Origin: a virus
IMG/VR virus record: IMGVR_UViG_3300030090_004249
Location: 1 to 45,555 of that record
DNA length: 45,555 nucleotides
Reading direction: 5' to 3' (one strand)
Part shown: one piece after another, positions 1 to 45,555 of the stretch
How the letters are laid out: each line of letters starts with the position of its first letter
How positions within the stretch are numbered: position 1 is the stretch's first letter
Notes under the pieces: model-generated
What the model was told of the DNA's origin: nothing
What the model saw: only the letters and a program-made list of their open reading frames with translations
Databases searched by the model: none
Made by a program: the position numbers and the translations under genes

Positions 1-361
1 TGCCGCCACCACCTGCCACTGGCCTTCTTGGAATTGGATCCATATCCCTACGTCCGCCGCCGTATCTTCCTAGATTACGGTTTCCAGCTCCGTAGTTTCC
101 CCTACCGCCAGGCCTTCTAAAACCGCCTACTCGCCGTCGTCGATTCCAATAATCATTCCAATTTCTATTACGCCCTGGAGCATAAGGACCGGGGCCAAAG
201 CCGCCAGCAGATGGTCTTCGGCGACCTCCAGCGAGTCCTGTACCTACTCGACCTCTACCTCCTCCTCGCCGACCGTAAGGTGGTGGATCAGTTTGGGTTG
301 GAGGTCTCCTGCGGCGTTTGTTTTGACGTTTCTTAAACCAATCAGGGTGTACTGGAAACAT
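1..361 (-). CDS. Arg/Gly-rich low-complexity protein, partial (3' end cut by window)
   Basis: Seen: an ATG at 361-359 on the minus strand opens a frame that stays open for 120 codons to the window edge. A purine-rich stretch (AAAGAAAG) precedes it and the stop of the upstream gene lies 20 nt away. After a short N-terminus (MFPVHPDWFKKRQNKRRRR) the product is dominated by Arg, Gly, Pro, Tyr and Asn, with patches such as GRRGGGRGRVG and YGGGRRDMD. It resembles the next gene upstream (382-1140) in composition, so the two may be a diverged pair. Known: RG-rich tracts often bind nucleic acid or mediate condensation. Inference: a small basic virion or DNA-associated protein. I recognise no family, and the C-terminus is not visible. 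Confidence 0.6.
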   Translation of the reverse strand, partial: MFPVHPDWFKKRQNKRRRRPPTQTDPPPYGRRGGGRGRVGTGLAGGRRRPSAGGFGPGPYAPGRNRNWNDYWNRRRRVGGFRRPGGRGNYGAGNRNLGRYGGGRRDMDPIPRRPVAGGGG

Positions 362-381
362 ATTATTTTCTTTCTTTTATA

Positions 382-1140
382 TTATCGGCCGTAGTTGCTT
401 GGGCCAACTCGTCTTCTAAAATCAAACTGCCTTCGCTTAGGTCTTAAGTTGTGACCAAAGAAGTCTCTACGAAATCTACTGTAGTCTACATCACTTCTAT
501 TTTGTCCATAGAAATCACGACGATAGCGGCTATTGTCTCGTGGTGCCCTTCGTGCGTACCGATTAAGTGCTTGCTCAAATGTTCGGCGACTTATAGGCAT
601 AGTCTTGCTGGAGCTACGACGCTTCTTCTTCTTCTTGCGATCTTTTCTTTTTCTTCTCCTTCTAGATGGAGCTGGATCGTCCAAGACTCCACCACCTCTA
701 TCCCAGCCACCACCTCTATCCCAGCCGCCGTCTCTAACCCAGCCGCCGTCTCTACCCCGATCTCTACCTGTTGGCCTACGTCTTCCGTAGCGACCAGGGC
801 CATCTTCGTGCATTCGTCCTCCACGTCGCCTGCGACGAGGGCGACTTCTACCATCTCCTCTTAGATGATCCCATTCACCTGGAATACCCCTAGATCTATC
901 GCCTGCCCAAAAACCACCACGCTGCGGCTGGACTACAGTTGACCCACGACCATCATTCCAGGCGCCTGTCGTTTGGGCACCACCACGCCCTCGGCTTCGA
1001 TTGTACCTGTCGCGCTGGGCATGTCGTTGATTCCATTGACCCCAGTCACCCCAAGTAGCAGTTCCTCGGTTCCGCCTAGCTCTATTCATTAAATCTATTA
1101 TTCTGGGATCAGTTCTCCTGTTGGGCATCTTCGAGGTCAT
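382..1140 (-). CDS. Arg/Gly/Trp-rich basic low-complexity protein, 252 aa
   Basis: Not recognised as a family. The start is ATG 1140, with GGAAGG about 8 nt upstream. The protein is extremely basic. Residues about 1-100 contain RNRGTATWGDWGQWNQRHAQ and RSRGRGG. Residues about 100-165 carry tandem GGW units (DGGWVRDGGWDRGGGWDRGGG in pieces). A poly-basic block (RRRRKRKDRKKKKKRR) lies near residue 165. The C-terminal third is rich in Y-R-R-D-F repeats (RYRRDFYGQN, RFRRDFFGHN). There is no signal peptide or membrane segment. It lies in the minus-strand operon directly after the 890-aa gene, with a 15-nt gap. The plus-strand frames opposite it are shadows. Inference: an intrinsically disordered, nucleic-acid-binding virion or ejection protein; function unknown. 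Confidence 0.7.
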   Translation of the reverse strand: MTSKMPNRRTDPRIIDLMNRARRNRGTATWGDWGQWNQRHAQRDRYNRSRGRGGAQTTGAWNDGRGSTVVQPQRGGFWAGDRSRGIPGEWDHLRGDGRSRPRRRRRGGRMHEDGPGRYGRRRPTGRDRGRDGGWVRDGGWDRGGGWDRGGGVLDDPAPSRRRRKRKDRKKKKKRRSSSKTMPISRRTFEQALNRYARRAPRDNSRYRRDFYGQNRSDVDYSRFRRDFFGHNLRPKRRQFDFRRRVGPSNYGR

Positions 1141-1155
1141 GTCTTACCTTCCAGT

Positions 1156-3828
1156 TTATTCAGTTATGTAATTTTGAGTGGGCGTGTTGCGGTGTAGCCC
1201 GAACGCTTTGTGAAATGCGCTTTTGCCTTGTTTTTCATTGTACTCTTTAGAGCCATATGGATGGAAGAGATCTGCTGTGTCCTCTCTGCCCAGACCAGCA
1301 ACAATGTCTTCGTCTTTCATTCCAAAATTATTTTGCTGGTTGCCGCCACCTAGATCATCGCCGCCACCAGTGCCTCCGCCATTATCTTGCTCGGCTGCAG
1401 CAATATCTTGAAGGCGATCTACTGGGGTTATGGTCCCATCTTCGTTGCTATCACGATCCCAGATAAAGTCAGGGTTATCTTTATTTGAATCAAGAACTTG
1501 TTGGATCTCGTCTTTAGCAGATGTATTGCTGCTAACATTGCTGCTAGTATTCAGATTTCCTTCAGAATCAAACAAGCCCCCATCTTCATCTACTGTGCCT
1601 GTAGATGTAGAGCTTGTGTTTAGATTTCCGGAGGAGTCAAAAATGCCTTCGTCTTCAGGCCTGTAGTTCCTAATAAGATCTTCAGTAACCGAAGCATCAG
1701 TATGTAATCGACGGCTGAATTCTGGGAAATCAGCACCGACATCTAAGGATGTTAGATTCTCTGGAAGTCCTTGTCCTGTAACCCAGCCATCGCCGGTTTG
1801 GTGACCGTATCCGTAGTAGCCGCTGTAATACTTCTGCTCTTGGGGATCCAGATAATCTCCGGTCATAGGATTGTGGGTATACCAAGTTCTGTTTGGGTCA
1901 TTTGCCCAATCTTCGTGTGGCGCCCATTCTTCATCTGGGAAGTTTCTTTCCCAGTCGTAAGCTACCTGCTTGATATAGTCTACTGGATCACTTTGGGTTG
2001 GCCCCACTTCAAAGTCAGCAAGACTTTCAAATGAAGGGAGGTAGCCATACCCTTCCGCATAAGATGGGTGTCTTTCTATTTGCTGGTTCCACCAGTCGTT
2101 AGCAAAATCATATTCTTGCTGGGTAAGAGTAGATGGATCTACAAACCCACTAACCACGCCCTGATGCCAGTCGCTGGTTGAATCCCCCGCCCCTAAAAGC
2201 CAGCGAAGAGACGCCTCTGGGTTAGCATAAGGCCTATTTCGATCTGGGCCACCACCTACGTTTCTAGTAAACACGAAAGGAACGCCCGTAGTTGAGTCTA
2301 CGGCAAACGCTCCGAGGTCTTGCGCCTGTATCCCCTCTGGATTGCCGGGGTCGTTTCCAATGGCGCCATACGCGGTCTCAGGCGGCCCTACGATGTTGTC
2401 TGGAGTCCAGACAGAAGTATTCTGCGGATCTTCGGTTTCTTCTGGATTTGCTAGCATGAGAGCGTCTGCAGGGCTTATCCAGCCATCCCCATTAACATCA
2501 TTGGGATCACCTTCTTCCGCCTCTACTGTGCCATTCTCGTTGACCATATCCCAAATAGTCTGGGCTTGAGCCGCCCTTTCATCTTGCGCGGTTTGAGCGG
2601 TAGGCGCAGAATCTGAAAAGTCTGCTCTTATAAACTGAGGGAGATCGGGAGCATAACGCCCTTCTGGGTTGTATTCATCCCAGTATCTACGCATGTCTTC
2701 TGTGGCTGGAATATCAGGATGATCCTGATATTGGCCATCAACAAACATATACCTACCCCATGGATCTCTCAAATTCATTAGGCTTGGCAGCATCAACCCT
2801 GGATTTAACCCCATGGCGACCATATCTTTCACAGTCTTGCCTAAAGAAGTTATATTTTCGTTTCCGGGAGCATCTTGCGCAGGAGAACTTCCGTCCCATA
2901 GAAACAGCTCATTGTCAGGAAACAGGCTGTGTATTGCAGCGTTTCTTCCGCCGCTAATTAAAGACATCCAGTCATCGTAGTTTTCATGCAGCCCAGAGTC
3001 GTAAAAACGGTCACTTTGCTCTTTAAGTGCCCTTAGTTGGCTAGATCTGTCCTTAATTCGGTCATAATCCGCTTGCGATTGAACCATCGCGTTGTATTGA
3101 GGACTGAATTGGTTCTGCCAATTTTCCTGCAAATCTTGCCAATCTCTGTCGTATTTGACGTTCTTAAGGCCATGTTCGCCGGTAGTTCGGTACTGATTGA
3201 TTAAATTAGAGATGTAATCATCAGGCCTCTCTAACGAAAACGGATTTCTTCTCTCGTCATGAATGCTGAAATTGTCTGGATCTATATAATGCCCAGATCC
3301 TGGAGACATGCTTCCCAAAAGCTGCATTGAGCGATCGTCGCCACGATAATCAGCGAATATGTCCTCCCCTGCTCGCCATCTCTCTATCATCTCAGGAGTG
3401 ATGTCGAAGTCCTGTCGTTCGGAAAAACTTCCGTCATTCCGGTCGTAATGCGTGTAATCAGCCTGATTAAATCTGTCAACACGCCTATCAAACTCGGTGT
3501 TGTATTGATTCTTTGCCCAATCAGCATACTCTTGGGTACCAGAACGTAGATTGTTCCAGTCATCAACATAAGGATCCATGATCCCTTTTAGACGAGCTTC
3601 TTCAGCATCATAATGCTGAATAGCTTCTTCAAGTTGCTCTGGAGTTAGCCAGCTAACATCCCTAAATCTTTCCGACCAGTGGCGATTAGGATCGTTTAAC
3701 TTATCAAAATACTCATCCCAGCCCTGCCCTATATAGGGCACAGACTGGCTTAAGGATAATTGATCTCCGATAAGCGATTCATAATCGCCAACCTTACTTG
3801 CTTGCTGGCGTAAATCCGATAAAGACAT
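1156..3828 (-). CDS. Large virion-type protein with two dockerin/EF-hand-like Ca loops, 890 aa
   Basis: No overall family recognised. The protein is rich in Asp, Asn, Tyr, Trp and Gly and has no membrane segment. Two loops fit the EF-hand/dockerin pattern D-x-N-x-D-G-x-I-x-x-x-D exactly: DVNGDGWISPAD near residues 440-455 and DSNEDGTITPVD near 788-803. Unlike a classical dockerin they are about 350 residues apart. A tandem repeat around residues 720-765 reads EGIFDSSGNLNTSS then GGLFDSEGNLNTSS, and a Gly-rich linker (GGGTGGGDDLGGG) precedes the last 60 residues. The start ATG 3828 lies 1 nt after the stop of the upstream gene, so translation is probably coupled. Inference: a calcium-stabilised structural or adhesion component of the particle. 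Only the loops are firm. Confidence 0.75.
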   Translation of the reverse strand: MSLSDLRQQASKVGDYESLIGDQLSLSQSVPYIGQGWDEYFDKLNDPNRHWSERFRDVSWLTPEQLEEAIQHYDAEEARLKGIMDPYVDDWNNLRSGTQEYADWAKNQYNTEFDRRVDRFNQADYTHYDRNDGSFSERQDFDITPEMIERWRAGEDIFADYRGDDRSMQLLGSMSPGSGHYIDPDNFSIHDERRNPFSLERPDDYISNLINQYRTTGEHGLKNVKYDRDWQDLQENWQNQFSPQYNAMVQSQADYDRIKDRSSQLRALKEQSDRFYDSGLHENYDDWMSLISGGRNAAIHSLFPDNELFLWDGSSPAQDAPGNENITSLGKTVKDMVAMGLNPGLMLPSLMNLRDPWGRYMFVDGQYQDHPDIPATEDMRRYWDEYNPEGRYAPDLPQFIRADFSDSAPTAQTAQDERAAQAQTIWDMVNENGTVEAEEGDPNDVNGDGWISPADALMLANPEETEDPQNTSVWTPDNIVGPPETAYGAIGNDPGNPEGIQAQDLGAFAVDSTTGVPFVFTRNVGGGPDRNRPYANPEASLRWLLGAGDSTSDWHQGVVSGFVDPSTLTQQEYDFANDWWNQQIERHPSYAEGYGYLPSFESLADFEVGPTQSDPVDYIKQVAYDWERNFPDEEWAPHEDWANDPNRTWYTHNPMTGDYLDPQEQKYYSGYYGYGHQTGDGWVTGQGLPENLTSLDVGADFPEFSRRLHTDASVTEDLIRNYRPEDEGIFDSSGNLNTSSTSTGTVDEDGGLFDSEGNLNTSSNVSSNTSAKDEIQQVLDSNKDNPDFIWDRDSNEDGTITPVDRLQDIAAAEQDNGGGTGGGDDLGGGNQQNNFGMKDEDIVAGLGREDTADLFHPYGSKEYNEKQGKSAFHKAFGLHRNTPTQNYITE

Positions 3829-3829
3829 T

Positions 3830-4372
3830 CTATCTACCTAAGAGTGGGCCCTGTAGCTTGTTTGGTCCTTGACTGCCGTAATTCTGCATAGGATTAGGCT
3901 TAGGGGGCATGTTTGGTATTCCAAGAATATCTTCTATAGAAGGCCCACCTGCCCCAGGGGCTGGTTCTGGGGGATAGCCAGGCCTAATAGGTCGTCCCCA
4001 TGGATCTTCCGCTGGAGGTCCAGGGAATGAGGGCATTGGCCCTGGCATTGGTGGCGCACCGCCCCCTTGCATTGGAGGCATGTTTGCACCTAAGTCAATC
4101 CCCGGAGGAACAAGGGGTGGAGCCTGTGGAGCTGGGCCGTCGCCAACGAAAGGCGGTTGATCAAAATCAAATCCTGGGTCTCCTCCAGGTGGAAGTCCGA
4201 CACCAGCCCCGAAGGGGTCTTGCTCATAGTCCATGTGGCCTGCTGGTGGCTCTGGGTGCATTCCGCCATCGTAGCCTCCGCCAAAGGGCGGCATTGGGTA
4301 TTGAGGGCCAGTGTTTGGGATATTCATGGGGCTTTGATCCATACCCCTGGGCATTCGTTGTGGATTCGGCAT
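3830..4372 (-). CDS. Pro/Gly/Met-rich disordered virion-type protein, 180 aa
   Basis: Not recognised. About half of the residues are Pro, Gly or Met (MPNPQRMPRGMDQSPMNIP, then PPFGGGYDGGMHPEPP), so the chain is almost certainly disordered. The last eleven residues are PNKLQGPLLGR. A closely similar ending (LQQALLGR, ITRALLG) closes two other minus-strand genes (36554-37216 and 4383-4601), which suggests a shared C-terminal docking motif. The gene lies between the 72-aa and 890-aa genes with gaps of 10 and 1 nt. The opposite-strand ORFs come from its GC-rich proline codons and are rejected. Function unknown; a virion accessory protein is inferred from operon position only. Confidence 0.65.
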   Translation of the reverse strand: MPNPQRMPRGMDQSPMNIPNTGPQYPMPPFGGGYDGGMHPEPPAGHMDYEQDPFGAGVGLPPGGDPGFDFDQPPFVGDGPAPQAPPLVPPGIDLGANMPPMQGGGAPPMPGPMPSFPGPPAEDPWGRPIRPGYPPEPAPGAGGPSIEDILGIPNMPPKPNPMQNYGSQGPNKLQGPLLGR

Positions 4373-4382
4373 TTTTGTTTCC

Positions 4383-4601
4383 TTAGCCTAAGAGGGCTCT
4401 AGTTATTGGATTGGTATTAACGTATATCTCATCTGGGTGAGGCAGATAAGGATCGAAATCGTCCTTCCAGTCAGAGGGAGGAGCTTCTTCCCATTCGCCT
4501 GGTCCGAAGTCTAAGTCTAGCTCAGGAGTCATTTCCGGCTCCCGTCTATCCCTACGTCTGTCTCGCCGCCGCTCGCGACGGTGTTTTTTGCCAAAGTGCA
4601 T
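4383..4601 (-). CDS. Small protein with basic head and acidic tail, 72 aa
   Basis: Not recognised. Residues 1-22 are strongly basic (HFGKKHRRERRRDRRRDRR). Residues 24-60 are acidic and Trp/Pro-rich (PELDLDFGPGEWEEAPPSDW). The chain ends in NPITRALLG, which fits the PLxxALLG motif seen in other minus-strand proteins of this window. The start is ATG 4601, 6 nt downstream of the previous stop; the distance to the next gene is 10 nt. The split charge suggests a DNA-contacting head and a protein-contacting tail, but this is inference. Confidence 0.6.
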   Translation of the reverse strand: MHFGKKHRRERRRDRRRDRREPEMTPELDLDFGPGEWEEAPPSDWKDDFDPYLPHPDEIYVNTNPITRALLG

Positions 4602-4607
4602 TACAGC

Positions 4608-5147
4608 CTACCTTTGCCTAGGTGTCTTATCGTTAAATCTGTCATCACCAAAAGGCCCCTGAAGCCTATCGGGTATCCTTATACCTGGCGGAGGAGCTAT
4701 ACGATTCTTAAATGGAAACTCCCTTGGAAGATTATTGTGTGTTTTGCGAGGCTTTGGCACTGGATACGGGTATTTTGCATAGCCATCTTTATCATAAGCA
4801 TCTTCTGGAGGCACATGACCATAGGGGAGTCCGCTAGGATAGTGAGCCGAACCAATCGGATTCCACGGACCCTGGCTAGAAGGACTATGTTCACCAGTTG
4901 GGTTCAGCGCCCGCTCTAGTGCGTTTGTGTCCTTTTTCATTTGAGTGGGTACTAGATAGTCAGGATCATTGTACGCCCCACCCGTACTCGGCCAGATAAA
5001 CATATCATTGTCAGTATAATCCTTTCGAGTGGGAATATGACCCTCAGCCTGAAACATGGTGTTCAGGTCAAACCCATCAGGAGTGACTGGTACGTTTACT
5101 GGGTATTCAGGCTCCGGCAGTTTCTGTGAATAATTCGGTCTTGCCAT
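4608..5147 (-). CDS. Hypothetical virion-type protein, 179 aa, Pro/Tyr/Asp-rich
   Basis: Not recognised. The start is ATG 5147, with GAGAAG about 5 nt upstream. The chain is hydrophilic and proline-rich throughout (NYSQKLPEPEYPVNVPVTP, YAKYPYPVPKPRKTHNNLP), ends in basic residues (NDKTPRQR), and has no signal peptide or membrane segment. It sits in a run of short disordered proteins between 4383 and 5602, all on the minus strand with gaps under 11 nt, so they are presumably co-transcribed. Inference: a minor structural or packaging accessory protein. Nothing in the sequence identifies a fold. Confidence 0.6.
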   Translation of the reverse strand: MARPNYSQKLPEPEYPVNVPVTPDGFDLNTMFQAEGHIPTRKDYTDNDMFIWPSTGGAYNDPDYLVPTQMKKDTNALERALNPTGEHSPSSQGPWNPIGSAHYPSGLPYGHVPPEDAYDKDGYAKYPYPVPKPRKTHNNLPREFPFKNRIAPPPGIRIPDRLQGPFGDDRFNDKTPRQR

Positions 5148-5155
5148 GTTCTTCT

Positions 5156-5602
5156 CTATCTTCTAGGAATTTTCCATTCTGGTGGTCTAGGTCCTGGTGG
5201 AAGAGGGAATCCTTCAAACTTACCATACTTAGGAGTGCGGCGATCTAATTCCGACATCTCTCTAATGTCATTTTCTCTCTGCCTTTGCTGCTCTTCCTCT
5301 TCACGCTTAAGTGCTTTCTCTTGCTCGTCAGGCATTTTGCCGTGGTGCCGCATGGAGAATTCGTCATTAAACGTCCTATCCATCCTAGTGCGATCTCGAT
5401 TAACTATATCATCCTGAATCTCAGGGATAGAGCCTCCCCTTATAACCGGAGCCTTATCTGACTGAGGTATTCGCGAGGGCCTTGGCCCGAGACCCGGAGG
5501 CCCGCCAAACGGATTGCGGACAAGCCGATAAAGGTCAAACTTAGGATCGAATTTAGGGGTTCTATCATAATGCCCCTCTGGATTGAAATCAGCTGGCTGC
5601 AT
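5156..5602 (-). CDS. Hypothetical protein, 148 aa, first gene of left minus-strand operon
   Basis: Not recognised. The start ATG 5602 has a good ribosome-binding site (AGGAGAAAAGCT before the ATG) and lies about 30 nt downstream of a TATAAT -10 box on the minus strand. It is therefore the first gene of the left operon. Residues 1-60 are Pro/Gly/Arg-rich (NPFGGPPGLGPRPSRIP). Residues about 85-120 are highly charged and probably helical or coiled (EQEKALKREEEEQQRQREND). The tail is Pro/Arg-rich. No membrane segment. Function unknown. Confidence 0.65.
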   Translation of the reverse strand: MQPADFNPEGHYDRTPKFDPKFDLYRLVRNPFGGPPGLGPRPSRIPQSDKAPVIRGGSIPEIQDDIVNRDRTRMDRTFNDEFSMRHHGKMPDEQEKALKREEEEQQRQRENDIREMSELDRRTPKYGKFEGFPLPPGPRPPEWKIPRR

Positions 5603-5638
5603 AGCTTTTCTCCTAACATACTCTCGTACAGTCCCCTG

Positions 5639-5644
5639 ATTATA
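5639..5644 (-). promoter_or_regulatory. Putative -10 box (TATAAT) of left minus-strand operon
   Basis: On the minus strand the sequence reads GTTATAATCAGGGG, a perfect sigma-70 -10 hexamer. It would place the transcription start near 5632, about 30 nt before ATG 5602. No good -35 hexamer is found 16-18 bp upstream (the region is T-rich), which would fit an activator-dependent promoter. The 21-bp palindrome at 5701-5721 would lie about 70-90 bp upstream of the start. The -10 match is seen; the activation idea is inference. Confidence 0.45.
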
Positions 5645-5700
5645 ACTGGGTGGCCTCTAAAAGAAAAATACTGGTTTTCCAGATACGCCGATTAATTACC

Positions 5701-5721
5701 AAGATGACAAAATGTCGTCTT
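5701..5721. promoter_or_regulatory. 21-bp palindrome, copy 1 of 4 (putative operator)
   Basis: Arms AAGATGACA and TGTCGTCTT flank a 3-bp spacer AAA, an almost perfect 9+3+9 inverted repeat. Three further copies occur at 14095-14115, 22260-22280 and 34428-34448, all between genes. The repeated arms and intergenic placement suggest the site of a dimeric DNA-binding protein. A structured promoter or RNA hairpin is an alternative. Confidence 0.6.
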
Positions 5722-5962
5722 GCGTACACCAACCCCTTCTAAAAAATTATTGTTTTGAAAAAATTTTACTTTCCGAACAGGCCAACAACAAACGCGAGCG
5801 ACCATTTGCCCATAGAGTTCTGGTGGAAAAGCCGCCTTTTGGCTGGGAAAGTGCAAAAAATCTCCGCGTGGGACATAATATAGGGGGGTTGCCACTTGGG
5901 GCATCGGGCCCCCTTCGCTTCAGCCGGCTCACCAGTTCACCTGCACCAGCGAAGAACCGATT

Positions 5963-6085
5963 CCCTGACCGCAGCAACCCCAGTACCATGAGCCACTGCA
6001 CGTACAACCATTCACCAACATACTCACCAGATTTGCATGGTCGTCACTGTTCCCGTTGGTGGTTCACGACATATCATTGTCTCCT
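5963..6085 (-). pseudogene. Inverted, internally deleted copy of the 5' part of the 6225-6734 gene
   Basis: Read on the minus strand, this segment is collinear with the start of the 6225-6734 gene. Block matches: 6068-6085 is the complement of 6212-6229 (ribosome-binding site plus start codon, 17 of 18 bases); 6040-6055 matches 6290-6305 (CGGGAACAGTGACGAC, 16 of 16); 6003-6029 matches 6347-6372 with small indels; 5982-5997 matches 6373-6388 (AGTGGCTCATGGTACT, 16 of 16); 5963-5976 matches 6394-6407 (12 of 14). Two internal stretches of about 60 and 40 nt are missing from the minus copy, and its start reads ATG TCG TGA, so it is broken. Downstream the shared frame continues as YVQWLMVLGLLRSG against YKWLMVLPVLLSG. 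It is either a decayed inverted duplication or a retained regulatory inverted repeat. Confidence 0.75.
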
Positions 6086-6145
6086 CTTCTCTAGCCACGT
6101 TTAGGCAGTCCATTCCTCATCTCCTGTCGTCGATGATCCATTCCC

Positions 6146-6185
6146 TGCCCTTTGTTGTGAGGGTGTTGACTAGTTTGTTTGCTAG
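6146..6185 (+). repeat. Leader direct repeat, copy 1 (T-rich, before 6225 gene)
   Basis: The 40-nt segment beginning TGCCCTTTGTTG and ending TTTGTTTGCTAG is repeated, with about 10 differences or gaps, at 6997-7036. The last 23 nt match at 20 positions. Both copies lie upstream of a gene with a strong ribosome-binding site (40 and 77 nt before the start codon). Only this copy has a TTGACT -35-like hexamer, and no convincing -10 follows. Possible promoter or leader-RNA element. Confidence 0.5.
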
Positions 6186-6224
6186 TCTAATTAAATTTTT
6201 TTTCTAACTTTAGGAGACATTGAT

Positions 6225-6734
6225 ATGTCTAACTCAACTAAACCAGTCCGCCTCAATCGTGGTCCTAACTTCCTAGTTACTAATCCAGTCGGGAACAGTG
6301 ACGACTTCACGGTTACTACCAAATCATTCGATGATAAGTTAGTCATTGGTGAGTATGTCGTGAATGGTTATAAGTGGCTCATGGTACTTCCAGTGCTGCT
6401 ATCAGGGGCCGAGCTTGATCTGGTTGCTACTTTCCCAGAGCCGATTGACCCCGAGACCGGCGAGGTCGATGAGGTAACTAAAGACCGTATTACCTGGAAA
6501 CGTGACGAGTACAATCCGACTGCCGATAACAGGCCTTACCACGTTGTGCCAAATACGCACGGTCTTAAGTTCACTCATCCGACCTCTGGGAAAGTAATCA
6601 AACCAGAGTTCATCACTCGGCCTATGCTTTCAGGCCAGCACCTCGGCCCCATGGCAGCTTTGACAGGGGTGTGGGGTAAGCGAACTCTACCAATGGTGAA
6701 CGATTACACGACTCGCACGCCGGTAACCAAGTAG
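6225..6734 (+). CDS. Hypothetical protein, 169 aa, monocistronic with strong terminator
   Basis: Not recognised. The start ATG 6225 follows TAGGAGAC at optimal spacing, and a strong intrinsic terminator follows 17 nt after the stop, so it is probably a single-gene, highly expressed transcript. The chain is soluble and mixed alpha/beta in appearance, with motifs GEYVVNGYKWLMVLPVLLSG (residues about 46-65) and PEPIDPETGEVDEVTKDRI (about 82-100). A partial inverted copy of its first 180 nt, including ribosome-binding site and start codon, lies upstream at 5963-6085. A plus transcript covering both copies could pair the two ribosome-binding-site regions and block translation. High expression plus tight control would suit an early takeover protein or a structural protein; this is inference. 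Confidence 0.75.
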   Translation: MSNSTKPVRLNRGPNFLVTNPVGNSDDFTVTTKSFDDKLVIGEYVVNGYKWLMVLPVLLSGAELDLVATFPEPIDPETGEVDEVTKDRITWKRDEYNPTADNRPYHVVPNTHGLKFTHPTSGKVIKPEFITRPMLSGQHLGPMAALTGVWGKRTLPMVNDYTTRTPVTK

Positions 6735-6750
6735 GTCAAAGCTCCACGTT

Positions 6751-6789
6751 GCCACGGTACTAGCCTTAGCTGGTGCCGTGGCTTTTTTT
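6751..6789 (+). terminator. Intrinsic terminator after 6225-6734 gene
   Basis: GCCACGGTAC pairs with GGTGCCGTGGC across an 11-nt loop, giving an 11-bp stem with one or two G-T pairs, followed directly by seven T residues. It starts 17 nt after the stop codon. Textbook Rho-independent terminator. Confidence 0.9.
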
Positions 6790-6793
6790 ATGC

Positions 6794-6840
6794 GCCCCTA
6801 TATGAACGCCGAACTCCGTTCGGCTAACACATATAGGAGC
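6794..6840. other. Nested hairpin element
   Basis: An outer stem (6794-6804 with 6830-6840; CCTATATG against CATATAGG, extended by GC with one mismatch) encloses an inner perfect 7-bp stem GCCGAAC/GTTCGGC (6808-6814 with 6818-6824) with a 3-nt loop TCC. It sits just after the terminator and before the next promoter. No T-tract follows, so it is not a second terminator. Candidate structured RNA, processing site or cruciform; function unknown. Confidence 0.55.
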
Positions 6841-6914
6841 TGGTACCAGGTTCACAGGTTCACCGTCTTACGCTTCAGGAGCAGATGCCCCAGTTCACAC
6901 CCAGGTTAAGTAGG

Positions 6915-6953
6915 CAACAGGCGGCAGTGGTTGCATCCAACAGGCGGCGATGG
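6915..6953 (+). repeat. Tandem direct repeat, two units of 16 bp at 23-bp period
   Basis: CAACAGGCGGCAGTGG (6915-6930) and CAACAGGCGGCGATGG (6938-6953) differ at two positions and are 23 bp apart centre to centre. The second unit fills the spacer of the putative promoter at 6931-6959 and the first lies just upstream of its -35, a geometry that suits a regulator binding site. Confidence 0.55.
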
Positions 6954-6959
6954 TATACT
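6931..6959 (+). promoter_or_regulatory. Putative sigma-70 promoter for early plus-strand operon
   Basis: TTGCAT (6931-6936) and TATACT (6954-6959) are separated by exactly 17 bp. The -10 matches consensus at 5 of 6 and the -35 at only 3 of 6 positions. The transcript would start near 6966 and give a leader of about 145 nt before ATG 7113. Confidence 0.5.
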
Positions 6960-6996
6960 ATTCCGATGGCGGAATATTAATAGATGGAAGTGTGTT

Positions 6997-7036
6997 TGCC
7001 CTTTTGTTTGTTAGTGTTGTTTTGTTTGTTTGCTAG
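6997..7036 (+). repeat. Leader direct repeat, copy 2 (T-rich, before 7113 gene)
   Basis: This is the second copy of the 40-nt leader repeat (see 6146-6185). The shared core is GTGTTG, five variable bases, then TTTGTTTGCTAG. Here it lies downstream of the putative promoter at 6931-6959, so it would be transcribed as part of the 5' leader. Confidence 0.5.
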
Positions 7037-7112
7037 CTGTGTTGGTTGGTTATTCAAACTTTCTTTTCTTCGTTTGCGTTTAGGCAAACACTCTTCCTTA
7101 AGGAGATTCATT

Positions 7113-7460
7113 ATGAAATTTGTAATTAATCGTAGCAATTACACATGCTCTATGCAGTACAGCAATGGTCGTACCGTTGAGATAACAATGCAAGAGCCAT
7201 CACTCGCACAAGAAGATGACGTAATGTACAGCGAGCTAGTCAAAATAAAATACTTTGACAGCCAGGGTGAACTCGTCGATGAGTTTAAAGATGTAACATC
7301 AGATGAGTTCGGCGGGATGCTCAAAGAAATACAGTACATAAGTGATGATCGGAGTCGGAGTTTGATAGATCAGGTTCAAGTTATGGATGAAGCAATGCAC
7401 GCAGGCGAACCACCTGTCTTAACACAAGCTGACTTACAAGGAGGCAGTGACAATGAGTGA
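7113..7460 (+). CDS. Hypothetical early protein, 115 aa, acidic
   Basis: Not recognised. I choose ATG 7113 because AAGGAG lies 8 nt upstream; the longer frame from 6984 is T-rich leader. The product begins MKFVINRSNYTCSMQYSNG, looks like a small beta-rich then helical protein, and has an acidic C-terminal half (YSELVKIKYFDSQGELVDEF, then VMDEAMHAGEPPVL). Its 3' end overlaps the next gene by 8 nt. It is the first of a run of small overlapping genes typical of phage early regions. Function unknown. Confidence 0.65.
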   Translation: MKFVINRSNYTCSMQYSNGRTVEITMQEPSLAQEDDVMYSELVKIKYFDSQGELVDEFKDVTSDEFGGMLKEIQYISDDRSRSLIDQVQVMDEAMHAGEPPVLTQADLQGGSDNE

Positions 7461-7773
7461 AGTAAAAGAACTTAACCTGACTAACTGGAAGGGACAGGAA
7501 TCTATTGATGCTATGCCTAACAAAGATCCGATGGTAGTTGAAACAGTAACCAACTACGTCATGGATGGCAAGCTATCAAGCACAGGTTTCTTCCGGGCTA
7601 TGCTAGAAAATAATTTTTTAACTGCTGTCATACGTGCAGACGCAAGCAACATCATACAGATAAAGATGTGGGCTAAGTGGATGATTAACCATGTGCCCGA
7701 AGCAGCACGAGGCAGTAAGCATTTAGTAGATCATTGGATCAGGATGGGAGGAATCAATGGTAACGCTGACTGA
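7453..7773 (+). CDS. Hypothetical early protein, 106 aa
   Basis: Not recognised. ATG 7453 is preceded by AAGGAGG with an 8-nt spacer; a GTG two codons earlier is less well placed. The soluble, mostly helical product contains NKDPMVVETVTNYVMDGKLS and IQIKMWAKWMINHVPEAARG. It overlaps the genes on both sides (8 nt and 17 nt), indicating translational coupling in the early operon. Confidence 0.65.
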   Translation: MSEVKELNLTNWKGQESIDAMPNKDPMVVETVTNYVMDGKLSSTGFFRAMLENNFLTAVIRADASNIIQIKMWAKWMINHVPEAARGSKHLVDHWIRMGGINGNAD

Positions 7774-7999
7774 AAAAGAATCAATGCTAGTTGACGATGC
7801 GTTCGCATACTACACCAGGCAGGAGCATGAGGTTACTAAGCAAGAGATGTACTTGTGGACTGCACTGCAAATGAATAAGCGAATGATGGTTGAGCTGCCA
7901 TTAACACACGAGGACATGACAATCCTCGATGCAATAGTATTATCTTTACCATGGGAGGAAGAGGATGAGAAACCTACTCAAGACAGACAGCACTCTTAA
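7757..7999 (+). CDS. Hypothetical early protein, 80 aa
   Basis: Not recognised. ATG 7757 follows GGGAGG. The helical, acidic product contains LVDDAFAYYTRQEHEVTKQE and ends SLPWEEEDEKPTQDRQHS. Its last 35 nt overlap the start of the small lipoprotein gene at 7965 in another frame. Confidence 0.6.
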   Translation: MVTLTEKESMLVDDAFAYYTRQEHEVTKQEMYLWTALQMNKRMMVELPLTHEDMTILDAIVLSLPWEEEDEKPTQDRQHS

Positions 8000-8117
8000 A
8001 GCTGTGCTAATGGTGCTAGGTATTAGCCTAGCTATCTCAGCACTGACAGGGTGCAGATCATTTGAAACTAGAACTGTAATAACAAGTGATGCCCAGCTAG
8101 AGGTATCACGTTGGTAG
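7965..8117 (+). CDS. Small putative lipoprotein with lipobox, 50 aa
   Basis: ATG 7965 follows GGGAGGAAGAGG and opens a 50-codon frame to TAG 8115-8117. Residues 1-12 are the n-region (MRNLLKTDSTLK), residues 13-26 are hydrophobic (AVLMVLGISLAISA), and residues 27-30 are L-T-G-C, a good lipobox with Cys30 as the lipidation site. The mature part would be only 21 residues (CRSFETRTVITSDAQLEVSR plus W). Known: outer-membrane spanins of the Rz1 type and small superinfection-exclusion lipoproteins have this size and design. It lacks the proline richness of Rz1 and has no i-spanin partner next to it. Inference: an exported lipoprotein acting in the cell envelope of a Gram-negative host, exclusion or lysis-related. 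Confidence 0.65.
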   Translation: MRNLLKTDSTLKAVLMVLGISLAISALTGCRSFETRTVITSDAQLEVSRW

Positions 8118-8217
8118 AACTGGAAGGGCTGGCGAGTCTATGCACAAACTCTCGAGTGCATACTAGGTGGGGATCTAGATGTACTCGTCAGCCCGCTACC
8201 AGTAGGAGGAGATACAG

Positions 8218-9246
8218 ATGACACGTCTTACAAAGAAAGACTATCAGCAAGTAGCAAAAGAAAAGAATGTATTGTGGCTTGCTAAAGAATTACCACGCAA
8301 AGATAAATCTTCATGGAGAGCACCGTCTGAAACAAAACAGAGGTACCAATGCAAGAAGTGCAAGCATATCTGGCTCACTTCATATAGCAATCTAAGAAGA
8401 GGCTTTGGCTGTCCCAAATGTGCAAGAAAAATATCCAATGAAAACCTGGAGAAGTGGAGACCACAAAGAAAGAAGGAGCATTATGTAGAGCTGGCTAGCA
8501 AAATGGAATTCAAACACATAGGCAAAGCACCAAGATACACAATCCAAAAGTCTAAATGGTTGTGTTTGAAGTGCAAGCAATATCAATACAGCACATACTC
8601 TACATTGCTTAACGCCCATAAGCTAGGTCTAAGGAACTGCATGTCGTGCTGGAAAGTATCTGATTCATTAAGGCAAACGTCAGCAAACAGAAGACTAAAA
8701 GAAAAAGATTATATTAACCTGGCAAAAGAATCTAGTTTGGTTTGGGTAGGAAAAGAACTGCCTAATAACACATACACTAAGACAGAGTGGCAATGCAAGA
8801 AGTGCAATGCTGTAGAAGGCAGGACATACAACAACCTCAGCAGGGGAAAGAGATGTACATCCTGCATCAACTTTGTTAATGGCAAGAGAGTCTCTGTAGT
8901 ACAAGTAAAGCTAGCTCAATTCCTCAAGGCTGAACTGAACTACAAATTAGGTAGTAGATACATTGACTGTGCATTCCCAGACAAGAAGATAGCTATCGAG
9001 TACGACAGCTACTACTACCATGGTGACAAGGATGATAGGCCTAGGAACAAAGAGATACTCGATGCAGGTTGGAAGCTCTGGCGTATCAGATCTAACTCAG
9101 CAATACCTAAGAAACATACAGCTGAGTATGCAATCAACCAGCTAATGACAACAGACCGTACACATTTCGTGACGACCCTGAAAGACTGGGGTCATGGACC
9201 ACTATGGCATCAAGTAAAGGAGGAGAAAGATGTTATTCATTCTTAA
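8218..9246 (+). CDS. Zinc-ribbon homing-endonuclease-like protein (Vsr/PD-(D/E)XK fold), 342 aa
   Basis: ATG 8218 follows AGGAGGAGATACAG. The protein is built of three tandem units of about 75 residues. Each has an N-terminal helix (KKDYQQVAKE; KKEHYVELAS; EKDYINLAKE) and a zinc ribbon of paired CxxC: C45/C48 with C65/C68, C116/C119 with C141/C144, C193/C196 with C213/C216. A C-terminal domain (about 222-300) carries D250, then IAIEYD with E261 and D263, then H268 and WKLWRIRSN. This matches the very-short-patch-repair-like nuclease core of phage free-standing homing endonucleases. Known: such genes spread between phage genomes by cutting related sites. The neighbours are unrelated small early genes that the enzyme interrupts, consistent with a selfish insertion. 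No intron boundary is visible around it. A DNA-repair or host-attack nuclease is an alternative. Confidence 0.75.
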   Translation: MTRLTKKDYQQVAKEKNVLWLAKELPRKDKSSWRAPSETKQRYQCKKCKHIWLTSYSNLRRGFGCPKCARKISNENLEKWRPQRKKEHYVELASKMEFKHIGKAPRYTIQKSKWLCLKCKQYQYSTYSTLLNAHKLGLRNCMSCWKVSDSLRQTSANRRLKEKDYINLAKESSLVWVGKELPNNTYTKTEWQCKKCNAVEGRTYNNLSRGKRCTSCINFVNGKRVSVVQVKLAQFLKAELNYKLGSRYIDCAFPDKKIAIEYDSYYYHGDKDDRPRNKEILDAGWKLWRIRSNSAIPKKHTAEYAINQLMTTDRTHFVTTLKDWGHGPLWHQVKEEKDVIHS

Positions 9247-9451
9247 GTATCACACTACCGCAGATGATACACACATGCGTAGGTATTTTGCGGCTAGTCC
9301 ACTCGAAGCAATCAATGAATTGCTACGGGAATACAACGACGCACTGGCAGAGAGGCCAGTACATATCATATCTATCGAGGTGTTCGAGGAGAAGGAAGTC
9401 CCTTTGATATGGGCACCATACAAAAAGCTGGAGGAGCTAAGCAATGGATGA
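9230..9451 (+). CDS. Hypothetical early protein, 73 aa
   Basis: Not recognised. ATG 9230 follows AAAGGAGGAGAAAG and overlaps the nuclease gene by 17 nt. The product is a small alpha/beta chain (LFILKYHTTADDTHMRRYF, then HIISIEVFEEKEVPLIW) with no membrane segment. Confidence 0.6.
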   Translation: MLFILKYHTTADDTHMRRYFAASPLEAINELLREYNDALAERPVHIISIEVFEEKEVPLIWAPYKKLEELSNG

Positions 9452-9647
9452 ATTGAATCAGCTATTTAAGGATGATCCATACAACGACATCGAATACCAG
9501 AGATACCTGGATGAGATGGAGATGCAGGATCTACTATCAATGGAAGAGAACCCAGACTTAGGTAATGAAGTTGAAGCGGAGCATCGGAAGTTACGCGCGT
9601 TACCTGTCTACAAACCTGCACTAGATAAGGAGAAAACTAGTGAGTGA
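9444..9647 (+). CDS. Hypothetical acidic early protein, 67 aa
   Basis: Not recognised. ATG 9444 follows GGAGG and overlaps the previous gene by 8 nt. The chain is strongly acidic and helical in the first 50 residues (FKDDPYNDIEYQRYLDEMEM), then basic at the C-terminus. Confidence 0.55.
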   Translation: MDELNQLFKDDPYNDIEYQRYLDEMEMQDLLSMEENPDLGNEVEAEHRKLRALPVYKPALDKEKTSE

Positions 9648-9969
9648 AAAGTATTTAATTAAGATCTCAACAGAAGGTCAGTACGGAGTCGAAGGCTTTG
9701 TCATGAAGCTCAAGGATGGTAAGCATGACATGGCTGGGCCACTAATAACTATGCTAGCTGGCGTGGTTGATGGGCTATTAGATATTGTTCAGTTACACGA
9801 GGATGAGAATGGCATTAAACATTCTATCTGTGTGCCTATTGAACAGATACAGAATAGTTTCCAAGCCATAACAGAAGTCCTAGCTGACGTAGAAATTACA
9901 CAGGAAGAAAAGAATAAGATCATCGACAAGTTAGAAAGGAATATAAACGATGAGCTCGACGACGAATGA
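9640..9969 (+). CDS. Hypothetical early protein, 109 aa, GTG start
   Basis: Not recognised. The GTG start at 9640 is chosen because AAGGAG lies 6 nt upstream. Residues 1-75 look like a compact alpha/beta domain (EKYLIKISTEGQYGVEGFVM, then HSICVPIEQIQN). Residues 80-109 form a charged helix ending in an acidic tail. It overlaps the 9950 gene by 20 nt. Confidence 0.6.
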   Translation: MSEKYLIKISTEGQYGVEGFVMKLKDGKHDMAGPLITMLAGVVDGLLDIVQLHEDENGIKHSICVPIEQIQNSFQAITEVLADVEITQEEKNKIIDKLERNINDELDDE

Positions 9970-10909
9970 AGCAATGGGCCACATCATTATGTGGAAGGGT
10001 AAGCGTGTCAGCCATGAGGAATACTCAAATGAAATGGGCAGTCACGTTGCACCTGATGTAGATCTATCCAAGAACTTTAAGTATGTACTCAACAGGGCGA
10101 TGTCTGAATGGAAGAGTAATTCATATGGTATTACTAGGTTCAGGCCAGTCATCACCCCTATGTGGCGTAGCTGGGATAGAGAGGACGGACGCAGAGATAA
10201 GTACGAGATCGGATACAACTATCAGAACGGTGAAGGTGACACAGAGTATGTGTTCACATGCTGTGTCAGGTTAATCAAGTACGATGAGCTGCATCCAGGT
10301 TATCCCAAAGATCCTGAAATAAAATTCTTTTCCAGCAAGAAAGACACGAAGCCTATCGAAGACCCGAAGGATTCTAGTAACCCTCACATACCTAGTGTGA
10401 ACTACATAGTAAAGAAATACTGGGATAAGTATGAGGACACTATTGATTCCACTCAGGTGAACGACAGCCTTCAAAGATATGTCGAAAGAAATTTCTTTGT
10501 CAAGCAGCTAGACTCCAGGGTTTACTGGATGCACAGCAAGGACAGTGAAGACTGGACATTGCTAGCTAAGAATCTTGATGACATGGGTATTGTTATACGA
10601 GACTTCCCACCATCATCATCACCAGAGAGTATGAAATCCCTGTTCGATGTAGTGAGAGAAGACTTCATAAAGATACAGGCTGAGCTTGATGATCTCAATA
10701 CAAGAGAGAATCAAACCGATCGTGTCATGAGAATCCGTAAGGATATAGGTGAGAAGTGGAGAGCAGAGGTTGCGTTGTTGAAGCCACTGCTATCTGAGAT
10801 GGATGAGTTCAACAAACTCGTAGAGTCAGTCGAAGAGTCTGCACGACGGGCAGAATACGAGGCAAATGTTAATGTTAATGCAGATGTGTTTAGTGATATT
10901 GAACTTTAG
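9950..10909 (+). CDS. Hypothetical protein, 319 aa, upstream partner of MoxR/VWA pair
   Basis: I do not recognise a family with confidence. ATG 9950 follows AAAGGA. Residues 1-145 form a globular, Trp/Tyr-rich domain (ITRFRPVITPMWRSWDRED, then KYEIGYNYQNGEGDTEYVFT), residues 180-225 a second mixed segment, and residues 235-300 a long charged coiled-coil-like helix (REDFIKIQAELDDLNTREN). It lies 20 nt upstream of the MoxR ATPase and ahead of the VWA gene, so it may be the substrate adaptor of that ATPase system; this is inference from position. Confidence 0.6.
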   Translation: MSSTTNEAMGHIIMWKGKRVSHEEYSNEMGSHVAPDVDLSKNFKYVLNRAMSEWKSNSYGITRFRPVITPMWRSWDREDGRRDKYEIGYNYQNGEGDTEYVFTCCVRLIKYDELHPGYPKDPEIKFFSSKKDTKPIEDPKDSSNPHIPSVNYIVKKYWDKYEDTIDSTQVNDSLQRYVERNFFVKQLDSRVYWMHSKDSEDWTLLAKNLDDMGIVIRDFPPSSSPESMKSLFDVVREDFIKIQAELDDLNTRENQTDRVMRIRKDIGEKWRAEVALLKPLLSEMDEFNKLVESVEESARRAEYEANVNVNADVFSDIEL

Positions 10910-10929
10910 TAGTAAGGAAAAGATTAGTT

Positions 10930-12045
10930 ATGAAAACTAAGCAAACAAATTGGTGGTACTTTATCCCACCACAAATCGGAGTAGTAAGTTTTGCATATGG
11001 TTCACCTGGACTAGGCAAGACGGAGGTAATGACAGCACTATCACAGGCAGCACAAAGAAAATTTATTCTTATGCTCCTGGATCAGCACGAACCAGAGGAC
11101 ATTGGAGGATTTCCTATACCGTCCAAGGTAACAGTGGATGGCGAAGAGCATGGTGTCATTAAGAAGTACCCAATGGAGAACATCATCCAGGCTAAGAAAG
11201 AAAAATCTTTAATGCTGGTTGACGAGTTCACTTGTGTATCGGAGGACATGCAAGCAGCAGCACTCACGTTCATGGCTAGCCCGCCAAAGAATTGCTGGGT
11301 GTACGCAGCAGGTAACAGACCTGATGAAGCTGCGAACGGTCACGAGATCAGCGAGCCTATGATTAACAGGATGTGCGTAGGTGATTGGGAGTTCGACAAG
11401 AAAGCATGGGCTCAAGGGATGACTGAGGGTGGAGGCTTTGAGTTTCCAGCACCTAAGTTCCCTATGATTCCAGATGGTTGGGAGGAATCAGTACCTTTCT
11501 ACGCTGACAAAATAAATAGTTTTGTTAACTGTAGAACTACACTGTCTCGGCCTGAGTATCTTAACCGACCCAATAAAGATGAGACTATGGGTAGTCCATT
11601 CCCTTCACCTAGATCGTGGACTAATGCTGCTCGTATCTTGGGTGCCGCAATGCTAGTCGGTGCCAACAAGAAGACACAGCGTAAGTTAATAGGTGGATGT
11701 GTCGGTGATGAGGTAGGTCAGGAGTTCTTAGACTTCCTAGATGTAGATAGCTACGGTGATCCCGAGGAAATACTTAACAGTCCTCGTGAGATTGAGCTAC
11801 CTAAAGCAAGCAACCTAGCTATAAGCTACGTTAAATCTGTACTCACTAGAGTTAAGGAAGAGTTAACTCCAGAGAGATGGGAGAATGGCAGAGAGTTCCT
11901 TGCAACAGTGCATCGTACACACCCTGAGATTGCAAAGACCTTCGAGGCTAAGCTGTTAGAGCTGAAACCTGATGGTCATGATGTAGTTAAGAACGAGTAC
12001 GTTGCCAGCATGGAAGATGATTGGCTAAGTAACATCCACAATTAA
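10930..12045 (+). CDS. MoxR-family AAA+ ATPase, 371 aa
   Basis: Clear AAA+ signatures: Walker A GSPGLGKT (residues 24-31), Walker B LMLVDEF (D98, E99), sensor 1 YAAGNRP (N129) and the downstream INRM (R147, candidate arginine finger). The spacing and the GNRPDEA context fit MoxR/RavA-type chaperone ATPases rather than replication clamps or helicases. Known: these ATPases act with VWA-domain proteins to insert cofactors or remodel complexes. The next gene (12056) indeed encodes a VWA protein, 10 nt downstream with its own AAGGAG. Inference: a phage-encoded remodelling machine whose target is unknown, possibly host polymerase or the phage replisome. ATG 10930 follows AAGGA at slightly long spacing. 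Confidence 0.85.
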   Translation: MKTKQTNWWYFIPPQIGVVSFAYGSPGLGKTEVMTALSQAAQRKFILMLLDQHEPEDIGGFPIPSKVTVDGEEHGVIKKYPMENIIQAKKEKSLMLVDEFTCVSEDMQAAALTFMASPPKNCWVYAAGNRPDEAANGHEISEPMINRMCVGDWEFDKKAWAQGMTEGGGFEFPAPKFPMIPDGWEESVPFYADKINSFVNCRTTLSRPEYLNRPNKDETMGSPFPSPRSWTNAARILGAAMLVGANKKTQRKLIGGCVGDEVGQEFLDFLDVDSYGDPEEILNSPREIELPKASNLAISYVKSVLTRVKEELTPERWENGREFLATVHRTHPEIAKTFEAKLLELKPDGHDVVKNEYVASMEDDWLSNIHN

Positions 12046-12055
12046 GGAGTTTATC

Positions 12056-13705
12056 ATGGCTAAATCATTGCCGACAACGGAAGTATATTCTAGAATAAAC
12101 CACAAAGAGCCGGAGGTTTTGCGACAAGCAAAGCTGACGGCTGCTAGGTACTGGAAGTTCTCCCGTGACTTACTGTTCTCTATGCGTACTGTGCCAGTCA
12201 AAGGGCTAGGCACTATGGCAGTAGATAGATTCTTGAATCTGTACTACGACCCTGAGTACCTAAAGAATAGGCATCAAGCGGAGATCAGTTCGTGCTTGTT
12301 GCATGAGATGTGTCATATATTTATGGGACATCACCGTAGGTTCCACGCCTTAGTGAATAATCCTACAAAGATTAGTAGAGAGAAATGGAATGAGGCCTGT
12401 GACATAACAGTAAATTATTTACTAGACCAGGAGTTCTCGGTACACGGGACGAGTGGTAGATGGTGTGAGTTCAGGGTGGGTTATGATTGGTTGATGCACG
12501 ACCGATACCCATACAGTCAAACACCTGAGATCACAGGCAATCAATCCGCAGAAAAAGTTTTTAGAATTTTGATGAAAGGAATTAGCGATGGCCAAGACCA
12601 AAGCAACTCCAACGACGAACGGTCGGATAGGCCGAGCGACACTGGAGAAGATACAGGAAGTTCAGTTAGATTTCAACGAGAAACTGACGACGATCCAAGT
12701 GACACTGGGGAATCTAGTGCAGAACAAGGATCAGCAGGAGGAACTGAAGGAGAAGTTGAACCAGATGGAAGGACAGCTACAGATACTAGCGGGTCAGATC
12801 ATCGGGATCAATCAGGGGACAGCGAACGCACTGCAAGTGATGGACGCTCAGCTGAATCAGATGGCGAGCCAGCAGATGGCTTCATATCAACAGATGAATC
12901 AGGCTCCCTCGTCTGGAATGGCGAACCAATATCAGCGCCAGGCACCGGAGGAAATGGATCCTCGTTATCAGATGGAACGCCAAGAGCTTGGGAGATAGCT
13001 GGCTCAAGTGATGACGCTGGTGGAAACTCAATGAGTGAAGCCGATGTTGATTCACTTATAACATCAGCATGTCACAAAGCTCAGGGCGATTTAGGTAGTA
13101 ACATATCATTCGCCTTGAAGGATGTGATGCGTTCCATATCTAAGATCTCCGAAGACCCATGGTCTATGATACTCAGGCTGACCCGTGGAAAACTAAATAA
13201 TTTTAGATCCAGGGGAGGCAAGCGAACTTATCGCAGGTTGAATAGGCGTGGGCTAGGGCATGGAGTATGCAGGCCAGTCAAACGCAGTGGGAAACCACAG
13301 CTTGCAATATGCCTAGACACATCAGCTTCCATGATGAGTGATGATTACGACAAGGCTTACTCAGTAATAAAAAAATTATTAGATAACCTGGGATCCAGCG
13401 AGGATGTCTGTGTTATCACGGGTGACACCGGAGCTAAGACTAAAGTAGTTATGTCTAAGAATGTAAGTGACAATCAACTGAGGCAACTTCAGATGAATGG
13501 TGGTGGAGGTACTGATGTTGGTGTGTTAATTGAAGACACGCTAGCTCAGGCTAACCCGAAGCCAGATGTAATAGTTGCAATCACGGATGGCATGACTCCA
13601 TGGCCAGACGAATTAAAGGTACCTGTGTTGGCTGTACTGACACAGGATGTAGATGAATACTGGGTTCCGCCCAGCCACATAACTAAAATTATTTTGAAAG
13701 GTTAA
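12056..13705 (+). CDS. Metallopeptidase-like plus VWA-domain protein, 549 aa
   Basis: ATG 12056 follows AAGGAG. The N-terminal domain (about 1-175) holds SSCLLHEMCHIFMGHH, an HExxH zinc motif (H83, E84, H87). The C-terminal domain (about 325-545) is a VWA-like fold with MIDAS residues D421-x-S423-x-S425 (DTSAS), T486 (GGGGTD) and D511 (ITDGM). Together these match the putative metallopeptidase/VWA-like family that pairs with MoxR ATPases. Between them, residues 178-314 form an acidic Ser/Asp/Gly/Thr-rich disordered linker. This is exactly the segment overlapped by a second ORF in the +1 frame (12588-12998). Inference: a metal-dependent partner of the MoxR ATPase. Peptidase activity is not assured because the third metal ligand is not obvious. 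Confidence 0.85.
   Translation: MAKSLPTTEVYSRINHKEPEVLRQAKLTAARYWKFSRDLLFSMRTVPVKGLGTMAVDRFLNLYYDPEYLKNRHQAEISSCLLHEMCHIFMGHHRRFHALVNNPTKISREKWNEACDITVNYLLDQEFSVHGTSGRWCEFRVGYDWLMHDRYPYSQTPEITGNQSAEKVFRILMKGISDGQDQSNSNDERSDRPSDTGEDTGSSVRFQRETDDDPSDTGESSAEQGSAGGTEGEVEPDGRTATDTSGSDHRDQSGDSERTASDGRSAESDGEPADGFISTDESGSLVWNGEPISAPGTGGNGSSLSDGTPRAWEIAGSSDDAGGNSMSEADVDSLITSACHKAQGDLGSNISFALKDVMRSISKISEDPWSMILRLTRGKLNNFRSRGGKRTYRRLNRRGLGHGVCRPVKRSGKPQLAICLDTSASMMSDDYDKAYSVIKKLLDNLGSSEDVCVITGDTGAKTKVVMSKNVSDNQLRQLQMNGGGGTDVGVLIEDTLAQANPKPDVIVAITDGMTPWPDELKVPVLAVLTQDVDEYWVPPSHITKIILKG
12588..12998 (+). CDS. Overprinted Gln-rich coiled-coil protein, 136 aa (nested in VWA gene, +1 frame)
   Basis: This ORF lies wholly inside the VWA gene but in the +1 frame. 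ATG 12588 has its own ribosome-binding site (AAAGGA, 7-nt spacer). The product does not look like a random shadow. A basic head (MAKTKATPTTNGRIGRATLE) precedes a long amphipathic helix, residues about 18-100, with heptad-like spacing of Leu/Ile/Val/Met (KLTTIQVTLGNLVQ, LKEKLNQMEGQLQILAGQII). A Gln/Met-rich tail follows. The VWA frame is low-complexity over the same bases, so that frame is free to tolerate the second one. An open run of 136 codons by chance in one frame is roughly a 1-in-600 event at equal base use. Inference: a real nested gene encoding an oligomeric small protein. The alternative is that the linker's codon bias alone produced it. Confidence 0.6.
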   Translation: MAKTKATPTTNGRIGRATLEKIQEVQLDFNEKLTTIQVTLGNLVQNKDQQEELKEKLNQMEGQLQILAGQIIGINQGTANALQVMDAQLNQMASQQMASYQQMNQAPSSGMANQYQRQAPEEMDPRYQMERQELGR

Positions 13706-13709
13706 TGAG

Positions 13710-14096
13710 ATGGCAAGTTTTAATAGAGTAATCCTAGCAGGGAATTTAGTTCGAGACGTAGAGCTAAGACAACTAGGAGAGGATAAGGTAGTAGGTGATG
13801 TACCCCTTGCAGTTAACGAAGGATACAAGGACAAGCAGACAGTACACTATGTAGATCTTACACTGTGGAATCAGACTGCTAACTTTGCATCTAACTATCT
13901 AAGCAAGGGTTCCAATGTCTTGGTAGAAGGTAGGCTTCATCAGGATAGATGGGAGACTGAGGACGGAAAGCGTAGTAAGCACAAGGTTACTGTAGATAAA
14001 TTAATTTCTTTAGATAAGAAATCAGACACAGCCGACCGACCTGCAAGCACAGAGCCTATGGCTCAACCAGTTCAGTCGAACGACGTCCCCTTCTAA
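13710..14096 (+). CDS. ssb: Single-stranded DNA-binding protein, 128 aa
   Basis: This is a typical OB-fold SSB. The N-terminus SFNRVILAGNLVRDVELRQ matches the canonical start of bacterial SSBs. The core has VPLAVNEG, VDLTLWNQTANFASNYLSKG and VLVEGRLHQDRWETEDGK. The short tail ends QSNDVPF, an acidic tip like the D-D-I-P-F peptide that recruits partner enzymes. It protects ssDNA in replication and recombination and would work with the ERF and RecE-like proteins encoded downstream. ATG 13710 follows AAAGG and lies 4 nt after the VWA stop. The palindrome at 14095-14115 overlaps its stop codon. Confidence 0.95.
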   Translation: MASFNRVILAGNLVRDVELRQLGEDKVVGDVPLAVNEGYKDKQTVHYVDLTLWNQTANFASNYLSKGSNVLVEGRLHQDRWETEDGKRSKHKVTVDKLISLDKKSDTADRPASTEPMAQPVQSNDVPF

Positions 14097-14115
14097 GACG
14101 ACAGAATGTCATGTT
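14095..14115. promoter_or_regulatory. 21-bp palindrome, copy 2 of 4
   Basis: Arms AAGACGACA and TGTCATGTT surround spacer GAA. The palindrome begins in the ssb stop codon and precedes a structured intergenic stretch and the recombinase gene. See 5701-5721. Confidence 0.6.
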
Positions 14116-14187
14116 AGTCAGCCCTGACTGTGCGATAAGCACGATGGGTCGCCCAGCTACAGGTGGCGTGTAACGGTAGTCGTACAC
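14116..14187 (+). ncRNA. Candidate structured RNA between ssb and recombinase
   Basis: There are successive short hairpins: AGTCA/TGACT (14116-14129, loop GCCC), GTGC/GCAC (14130-14142), CGCC/GGCG (14150-14168) and GTGTA/TACAC (14168-14187, sharing one base with the previous stem). A strong GNRA-capped hairpin follows at 14214-14237. With the palindrome just upstream, this could be a small RNA of about 120 nt or a structured leader of the recombinase mRNA. The stems are short, so confidence is low. Confidence 0.3.
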
Positions 14188-14213
14188 ATCAGTGTAATCT
14201 CCGAAGTTCGAGA

Positions 14214-14246
14214 GGGGAGTAGGGCAACCTGCTCCCCTTTCATTTT
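14214..14246 (+). terminator. Putative intrinsic terminator before recombinase gene
   Basis: GGGGAGTAGG pairs with CCTGCTCCCC around a GCAA tetraloop, a 10-bp stem with one G-T pair, followed by TTTCATTTT. The stem is strong and the U-tract is interrupted by CA. The recombinase start is only 14 nt beyond it, so it may attenuate rather than fully stop transcription. Confidence 0.65.
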
Positions 14247-14260
14247 ATAAGGATAGCAAA

Positions 14261-15022
14261 ATGATTTACGGTTACATAAGAGACTCATCAGAAGAAGGAT
14301 TATCCAGGGCACACCAGGAAAAAATTATTTTATCTAGCCTGGATAGATTCGATGGAGAGTTCGGAGGATTCTTTGTAGATGATGAAGTGTTCGGGAGAAT
14401 AAATATATTCGAGCGTCAGGCGGGCGAGGAGTTGTTTAACCGACTGACCAGCGGCGACTACATCATAGCCTACAAACTAGATAGATGTTTCGTCAGCATA
14501 GAGAACGCAGTTGATACTATCGAGGAGCTGCAAGAAAGAAATATTTATTTTAATATCCTGGAGACAGGGGTTGATATGGCAACGGCAAGCGGCGAGATAA
14601 TGTTCGACTTGGTAAGAACATACGCTACCTTTAACAGGAAAATAAAGAGCAGACAGATGACCGATGCGATGGCTAAGATTAAAGGCCAAGGCAGGCCAGT
14701 CAATAAGCAGTCGCCGATAGGTTACAAGATCATTCGATCAGACGGACAAGCGGCATTCATACCAGACTACAAAGAAAGAGAGCTAGTGTGCCAGATGATA
14801 GAGTGGAAGAACACAGGCACCAGCTGGTCAGAGATAGTAAGAAAATTAAGCAAGAAGAAAAGAGCTAACGGAAACAAGTGGAACCAGACAAACGTCAGGG
14901 TTGCATACGAGGCAGGCCTTGATGGTTTCCCCGGAGCGGGAGAGCAGAAGGATGCGTTCGCAATACTAGAAAAGGATCGTAAGCATAGCTACCAACAAAG
15001 AGTTAAGAGAAGGAAGAACTAA
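14261..15022 (+). CDS. Divergent small serine recombinase, 253 aa
   Basis: The N-terminal catalytic domain (about 1-135) matches resolvase/invertase enzymes: YGYIRDS with the expected nucleophile S9 and R7, then FERQAGEELFNRL, KLDR (R75), and GVDMATASGEIMFDL. The usual second arginine of D-R-L-x-R is V78 here, and the usual F-E-R glutamate is N125 (FNRKI), so catalytic competence is doubtful. Residues 140-215 (RPVNKQSPIGYKI, then GTSWSEIVRKLSKKK) resemble the start of the Recombinase domain, but the chain is far shorter than large serine integrases. ATG 14261 follows AAGGATAGCAAA. It ends 6 nt from the convergent membrane-protein cassette. It may invert or resolve a local segment, be a degraded integrase, or act as a DNA-binding regulator. 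Confidence 0.8.
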   Translation: MIYGYIRDSSEEGLSRAHQEKIILSSLDRFDGEFGGFFVDDEVFGRINIFERQAGEELFNRLTSGDYIIAYKLDRCFVSIENAVDTIEELQERNIYFNILETGVDMATASGEIMFDLVRTYATFNRKIKSRQMTDAMAKIKGQGRPVNKQSPIGYKIIRSDGQAAFIPDYKERELVCQMIEWKNTGTSWSEIVRKLSKKKRANGNKWNQTNVRVAYEAGLDGFPGAGEQKDAFAILEKDRKHSYQQRVKRRKN

Positions 15023-15028
15023 CAGGCG

Positions 15029-15280
15029 TCACTCTATCTTTGTTTCAATCGTAGTGATACGCCTGTCATGTTCATCCAGCCTGTTGTCGATGCCATCAAT
15101 AGCACCCCAGACACGCACGTTCTGTGCTTTTTGGTCAGACATATAGTCTGATAGTGTAGTGTTTATTCTTTTAACTTCAGAATACAAAGCACTCATCCAC
15201 CACACAGCACCGGCAAATGCACCGAGCCCTGAACCTACTAGAGATATAACCCCTAGTGCATTGTCAGTAAACCAACTCAT
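15029..15280 (-). CDS. Small membrane protein with coiled-coil tail, 83 aa
   Basis: ATG 15280 overlaps the upstream gene by 4 nt (ATGA). Residues about 9-32 form one membrane segment (LGVISLVGSGLGAFAGAVWW). Residues 35-83 are polar with a heptad-like helix (IDNRLDEHDRRITTIETKIE). This layout resembles haemolysin XhlA-type phage proteins and some class III holins. It is the last gene of a three-gene reverse-strand cassette. Inference: a lysis-associated membrane protein. Confidence 0.65.
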   Translation of the reverse strand: MSWFTDNALGVISLVGSGLGAFAGAVWWMSALYSEVKRINTTLSDYMSDQKAQNVRVWGAIDGIDNRLDEHDRRITTIETKIE

Positions 15281-15462
15281 TCGATTCCTTCATCCGTTAT
15301 CTTACGCAAGAACACATTAACTATAGCAATAGCACATGTAACTATGGCTGCAGCTATAGGGTTCTCTGCTATCCAAGCACTACCAGCTAGAGCAGTTAGC
15401 CCAGACACAGCCATTGTACCTACGTTAAACCAAATTGTTTTACTTTCGTACCACTTCTTCAT
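15277..15462 (-). CDS. Holin-like membrane protein, 61 aa, two membrane segments
   Basis: I choose ATG 15462, which overlaps the upstream stop as TAATG. The longer frame to 15531 would start inside the neighbouring gene. The product starts MKKWYESKTIWFNVGTMAVS, a pattern frequent in small phage holins, followed by segment 1 (about 9-30) and segment 2 (NPIAAAIVTCAIAIVNVFLR, about 34-53), with a charged C-terminus. Two helices and 61 residues fit a class II holin or pinholin. No endolysin is seen next to it. Confidence 0.65.
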   Translation of the reverse strand: MKKWYESKTIWFNVGTMAVSGLTALAGSAWIAENPIAAAIVTCAIAIVNVFLRKITDEGIE

Positions 15463-15659
15463 TAGAAAATTCCTTTCGATTTGATGAGCATAAATACCGC
15501 TATACCAACGACTAATAATATCACCAACCATTTCCTTTTAGAAGCAACTGCCTTAGCCTTCTCGGTGATGGCAGCTATCTTATCTATTTTATATTGGCGA
15601 CGATCAGCCTGTCTACTTTCGCGGTCGTCAGATTTATTTTTCTTTTTACCAAGGGGCAT
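15462..15659 (-). CDS. Small tail-anchored membrane protein, 65 aa
   Basis: ATG 15659 is chosen because AAGG lies 7 nt upstream; the frame extends to 15836 but would overlap the HTH gene. Residues 1-40 are highly charged (PLGKKKNKSDDRESRQADRR). Residues about 42-60 are hydrophobic (KWLVILLVVGIAVFMLI), followed by KSKGIF. It is the first gene of the reverse cassette, with a TATAAT box just upstream. Candidate spanin-like, antiholin or other small envelope protein. Confidence 0.6.
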   Translation of the reverse strand: MPLGKKKNKSDDRESRQADRRQYKIDKIAAITEKAKAVASKRKWLVILLVVGIAVFMLIKSKGIF

Positions 15660-15711
15660 AACTATACCTTTTTGATTGACAAACATTCCGTATACGTTAG
15701 CATTATATATT
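15660..15711. promoter_or_regulatory. Divergent overlapping promoter region
   Basis: On the minus strand, TATAAT at 15707-15702 is a perfect -10, with a poor -35 (TAGTCT) 17 bp upstream. On the plus strand, TTGACA at 15676-15681 is a perfect -35, with a weak -10 (CATTAT, 15701-15706) at 19-bp spacing. The two -10 boxes overlap, so firing in one direction should exclude the other. The plus transcript would start at or near ATG 15712, with no ribosome-binding site, that is, leaderless. Confidence 0.4.
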
Positions 15712-15924
15712 ATGAATAACATTAAGACTACTAAAGAAGCAGCCGAGCTACTAGGTATTTCAACTAGCAGGGTTCGGCAATTAATAAGAGCTGAAAAGAT
15801 TAAGGCTACCCGCTTGCCTGCTGGTATATGGATCATAGACCAAGAAGAACTAGAAAGTTTTTCATTACTAACCAGGAAAGCTGGCCGACCTAAGAGCGTG
15901 AGTGATGGGGCAGTTAAAAAATAA
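15712..15924 (+). CDS. Excisionase-type helix-turn-helix protein, 70 aa
   Basis: ATG 15712 is chosen because residues from MNNIKTTKEAAELLGISTSR form a complete HTH; the frame extends 12 codons upstream without support. The HTH (TTKEAAELLGISTSRVRQLI) and the wing-like IKATRLPAGIWIIDQEELESF are typical of MerR-like excisionase-family DNA-binding proteins. The C-terminus is basic (RKAGRPKS). It is divergent from the membrane cassette and shares its promoter region, so it is a candidate regulator of that cassette or a recombination directionality factor for the serine recombinase. There is no ribosome-binding site. Confidence 0.75.
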   Translation: MNNIKTTKEAAELLGISTSRVRQLIRAEKIKATRLPAGIWIIDQEELESFSLLTRKAGRPKSVSDGAVKK

Positions 15925-16276
15925 TTACTCTATCAGTGATGCTTATGCGAGGCAGATAGCCGAGCGGGTATACGTCTTGCTTAAGTCAGGGCATTTCGAT
16001 GCAGCCCATGTTGCTATTGATGAGGCTGAGCTATCAAAACAAGACACAAAGAATGCAATACTTGGAGACACACCCCTTGCATTGCTTGAACTGGATGATA
16101 AGATAATCAATCTGTTTGAGAAAATGGGGTACACATACATGCGAGATCTGGTCGGGGTTTCAGATGAGCATCTTCTTAAAACTGTACCGATGTGTGGACA
16201 AAAGTCTATTGAACAACTGAGGTCTGCCATGGTAAAGGAAGTAACCCAAAGGAGAAAACTACAACAGGAGGAGTAG
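15905..16276 (+). CDS. RNA polymerase alpha-CTD-like protein, 123 aa
   Basis: ATG 15905 is chosen; GTG 15902 is equally possible, and the start overlaps the HTH gene by 20 nt. Residues about 55-110 (TPLALLELDDKIINLFEKMG, then YMRDLVGVSDEHLLKTVPMC, then GQKSIEQLRSAM) follow the C-terminal domain of bacterial RNA polymerase alpha. They share its L-E-L-D opening, the D-L-V...LLK helix and the G-x-K-S-x-x-x-L helix-hairpin-helix. Known: alphaCTD binds UP-element DNA and activators. Residues 1-50 are a charged helical extension not found in alpha. Inference: a phage protein that mimics or competes with host alphaCTD to redirect transcription. A generic helix-hairpin-helix DNA-binding role is the alternative. 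Confidence 0.65.
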   Translation: MGQLKNNYSISDAYARQIAERVYVLLKSGHFDAAHVAIDEAELSKQDTKNAILGDTPLALLELDDKIINLFEKMGYTYMRDLVGVSDEHLLKTVPMCGQKSIEQLRSAMVKEVTQRRKLQQEE

Positions 16277-16280
16277 TAAA

Positions 16281-17114
16281 ATGAAAGAGGTTTTACCTGT
16301 AAGTGAAGCAGAATACTTTGAGCTGCCTCACATATCAAACACAGCACTCAAAGATTTTAGAACACAAGGTTCGTGGTCTTACTACCATCGCTACGTTGCA
16401 CGGTCCACACCCGAGCAACCAAGGTCAGATGCCATGCGAATAGGGTCGGCACTTCATAGCATCATGGCTGTGGATTCCAACTCCTCCAATTCCATAGCGG
16501 TAATGCCAGAGTGGCTTGACCTAGGTGGCATTCAACCAGAGAAGCTAAACCTACGGAAGAAGGCTCACCGAGAATTCAAATCTGAATTCGAGGAAGAGAA
16601 TAAGGATAAGATTATCCTAACTCCGAAAGAGTTTGAGCAGGTTGAAGGTATGCGTAGCTCAGCATGGGATAACCCCGCCATCCGTCCCTACTTAGAGCGA
16701 CTTACATCTGATCGCAGCGAGGTAGTGGCCACGAACCAAATAAACGGCGTGACTTGCAAGGCTATGTGTGATGCAGACTTCAGTGATGAGGGGTTAATCA
16801 TAGACTTCAAGACCACACGCCAACATCTAGGAAGAGAGTTCGCAAAGGATGCCATCTGGAAGTATGGCTACCAGCATCAAGCAGCACACTATTGCGATGT
16901 GTTCGGTGCAAAAAGATTTATCTTTGTGGCAATCAGAAACTTCCCACCATACGAGACAATCGTATTTGAATTACCTGAAGACTTCATTGGCCAGGCGAGG
17001 CTATTGAATCATCAGACTATCGACCGCATCAAATGGTGTGCCGCTATGGATGAGTGGCACACTGACGGATGGGGTGAAATCATTAGCTTGGAGGATATGT
17101 TAGAGAATGGCTAA
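16281..17114 (+). CDS. RecE-like PD-(D/E)XK exonuclease, 277 aa
   Basis: ATG 16281 follows AGGAGGAGTAG. Motifs of the RecE/exonuclease VIII-type PDDEXK family: ISNTALKDF near the N-terminus, RIGSALH (H59), then CKAMCDADF (D164), LIIDFKTT (D175, K177) and YGYQHQAAHY (about 195-204). The enzyme would resect dsDNA 5' ends to give 3' tails. It is followed directly by an ERF annealing protein, overlapping by 8 nt, the classical nuclease/annealase pair of phage recombination. The length is typical for the catalytic core alone. Confidence 0.88.
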   Translation: MKEVLPVSEAEYFELPHISNTALKDFRTQGSWSYYHRYVARSTPEQPRSDAMRIGSALHSIMAVDSNSSNSIAVMPEWLDLGGIQPEKLNLRKKAHREFKSEFEEENKDKIILTPKEFEQVEGMRSSAWDNPAIRPYLERLTSDRSEVVATNQINGVTCKAMCDADFSDEGLIIDFKTTRQHLGREFAKDAIWKYGYQHQAAHYCDVFGAKRFIFVAIRNFPPYETIVFELPEDFIGQARLLNHQTIDRIKWCAAMDEWHTDGWGEIISLEDMLENG

Positions 17115-17721
17115 ACACAACAGCTTACGAGCAGCACAGCTCGCAGTAATGAAAGACATTGGTTACGTCCAGAAGAAAGGCAAGGTAGGCTCAGGCAACT
17201 ACGGCTACACCTATGCCGGAGAGAAGGAGTTAATCAATGAGCTTCGGCCTGTCATGCTAGAGCATGGCATTGTTATGTACCCTGATACATGTGAGGTAGT
17301 TAAGACAGAAGACTACACCACCGGCAAGGGGCACCGCATGTCTCTGTTCTTAGGTAAGAGAAGGTTTATATTTGAACATGTTGACACTGGTGACCAGGCT
17401 TTTGTTGAGGTCTTTGCTGAGGCTTCTGACCAAGGGGACAAGCGTGCATCAAAGGCTATGACATTAGCTAAGAAGTATGCACTGCGTGAGTTCTTTCTGA
17501 TTGAAACAGGCGATGACCCTGATGCAGTCGTCTCACCAAGGGCAGCTAAGTTAAACATGTTTGATCGTGCAGTCTCATCCCTTAAAAGTTGCACCACGCT
17601 AGCACAGCTAGAAGAAAAGTGGGAAGCAATCAACGGGTACACTGATGCAGCTTGGTCAGGAGATCAGGTGCAAGACCTGATGTCTTTACTGACAGAACTG
17701 AAAGGCAAGTTGGATGGGTGA
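17107..17721 (+). CDS. erf: ERF-family single-strand annealing protein, 204 aa
   Basis: ATG 17107 follows GGAGG and overlaps the nuclease gene. The ERF core is clear: YGYTYAGEKELINELRPVML, then the characteristic GDKRASKAMTLAKKYALREF followed by FLIETGDDPDA. The C-terminal part (about 145-204) is a helical, less conserved tail. It anneals complementary single strands in recombination with SSB and the RecE-like nuclease, all encoded in this operon. Confidence 0.92.
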   Translation: MAKHNSLRAAQLAVMKDIGYVQKKGKVGSGNYGYTYAGEKELINELRPVMLEHGIVMYPDTCEVVKTEDYTTGKGHRMSLFLGKRRFIFEHVDTGDQAFVEVFAEASDQGDKRASKAMTLAKKYALREFFLIETGDDPDAVVSPRAAKLNMFDRAVSSLKSCTTLAQLEEKWEAINGYTDAAWSGDQVQDLMSLLTELKGKLDG

Positions 17722-17920
17722 CTTCATTAACATCTTACAGGTTCATGTTATATCGCAGGCCCTTTATGAATCTCGTAGCTTGGAAGAGCTGCGGGATTCA
17801 GGGCAGGCAATTAAAGCCATGAACCTGGGGGACAAAACAAAAAATATTATTAGACAACTATACGTTTCAAGACAAGAGGAGCTAGAGTCCCATGGCGGAA
17901 CAGACAAACATTTCGATTGA
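17714..17920 (+). CDS. Hypothetical small protein, 68 aa
   Basis: Not recognised. ATG 17714 overlaps the ERF stop by 8 nt and its 3' end overlaps the ParB-like gene by 29 nt. The chain is helical and charged (LQVHVISQALYESRSLEELR), with no membrane segment. Probably a small accessory of the recombination operon. Confidence 0.5.
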   Translation: MGDFINILQVHVISQALYESRSLEELRDSGQAIKAMNLGDKTKNIIRQLYVSRQEELESHGGTDKHFD

Positions 17921-18770
17921 TGAAGAGTTCAAAGACCTACTTCGTCCACTAAACAGCGAGGAATATGACAGCCTTGAAGAGTCAATTAGAACACTGGGAA
18001 TGGCTTACGATCCTATTATCCTTTGGGATAATACTATTATCGACGGTCATCATCGTTACGGGATCTGTACGCATGGTGGCTATGACTATACTACTCTTGA
18101 TCTTGAGTTTGATAGCAGAGAAGAAGCTAAGCAATGGATAATAGATAAGCAAGCAGGCCGAAGAAACCTCATGCCTATGGAAATTAAATATCTTCGTGGG
18201 CAAAGGATCGCTAAGGAGATGAAACCTCATGGCGGATTCGGGGAGACAGAAGGGAAAGAACTTGCTGAGCTAGCAAGTGATGAAGGGGTTAGCGTAAGAA
18301 CATTGCAACGTGATGTGTCACTAGCTAAAGACATCGACCAGCTTGAGCCCGAAGTAAAGACATCTGTACTAAAGGGTGATGTTAAAGCAACGGCAAAACA
18401 AATCAAAGAGCTTGTCAAGATGGACAAGCGAGACCAAAAGAAAGCAGCTAAATCTATACAAGAAGGAAAGGGAATTGAATATGAAGACATCGACGCTTGG
18501 ATTACCGAACTGGCTGAGCCATATAAAAATTCGACGAGACAACTAAGAGCCATCAGGAAAAAGATGGAAGAGATCTCTTACAATCCAACGGAAGGTAAGT
18601 ATGTTGCCAGTAAGTTTACTCGAATAAAGAATAACCTAGATGAAGTCATCGACAGCATCAGCCAGTGTGAACCTGTTGCTGCCTGTGTTGACTGTGGAGG
18701 AGAAGGATGCAACAGTTGTTATGGGACGGGGTTCCTCAGCCGCGCCGCCAAGGAAAGCCAGGACAATTAA
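17892..18770 (+). CDS. ParB/Srx-like protein with C-terminal DnaJ-type zinc motif, 292 aa
   Basis: ATG 17892 follows AGGAG. The N-terminal ParB-like domain has EEYDSLEESIRTLGMAYDPI and the signature IIDGHHRYGIC (residues 49-59). A KorB/HTH-like middle region follows (LAELASDEGVSVRTLQRDVS, about 120-145) with long charged helices after it. Near the C-terminus C265-VD-C268-GGEG-C273-NS-C276-YGTG is half of a DnaJ cysteine-rich repeat. The fusion is unusual. Known: ParB-like domains can bind DNA or hydrolyse CTP or act as nucleases; the DGHHR loop favours the ParB/sulfiredoxin fold. Inference: a DNA-binding regulator or adaptor that delivers the next gene's helicase, whose start it overlaps by 64 nt. 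Confidence 0.75.
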   Translation: MAEQTNISIDEEFKDLLRPLNSEEYDSLEESIRTLGMAYDPIILWDNTIIDGHHRYGICTHGGYDYTTLDLEFDSREEAKQWIIDKQAGRRNLMPMEIKYLRGQRIAKEMKPHGGFGETEGKELAELASDEGVSVRTLQRDVSLAKDIDQLEPEVKTSVLKGDVKATAKQIKELVKMDKRDQKKAAKSIQEGKGIEYEDIDAWITELAEPYKNSTRQLRAIRKKMEEISYNPTEGKYVASKFTRIKNNLDEVIDSISQCEPVAACVDCGGEGCNSCYGTGFLSRAAKESQDN

Positions 18771-20320
18771 ATTATTTCTGCGAACGCCCTTACCAATCTG
18801 AAGCTAGGGTTGCAATAGAAAAAGGTTTTGAGGATCATGATTCTATACTGGTTGAGCTAGCTACAGGTCTAGGTAAGACAGAAATATTTACCCAAGTCGC
18901 CAAGGACTGGAGTAAGGGGCGGTGCTTAGTCATCGCTCCTTACATCCAGCTAATATCCCAGGCTGCAAAGAAAATATTTTTAAGAACTGGCGAGCAGCCT
19001 GGCGTAGAGCAGGCAAAGAACTGGTCAATCGAAACGCCATGGGGACGTAGTAAATATGTCGTCGCATCAAAAGACACTCTATCTTCTGGCGACCCGCCTA
19101 GATATGAAAGGATTAGGGACGTTGGGCTTGTTGTGGTGGACGAGGCCCATCTTTCCATTACACCTAAATGGAAAGAGCTACTTGATTACTATCGAAGGGA
19201 CGGAGCCAAAGTTCTTGGAGTTACAGCTACGGCTAAGCGACACGACAAGAAAGCCATGCTCAACTGCTACGAAGAGTGCGTCTATCAGTACGGTATTAGA
19301 GATGCGGTGGGTGAAGGGTGGCTCACGCCTGCAATTACCCACTGCGTACAGCTTGAGTCCCTCGACCTCTCTGGCGTGGAGACTTCTAACACAATACATG
19401 GCAGAGACTTTAGGCAAACACAACTGAATGCACTGCTTGAAAAGTCTGAGACAGTAATGGAGATCGCCGACATTACTGCAAAAGAAACCGAAGGCGAGAA
19501 GACTGTAATCTATTGCAGCAGCATAGAAGAAGCTAAGCTAGTTGCTGAAAGGCTAGTAGATAACTATGGAATCAGAGCAGACTGGATCGCATCAGACGCA
19601 AGACGATGCACACCTGAACACAGGCGGGAAGTTATGCGTTCTTTTCAGGAAGATGCTGGAGGTATCACGCATGTTTGCAACGTGGGTATTCTTACTACTG
19701 GCTGGGATTATCCTGACCTACGAAACATTGTCATGGCTAGACCGACAAGAAGCCGTGCTCTTTACACACAGATATTTGGTAGGGGTACTAGGCCTCTGCC
19801 TGGTGTGGTTGATTTTGACGGCAGTGATGCTGCATCCAGACGTGAGGCGATAAAGGATTCTGCTAAGCCACACTTCAGAATGATTGACTTAGTTGACTCA
19901 TCACTTGCCCACAAGATAGTAACCTCAGCTGATGTAATGCTTGGCGACATGGGGCTGGATGTTCTGGGGAAAGCAAAAGAAAATATTTTAGAAGCTGGCC
20001 AGGCTGTCGAGTTAGACGAAGCAATGCTTGAAGCACAGCGACAAGTGCGAGAAGAAAGGGAAGAGGAGGAACGTGAGAGGCGTAGGCAAATCGAAGCGAA
20101 CGCCCAGTACCATACTCTCGACATTGATCCTTTCGGAAAGAATGCTCAGGGCAATGTCCGCAAGAAGAAGCGCGGAGCCCGTATGCTGTTCGGCAAGTTC
20201 CGTGGGACGTTAGTCGAAGATGTTCCGACTTGGTACCTTGAGTCGTGCATGGCTGGTAAACCTTTCATCTCTGTGGCTTGGCTCCGCTCTGCTATTAAAA
20301 AGGAATTAGGTAAACGATGA
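18707..20320 (+). CDS. SF2 DEAH-type helicase with DUF3820-like C-terminus, 537 aa
   Basis: Motifs in order: RPYQ (27-30), Walker A ATGLGKT (K57), DEAH (145-148) in VVVDEAH, TAT (173-175), YCSS, and motif VI QIFGRGTRPLPG near residue 365. It belongs to the type III restriction/RecQ-like SF2 group. After a charged helix (EEREEEERERRRQIE, about 445) the last 50 residues (FGKFRGTLVEDVPTWYLES) resemble the small DUF3820 module also found fused to exonucleases. It would translocate or unwind DNA or displaced strands during replication and recombination. ATG 18707 follows GGAGGAGAAGG inside the previous gene (64-nt overlap), so the two proteins are translationally coupled. Confidence 0.85.
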   Translation: MQQLLWDGVPQPRRQGKPGQLNYFCERPYQSEARVAIEKGFEDHDSILVELATGLGKTEIFTQVAKDWSKGRCLVIAPYIQLISQAAKKIFLRTGEQPGVEQAKNWSIETPWGRSKYVVASKDTLSSGDPPRYERIRDVGLVVVDEAHLSITPKWKELLDYYRRDGAKVLGVTATAKRHDKKAMLNCYEECVYQYGIRDAVGEGWLTPAITHCVQLESLDLSGVETSNTIHGRDFRQTQLNALLEKSETVMEIADITAKETEGEKTVIYCSSIEEAKLVAERLVDNYGIRADWIASDARRCTPEHRREVMRSFQEDAGGITHVCNVGILTTGWDYPDLRNIVMARPTRSRALYTQIFGRGTRPLPGVVDFDGSDAASRREAIKDSAKPHFRMIDLVDSSLAHKIVTSADVMLGDMGLDVLGKAKENILEAGQAVELDEAMLEAQRQVREEREEEERERRRQIEANAQYHTLDIDPFGKNAQGNVRKKKRGARMLFGKFRGTLVEDVPTWYLESCMAGKPFISVAWLRSAIKKELGKR

Positions 20321-21516
20321 TTATTGAAAGCACCAAAGAGTTTTATAATGGCGTGTCTGTTGATCTGCATACACACCCACATCTTAAAAGCTACATGTTC
20401 TCCCGGAGCATGAACAAAAAGAAATTTCTTTCCCGCCTGTTTAAGTACACCTTCTGGCCTTTTAGTCACCGTGTATCTCTGGATGATCTTAAGGATCACA
20501 TAGATGTATCATTGGCTACCACTTATGTACTCGAACGCGAATGGCTTGATGATGTGCCCTTAATAAAATTTCTTTCCAAGCTATCTCCAAAGTTCAGGAA
20601 AAAGATTCTCGATCCTACTTACTTCCAAGTCACGTTAGATATGATGCAACACCTAGAAGATAGCGTGAATCAATGCGATGGTGTATGTATAGCTAGAGAT
20701 AAACATCACCTAGTTAGTAAGGTTAATCATGGCGAAAGCTGTATAGTTCATTCGGTTGAAGGGGCACACTCACTGATAGGTGATGGCGGACCAGGGGATC
20801 AAAAAGAAATTATTTCTAACCTTCGTCAGCTGTGGGCAAAGGGCTGTGCTTATCTAACCCTTGCCCACTTCTATCCCAATCCAGCGGTGGAGTCGTGTGT
20901 GTTTCCTTACCCTGAGCCAGAGAAAAAGAATATAAAAAACTTTCACTCCCTGGCGGGCAACTGGGAGGAGTCCGGCGGGCTAACTCAAACAGGGGTGGAG
21001 ATTGTTGAGACGATGCTAGAGTTGGGCATGATTATAGATGTAACTCACATGACACTGAGAGGACGGAAAGAAGTGTACGATATAGTGGACGCTCACGACA
21101 AAGACCACGCTTTAATGGCAAGCCACGTCGGAGCTAGCGAAGTGCATAGACTTTCATATAACCTGCAAGACTGGGAGCTAAAGTGGATGGCCGACAGAGG
21201 CTGTTGTGCTGGCATTATCTTCATGAACTACTGGCTAACACCTCACCACCATGAAGGGAATGGTCTTAAGTACATAGAGCAGACGCTTAATCATATGGTC
21301 AATGTAGCAGGGGCAGACGTACCCGCTATAGGCTCAGACTTCGATGGCTTTACAGATCCACCTGATGAGATGACGACAACGGCTGACTTCCCATTAATTG
21401 CCAAGCACCTGCTGGACATGGGGTACGACGACATAACAATAAAGAATTTTATTGGAGGCAACGCAATGAATCTACTAACAAACGGCTGGGGTAAGGATGA
21501 AGAAGACAGCATCTGA
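20317..21516 (+). CDS. Peptidase family M19 membrane-dipeptidase-like enzyme, 399 aa
   Basis: ATG 20317 overlaps the helicase stop by 4 nt and has AAAGGA upstream. The whole chain follows the renal-dipeptidase fold. Zinc ligands are visible: VDLHTHP (H18, H20; HxH in place of HxD), HSVEGAH (E148), IDVTHMT (H244), MASHVGA (H270) and IGSDFDGF (D341). LTLAHFYPNP and GGLTQTGVEIVETMLELGM are also family hallmarks. Known: M19 enzymes cleave dipeptides, often with a C-terminal D-amino acid, and some act on beta-lactams. There is no signal peptide, so it should be cytoplasmic. Such a gene in a phage recombination operon is unusual. Possible roles are altering peptidoglycan precursors (D-Ala-D-Ala) before lysis or scavenging nutrients; inference. 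Confidence 0.88.
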   Translation: MIIESTKEFYNGVSVDLHTHPHLKSYMFSRSMNKKKFLSRLFKYTFWPFSHRVSLDDLKDHIDVSLATTYVLEREWLDDVPLIKFLSKLSPKFRKKILDPTYFQVTLDMMQHLEDSVNQCDGVCIARDKHHLVSKVNHGESCIVHSVEGAHSLIGDGGPGDQKEIISNLRQLWAKGCAYLTLAHFYPNPAVESCVFPYPEPEKKNIKNFHSLAGNWEESGGLTQTGVEIVETMLELGMIIDVTHMTLRGRKEVYDIVDAHDKDHALMASHVGASEVHRLSYNLQDWELKWMADRGCCAGIIFMNYWLTPHHHEGNGLKYIEQTLNHMVNVAGADVPAIGSDFDGFTDPPDEMTTTADFPLIAKHLLDMGYDDITIKNFIGGNAMNLLTNGWGKDEEDSI

Positions 21517-21910
21517 AATTAAACATTTGTTAAATGAGCGGCAGAGTTGGGCAGATAACAGGCGGCAGTGTTGGGTGTGCGGTGCCACACATCATGCTGG
21601 GTTTCCACTGGAGACTCATGAGATGGAAAGGAAAAGCCAGGCACCACACCATGCCTGGGCTAAAGAAGAAAATTATTTCAGGGCCTGCAAGAAGTGCCAC
21701 ATGGATGACCTTGCTGCTATGCCTCACGCTAAGCAGCTTGCGTACAAGTACATCCATGATATACTTCACTACGATCTTGAGTCGTGGCTAAGGATTAAAG
21801 ACCCTGAGTTACGGGCTCCTAACCGAGTCACGGAAGACGAGGTTATGGAGTATGTACATGAACTAGTAATGGAGGGAAACTGTGGTCATAATAATACCTT
21901 ATCCACCTAG
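21497..21910 (+). CDS. HNH-like zinc-binding putative nuclease, 137 aa
   Basis: ATG 21497 follows GGTAAGG and overlaps the M19 gene by 20 nt. CWVCG (C25, C28) and CKKCH (C64, C67) form a zinc site around LETHEMERKSQAPHH (H41, H51, H52), an arrangement like HNH endonucleases. The asparagine of the motif is not obvious, so activity is unsure. The C-terminus is helical and acidic. Its 3' end overlaps rusA by 29 nt, suggesting a shared role in DNA processing or packaging. Confidence 0.65.
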   Translation: MKKTASEIKHLLNERQSWADNRRQCWVCGATHHAGFPLETHEMERKSQAPHHAWAKEENYFRACKKCHMDDLAAMPHAKQLAYKYIHDILHYDLESWLRIKDPELRAPNRVTEDEVMEYVHELVMEGNCGHNNTLST

Positions 21911-22253
21911 CGTTAATACCTATTGGCGTGCAGTTAAGGGGAGGGTTATCATATCAAGGAGAGGCCGTGAGTATCGTGATGCTGTCTATACTGCTATTAA
22001 TAGTGCTTTTGAATCTGATGATGTGGAAGATCCTCGACCATTACTTGGCAGGCTTCAAGTAAAGATAACAGCTACCATGCCTGACCGCAGGCGCAGGGAC
22101 ATAGACAACATAAACAAGGCGGCGCTCGATGCACTAGGATATGCTGGTGTATTCGGGGACGACGAGCAGATAGATGACCTTCATGTATTGCGTGGAGAAG
22201 TCATGAAGCCTGGCTGTCTTGAGGTAGAAATAAAAGAGATAGAGACTGTATAA
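21882..22253 (+). CDS. rusA: RusA-family Holliday-junction resolvase, 123 aa
   Basis: GTG start at 21882 with GGAGGG 6 nt upstream. The family signature is complete: IPYPPSVNTYWR at the N-terminus, RRRRDIDNINKAALDALGYA (catalytic D73 and D75) and FGDDEQIDDL (D94). It cleaves four-way junctions formed by recombination or replication-fork reversal, so it completes the RecE-like/ERF/SSB set. The length is typical (about 120 aa). The stop TAA overlaps a TATAAT box. Confidence 0.93.
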   Translation: MVIIIPYPPSVNTYWRAVKGRVIISRRGREYRDAVYTAINSAFESDDVEDPRPLLGRLQVKITATMPDRRRRDIDNINKAALDALGYAGVFGDDEQIDDLHVLRGEVMKPGCLEVEIKEIETV

Positions 22254-22254
22254 T
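22249..22254 (+). promoter_or_regulatory. Putative -10 box (TATAAT) before 22296 gene
   Basis: A perfect TATAAT spans the rusA stop codon. No good -35 hexamer is found 16-18 bp upstream. The transcription start would be near 22261, right at the start of palindrome copy 3, so a bound protein would block or reposition initiation. Confidence 0.4.
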
Positions 22255-22259
22255 ATATT

Positions 22260-22280
22260 AACACGACATTTTGGCATCTT
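22260..22280. promoter_or_regulatory. 21-bp palindrome, copy 3 of 4
   Basis: On the minus strand the arms are AAGATGCCA and TGTCGTGTT around AAA. It lies between rusA and the 22296 gene, 15 nt before the start codon. In gene direction, its right flank (CATCTTATAGG) is almost the same as the flank of copy 4 (CATCTTAAAGG), so conservation extends into the ribosome-binding region. Confidence 0.55.
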
Positions 22281-22295
22281 ATAGGAAAGATATAA

Positions 22296-22733
22296 ATGGC
22301 TAGTAAAGTAACCAACCGAGGGAAAGAAGAAATCCTGAAGCTGGCCTTCCAAGCAGGGTCGGTAGAGGGAACTAATTTCAATGTAGAAATTTTAACTGGC
22401 TCAGTACCGGCTAACCCTGAAGACTTAGATAACTACAGCGAAATATCCAGCGATGTTGTTGCAGGCAAAACTGCTGCTGTAACACGAGATGGATCGGGAT
22501 TTAATGTGTTAAGCCACACTGACAGTAGTACCGACAAAGCCTGGATACAAATAAAAGATTTAGATTTTGCGGGTGCTATAACCAATGCAACCGGAGCTGT
22601 TCTTACAGACCAAAACAGCACAGCTAATAGTCGAAAGATATTTGCTTACTGGGATTTCGGTGGCACTAAAAGTGTAAGTGCAGGGCAAACCCTGACACTG
22701 CAGGATTTAGAAATCAACCTAACAGACAGTTAA
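22296..22733 (+). CDS. Putative beta-rich virion protein, 145 aa
   Basis: Not recognised by family. ATG 22296 follows GGAAAGATATAA. The chain is Thr/Ser/Ala/Asn-rich with alternating hydrophobic residues (TNFNVEILTGSVPANPEDLD, then TLTLQDLEINLTDS), typical of beta-sandwich decoration, tail or fibre-base proteins. It has its own promoter-like box and palindrome upstream and a strong terminator after it, so it is expressed apart from rusA. The fibre-like gene follows. Inference: a structural protein placed late in time though encoded on the early strand. Confidence 0.6.
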   Translation: MASKVTNRGKEEILKLAFQAGSVEGTNFNVEILTGSVPANPEDLDNYSEISSDVVAGKTAAVTRDGSGFNVLSHTDSSTDKAWIQIKDLDFAGAITNATGAVLTDQNSTANSRKIFAYWDFGGTKSVSAGQTLTLQDLEINLTDS

Positions 22734-22755
22734 TCTAGTCTGTTGCTGAACAATA

Positions 22756-22787
22756 GGGCGGGGAGCCTACGCTCTCTGCCCTTTTTT
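22756..22787 (+). terminator. Intrinsic terminator after 22296-22733 gene
   Basis: GGGCGGGGAGC pairs with GCTCTCTGCCC around CTAC (11 bp with two G-T pairs), followed by six T. It lies 22 nt after the stop codon and before the fibre gene, which must be read through or have its own start. Confidence 0.88.
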
Positions 22788-22801
22788 ATTGGAGCTTGCC
22801 A

Positions 22802-24439
22802 ATGCCTACTGTCAATGAAGTTATAGTATCAAATAGCGATGATGGGGTTGCTCAGTATGAGGAATACTATAGCAGTGGTGGTAGCTGTAGCGGTGTAGAC
22901 AGCAGCCATCAAAGAATTAGATTCTATGGGCGGTCGGACTATGGCGATAAAGACATGCACTGGAAGGACTGGAGGCCTTACCTAAGATTCCAGACTATAG
23001 ACATCCCGCAAGGAGCAACAATAACCGAAGCCAAGATACAGCTAGCCTACCACTCAGACAATGGAAACGCAGTTGGAAATACTGTAACCATACGAGGAGA
23101 AGACACTGATGATGCCTCCTCAGCAGCTAGTAGCTGCAGTGCATTTGGAAATGCAACAAGAACTACAGCCAGTGTAGACTGGGCTTTCTCAAGCGGCATG
23201 AGTGCGGGAACTTTCTATGATACGCCAGACATAAAAACTATTGTCCAAGAGATAGTTAATAGAGCTGGGTGGTCTGCTGATAACGACATGCAGTTCTTCT
23301 TTGAAGATCTTACATTTAACAACAGCAACAACTGGCTTCTTCAATTCCGTAGTAAGAACTATAGTGGTACTACATACACACCTAAGTTATCAATAACCTA
23401 TTCCCTGGGAGAAGAGTTTACTCCCAGTGCTGCACCCGCCGTAGCCAACGCAGCGGGCCCTGGTTTTAATATTTCTATACAGGGAATACAAGCAACAGCC
23501 GTAGCTAATGCAGCAGTTGGCGGGATCAAAGAAACCCACACGCCTGCTGTAGCATCGGCTGAAACACAGGCAGTCCTGGGGGGAATAAAATTTTCTTTTG
23601 TTCCTGGTGCTGCAAACGCTGTGGCCAATGCAGTTGTTGGGGGTATTAAGGAAACACATACACCTGCCGCAGCTAGTGCAACTACCGCAGCAGCCTTGTC
23701 TTTGAAGATTAGCTTTTCACCAACGGCAGCAAGTGCAGTAGCCAATGCTTACTACCCACCTCCGGCGGTGGAGTTCACACCGCCAGACCAAGCAACAGCA
23801 GTAACTGCAGCCACAAGAAAAGGTATGGCTTACTCAGGCTTTGCTGCCAGTGCAGTAGCCAACGCAGAAATAAATATTCTTTGGCCGACAGCTGCCAACG
23901 CAGTAGCTAACGCACAGCTAAATGGAATTAAGATTAGCTTTGCACCAGCAGCAGCATCAGCGATAGCGAAAGCATTAACTACATACATACTGCATACACC
24001 AGCAGCAGCAGGGGCCGACACAGATTTAGCTGGATCATTCATTGAAAAGGGATTCACCCTCACGCCCGCCGCAGGAAGCTCCATAACAACGGCAACACTA
24101 CTCGACCCAAGACTGTCTTCGTTCTCTATAACGCCCGCAGCAAGCTCGTCAGAGGCCACAGCGGTACACTCAGCAGTAATGATAACGCTAGCACCCATCT
24201 CAAGGATGCTAAGCATAGTTAATAACTACGAAGGGATCATAGTTTACCAGCTTTCATCAGGGGACATAGCCTATGTAGCAGGCATGGGGCTAACAACGCC
24301 TGCCCTGCCGGAAGCAAACTCAATAACCAACATGACCCACGTATCGAACACCTATGACGGCACGTTGATATACCAAGACGCAGCAGGGACAATCAAAAGA
24401 GTTGATGGGTACGGGCTAACAGAATCTGGTGGACTTTAA
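22802..24439 (+). CDS. Repeat-rich fibre/adhesin-like structural protein, 545 aa
   Basis: ATG 22802 follows GGAG at 7 nt (a TTG two codons earlier is unlikely). The N-terminal domain (about 1-205) looks like a jelly-roll/DNRLRE-type beta-sandwich (LRFQTIDIPQGATITEAKIQ, then GTTYTPKLSITYS). Residues about 208-450 contain a dozen or more degenerate repeats of about 16-25 residues built on TPAAASAVANA plus a GIKxSF-type strand (for example PGAANAVANAVVGGIKETH). This suggests a beta-solenoid or extended shaft. The C-terminus has two related units (NNYEGIIVYQ, then NTYDGTLIYQDAAG) ending GYGLTESGGL. Its stop overlaps the stop of the convergent minus-strand gene by 4 nt. Inference: a host-contact fibre or surface protein; the Ala-rich repeats could drive copy-number variation. 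Confidence 0.7.
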   Translation: MPTVNEVIVSNSDDGVAQYEEYYSSGGSCSGVDSSHQRIRFYGRSDYGDKDMHWKDWRPYLRFQTIDIPQGATITEAKIQLAYHSDNGNAVGNTVTIRGEDTDDASSAASSCSAFGNATRTTASVDWAFSSGMSAGTFYDTPDIKTIVQEIVNRAGWSADNDMQFFFEDLTFNNSNNWLLQFRSKNYSGTTYTPKLSITYSLGEEFTPSAAPAVANAAGPGFNISIQGIQATAVANAAVGGIKETHTPAVASAETQAVLGGIKFSFVPGAANAVANAVVGGIKETHTPAAASATTAAALSLKISFSPTAASAVANAYYPPPAVEFTPPDQATAVTAATRKGMAYSGFAASAVANAEINILWPTAANAVANAQLNGIKISFAPAAASAIAKALTTYILHTPAAAGADTDLAGSFIEKGFTLTPAAGSSITTATLLDPRLSSFSITPAASSSEATAVHSAVMITLAPISRMLSIVNNYEGIIVYQLSSGDIAYVAGMGLTTPALPEANSITNMTHVSNTYDGTLIYQDAAGTIKRVDGYGLTESGGL

Positions 24440-27400
24440 TACTTAAAGTATCTAGTCTCATCGCTCATCGTTTTCAGCAACTGATCCCTTTGGTGTCGAG
24501 GGCTTCCGTAGTATCCTGGCACATTGAGAAGCTGATCCCCACTGTAGTAATACCCTGGATTTGGTTTGAATACAGGCATGGTTCTACCTGTTATAGGATC
24601 TACTTCTTGCCTTGCCTCAAGCTCTGGTTTTAGCAGCTCTCTCCACACTGTGTTTCTTTGTTGTGCGGAATCAACATCCTGCATTGTAAATCCAAGTGCC
24701 CTAGGTAAATAATAATCTTTTAACTCTCCGTCTTTTCCAATGAACACATCCCTATAAGAACGGCCAGTACCAGGTATAATGCCTTGCTGCCCCCTACTAA
24801 CAGACCACAAAGGCCTTCCGGATTTAACTTCTTTTCCAGTAATAGTTTCATACCCTGCCTTGAACATGGGTGAAGCCCTGTTGAGAAGCATGTCAACATA
24901 ATCAGATGCTGTGCCTCCTCTAGGCAACAGCTCGTTTAAGTCAGACATAGGCACTTCAATTTTCATGTAGCCTGGATGACCAATCTTTGCATCTGTTTGG
25001 CCCAGTTGAGCCATTACATTCTGAATGCCTCGTCCCATTGGTACATAGTTGCCACTTCTTATCCACTCAGGAGTAGCGTATTGATACTCCTGATCTTGGT
25101 TCTGGAGCGTATGAGTTGCCTTTGCAAGTAAAGCCCTTGCACCTCCAGGTTTAGTTACAAAATCTTCTAGGATGGTGGGAAGCATACCCCGAGTAAATGA
25201 ATAGAAAGGTATGATCCTTCTCATGACCTTTTTCTCGAACTCAGTTAAAAGACTATAGTCTATCTGGGCACGACCTACAGCAGCAGCTGCCTCGGTAGGA
25301 GACATGCCTTTCTTTCTTGCCGTAAGGTACCCAGACACTCGGTTCATGAACTCAACTTCTGATCCTGCCTTGTGACCAAGAGAGTAAATTGCAGACGTAT
25401 CAACTTCTGGCTTTGTAAGCAAGGTATTAGGATCTAGCTTGCCTGATCTAAGTATTCCTCTCCGGCCACCGAAAGCCCCTCTCCCTGTGAGTGCACCAAG
25501 AGGGGAACCTACCCCTGTTACTTGTCCTAGTATATCCAAGCCTGTTACAACTCCAGCCGCTGGGCTTGACGTTGCAACCTTAGCGGCATCAGACAATGCT
25601 GCACCTGCTTGTTCGCCCAGTCCCCTGCGACCAGCTGGAGAGGTTGAACCATCTAGCATTCTTGACTCTCTCAAAAACAACTCAGGTGTTTCAGAGTCAA
25701 CTGCCAGATCTATCGGGCTAATATCGGCAGACCACACTTTGTATGCAGGCACTTCATACATTAATATCTGAGTTGCCACAGCGTCAGCTGCAGATTGACC
25801 TGCTGGTATATTTAGAAAACTAACATCAGCTCCGGCTGGAACTACCACCCTACCATTGACAATAAACTGAGCAAGCTCTGGAGGATAGTTGTGTGAGGTT
25901 GCATCAAAATAAATTTCTGATGCACCTTGAACTACATTCTTCCTGCTCATATTGCTGGCAGACTTCATCCCCCACGGGCTGAAAATACCTCCAACAAAAT
26001 TAGTCCACCCACCACTGATGCCATTTCTCAAATGAAACGCTGTGAATAAGCTGGTCATGCCAACTTTCCAGCTATCATTAAGGGAGTCGTAGATTCTAGC
26101 TATTGCACTGGTGTTTTCTGCGGCATACCTTGGGTTAGTGTAGACAGCGAAAGCTCTACCCATGTCGTCTGCGATTGTTGTAGGTATTGCTATGGCGTTT
26201 TCTATATTACCTGAGCCTTGCAAAACATCTATAATCTGTTCCTTTGTGGCTCCAGCAGGAATAGGCAGCTGCATTCCAGACGATTGAAGCTGCTTCACTA
26301 CATGCCTTAAAGCATTGTCGGTAATTACATTGTCAGCAGAAAGCCTTAAGCCCTCATCTCCAGATCTTTGAAGCAAATCAATAACATTAGTTACAGATGG
26401 GCCAGACAAACCCAAGTCAGCCCACTGTCGTTTTGTTTTTGCTAAGTCACCAATAGTTTCATATATAACCTCAGTGGACTTAATTGCTTTAGTCACTGAA
26501 TTAATATAATCTCTAGTGTCTTTAACGGGATCTACCCTATACATTGGTATGTTTTCATCTGCATACCTAGTGCTAAGGCTACCTACTGTGTCGAGAAGGT
26601 TGCCAATCTGTTCTCTTTGGTAGGCAACATCCAAAGGATTAGATAAATCTAGCGCAACTAAATTGCCAGCAGGATCACGCCTGTGTGTTTTGACAATTGT
26701 TTGTGAGTAGTCTGGATCTTTTAGTATCTCATCAATTAAATTATTTTTTAGCGTTGGATCCAGGAAAGATTTACCGCTAGCAGCCTGCATGATATTGCCG
26801 GTGTTAGCTTGGCTTCTTGTTGCAATGCCAGAGAATCTTTTATCAAGACTCAGCCTCATCAATGCTTCAGTACCACCGGGTATATTGGCCAGCTCTTCCT
26901 TACGGCCTAAGCTAGCAGACGTAGCCACTCCTCTATCAGGGCTAAGGGAAGCATTGCCCGCCAGATCACCCAAAGCATTGTCTGACATATACCTGTTATC
27001 AAACTGTCGATGAAAGTGTTCTATCTTTAAGTCGTCTAATATAGGAGCAGGCAAGCCAGATGAATCAGCTAAAGCATATGCTTGTTTTTGCAGGTCTTTT
27101 AGTGCGTCTAAGTCTTGGTATATCCCAGCATCTACAAAAGTCTTATGAACATTAGGACTGGACTGAGCAAGGGATGTTGTAGCAGCAATAGGATCCTTGG
27201 CCTCAAGGTATCCTCTCATAGCCATCCCGACATTGTGCTTATTGCTTCCAGTGAGAAGTCCAGACTCTACAAACTTCTGGTTAATTACAGACAATGCCAT
27301 ATCATTTTGTGCCACCAAATCATCAGCAGCCTTAAGCATTGTTTGAAATGTTCTTTGTCCGTACTTTGTCTTAGGCCCTCTAATGTTCCAGATTTTACCC

Positions 27401-28311
27401 GGAATCCTAGGAGCAAGTTTAGAATCAAAGTATTGCCTTAACGGGCGGCTGAGCCTGCCAGTTAGATCCGCCGTCCCAGCGCCAGTCTTTGCTATCGCCT
27501 GGGAAAGTCTTCCCGAACCAATGGGTCCTACCACTGGGGCATTAAAGAGACTGCTAATTCTTTGGTCTAAAATCCCAGACAAGTCTCCTTTGCCTTTTAC
27601 TTCAGGTAATCTGTAAAGGCTGTCAAGAAATGTATTGTCGAACTTTTCTAGTTGCTGCCTGAGAATTGAAGGGTCTGCAGTATTTCTAGCTAGCTGCTGC
27701 TTATAAGCACTAATGGCTTCGTCTACCGTAAACTGCATTCCGGTAGCCCTAGGCTGATAGCCGCCCAGGTTATCTACTAAACCAGAAGCACCAGTCCCAA
27801 TGCCCAGGCTTTTAGGATTAACCCCAGCCTTGCCTTGCCTTGCAGCCGCTGAAAGAACATCGTCTAAATAGCCAGAGTTCTTGAGTGCTTTACCCCCTGA
27901 AGATAAAACTTTTGTCCCTCCGAGGGTAACCCATGATGTTGGGTCAGCCGCAACCCCAACACCCAAGGCGGCGATGTCATCCCAATAGGAGTCTGGGTCG
28001 TCCCATCCGCCAAGAAGTTCTTTCTCTCCTACCCTGCTTCCAAAATCAGTAATTCCAAGAGCATCGGAAGCTGGAACCCAAGCAGCAAGTTCCCATGGGT
28101 CCGCACCCTCATCATAAACACCGGCTTCTTTCCCCAGTATTTTTAATCCAGCCGCTACTGGCCTGTATGCTTTATCAAAAGTATTTTCTACGGCCCAGCT
28201 TAGGCCACCAAGCACGGGATCGGTAATTCTTTGCAGCCAAGATCTTTGATCTCGAGGGCTTTGGTGCGCAATGTGCCCAGTTGGTGGCTGATGTGGTCCA
28301 AAAATACTCAC
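24436..28311 (-). CDS. Giant internal-virion-type protein, 1291 aa
   Basis: No enzyme domain is certain. ATG 28311 lies 8 nt after the upstream stop. The chain is largely helical with many small hydrophobic stretches. Two patches recall large ejected or internal virion proteins of tailed phages: FTAFHLRNGISGGWTNFVGG (near residue 750) and EFEKKVMRRIIPFYSFTRGM (near 1020). The Pro-rich tail holds GRTMPVFKPNPGYYYSG. It ends tail-to-tail with the fibre gene, sharing TTAA. Known: short-tailed phages eject such proteins to form a channel through the host envelope. Inference: an internal or ejection protein. It is the last gene of the right-hand virion operon, so it is probably made late. Confidence 0.75.
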   Translation of the reverse strand: MSIFGPHQPPTGHIAHQSPRDQRSWLQRITDPVLGGLSWAVENTFDKAYRPVAAGLKILGKEAGVYDEGADPWELAAWVPASDALGITDFGSRVGEKELLGGWDDPDSYWDDIAALGVGVAADPTSWVTLGGTKVLSSGGKALKNSGYLDDVLSAAARQGKAGVNPKSLGIGTGASGLVDNLGGYQPRATGMQFTVDEAISAYKQQLARNTADPSILRQQLEKFDNTFLDSLYRLPEVKGKGDLSGILDQRISSLFNAPVVGPIGSGRLSQAIAKTGAGTADLTGRLSRPLRQYFDSKLAPRIPGKIWNIRGPKTKYGQRTFQTMLKAADDLVAQNDMALSVINQKFVESGLLTGSNKHNVGMAMRGYLEAKDPIAATTSLAQSSPNVHKTFVDAGIYQDLDALKDLQKQAYALADSSGLPAPILDDLKIEHFHRQFDNRYMSDNALGDLAGNASLSPDRGVATSASLGRKEELANIPGGTEALMRLSLDKRFSGIATRSQANTGNIMQAASGKSFLDPTLKNNLIDEILKDPDYSQTIVKTHRRDPAGNLVALDLSNPLDVAYQREQIGNLLDTVGSLSTRYADENIPMYRVDPVKDTRDYINSVTKAIKSTEVIYETIGDLAKTKRQWADLGLSGPSVTNVIDLLQRSGDEGLRLSADNVITDNALRHVVKQLQSSGMQLPIPAGATKEQIIDVLQGSGNIENAIAIPTTIADDMGRAFAVYTNPRYAAENTSAIARIYDSLNDSWKVGMTSLFTAFHLRNGISGGWTNFVGGIFSPWGMKSASNMSRKNVVQGASEIYFDATSHNYPPELAQFIVNGRVVVPAGADVSFLNIPAGQSAADAVATQILMYEVPAYKVWSADISPIDLAVDSETPELFLRESRMLDGSTSPAGRRGLGEQAGAALSDAAKVATSSPAAGVVTGLDILGQVTGVGSPLGALTGRGAFGGRRGILRSGKLDPNTLLTKPEVDTSAIYSLGHKAGSEVEFMNRVSGYLTARKKGMSPTEAAAAVGRAQIDYSLLTEFEKKVMRRIIPFYSFTRGMLPTILEDFVTKPGGARALLAKATHTLQNQDQEYQYATPEWIRSGNYVPMGRGIQNVMAQLGQTDAKIGHPGYMKIEVPMSDLNELLPRGGTASDYVDMLLNRASPMFKAGYETITGKEVKSGRPLWSVSRGQQGIIPGTGRSYRDVFIGKDGELKDYYLPRALGFTMQDVDSAQQRNTVWRELLKPELEARQEVDPITGRTMPVFKPNPGYYYSGDQLLNVPGYYGSPRHQRDQLLKTMSDETRYFKY

Positions 28312-28319
28312 GCTGCCAC

Positions 28320-29096
28320 CTACTGATTAATGTCTTGGATGTTTAGTTGATCCAGAAAGACAGGGGGTCCGCTTTGCGTGGGTGGAGTGTTTAATATCTG
28401 CCTAATAAAACTAGACGGATCATTTTGAGGGACGGAATTTATATATATATTAGGAACCACCACGCCTGGAATTCCTTGGCCTTTCATTTTTTCTAAAATT
28501 GAAGGGGCTAGAACTGGTGGCCTTCTGCTTTGAAACTCCCTGAATTGCTGCATCTCAGCTGGAAGAAATCGCTTATAGTATTTGACTTCGGGCGATTCCA
28601 TTGCCGTGTAATCAATCATATCCGTTATGTACTGCTGCATTTTAACAATATCTTCTTGGCTAAGACCTCTATCGTCTTCCGTCACATATGCGCTAAAAGG
28701 AGACTGGCCACCAACACTAACCCAGGCAGGATTAGCATTATAAAATCTTTCTGCTACATTGTCCCTAAAGCCACCAAGCCCAGCCAAAGCCTGTTGCATG
28801 GTCAGGTCTGGACGCTCAGTTCTTGTGGGGTTGAGCATTTGATTTATGTTTATGGCTTGGGTCATATCTGACATGTTAATGCCAGCAGCATCAGATAGCA
28901 AAGAGAGGAGCATAGCCTCTCCTATTTCAGGCCTTCCCAGCATACCTCGTATGACTTGCTCAGGGGAACTGCTAGTGGGGGCGACTGTCTTAGTAACCTT
29001 AGAAACAGCTTCGGGAGACTGCTCAACTACAGTGGTTGTTTCAAGCGGAGCACTTTGAGTGCCCATTAAAAAATCCATGTTGCTTAAATCGGACAT
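28320..29096 (-). CDS. Hypothetical virion-operon protein, 258 aa
   Basis: Not recognised. ATG 29096 overlaps the stop of the 1557-aa gene as TAATG, so translation is coupled. The N-terminal 50 residues are Ser/Thr/Val-rich and disordered. The middle is helical (LMQ-type and YYKRFLPAEMQQFREFQSRR, about 165-190). The C-terminus is Pro/Asn/Ile-rich (PGVVVPNIYINSVPQNDP). Between two giant virion proteins, it may be their partner in the internal core or ejection complex. Confidence 0.65.
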   Translation of the reverse strand: MSDLSNMDFLMGTQSAPLETTTVVEQSPEAVSKVTKTVAPTSSSPEQVIRGMLGRPEIGEAMLLSLLSDAAGINMSDMTQAININQMLNPTRTERPDLTMQQALAGLGGFRDNVAERFYNANPAWVSVGGQSPFSAYVTEDDRGLSQEDIVKMQQYITDMIDYTAMESPEVKYYKRFLPAEMQQFREFQSRRPPVLAPSILEKMKGQGIPGVVVPNIYINSVPQNDPSSFIRQILNTPPTQSGPPVFLDQLNIQDINQ

Positions 29097-32000
29097 TATT
29101 CATCTTCCCCAATTAGCTTGTATATGTCTGTGTACTTAGACTCTTTATGTTCCCAGTAAGGTGTAAGCGACTTAATCATTCTTTCGTGTTCGGTTAAAAC
29201 GTTGCTTACAGGGCTTTCCCAGAAGCTGTCATTGCCCATGCTTCTATTATAGCCAACGATCTCTCCTGGATTATCGCCTGTTTGATTGTAAATTCTTATG
29301 ACGTTTCCTTTTTGATAAGGATCTGCAACTTCATCTAATTGGCCGGTGTCAGCAACACCTTCAAAAGGATTGCTAGGTTTCATAGACGTAAGACCCCTAT
29401 CCACAAATTGTTGCAGCTTCGCATACCAAGGAACATTCGGCATACTCAACGCATCCCAGGCTGTAGCACCCTTGAAAGGTTCAGGCTTAATGTAATTACC
29501 GTGATCTCTCTCGGTAAACATCGGCTTGTCCTTAAAGTTCTTATCGACAATAGCCTTGTGGTCGGTAACAGCATGTTTGTTATCATCAACGCTTCTTACG
29601 TCACGAAGGGCCTGAACGTAATCGCCCCAGTTCTTCCACTTCTCACCAAAGTTTTCAATTCCAGTATCCTCTTCTCTTACAGCAGTCCCTGTGTGTTTGT
29701 TCGTTAGGGTTCTTGAGTCTGGATTCCATTTCCAATAGCGTCGATTGCTGTAAGGGGTAGCATCATAAATTTCTTTTATCTTTTCTGGTGTATTCTTTCC
29801 GATGAACTTCTTGGAATCGACATCGCTGCGAAGCCTCAATGTTTGATAGTTAGGGGACCTAACAAAGCCACTGCCCAAGGTGTCATAATCTCCCACGTTA
29901 CCAAACACACCCTCAATACCATAATGCACACCCATTAATGGGTTCATAAGGCTCTTGACGGTACCACTAGCCATCTCTCCTGCGCCTTCTACGGACGCTG
30001 CTTGGCCAGTGTAGTCAGACCAGCCGGGCATATGGAACATTCCGTAAGGGGTAAGATCTGATTCTGGCTCATCTATGTAAGAGTCGGTACCAGCTTGTGT
30101 CTCAAGTCTGTACTGAGGCATCCAGCCCATATCCTCTTTGCTAGATTTTTCGAGTACATTGATAGACCTTCCAAATGCACCTTCGGGCCCACCCTCTCTC
30201 ATCTTGGTGTACTCATTAAGGTTTCTTCGCATTGTCTTGTAGTTAGGGTGTGATTCTACGCTGCTATACTGACCTGATTGGACACCAGCGACAAGCTCGT
30301 CTCTAAGATCGAACAGTCTCTGTCCTTGCTCAGGGGTAATGTATTGAACTTTTACACCATCTGGGCCATCAGTATTGTTGCCTGCAAGGTGAAGTATCAA
30401 CTGGTTGTAATCTGCAACATCTCGACCTAATACAAGATCTTTTGGCGTTCCATACTTTGCATATTCCTTAGCGGTAATTGCGCCCTTACTTAACTCAAAC
30501 AAATCGCCGCCTAAACTTATCAGCCCTCCAGCGGTAGGCTTGAAAGAGGCTGCTTTCTCAATGCCAGCCTTGCCCCAGGCTATCGGTCGACCAGCTTTAG
30601 TTTTGCTAAAGTCGTCTATCGCTGTCTGCAGCTTGTTGAGGCTTGACCCTACATTGGTTCTTCTTGTTAGAAGCTCTGACATTCTAGATGGAGGGCCTTT
30701 TAACTCAGGGTTAGAATCCCACATGGAGTCCCAAGCGCCTTTAATTTTACCTCCGGTTTTCTTAACACCTTCTATTGGAGCTGTTACTACAGCCTTTGCT
30801 CCAGATGCCATTCTGTCGCGTAGGCTTTTGTTTACTTCTTCAGGGGCTGCAGCCTCTGGTGATGCTGCCTCTAAATCAAACGCATCATTAGTTGAAGAGA
30901 AAGCATCTCGAAGCTCTTGGTTTCTAGCTTCTTTTGCAGCTATTTCCTCTGGAGTCATTGGAACATTAGCACCAAAATCTTCCGGCGTGTAACGGAACAT
31001 CGGGTTAATCCTTGGCCCGGCCTGCTCACCTAATACTGCCCCTGCGTCTAGAGGGAATCCAGTATCCATCGGAAGTATTGATTGTGGTCTAGCTGGAGAT
31101 AGGTTGCGAATCATGCCTTCTGGTGTGCTCTGCATTTGAACTACTCGTCTTTTAGATTGACCTTCTAGCGCCTGAACAACACCAGCTTCCTCCATCTTTC
31201 TCATAAGGGCACTGGCCTGCCCAAACCCAATACCCAATGCTCTCTGTAAATCGGCTGTGCCAATATCAGTTTTACCTTTTGTGAGTTCAACTGCTTCGTC
31301 ATACCTAGGAACATTTCTCCAGGCATAGTCATGAGGAATCCTATCTGAAACATGACCAGCAAAATTACCTTGCGCACCAGTGAGATTGCTTATCTTCATG
31401 TCTAATGACGACCCAGGGGCATTTCTTATGGCTTGTGCTAGTCCCTTATAGTCTAGTTCTCCATCGGCGTTATAAAATTTCTTTAGTTCTGGATGCCTTT
31501 CTGCCATGCCTTCCAAGACTTCGCCTTCCGCATGTGCTATATCAGCCCAAATCGGCTCCCGATCGTATTCGTCTTCGGACAGGGCATCGTCTTCTAGTGT
31601 CACGACAAACCAATCCTTCCCTTCACTGCGATTACCTGGAGTCATGTCTGCAAGGTAATCCATCGCCATGGCAAGGGCGTCATCATCAATTTTATATTTG
31701 TCTTGGCCAGCAAGCAGTCTCAGTACAGACCTTAATTCCGCTTCCTGTGGCGACACATCATGCCTAGCGTTCCACTTCTCAACAAATTCATTAAAGCTGT
31801 CCGCTTGAGCCTGTTCTGTTTTTGCCCTTAATCCTTCGGTTTCAGGGATTATATCCCACGAACCACCTTCTTCCGTTTGTAAGTCTAGCCTTGGCTGCAA
31901 GTGCATCCAGTTGAGCTTACCCGTAAGAGGCTTTTGCATTCTGTAATCAACATAGTCCCGTGCATTCAGGAAGTCGTCGTGGCCATAACCAGCAGCATAC

Positions 32001-33769
32001 TCTCTTGGCTGAACACCAAATGGTTTGCCAGTCCACCGCTCTCCATGAGGGCCAAAGATTCTATCGTAGGTTGTGTCGAGAGGCACTTCTGGGTTTACTA
32101 TTTCAGGCTGCTTTGTATTGATAGCAAGCTCTGGATTTTGCTGAAGAGCTTCAAAGCCCCGATTGTAATCACCAATTAATGTTCTTATTACGTCAGCTTG
32201 AGGCCATTCATAAGCAGATCCAGACCCCGCTGGGATCTTTATTGTTTGCTTAAAGGCATTTTTAAGAACATCATCGGGAATATCAACCTTACCCCGTGCG
32301 CCCTTATTCCACATATACAGGTAATCAAGAGGGGAGTGAGCCGACTTTTCCTTTCCTGTGTAATCTATGGTTGTTTCATGTTTGTCAGTTTTGGGATTCC
32401 AAACCATTTGCTGCTGTCGCCCCTGCCCAAGAAGCAATTCGGGCTGGTCTGCAAATGACTGCACAGTAGCAGTTTTGACTCGATTGATCTCGCCAACCAG
32501 CTTCATGATTTCGCTCTCGCTCAGCGGAGGTATGCCGGTAGCACCCTGCAATGTAGCTGCCAATCGTTCGCCTGGACTAAGCTGCTCTATAGGGCGTGTG
32601 TTTACGGTTGGATCGAACCGCTTTTTATCACCCATGTTTTCTATAAAGGCGGCTTCGGTGTCTACCTTGTATCCCTCTGAGGCTGATGCAGCGTCTGGGT
32701 CTTGCTCAAAAGGTATATCGGAATTGACAAGTGCCCTCATAAGAACTTTGTCTGGATCCTCAAAGGTGGTCGTGCCTTCGACAACAGCGGGCTCATATTT
32801 ACCTGCTCTTTGTGAAACTCCTGTTAGAGATTGATCGGCAATCCCTGTTGCCATTTGATTTACAAGATCTTCACTTGTAGCTCCAGAGAACTTTCCTCCA
32901 GCTTGCGCATCTCTAATCTTGCCAGCTATTGTTTTAGTTCCGGCTGGCGTGCCTGCTGTATTCTCCATATAGTTCAGGACATTTTGTTTAATTTCGTTGT
33001 GAGCTTGTATACCTCGGTCGTAAACAATATCCCTCAATGCCTCTAGCTGCTTCTCGAGGCTATCCATGCCTCCAATACGCTTTAACTGGGACGCGCTTAA
33101 GATGTTGGTTTTCTTACCGGCGGGAACATCGCCAGGTCTTCCGCTGTGAGGAGTAAGGCCAAGGGAGTGTTCCATGAATTGATGTTGCCCAGGATCAAGA
33201 GCATCCATTATTGTTGCGGGTATTGCTTCTGGGTTGCTTACGCCGTATGAACCAAACGGGAGTTGATTGCCGTATTCAGTTGGTATTCCCGGTGCACCCA
33301 CGGCTTCTATTGCGTGTTCTATACCTGGATCTATAGCTTTAGATGTAAGGCCTCCTGTCCTAGGATTTTCCTGCCATCTTGATTTCATAAGATCTGCGTG
33401 ATCTTCTGGGCTAAGAACACCTGCTGGAATTAATGGTAATAGCTCAGCTACATCTACTCCTTGGCTGGCAGCCGCTTTAATACCCTCAATTAAAGCCTGC
33501 TTGTTTGGATAGCCACCATAAAACTCCTTGCCGCTTAGCGCACTACCCTTCATTGCCTCTCGGATAGCCCGTTCTTGCGGGCTCATAGGAACAGGGGGGG
33601 CCTGTGAATACCTAGGGTCTGCTTTGAAAGTGCTTGGGTACCTGCCTATTCCTGGCTCTTGATACCCGAATAACTTCTTACCCATCTCTGCGGCTTGTTG
33701 ATTTCTGATTAGCTGTTCTGGATCCATGGGTAGGTTACTCGTTAAATCTGATCGATTAGTAGGAGGCAT
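29096..33769 (-). CDS. Giant virion protein with embedded FtsK-gamma-like winged helix, 1557 aa
   Basis: ATG 33769 follows the previous stop by 3 nt. The chain is mostly long polar helices and loops with no membrane segment. Residues about 820-878 (RYDEAVELTKGKTDIGTADL, then QRALGIGFGQASALMRKMEE, then AGVVQALEG) match the gamma domain of the FtsK/SpoIIIE translocase: an L-Q-R-A-L-x-I-G recognition helix, A-x-x-L-M-x-x-M-E-x-x-G-V-V. Known: that domain reads polar motifs and activates XerCD at dif. No FtsK motor is present here. Residues 1-810 include Pro-rich and Gln-rich segments; 960-1557 contain Tyr/Trp/Asn-rich segments. Inference: an ejected or internal protein that contacts DNA or host XerD through this domain. 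Confidence 0.75.
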   Translation of the reverse strand: MPPTNRSDLTSNLPMDPEQLIRNQQAAEMGKKLFGYQEPGIGRYPSTFKADPRYSQAPPVPMSPQERAIREAMKGSALSGKEFYGGYPNKQALIEGIKAAASQGVDVAELLPLIPAGVLSPEDHADLMKSRWQENPRTGGLTSKAIDPGIEHAIEAVGAPGIPTEYGNQLPFGSYGVSNPEAIPATIMDALDPGQHQFMEHSLGLTPHSGRPGDVPAGKKTNILSASQLKRIGGMDSLEKQLEALRDIVYDRGIQAHNEIKQNVLNYMENTAGTPAGTKTIAGKIRDAQAGGKFSGATSEDLVNQMATGIADQSLTGVSQRAGKYEPAVVEGTTTFEDPDKVLMRALVNSDIPFEQDPDAASASEGYKVDTEAAFIENMGDKKRFDPTVNTRPIEQLSPGERLAATLQGATGIPPLSESEIMKLVGEINRVKTATVQSFADQPELLLGQGRQQQMVWNPKTDKHETTIDYTGKEKSAHSPLDYLYMWNKGARGKVDIPDDVLKNAFKQTIKIPAGSGSAYEWPQADVIRTLIGDYNRGFEALQQNPELAINTKQPEIVNPEVPLDTTYDRIFGPHGERWTGKPFGVQPREYAAGYGHDDFLNARDYVDYRMQKPLTGKLNWMHLQPRLDLQTEEGGSWDIIPETEGLRAKTEQAQADSFNEFVEKWNARHDVSPQEAELRSVLRLLAGQDKYKIDDDALAMAMDYLADMTPGNRSEGKDWFVVTLEDDALSEDEYDREPIWADIAHAEGEVLEGMAERHPELKKFYNADGELDYKGLAQAIRNAPGSSLDMKISNLTGAQGNFAGHVSDRIPHDYAWRNVPRYDEAVELTKGKTDIGTADLQRALGIGFGQASALMRKMEEAGVVQALEGQSKRRVVQMQSTPEGMIRNLSPARPQSILPMDTGFPLDAGAVLGEQAGPRINPMFRYTPEDFGANVPMTPEEIAAKEARNQELRDAFSSTNDAFDLEAASPEAAAPEEVNKSLRDRMASGAKAVVTAPIEGVKKTGGKIKGAWDSMWDSNPELKGPPSRMSELLTRRTNVGSSLNKLQTAIDDFSKTKAGRPIAWGKAGIEKAASFKPTAGGLISLGGDLFELSKGAITAKEYAKYGTPKDLVLGRDVADYNQLILHLAGNNTDGPDGVKVQYITPEQGQRLFDLRDELVAGVQSGQYSSVESHPNYKTMRRNLNEYTKMREGGPEGAFGRSINVLEKSSKEDMGWMPQYRLETQAGTDSYIDEPESDLTPYGMFHMPGWSDYTGQAASVEGAGEMASGTVKSLMNPLMGVHYGIEGVFGNVGDYDTLGSGFVRSPNYQTLRLRSDVDSKKFIGKNTPEKIKEIYDATPYSNRRYWKWNPDSRTLTNKHTGTAVREEDTGIENFGEKWKNWGDYVQALRDVRSVDDNKHAVTDHKAIVDKNFKDKPMFTERDHGNYIKPEPFKGATAWDALSMPNVPWYAKLQQFVDRGLTSMKPSNPFEGVADTGQLDEVADPYQKGNVIRIYNQTGDNPGEIVGYNRSMGNDSFWESPVSNVLTEHERMIKSLTPYWEHKESKYTDIYKLIGEDE

Positions 33770-33772
33770 GGC

Positions 33773-34414
33773 TTACCACCCCCCGCCTAGACCCATGTCA
33801 CCGCCTGGAATTCCGGGGATTCCTGGGATTCCACCACCGAATCCACCGCTAAACTGACCCATCATGTCTCGCAAGTTACCCTGCATTAAGTTGTACATAT
33901 CCATCTGGTTCTGCATCATCATGCGATCGTACTGGCTTTGTGCTTCCAGACCGGCAGCTTGGTATCTTGCCTGTGCGTCCAGTAAAGCGTTATCTAGTGC
34001 TGTGCGGTTATCTATGCGGTCCTGCATGTATGACAGATTGTTTAAGAAATCCTGATCTTGCATTGAGCTTACGTTCTGGCGATGCTCAGCATCCTTTAGC
34101 CTTTGGTCAAACTCCGTGCCTAGTTTTGCGTGCATCACATTTCCTAGGTTCCGTGCATTAGTAAAATCTTTTTCATGCTTAGTCCCAGCGTCAGTAGAGA
34201 AGCCAGGCGACGTTACCCATTCGCCTGGATCTTGATATGCTTTTGCCATTGCACGGTTTTTTTCACGCTGCTTAGCACCTCCGCGCTTACGGACTTTCAT
34301 AGCTTCCGTAAATCTAGAGCTAACAGGTATACCTTCTTTTTGCAGCTTGTCTTCGTCGAAACCAAGGCCTCTACGCCTTTCGGAATGCCCGAATCCACCT
34401 GTAATACTTTGCAT
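33773..34414 (-). CDS. Helical virion-operon protein with Gly/Ile/Pro tail, 213 aa
   Basis: Not recognised. ATG 34414 follows AAAGGA and is preceded by palindrome copy 4. Residues 1-60 are basic (GGAKQREKNRAMAKAYQDPG). Residues 85-175 form a long Gln/Met/Asn-rich helix (EAQSQYDRMMMQNQMDMYNL). The last 35 are Gly/Ile/Pro repeats (GGGIPGIPGIPGGDMGLGGG). A helix with a glycine-rich tail resembles small scaffold or internal-core proteins, but this is inference. As the first gene after the palindrome, it may be the first gene of a separately controlled sub-operon with the 1557-, 258- and 1291-aa genes. Confidence 0.65.
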   Translation of the reverse strand: MQSITGGFGHSERRRGLGFDEDKLQKEGIPVSSRFTEAMKVRKRGGAKQREKNRAMAKAYQDPGEWVTSPGFSTDAGTKHEKDFTNARNLGNVMHAKLGTEFDQRLKDAEHRQNVSSMQDQDFLNNLSYMQDRIDNRTALDNALLDAQARYQAAGLEAQSQYDRMMMQNQMDMYNLMQGNLRDMMGQFSGGFGGGIPGIPGIPGGDMGLGGGW

Positions 34415-34427
34415 TTCAAAATCCTTT

Positions 34428-34448
34428 AAGATGACATTTTGTCATGTT
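34428..34448. promoter_or_regulatory. 21-bp palindrome, copy 4 of 4
   Basis: Arms AAGATGACA and TGTCATGTT flank TTT; the inner ATGACA/TGTCAT is perfect. It sits in the 32-nt gap between the 701-aa and 213-aa genes and overlaps the stop codon of the former. It is the best-conserved copy and the only gap of this size in the right virion operon. Confidence 0.6.
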
Positions 34449-36552
34449 AGCTATCAATTCCAGGGATGAATCCCTCTCCGCCGCCCATGTCGCCACCCAT
34501 GTCGCCGCCCATGCCTCCACCCATGTCGCCGCCCATGTCGCCGCTTTGTTTAGCCATTTCGTAGGCGTTTAGCCAGTTCTCTGCATACCAAATAGCGTCT
34601 TCAATCGGCTCAAAGGGTCGAACAAAATACATTAGGTTTTCGCCAGTATCAGGAGGCAGGTTTATGAACTTACTTGTCCAGCTAAATTCTTCCCAGTTTG
34701 CCTCATCCATTCGAGGATCAGGGCCAGTAACAATAGGCTCTCCCGTCTTGGGGTGATGCGATAATATATTTTGAGTATTACCACCCCAAACACTCTGAGG
34801 ACCTTCAACAATGTATATCCTGTCTCCATCGGCATTTATATAAGACATCTTAGGAAGTCCCGGATATTGTTGGTCTCTGTCTGGCCGCTTAAACCCACCA
34901 ATGTCCAAAATGCGATTATCTTCTGGCATACTCTCTTCAATTTGAATCTCGCCTATAAGTCTTTTTCCCCGGAAAGTAATAGGTTCATCTAAAAGAATTT
35001 GAGCTGTGTGATGTGGCGACCAGTGGCTAACTGATATGATTTCGCCAGTTTCAGGGTGAAAAATAAACATCCCTGGATGATCTTCTTTTAACTGTGCTGG
35101 AGTCTTGCTTCTAAGCAGATCTAATCTATCACGAAGAAATCTCTCGTGCTCATCCGCCATGGCTCTGTTCCAGTGCGTACCGATCTGGTCTTCTCGAATA
35201 TTTCTTAGTTGGTCAATATCCTCATCGGTTACGCCCCAAAGGTTTTTCCAAGTAGCATACACTTCTTCTGTTTCAGGAGCATTTAGCCTCCACTTCATTG
35301 ACTCGAAGGGACTGTTCCCGTAAATAGGATTCCAGTCTTCGTCCCAGTCTATGATTGGCTTGCTGAATGCCCGATGGTAGAGCCTTGAAACTTGCAGTTC
35401 TTTGTCAGCGAATGCGCTGTCAGGGCCAATATTCATGTGAAAGACTTTGTTTAGCAAGTCTGACTCACCACCTTGATAGCCTCTTTCCCAAGGATCTTCA
35501 GGATCACCCCAGCTACCATAGTGGCTTCCCATTCCATAGTTTCCAAACTCAAGCTCTCGCCATTTGTCACTACTGAAGCCACCTATACCGCCAGGGGTGG
35601 CCCACTGCTTAGAAAAGCGGGCTTCCATCGCCGCTATTTCTTCTTCGCTAGCGTTAGGGTGCTCTCTTAGCCATCGCTCAAACAACTGCTGCACCATTGG
35701 AGACCCATAAGGATTGGCTGGGCCTATTCCAAACTGGCTGTGCCATTGGTGGGTTAGGGGGTCGTGAGGTATTACTGGAGCAGCTTGGTCAAACCACTGC
35801 TGTTGATAGTCATACCAGCTATCACCAAGCTCTTCATTTAGACCTCGTTGATATTGTTGGATTTGATTTCCAACACCATACTCCCAAGTCTTGGCTTGGC
35901 CGTACTGATCGTATTCGTCACCCCACTGGTAATCTCCCTGCTCTAAGCTAAATGGAGAACCTCCCCCCTGCTGGCCACCTTCTTCAGGCATTTCCATTGG
36001 AGTATCTTCAACGTCCCATCCAGCGGCACTGCCATCACCCTTAACTGGTGTTCCAGTGCCTGCTCCAGACATTCTACTTCCATCAGAGCCTTGTGTGGCA
36101 CCGCCAGTTTGCCCTGATAAGCCACCGCCGCCAATACCACCGCCAGTGCCGGACAATAAGCTGTCTATTTGTTTTTTGTAATCACCATAATTAGTAGCAC
36201 TAGCAGGAGCTGCACCTGACATTCCACCAGAACTAACTCCACCACCTAACGTAGAGGAGGCTGAAGAGGCAGCGGCGGAAGACGAGGCCTTGCTTGTAGG
36301 AGAAAATAAATTTTGTTTTCTCTGGGGAGTCGATCCCGGTGTTGCCCCTGTGCCGACTGCACCCTGCATTGCCTGCTTCTTTTTTGCGGCAGCAGAGGCA
36401 CCAGTCTGAGCGGCGCCACCTTGTGCGGCTACAGTTGTTGACTTCCCAAAGGCTTGCTTGCTACCAAACGGAGAATAATTACTATTGCCGCTTTTAGCTT
36501 GGTTATTCACTCTGCCGCTATTGTTTTTTCGTTTTGCAAAATCAAATGCCAT
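34447..36552 (-). CDS. Large Gly/Trp/Tyr-rich virion-type protein, 701 aa
   Basis: Not recognised. I choose ATG 36552, which lies 1 nt after the stop of the upstream gene (TAAAATG); an upstream in-frame start would overlap that gene. Residues 1-190 are disordered: Lys/Asn then Ala/Ser/Gly-rich (SSAAASSASSTLGGGVSSGG). Residues 190-660 are Trp/Tyr/Asp-rich and look globular (WKNLWGVTDEDIDQLRNIRE; HPETGEIISVSHWSPHH). The last 40 residues are a GGDM repeat (DMGGDMGGGMGGDMGGDMGG) ending FIPGIDS. Composition recalls the 890-aa gene at the left end, so both may be large virion components. Confidence 0.7.
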   Translation of the reverse strand: MAFDFAKRKNNSGRVNNQAKSGNSNYSPFGSKQAFGKSTTVAAQGGAAQTGASAAAKKKQAMQGAVGTGATPGSTPQRKQNLFSPTSKASSSAAASSASSTLGGGVSSGGMSGAAPASATNYGDYKKQIDSLLSGTGGGIGGGGLSGQTGGATQGSDGSRMSGAGTGTPVKGDGSAAGWDVEDTPMEMPEEGGQQGGGSPFSLEQGDYQWGDEYDQYGQAKTWEYGVGNQIQQYQRGLNEELGDSWYDYQQQWFDQAAPVIPHDPLTHQWHSQFGIGPANPYGSPMVQQLFERWLREHPNASEEEIAAMEARFSKQWATPGGIGGFSSDKWRELEFGNYGMGSHYGSWGDPEDPWERGYQGGESDLLNKVFHMNIGPDSAFADKELQVSRLYHRAFSKPIIDWDEDWNPIYGNSPFESMKWRLNAPETEEVYATWKNLWGVTDEDIDQLRNIREDQIGTHWNRAMADEHERFLRDRLDLLRSKTPAQLKEDHPGMFIFHPETGEIISVSHWSPHHTAQILLDEPITFRGKRLIGEIQIEESMPEDNRILDIGGFKRPDRDQQYPGLPKMSYINADGDRIYIVEGPQSVWGGNTQNILSHHPKTGEPIVTGPDPRMDEANWEEFSWTSKFINLPPDTGENLMYFVRPFEPIEDAIWYAENWLNAYEMAKQSGDMGGDMGGGMGGDMGGDMGGGEGFIPGIDS
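34478..34544 (-). repeat. Tandem 12-nt repeat encoding GGDM units
   Basis: Five to six near-identical 12-nt units (GGCGACATGGGC in gene sense) give repeated Met-Gly-Gly-Asp near the C-terminus of the 701-aa protein. Unit number could change by slippage without breaking the frame. Confidence 0.75.
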
Positions 36553-36553
36553 T

Positions 36554-37216
36554 TTATCGCCCAAGTAATGCTTGTTGTAATGGATGTGTAACACCTGCTT
36601 CTTGAGCAACCTGATTCGCTAAGAAGTCTTCTAGGTTTATGTTTAAGTCTCCGGCAGAAAACCCAGAGGCCGCACTGCCTGCATCATAAAATCCCATTGG
36701 AATTTTTTTTCTTTTAGCTTTTTCAAATTCTGGGAAGTCGGGTGCTTCGTTTGGGAAATCCTCAAACTCAAGGTTTTGGTCTGGTATGCCTGGAATATCC
36801 CATTCAGGGATATCAAATTCAGGCCAATCAAAATCGCCAGGGTCAACAGGGTCGCCATGTATTGGAGGCTCGTAATCATTCCAGCCTTCAGGGTCACCTC
36901 CTAATGGGTCTGACATTGGAGTACCTTGTTCGCCGTACATGTCTATGTCATCGCCTTCTAGGTCAATCATTCCATCATCATCGTAATTGTCAGGCTTATA
37001 GGCAGCAGACATATATGACATAGGAACAGAACTAGATGTAGCGGGAGCCGATGCCATATTTGACGAAGTGCCGCCACCAAGAAGAGCGTCCATCAAATTG
37101 CTACCGCCGGCAAGCAGGCTGTTGTTGCCGCCAGTAAGGAGGTAATCTGATGGCATACCTGACCCACTATTAGGATCTCCATACCCAGTCAAATTGTGCA
37201 TATATGTATCGTTCAC
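36554..37216 (-). CDS. Acidic Asp/Pro/Trp-rich virion-type protein, 220 aa, GTG start
   Basis: Not recognised. GTG 37216 is preceded by AGGA at 7 nt; ATG 37201 is an alternative. Residues 15-75 are Ser/Gly/Met-rich (GGTSSNMASAPATSSSVPMS) and contain NLMDALLGG. Residues 75-160 are very acidic with regular Trp/Phe/Pro (DFDWPEFDIPEWDIPGIPDQ), which may mimic DNA or bind a basic partner. The C-terminus ends THPLQQALLGR, matching the endings of two left-operon genes. Confidence 0.65.
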   Translation of the reverse strand: MNDTYMHNLTGYGDPNSGSGMPSDYLLTGGNNSLLAGGSNLMDALLGGGTSSNMASAPATSSSVPMSYMSAAYKPDNYDDDGMIDLEGDDIDMYGEQGTPMSDPLGGDPEGWNDYEPPIHGDPVDPGDFDWPEFDIPEWDIPGIPDQNLEFEDFPNEAPDFPEFEKAKRKKIPMGFYDAGSAASGFSAGDLNINLEDFLANQVAQEAGVTHPLQQALLGR

Positions 37217-37224
37217 TGTTTTTC

Positions 37225-38475
37225 CTAACCAAAATTAAAGTCTGGCATACCCATGTTAAACATATCCATGCTATTGCGAATCATGTTTTGGCGATGCTTG
37301 TTTGCAAGGCCTGCCTTGTTAACCTTGGATTGCAAATCAGCAATAGCCAGTCCAGTAGCTCGATTAACATCAGATGCCCTATCTGAAGCCTCTCTAGACC
37401 TAGCTCTACCGCTCTGGGATTGAAGACCCTGTATTCCTTTAGCAGCCAAGCCATGGCCGGCAAGATACTGCTTGCGGCTTTTATCGAGACCTGGATCAAC
37501 AACATCAGACCCATATTCAGTTTGAGCCAGACCCAAAGCATCTCTGGCAACAGCACTAGCATCCCCGTCTTGGGAAGCAAAGTGGGCAAGTTCGGGTAAA
37601 ACTTCGGTTGGGTTAACACCCGAAGCAAAAGCATCAATCCCGTCTTTGTCTTCTGCCGCTTGAGGGCCGCCAGGATTGAAGGCGTTAAGACCTTGTATTC
37701 CAGTGCCCAAAGCCTCTGCGTAGTCTGGCAATGCAGCAAGGTAACCCTTTCCGAGCTCTAGCTTATTGCCCATCATGTCACGCATCAAAGCCATGTAGTC
37801 GTTCCACCGCTTTTCGGCAAACTGTCCTTGCCGCAAGAAGTTTCTTTGAGCAACATTGTGCTGCATGGTTTCCCAGATGGATTTATTTAACTGGCTAACC
37901 ATGTTTGGCAGGGTATTCAAAAACCCTTGAGTCATAAAGTTGCCAGCAAACCGGGCCATTGGGTCTATATAGGGAGTCCACCCACCCATTGGCTTAGGGC
38001 CAAGAAGTGCATTAGCAAGGGGCTGGTTGCCACCAAGTATCTGCCCCCAGTTTTGTATGCCAAGCCCTTTAAGCTGGGCCATTGCCTTAAATCGCTCGTT
38101 TTCATTCTTAGCATTCGCTAGATCTTGTATTATCTTCCAAACGTCTTGATTCTTATTATTATTATTATTGTTGTTGTTGTTGTTGTTTACTGGAACGTCT
38201 GGAATTTGATCTGCATCAACATCTAGAGCTTCATCGTTTGCGTGATCCTGCATCAACGCACGCTTCCACTGCATAAACATTTCGCCGTTGTCTCTAAACA
38301 AATCCCCGCCTCTTTGGATTCTATTTGCAATGCCTATGATTGCGGATGCAGGATCGTCTTGGCCTGAAGTCATATCAGTTATGTACTGATTTGCCAGGGC
38401 GGAATTAATTTTAGCGCCTCCTCCAAAATTAATAAGATGATGTCTTATTATTCTTCTTGCCTGTTCTTCGGTCAT
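37225..38475 (-). CDS. Helical virion-type protein with poly-Asn tract, 416 aa
   Basis: Not recognised. I choose ATG 38475 (TAAGATG junction with the upstream stop); GTG 38484 is also possible. Residues 1-95 are helical (RRIIRHHLINFGGGAKINSA). Eleven consecutive Asn follow, then a second helical region to the C-terminus (SIWETMQHNVAQRNFLRQGQ; RASDVNRATGLAIADLQSKV). It contains NQPLANALLGPKP, an internal copy of the PLxxALLG motif. Length and Gln/Asn/Met richness suit an internal or scaffold protein. Its place after the collar fibre and before the giant genes suggests a particle component. Confidence 0.65.
   Translation of the reverse strand: MTEEQARRIIRHHLINFGGGAKINSALANQYITDMTSGQDDPASAIIGIANRIQRGGDLFRDNGEMFMQWKRALMQDHANDEALDVDADQIPDVPVNNNNNNNNNNNKNQDVWKIIQDLANAKNENERFKAMAQLKGLGIQNWGQILGGNQPLANALLGPKPMGGWTPYIDPMARFAGNFMTQGFLNTLPNMVSQLNKSIWETMQHNVAQRNFLRQGQFAEKRWNDYMALMRDMMGNKLELGKGYLAALPDYAEALGTGIQGLNAFNPGGPQAAEDKDGIDAFASGVNPTEVLPELAHFASQDGDASAVARDALGLAQTEYGSDVVDPGLDKSRKQYLAGHGLAAKGIQGLQSQSGRARSREASDRASDVNRATGLAIADLQSKVNKAGLANKHRQNMIRNSMDMFNMGMPDFNFG
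38155..38187 (-). repeat. Trinucleotide microsatellite (six AAC, five AAT)
   Basis: In gene sense six AAC codons are followed by five AAT codons, giving eleven Asn inside the 416-aa protein. Slippage would change Asn number in whole codons and leave the gene intact. Confidence 0.9.
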
Positions 38476-38476
38476 C

Positions 38477-39349
38477 TTAATCACCTAATCCGTTTCTTGA
38501 ATTGTCTACTCGTTCTAAAAAAGAAACATATGTATAAGGAGGAATCGTTGCTGCGGTTGGACTACCGCTACCACTTGCTCCAGTAAAAGTTACGCTAATT
38601 GTACCTAAGTCAACACCCGAATCTCCAGTTGGAGTTCCGGTAACAACACTAACCGTGCTTTCACTTCCAGTGCCAATAGTGGTTTGGCTTAGCGTATGGC
38701 TATGATTTCCAATGCCGTTGGCTGTAAAAGTACCCTCTAGTGTTAATGCGCCTGTAGCACTGCCCCCGGTCCCACCGCTATCAGACGGACTAGACCAGCA
38801 GCGTGGAAACTTTGTGGCTAAGTTAATCCCAGTTCCGTTTCCAGAGGAGGATCCTTTAGCGTTTTCAGTCCCATTACAAAGGGCATAGCCTTTTATGCCC
38901 TTATCTGCTTGGCTTCCCATAATTATACTGCCTATGCGATTATCTCCATAGCCAGGAGCTATGTACTGGCCATTGGCAGTCTTAAAAAACATTATTGTTT
39001 CGCCTGACTCTATGTTGGGATCCTGAGATCCTGAGACAGGCAGGTATATTTTAAGCAAATCACCTGAAGCACCTACTCCAGTGGGGTCATTGCACTCTTG
39101 GGCTCTAACAAATGCCATGTGCCCACCTTTGCTTGGCGGATCTCTGTCGTACTCCCAGTTGTATTGACACTTAGCCCACCTAGCGGAACGCATATCAGTG
39201 CTTGTTATTTCTGTAGTAACAGAGATAAGCCCGTCATGCTCAAGGCTTGCTTGGGGATTGCAGAATATAGACTTAAGCGTTTTTACGGCAGAGGGGGTTA
39301 GTCCATCCGCAACCAAAGAGTCGAATAGCCCAGCTTGTTTACTAAACAT
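38477..39349 (-). CDS. Tail-collar/fibre-tip-like protein, 290 aa
   Basis: ATG 39349 overlaps the nozzle-like gene stop as TAATG. Residues about 145-185 (GIKGYALCNGTENAKGSSSG, then INLATKFPRCWS) follow the tail-collar domain pattern of phage fibre tips (G-x-x-L-C-N/D-G, then L-x-x-K/R-F). The C-terminal part is Gly/Ser/Thr-rich beta repeats with NHSHTLSQT, a His motif also common in fibre tips, ending in SGSPTAATIPPYTYVSFLER. Inference: receptor-contact or fibre-attachment protein. The order adaptor, nozzle, this gene supports a short-tail module. Confidence 0.75.
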   Translation of the reverse strand: MFSKQAGLFDSLVADGLTPSAVKTLKSIFCNPQASLEHDGLISVTTEITSTDMRSARWAKCQYNWEYDRDPPSKGGHMAFVRAQECNDPTGVGASGDLLKIYLPVSGSQDPNIESGETIMFFKTANGQYIAPGYGDNRIGSIIMGSQADKGIKGYALCNGTENAKGSSSGNGTGINLATKFPRCWSSPSDSGGTGGSATGALTLEGTFTANGIGNHSHTLSQTTIGTGSESTVSVVTGTPTGDSGVDLGTISVTFTGASGSGSPTAATIPPYTYVSFLERVDNSRNGLGD

Positions 39350-41862
39350 TAACCACCCCCGGCTGTAGTGGATGGGCCAGACACACCTTCTATTTCAATA
39401 AGCTGTATTTCTGGTTTTTCGGTGGCCGAATGCCCACGCAACTCAAAGGCAACCTTGTGCTCTCCTGTTGCTAGGGTCGAATACATTCCATCGAACCTAA
39501 ATTTCTCTCTTCCGGTGGATTCTTCAAGTTCACTGAAGTTTTTGCCGATATTAAAGACTACATCTTCTTTATGTTCGTCCTGTATCTCTACTGCACCGCC
39601 TAAATCCTGTGCCATCTCGTAAGAAACGGGATCATCGTCCCCGTTGTAGTAAATGCGCAGGTCTAATGCGGTATCAGTGTCTGTGGGCTTGAACTTCATG
39701 GAAAATTCACGTTTGGCACGGCCTTCAGCTTCAGGAAACGCATAGCTGCCGGACTTCCACTCCCATTGGACAGCACCTACGCTGTATTTGGACGTAGTAT
39801 CAGGGTTAGTTGTCCAGTTCGGGGTGATAGTTAACGTAGTTCCGTTATTACTGGAGATTGTTCTACGCTGACCCTTACCTGTACCCTGATAAATGTAAAC
39901 ACTAGCGTTCCTAAAGGCATTTACACCCCACGATGCCCCTGAATCTACCAAAGAGCTGGACGTAGAAGAGGTTGCAGTCCCTTTAGTCTCTGATGTTACG
40001 ATGTCAGTGTTTCCTGCATCAAGCAAGTACACGCCTTCGTTCTCAGAACTCAATATTGTTTTAGGTTCACCACTACTTTCCACTGTACCAGCGGAACTTA
40101 TCTGTACGGGGTACTCCATCATGTCCCAAGACTTACGACGGATGTTATAAACCAACGCTCTTCGAGGATATGTACCACTATCGCCCACGAAAGAGACAAA
40201 AAAGTAAATTCTTTCGGAAGGCCTGTCAGTTTTTACGAAGAACTTGTCCGACTTGGTGTAATCTATGCTGCCAATGGAGCCGTCTTTGCGCCAGATGTCT
40301 TGAACTTGCTTCGATATAGTCTCTGATGTACTGCCATCAAACTCATATGCACCACTATCATCCATTAGGTAGGCTTTGTTTTCAAATACATCCCAGCAAT
40401 AGTGGTTAAATGCACCTCGATCGTCTAAAAATCGTAGGTTTCCATCCCTGAGAGGTGTAGTTCCATAGCTCAGGGAGTATTTGAACCTTTTTGCTAGGAT
40501 ATATAGATATGGACCATAGGGCATTGCACCTATAATCTCTGCATCATCGTTGTGATTGGACTGTAAAGTAAATGAATTGTTAGAGGGAACGCTTTCGGGC
40601 TCATCCTGATAGCTAAACAACACCTGCCGACGTGTATTTTTGTCAGGATAGATGACGTACTTCTTGCCAGCAGCTACAGTCACGGCTTTTTCTAGCGTTA
40701 TGTTTGTTGCGCTGGTGTGAGCTGTGATTTTTATGGCTTCGCTTTGGCCTTCAATTTCTATATACCTGCCAACAAAGGTGGAAGGCCAGTCAGTCCCAGC
40801 TCCTGAAAGCGTAGAGCTAGATGAACCCCCTGTCCCACATGTACCTTTGTTGTATTTCACAGGACTAAAATAAAAATATCTATCCTGGAACATTACGCAA
40901 TAAGCAAAGTGATCTGGTGGTGGAACTTGCCTTCTGGCAATAAGGGTTCCGTCTTCAGCGATAATATCCATTACATTATCGCCACTTTGCAAAGCCAGCG
41001 TGTCGTCGTCTTTAGTATCTACGTAACTTGTGGTTCCGTTGTCTATCTCGGCAACTTTATACAGCGTCTTAAACTGCCCAGCGGTAGTTCTCCACAGCTC
41101 AATCTTAGATACTCGTGAATTAGTAGATGCGGTAAGATTAGACCAAGTAAATTTGTCTGCTGTCTGAGCTACAGGTAGAGTCTCGGTGCTAATTGCACTG
41201 TAAACCGGAATGTCATCTGATGTTTTATATCGGTAAGCACAGAGATAACTCCCCGATGTAGCACCTTGCCCGTCAACAGACCACTGCCCACTGTCTTGAG
41301 TATAAGTTCCATCCATTGTGGTGTCGTCAAGGTAAAACTGGCTGGTTGAAGTTACTGTAACAGTAAACTTGTTTCCATTAAGCTCTGGCTTAATAGCACC
41401 AGTACCTTCAACTTCACCAATAAGAATCTTATCCCCCGTACTCAGCCCATGATCCGTGTGTGTAATTAGATATTCGCCCGAGGTGTCTTTAGGGTCGATT
41501 GCATTGGCGCCGCTGAGCGTGTTAATAGCAGACATTGCTACGGTAGGGCCATTAGCTGGAGCATCTACACCAAGAATATTTGTTGAGTTTGAAACTCCGT
41601 CCCAAATAAAGCCCCTGTTAATGCCATTAACGCCTATAACTTCGCCGGTTCGCGTTTTGCAGAAACACATTCTTTGGAAGGTGTTGTACCCAGTGGCTAT
41701 ATTAGTGGACGAGCCGAACGAGGCTGGCTGAATACCTTTCCTTGGGGTAATTACTCCAGGTTTATTAGTATTAATATTTTTTTGGAATTGTGCAGCACCC
41801 TCTGGGACATCACCAAAGTCTGCATTGCTAACAATACCACTAAAATTACTAATCTTTGCCAT
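39349..41862 (-). CDS. Tail nozzle-like (tail tubular B type) protein, 837 aa
   Basis: ATG 41862 is 1 nt after the adaptor-like gene. The chain is beta-rich with many Ser/Thr/Asp turns and no membrane segment. It opens FSGIVSNADFGDVPEGAAQF and contains THTDHGLSTGDKILI, RVSKIELWRTTAGQFKTLYK and FAYCVMFQDRYFYFSPVKYN, features typical of the large nozzle proteins that close short phage tails. Size (800 aa range) and position directly after a 394-aa adaptor candidate support this. The call rests on order and general resemblance, not on a catalytic motif. An alternative is another large tail-hub protein. Confidence 0.65.
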   Translation of the reverse strand: MAKISNFSGIVSNADFGDVPEGAAQFQKNINTNKPGVITPRKGIQPASFGSSTNIATGYNTFQRMCFCKTRTGEVIGVNGINRGFIWDGVSNSTNILGVDAPANGPTVAMSAINTLSGANAIDPKDTSGEYLITHTDHGLSTGDKILIGEVEGTGAIKPELNGNKFTVTVTSTSQFYLDDTTMDGTYTQDSGQWSVDGQGATSGSYLCAYRYKTSDDIPVYSAISTETLPVAQTADKFTWSNLTASTNSRVSKIELWRTTAGQFKTLYKVAEIDNGTTSYVDTKDDDTLALQSGDNVMDIIAEDGTLIARRQVPPPDHFAYCVMFQDRYFYFSPVKYNKGTCGTGGSSSSTLSGAGTDWPSTFVGRYIEIEGQSEAIKITAHTSATNITLEKAVTVAAGKKYVIYPDKNTRRQVLFSYQDEPESVPSNNSFTLQSNHNDDAEIIGAMPYGPYLYILAKRFKYSLSYGTTPLRDGNLRFLDDRGAFNHYCWDVFENKAYLMDDSGAYEFDGSTSETISKQVQDIWRKDGSIGSIDYTKSDKFFVKTDRPSERIYFFVSFVGDSGTYPRRALVYNIRRKSWDMMEYPVQISSAGTVESSGEPKTILSSENEGVYLLDAGNTDIVTSETKGTATSSTSSSLVDSGASWGVNAFRNASVYIYQGTGKGQRRTISSNNGTTLTITPNWTTNPDTTSKYSVGAVQWEWKSGSYAFPEAEGRAKREFSMKFKPTDTDTALDLRIYYNGDDDPVSYEMAQDLGGAVEIQDEHKEDVVFNIGKNFSELEESTGREKFRFDGMYSTLATGEHKVAFELRGHSATEKPEIQLIEIEGVSGPSTTAGGG

Positions 41863-41863
41863 A

Positions 41864-43048
41864 TCAAGAACTCGTTGTTATTACATTTTGCAGGTTGGTA
41901 AACAGGTAAGAGTACCTAGACTGTCGATTGTATCCTCCACTCTCCTTAAATCTCGACTCGGCTTCCAAGGATCTGCGAAGCTGGTAGTCAGCAATACGGC
42001 GAGCCTGAACAGTGTCTCTCTGGTCATTGGACATGCGTGCAATTCGGTATTCAACCTCAGCCTTAAATGCTTCGATCATGCTTTCAGACATGTCAACGGG
42101 ATCAGATACAACAAAATATTTATTTGCGTATCCGCCAGACTTGCCAATAGCATCGTCAAGGTTTACTGTGGTACCACTAATAGAGCTTATCTTATGCTGC
42201 TCGTAGTAAGGATTTACGCCAGCTAGACCCGTGGGGTGAGTAGTAGTTTCGGACAATCTTATAACTGCACCTACCATACTTGCTGGAAGCTCGGTATCTG
42301 TAGTTAGATATGTGTTTGTTGCGGAAGCTGTAGCGTTTTGAGTTGATGAAGCCCTTGCTTTTACCTCTGTTCCAGCCCACCTAAGAGTCCTCGGCTTTCT
42401 TCTGTACATAAACATAAGGGGCTCAGATTCAGTGGGGTAAGGATCTACAAACAAAGACCACTTCCCATCTGCATCTGAGTTCTTCATAATCGTCCAAGCC
42501 CAAGTCTGCCCGCCAGAGCTTAGATACCGCTCTCTCTGCTGCCACTCAGTAGGAGTGATGTAATATGTGACCCAGTTGTTCTTTTCTACACCAACGTCGT
42601 AAAGCCTCCACATGTCGTCTGGAAGCGGGTACTCAGTTCGGTACGCATCATACGTCACAGCAGAAGAAATGTTAGCAGCGGGGCAATTAGACGCATCTAA
42701 GATGATGTTGGCTGCTGTATCTGTAGTCTTTTCTACAGTGTAGACAGAATCATCTATACGAATTCGTCCATACTTAATCCATGAAGGCCAAGTCCCTCCA
42801 TCCTGTATGACAAGAGTTCTAGTAGACGCAGTATAAGTCACCTTTCCAGTGCTATACTTTGCATCTAAATCTATACGGCCTTCTGTAATGTAATACGCCC
42901 ACTCATTACCCATGGATATATCACGATATGCACCAAGAATTGCTTCCTTGTGCATACGGAGATCTTTAGTTCTAGCACCACCGTCTGTCAGGGCAGTAAT
43001 GTAATCCAGTATGTCGGAATAGAGAGTTACGCTATCGGATACTGCCAT
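41864..43048 (-). CDS. Head-tail adaptor-like (tail tubular A type) protein, 394 aa
   Basis: ATG 43048 is 4 nt after the upstream stop. The N-terminal helices (SDILDYITALTDGG, then MHKEAILGAYRDISMGNEWA) and C-terminal helices (SMIEAFKAEVEYRIARMSND, then RIADYQLRRSLEAESRFKES) flank an inserted beta domain (about 65-310). Adaptor proteins that bind the portal ring in short-tailed phages have this helix/insert/helix layout. YPLPDDMWRLYDVG is also typical. It lies between a probable portal end (45033) and the nozzle-like gene, the expected place. Confidence 0.65.
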   Translation of the reverse strand: MAVSDSVTLYSDILDYITALTDGGARTKDLRMHKEAILGAYRDISMGNEWAYYITEGRIDLDAKYSTGKVTYTASTRTLVIQDGGTWPSWIKYGRIRIDDSVYTVEKTTDTAANIILDASNCPAANISSAVTYDAYRTEYPLPDDMWRLYDVGVEKNNWVTYYITPTEWQQRERYLSSGGQTWAWTIMKNSDADGKWSLFVDPYPTESEPLMFMYRRKPRTLRWAGTEVKARASSTQNATASATNTYLTTDTELPASMVGAVIRLSETTTHPTGLAGVNPYYEQHKISSISGTTVNLDDAIGKSGGYANKYFVVSDPVDMSESMIEAFKAEVEYRIARMSNDQRDTVQARRIADYQLRRSLEAESRFKESGGYNRQSRYSYLFTNLQNVITTSS

Positions 43049-43052
43049 GTGA

Positions 43053-44471
43053 TTAACCCATTTGCTGACGGTAAGCTCTTAGTTTATTTAATAGTTCTCC
43101 CTGCGGCGCCCTTGGGTTATCGGGGTTTGTGACACCTGCTATTCTCATGGTAGGCATCCCAAACATTTCCATAAGTTCTTGGTCAGAAGAACCTTGTCCA
43201 CCCTCTGGAAAATTCTGATTTGGCGGTGTAACCGACCTATAAGGCTGCCTTTGCATTTGTGGGATCATTTGATCTTCCTCGGGGAATATCATGCCGCCAC
43301 CTGGTATAGGCCCACCTTGATAAGGCTGCTCTCCAGGCTGCTGCCCCTCCATAAGTGGATTGGTATCGCTAGGGCTAGGCGAAGCCCAAATCTCACTCAT
43401 GTTCGGATCTTCGCCTCCAACTACAGCTTCAAAGCTGGGATCCCAATGGGCATACCTTGGGTCGAAAGTGTGAGTTTCCCCTTTTGAATCCGTAACTTGA
43501 GCTTGTCGTATTACTTTACGGCCAGCTCCTAGCATTTCGCTATAGGTCACTCCACCTACATTACCCAGAACCTTTTGGGGGCTTTGGCCCCATCCAGGAC
43601 GATTGACCATATCGCCCATTAATCTGTTTCTTCGCTGTCCTCGTTTTTCCCATGTTCCCTCAGCCTTCATCTGATCGACTCGACCTTGAAGCTCAGGGCT
43701 GAGTCCGCGATGAACTCGTCCTGTATGTGGATTAACCGGAGCGCCGCTATTTAAGGCATCAAGCCGTTCCTGCAAGTGGTCATTGCCTCTTTTGACATCA
43801 TCAACACGACGTTGCTGAACCTGCTCGTTCTTCTGCGACTGCTCTATATTGCTCCGAAGCACTTGGTTTCTCATTGGATCGTTTGCAGCTTCGTCGTATC
43901 CTTGCTGAAAAAGTTCTTCAGCACTTGGGCCACCCTGATAGTCGTCTTCTAAGGGTTCTCTAGCAGCTCTTTCATCGAATTCTCGTTGCTTTTCTGGTGG
44001 TAGCATTTGGTACACACCTTGTTGCATAGCAGGGTCCATGCTCATAAACTCTTCGTAAGACACTTGCATTGGGCCAGCAGCCATTTGTGGCGTTGGAATA
44101 TTAGCTGTCGCTCCATAAGCGGCTGCCTGCTCTTCTTTTGATGGAGGTGCAACATAATCTTGATTAGGCCCAAGTCCACCAAAGCCTGGCAATGCTCCGT
44201 ACTGGCTGGCTTCAATTTCTCTCGCGGCTCTTTCAATATCACCCGTTGGATCGACAGGGTTTAATGCAGGCATAGGGCCTGTTGCGCCATAGGTAGCTTC
44301 ATTTTTAAGCTGATCTTGCATTTGCAAATGCTGCTTAAGAAGCACTTCGCCTTCTGGGATTTGTGGCATGAACTGATTAGCTTGCTGCTGTAGAATCGCT
44401 TCTAAAGGTGGCATTATCCGTCCAGCAGCCATTAAGTTGTTAGGAGTTACTCGGCGTTGAGGTCCGTACAT
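43053..44471 (-). CDS. Gln/Pro/Met-rich virion-operon protein, 472 aa
   Basis: Not recognised. ATG 44471 lies 4 nt after the upstream stop. Residues 1-160 are Gln/Pro/Ala-rich (LEAILQQQANQFMPQIPEGE). Residues 195-280 are charged helices (NIEQSQKNEQVQQRRVDDVK). Residues 280-370 are mixed (KVLGNVGGVTYSEMLGAGRK). The tail is Pro/Gly-rich. Position between the 185-aa gene and the adaptor suggests a scaffold, decoration or maturation protein, but no capsid gene is visible here to anchor that. Confidence 0.6.
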   Translation of the reverse strand: MYGPQRRVTPNNLMAAGRIMPPLEAILQQQANQFMPQIPEGEVLLKQHLQMQDQLKNEATYGATGPMPALNPVDPTGDIERAAREIEASQYGALPGFGGLGPNQDYVAPPSKEEQAAAYGATANIPTPQMAAGPMQVSYEEFMSMDPAMQQGVYQMLPPEKQREFDERAAREPLEDDYQGGPSAEELFQQGYDEAANDPMRNQVLRSNIEQSQKNEQVQQRRVDDVKRGNDHLQERLDALNSGAPVNPHTGRVHRGLSPELQGRVDQMKAEGTWEKRGQRRNRLMGDMVNRPGWGQSPQKVLGNVGGVTYSEMLGAGRKVIRQAQVTDSKGETHTFDPRYAHWDPSFEAVVGGEDPNMSEIWASPSPSDTNPLMEGQQPGEQPYQGGPIPGGGMIFPEEDQMIPQMQRQPYRSVTPPNQNFPEGGQGSSDQELMEMFGMPTMRIAGVTNPDNPRAPQGELLNKLRAYRQQMG

Positions 44472-44475
44472 ATTA

Positions 44476-45033
44476 CTATTTGCCTTTAGTGTGTTTATGT
44501 ATTACTTTTTCTTTTAACTGCTTTAATGCCTTGGGGCTCTTCTTTACTTTTTCTTTCAAAGACTTATCGGCCATTATTTCTTTTGCCATATAGTCTTCTA
44601 CAACGTCATCAGCTAATTTTTTACGCCCGCCAAACTCTCGTTCTGGTGCTTTGTAATTAATGCTTCCAGTTGAACTTAAGCCTTTTTCCTTAAGCGCATT
44701 ACGGACATCATCTTGCGTAGACACCCAAGCCATAGGATCATCGGGTCTGCCAATGCCGCCTATGTACTTCTTTCCTTGAGTGCTTATACCAGCCTTTTTC
44801 GCCATAGTGTGTAAAGCATCTGCAGCATCGTGGGAAATGTTGTCAGCCCAGTGCTGCTGTCCTTCTAGGAAGGCTCGCTCTGTACCTTTGGTTCCAGCCG
44901 GTTTTTGCATTGCAAGCATTGCGGCAAAGCCAGGGTTATTCCCTTCATCAATTAGGTATTCGTAGAAATCTACCCTACCAGCATCGTCACATTGCTTGTA
45001 ATAACGTATATAGTCTTTGTGGTCTCGGGACAT
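44476..45033 (-). CDS. Hypothetical virion-operon protein, 185 aa, basic C-terminus
   Basis: Not recognised. ATG 45033 overlaps the stop of the upstream gene as TAATG. Residues 1-90 are helical (FAAMLAMQKPAGTKGTERAF, then ADNISHDAADALHTMAKKAG). GIGRPDDPMAWVSTQDDVRN (about 93-112) could be a loop domain. The C-terminal 45 residues are Lys-rich helices (KKSPKALKQLKEKVIHKHTK). No membrane segment. Confidence 0.6.
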   Translation of the reverse strand: MSRDHKDYIRYYKQCDDAGRVDFYEYLIDEGNNPGFAAMLAMQKPAGTKGTERAFLEGQQHWADNISHDAADALHTMAKKAGISTQGKKYIGGIGRPDDPMAWVSTQDDVRNALKEKGLSSTGSINYKAPEREFGGRKKLADDVVEDYMAKEIMADKSLKEKVKKSPKALKQLKEKVIHKHTKGK

Positions 45034-45555
45034 TAATCGTCTTTCTGTTCGTTTTTCTCTTTCATATATTGTATTTCTAATTCGTTTTTGGCTCTAGCGT
45101 GATCTAGCTCCATCTGCAGTTTCTGCTGTTCTATCTCTAAAGCCTGCACTTCTAAGGCCATTTTTTGCCTTTCAAGCTCTAGATCAGCAGCCTGATCTTG
45201 CCCAGCGGTTTGTGTGTCAGCTTGTTTTGCAGCCAAATCTTGCTGCTTAAGCTGCAGTTCCAATTGCATTTTTTGCAGTTCCATCTGAGCTTTTTGCTGC
45301 TCGACTTGCATTTGCATTTCTTGGGCCTGCTGCTGCTGCTGCATTTGCATTTCTTGCATTTGCTGCTCTTGCTGAGCTTCTTCGCCACCTTGCTCCTGTT
45401 GTTGAGCCTGCTGCTGAGCCTGTATTTCAGCAATGTCAATGATGTATGGCTCAACGTCCATTTCATTAGCATCAGCCCAATCTCTCATAAACGCATTGTA
45501 AGGTGCGTCAATTCCTTCTTGGACAAATTGCTGCATCATAGGCATGGCAATCTGT
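45033..45555 (-). CDS. Probable portal protein C-terminus, partial (5' end cut by window)
   Basis: The frame is open to the window edge (Q-I-A before the first visible Met near 45545), so the true start lies outside. The visible 170-odd residues open PMMQQFVQEGIDAPYNAFMR with DWADANEMDVEPYI. They continue as a long Gln/Met/Glu-rich coiled coil (QMQEMQMQQQQQAQEMQMQV) and end in a charged tail. Portal proteins of short-tailed phages often end in such Gln-rich helices, and the following genes fit. Portal identity is inference from order and style. A scaffold protein is the alternative. Confidence 0.45.
   Translation of the reverse strand, partial: QIAMPMMQQFVQEGIDAPYNAFMRDWADANEMDVEPYIIDIAEIQAQQQAQQQEQGGEEAQQEQQMQEMQMQQQQQAQEMQMQVEQQKAQMELQKMQLELQLKQQDLAAKQADTQTAGQDQAADLELERQKMALEVQALEIEQQKLQMELDHARAKNELEIQYMKEKNEQKDD

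Follow-up and report, generated by a model that had tools for sequence, protein, structure and literature searches.

A conserved reading frame under purifying selection nested in the linker of a phage metallopeptidase-VWA gene

A 136-codon open reading frame (ORF) lies wholly inside a phage gene for a metallopeptidase-like VWA protein, in the +1 frame relative to that host gene. The nested frame is conserved among related phages and is under purifying selection as a protein. From the pattern of sequence change between relatives, it is almost certainly a real, protein-coding overlapping gene. The window, meaning the whole stretch of DNA analyzed, comprises 45,555 nucleotides of IMG/VR record IMGVR_UViG_3300030090_004249, and all positions below refer to it unless another contig is named.

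The nested frame in a single sequence

The sequence at 12588-12998 confirms the 136-codon +1 ORF described by the initial annotation, together with the AAAGGA placed 7 nt before its ATG (Table 1). This Shine-Dalgarno-like element pairs with the anti-Shine-Dalgarno sequence at -5.6 kcal/mol, and a TGA TGA doublet at 12570-12575 closes the nested frame just 5' of the ORF. Peptides encoded by the nested frame include IQEVQLDFNEK and LTTIQVTLGNLVQNK.

Viewed in one sequence, the ORF is mildly unusual; across relatives, it is far beyond chance. Synonymous redrawing of the host codons of the window left all 136 codons of the +1 frame open in 11% of trials, with a starting ATG as well in 6%. Depending on the gene, the +1 frame survives such recoding in 3-77% of trials. 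The Ser/Asp/Gly/Thr linker contains few codons that yield +1 stops, which explains why an open +1 frame by chance is not rarer, and long open +1 frames also occur in the linkers of unrelated GC-rich relatives. Both the recoding result and these other linkers fit a reading in which the open frame is a by-product of linker amino-acid composition and no product is made. Open-frame length, weak at 11% open by recoding, was dropped as evidence for the gene, and so was Shine-Dalgarno strength, which is ordinary given that 125 of the 759 ATGs on this strand of the window have an equally strong element. An ATG followed by an open frame makes a poor argument for a gene, and counts by codon position make a good one.

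Table 1. Features of the nested gene, its host gene and the adjoining genes (window positions)
Feature	Position	Strand	Details and basis
MoxR-type AAA+ ATPase gene	10930..12045	+	Directly upstream of VWA gene; PHROG, Pfam
Host gene, DUF2201-type metallopeptidase-like + VWA protein	12056..13705	+	549 aa; Pfam, PHROG
HExxH (HEMCH) motif, metallopeptidase-like domain	12302..12316	+	Host residues 83-87; sequence, alignment
Shine-Dalgarno-like AAAGGA of nested gene	12575..12580	+	7 nt 5' of ATG 12588; sequence
Predicted disordered linker	12584..12892	+	Host residues 177-279, under nested helix; AlphaFold2 pLDDT <50
Nested overlapping gene (almost certain)	12588..12998	+	136 codons, ATG start, TAG stop 12996-12998; +1 frame of VWA gene
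Predicted single long amphipathic helix (coiled coil)	12633..12899	+	Nested residues 16-104; AlphaFold2, heptad a/d
Host DESGSLVWNGEPI motif	12893..12931	+	Alignment; overlaps start of nested tail
Predicted disordered Gln/Met-rich tail	12900..12995	+	Nested residues 105-136, poorly conserved; low pLDDT
Host VWA domain with DxSxS (DTSAS) MIDAS motif	13301..13654	+	Pfam
Single-strand DNA binding protein (SSB) gene	13710..14096	+	Directly downstream of VWA gene; Pfam SSB 3.7e-24

Conservation of the nested frame among relatives

Relatives drawn from IMG/VR provide six distinct homologous VWA genes in two clades, all metagenomic, with no isolate among them. The first clade consists of the window (L001 is identical), L002 (96%), L003 (72%; its VWA gene is truncated by the contig end) and L012 (69%). 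The second consists of L035/L039 and L037/L040, whose host proteins are ~30% identical to those of the first clade; L036/L038 is a near-identical duplicate of L037/L040. The nested ORF is present in 6/6 distinct genes, in the same +1 frame and the same place, with a length of 118-136 codons. It ends 9-10 codons earlier in L003 and L012 than in the window, spans 118-128 codons in L035/L040, and is open in every relative, free of early stops. Its Shine-Dalgarno element and ATG are kept in all six genes, though the host codons there differ between clades and the host residues at the nested start read MKGISDG, NSGESNG or YKEPDHG. Across 12 contigs, a profile search recovered a single nested copy from each of the 7 group contigs and none from the other 5, in agreement with a scan of 43 loci. 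The same profile search found no second, free-standing copy in these contigs; in the contigs and loci searched, the nested gene is located solely inside the VWA gene, between MoxR and SSB.

The start region also bears on whether the nested frame is instead reached by a +1 frameshift, which would yield a fusion of the metallopeptidase domain with the coiled coil at its C-terminal end. AAAGGA could act as a frameshift-stimulating internal Shine-Dalgarno sequence, and the +1 frame is open ahead of the ATG for 4 codons in the window and ~19 in L040. Against such a product, an ATG at normal spacing from its Shine-Dalgarno element is retained in both clades over differing host residues, the TGA TGA doublet of the window leaves only four codons for shifting, and visual inspection revealed no conserved slippery sequence. 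A frameshifted fusion is very unlikely, and we favor internal initiation at the nested ATG.

Substitution pattern in the overlap

In the overlap, host codon position 1 coincides with nested position 3. Constraint on the host alone is expected to leave change at host position 3, whereas constraint on the nested frame is expected to leave it at host position 1. The counts shift toward position 1 in the overlap (Table 2), and the depletion of position-3 change there has p values of 5e-5 to 2e-11 in five pairs that are partly interdependent. Synonymous change in the host frame is suppressed in the overlap, and the VWA frame does not account for how the substitutions are distributed. Neither this comparison nor the check for early stops in relatives, the two refuting conditions set by the initial annotation, spoke against the nested gene. 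Between the window and L002, 121 host codons in the overlap are the same and none has changed synonymously, compared with 341 and 35 in the flanks (p=3.8e-5); between L035 and L040, the same/changed counts are 33/4 in the overlap versus 94/126 in the flanks (p=5.6e-8). A simple Nei-Gojobori count, made without regard to the overlap, gives a dN/dS of 0.13-0.44 for the nested frame; for the host frame within the overlap, dN/dS is 0.66-2.17 or dS equals 0.

Table 2. Substitutions at host codon positions 1,2,3 in the overlap and in its flanks
Pair	Overlap	Flanks	p
Window-L002	10,2,0	10,4,36	4.5e-6
Window-L003	45,28,31	45,28,113	
Window-L012	41,29,35	79,48,161	
L003-L012	45,26,23	59,40,119	
L035-L040	71,22,19	149,103,257	1.7e-11

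Protein identity follows the same division. The nested proteins of L035 and L040 are 69% identical, while the host linker is 32% identical and the host flanks are 46% and 63% identical. In simulations that kept the host proteins unchanged, nested identity was as high as observed in 0-1 of 2000 runs for four pairs and in 46/2000 runs for the window and L012. Simulations match the observed nested identity of the window with L035 and L040 in 267/2000 and 507/2000 runs, respectively, which is unexceptional, so both inter-clade pairs add the presence of the ORF and no evidence from identity. Constraint on the nested frame is strongest over helix residues 16-104. Between the window and L003, the overlap switches from a nested-type pattern over the helix (37,22,14) to a host-type pattern over the tail (8,6,17; p=0.001); this trend is weaker in other pairs and missing from window-L002.

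Internal controls lack this signature. The linkers of five VWA genes of other phages have position-3-dominated or flat substitutions and no general synonymous suppression, with 1/10 pairs exceptional. Two chance +1 ORFs with an ATG lie in the helicase gene of the window, at 19056-19427 and 19566-19853 (+), with 123 and 95 codons. Both follow the ordinary host pattern, for example 6,1,38 and 9,7,28 against L045. Stops interrupt the first of them in the second clade; the other is open in all relatives without nested-frame selection, so openness alone misleads. The position shift, the suppressed host synonymous change, a nested dN/dS below 0.5, the start signals kept over different host codons, and control linkers and chance ORFs without a position shift together argue against a mere by-product of linker composition, which we consider extremely unlikely.

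Another reading is that the region is conserved as nucleic acid, as an RNA structure or signal, and not as a nested protein; predicted folding is slightly stronger than in shuffles (z=-2.2). However, the changes recur with a period of three and concentrate at nested position 3 (71 of 112 between L035 and L040), and the nested frame retains the amino-acid identity given above; an RNA element would not track nested codon positions over ~120 codons. Of the readings weighed here, an RNA element has the most negligible probability, and selection on the nested protein is the preferred account.

Age of the two frames

Codon usage separates the two frames in all six genes: scores are -0.01 to 0.05 for the host frame in the overlap, which is phage-typical, and -0.06 to -0.12 for the nested frame, which is atypical. 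Distant VWA proteins (the L014-L030 hosts) have low-complexity linkers, and the genomes and loci searched yielded no nested homologue. Typical host codon usage and relatives that lack the nested gene indicate that the host frame is the older one and that the nested gene was overprinted on it. The host frame is also kept, since synonymous recoding of the nested frame would give it 5-10 stops on average.

Predicted structure of the nested protein and the host linker

In AlphaFold2 models built on alignments of just 4 and 12 sequences, nested residues 16-104 form one helix with pLDDT above 90 for most residues, followed by disorder, and the host protein falls below pLDDT 50 over residues 177-279, encoded by the same bases as the nested helix. 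The heptad a/d positions of the helix are 56-69% hydrophobic versus 15-21% elsewhere; a hendecad repeat was tried and fits more poorly. Hydrophobic residues make up 6-9% of the host frame across the overlap. Short strands resume in the host model at residues 277-287, where the nested tail begins, and the WNGEP part of the host DESGSLVWNGEPI motif is conserved in both clades in the alignment. The structural proposals of the initial annotation hold up against these data. The helix and its a/d hydrophobicity support a protein with a basic head, a long amphipathic helix and a Gln/Met tail; the predicted host disorder is consistent with a flexible linker under the helix; and the helix over predicted disorder, with the switch in pattern from helix to tail between the window and L003, agrees with a division of labor between the two frames.

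Searches of Pfam, PHROGs, PADLOC and PDB returned only weak coiled-coil-like matches for the nested protein family, none of them convincing, and there was no convincing match in named phages or in a viral structure library. By inspection of the sequence, the protein contains no cysteine, no hydrophobic N-terminus and no long hydrophobic segment. An Rz1-like nested spanin does not fit, since a lipobox cysteine and the hydrophobic segment of a signal peptide are both absent.

The host gene and a possible role of the nested protein

The host protein matches DUF2201_N (E=1.9e-15), DUF2201 (9.5e-12) and VWA_2 (9.9e-7) in Pfam and PHROG 1314 (1e-40). An AAA+ MoxR gene (PHROG 1297, 4.5e-37; Pfam AAA; Walker A GSPGLGKT) adjoins the VWA gene, so the window holds a MoxR and DUF2201 metallopeptidase-VWA pair, here with the HExxH zinc motif; the order MoxR-VWA-SSB-recombinase is also present in L035. 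HExxH is absent from the second-clade VWA proteins (L039:6001-7575 and L040:5929-7545), where RILVH and REILF stand in its place; the MIDAS motif of the VWA domain and the nested gene are both retained there. The nested protein is therefore probably independent of peptidase activity in that clade. The helicase (window 18707-20320) is ~70% identical between clades and the VWA host protein only ~30%, indicating that the VWA gene evolves unusually fast.

Group 2.2 jumbo phages carry a chaperone pair of a MoxR protein and a metallopeptidase-VWA protein with a proposed role in virion assembly (PMC7824862), and the gene pair here is of the same kind as theirs and as the MoxR-VWA pairs of Schitoviridae. 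Unlike the window, the distant MoxR-VWA relatives checked showed no nested homologue. MoxR-VWA pairs have been described as chaperones of assembly that transmit motion by way of helical linkers and flexible, charged ones (PMC7159879).

We infer that the nested protein is translated, oligomerizes and has a function. In the model that we propose, overprinting on a pre-existing disordered linker of the phage metallopeptidase-VWA protein would have created the gene, and internal initiation at its own Shine-Dalgarno element and ATG on the MoxR-VWA mRNA would yield a separate protein of ~118-136 residues. In this protein, a short basic head would lead into a single long amphipathic helix, probably forming a coiled-coil oligomer, and a disordered tail would follow. 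Division of labor would keep the two frames from conflicting much, with the nested helix sitting on a host stretch that may need only flexible, hydrophilic, stop-free sequence. The leading proposal for its function is a partnership with MoxR-VWA, in which the coiled coil may be an adaptor, a substrate or a third subunit in virion assembly or another phage complex.

Location and analogy with the published systems put a functional link to MoxR-VWA at about even odds. The fuller picture is more tentative: a three-part machine packed into two genes' worth of DNA, in which the MoxR ATPase and the VWA protein would be joined by a coiled-coil third subunit read from the VWA linker itself, so that this adaptor and its partner would share one mRNA and co-evolve. 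We lean slightly against it. A real nested gene could instead serve as a small phage scaffold, chaperone or host-takeover factor unrelated to MoxR-VWA. A gene that arises de novo by overprinting can have a role separate from that of the older gene, and conservation of the nested core extends to hosts that have lost HExxH; against this, in the contigs and loci searched the nested gene lies only inside the VWA gene, in a MoxR-VWA-SSB cluster. We consider an unrelated function to be a strong contender, only a little short of an even chance. The nested protein is a candidate for the third component of MoxR-VWA systems in phages.

Comparison with known overlapping genes

Genes overprinted on linkers are a known kind, and the nested protein belongs to a family without a match in the libraries searched. 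In apple stem grooving virus, a conserved movement protein overprints a fast-changing linker between the RdRp and the coat protein, with asymmetric evolution (PMC8227390). There too, a conserved protein lies over a fast-changing linker between two domains, but that virus is a plant RNA virus with an unrelated sequence, whereas here a same-strand +1 gene sits fully inside a phage gene. The polymerase spacer of hepatitis B virus likewise joins domains while another protein, that of the surface gene, is read from the same bases. In the reviewed model, that spacer is the younger frame (PMC8227390), unlike the linker here, which codon usage and relatives point to as the older one.

Fully nested phage genes include Rz1 in Rz of lambda and E in D of phiX174. 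Both encode lysis proteins, with a lipoprotein signal or a membrane segment. The present gene resembles them as a same-strand nested phage gene with its own start, and differs from them in encoding a protein with no cysteine or long hydrophobic segment.

Gene overlaps in DNA viruses have a median of ~16 nt (PMC8903798), compared with 411 nt here, making a conserved nested gene of this length unusual. In another survey, of 13,189 overlaps, annotation placed 30% entirely inside another gene (PMC7017920). Annotation usually overlooks genes of double-stranded DNA phages that are both long and fully nested. In the present case, the substitution signature is strong, the negative controls are internal, and a helix over disorder offers a plausible structural reason; the case also adds a protein family without known relatives.

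Other genes of the window

No VWA homologue was found in named phages (tblastn) or in bacterial genomes, and a literature search for N4-like VWA proteins returned nothing. Large, probably structural genes without a PHROG or Pfam match lie at 24436-28311, 34447-36609, 37225-38484 and 43053-44471 (-). These unmatched genes and the VWA gene without a tblastn match in named phages suggest that this phage group is poorly described. A membrane dipeptidase family M19 gene (Pfam 3.6e-40) is located at 20317-21516 (+). The gene at 29096-33769 (-) encodes a 1557-aa protein with an FtsK gamma domain (Pfam 8.6e-11, residues 822-877), an odd domain for what looks like a large phage protein.
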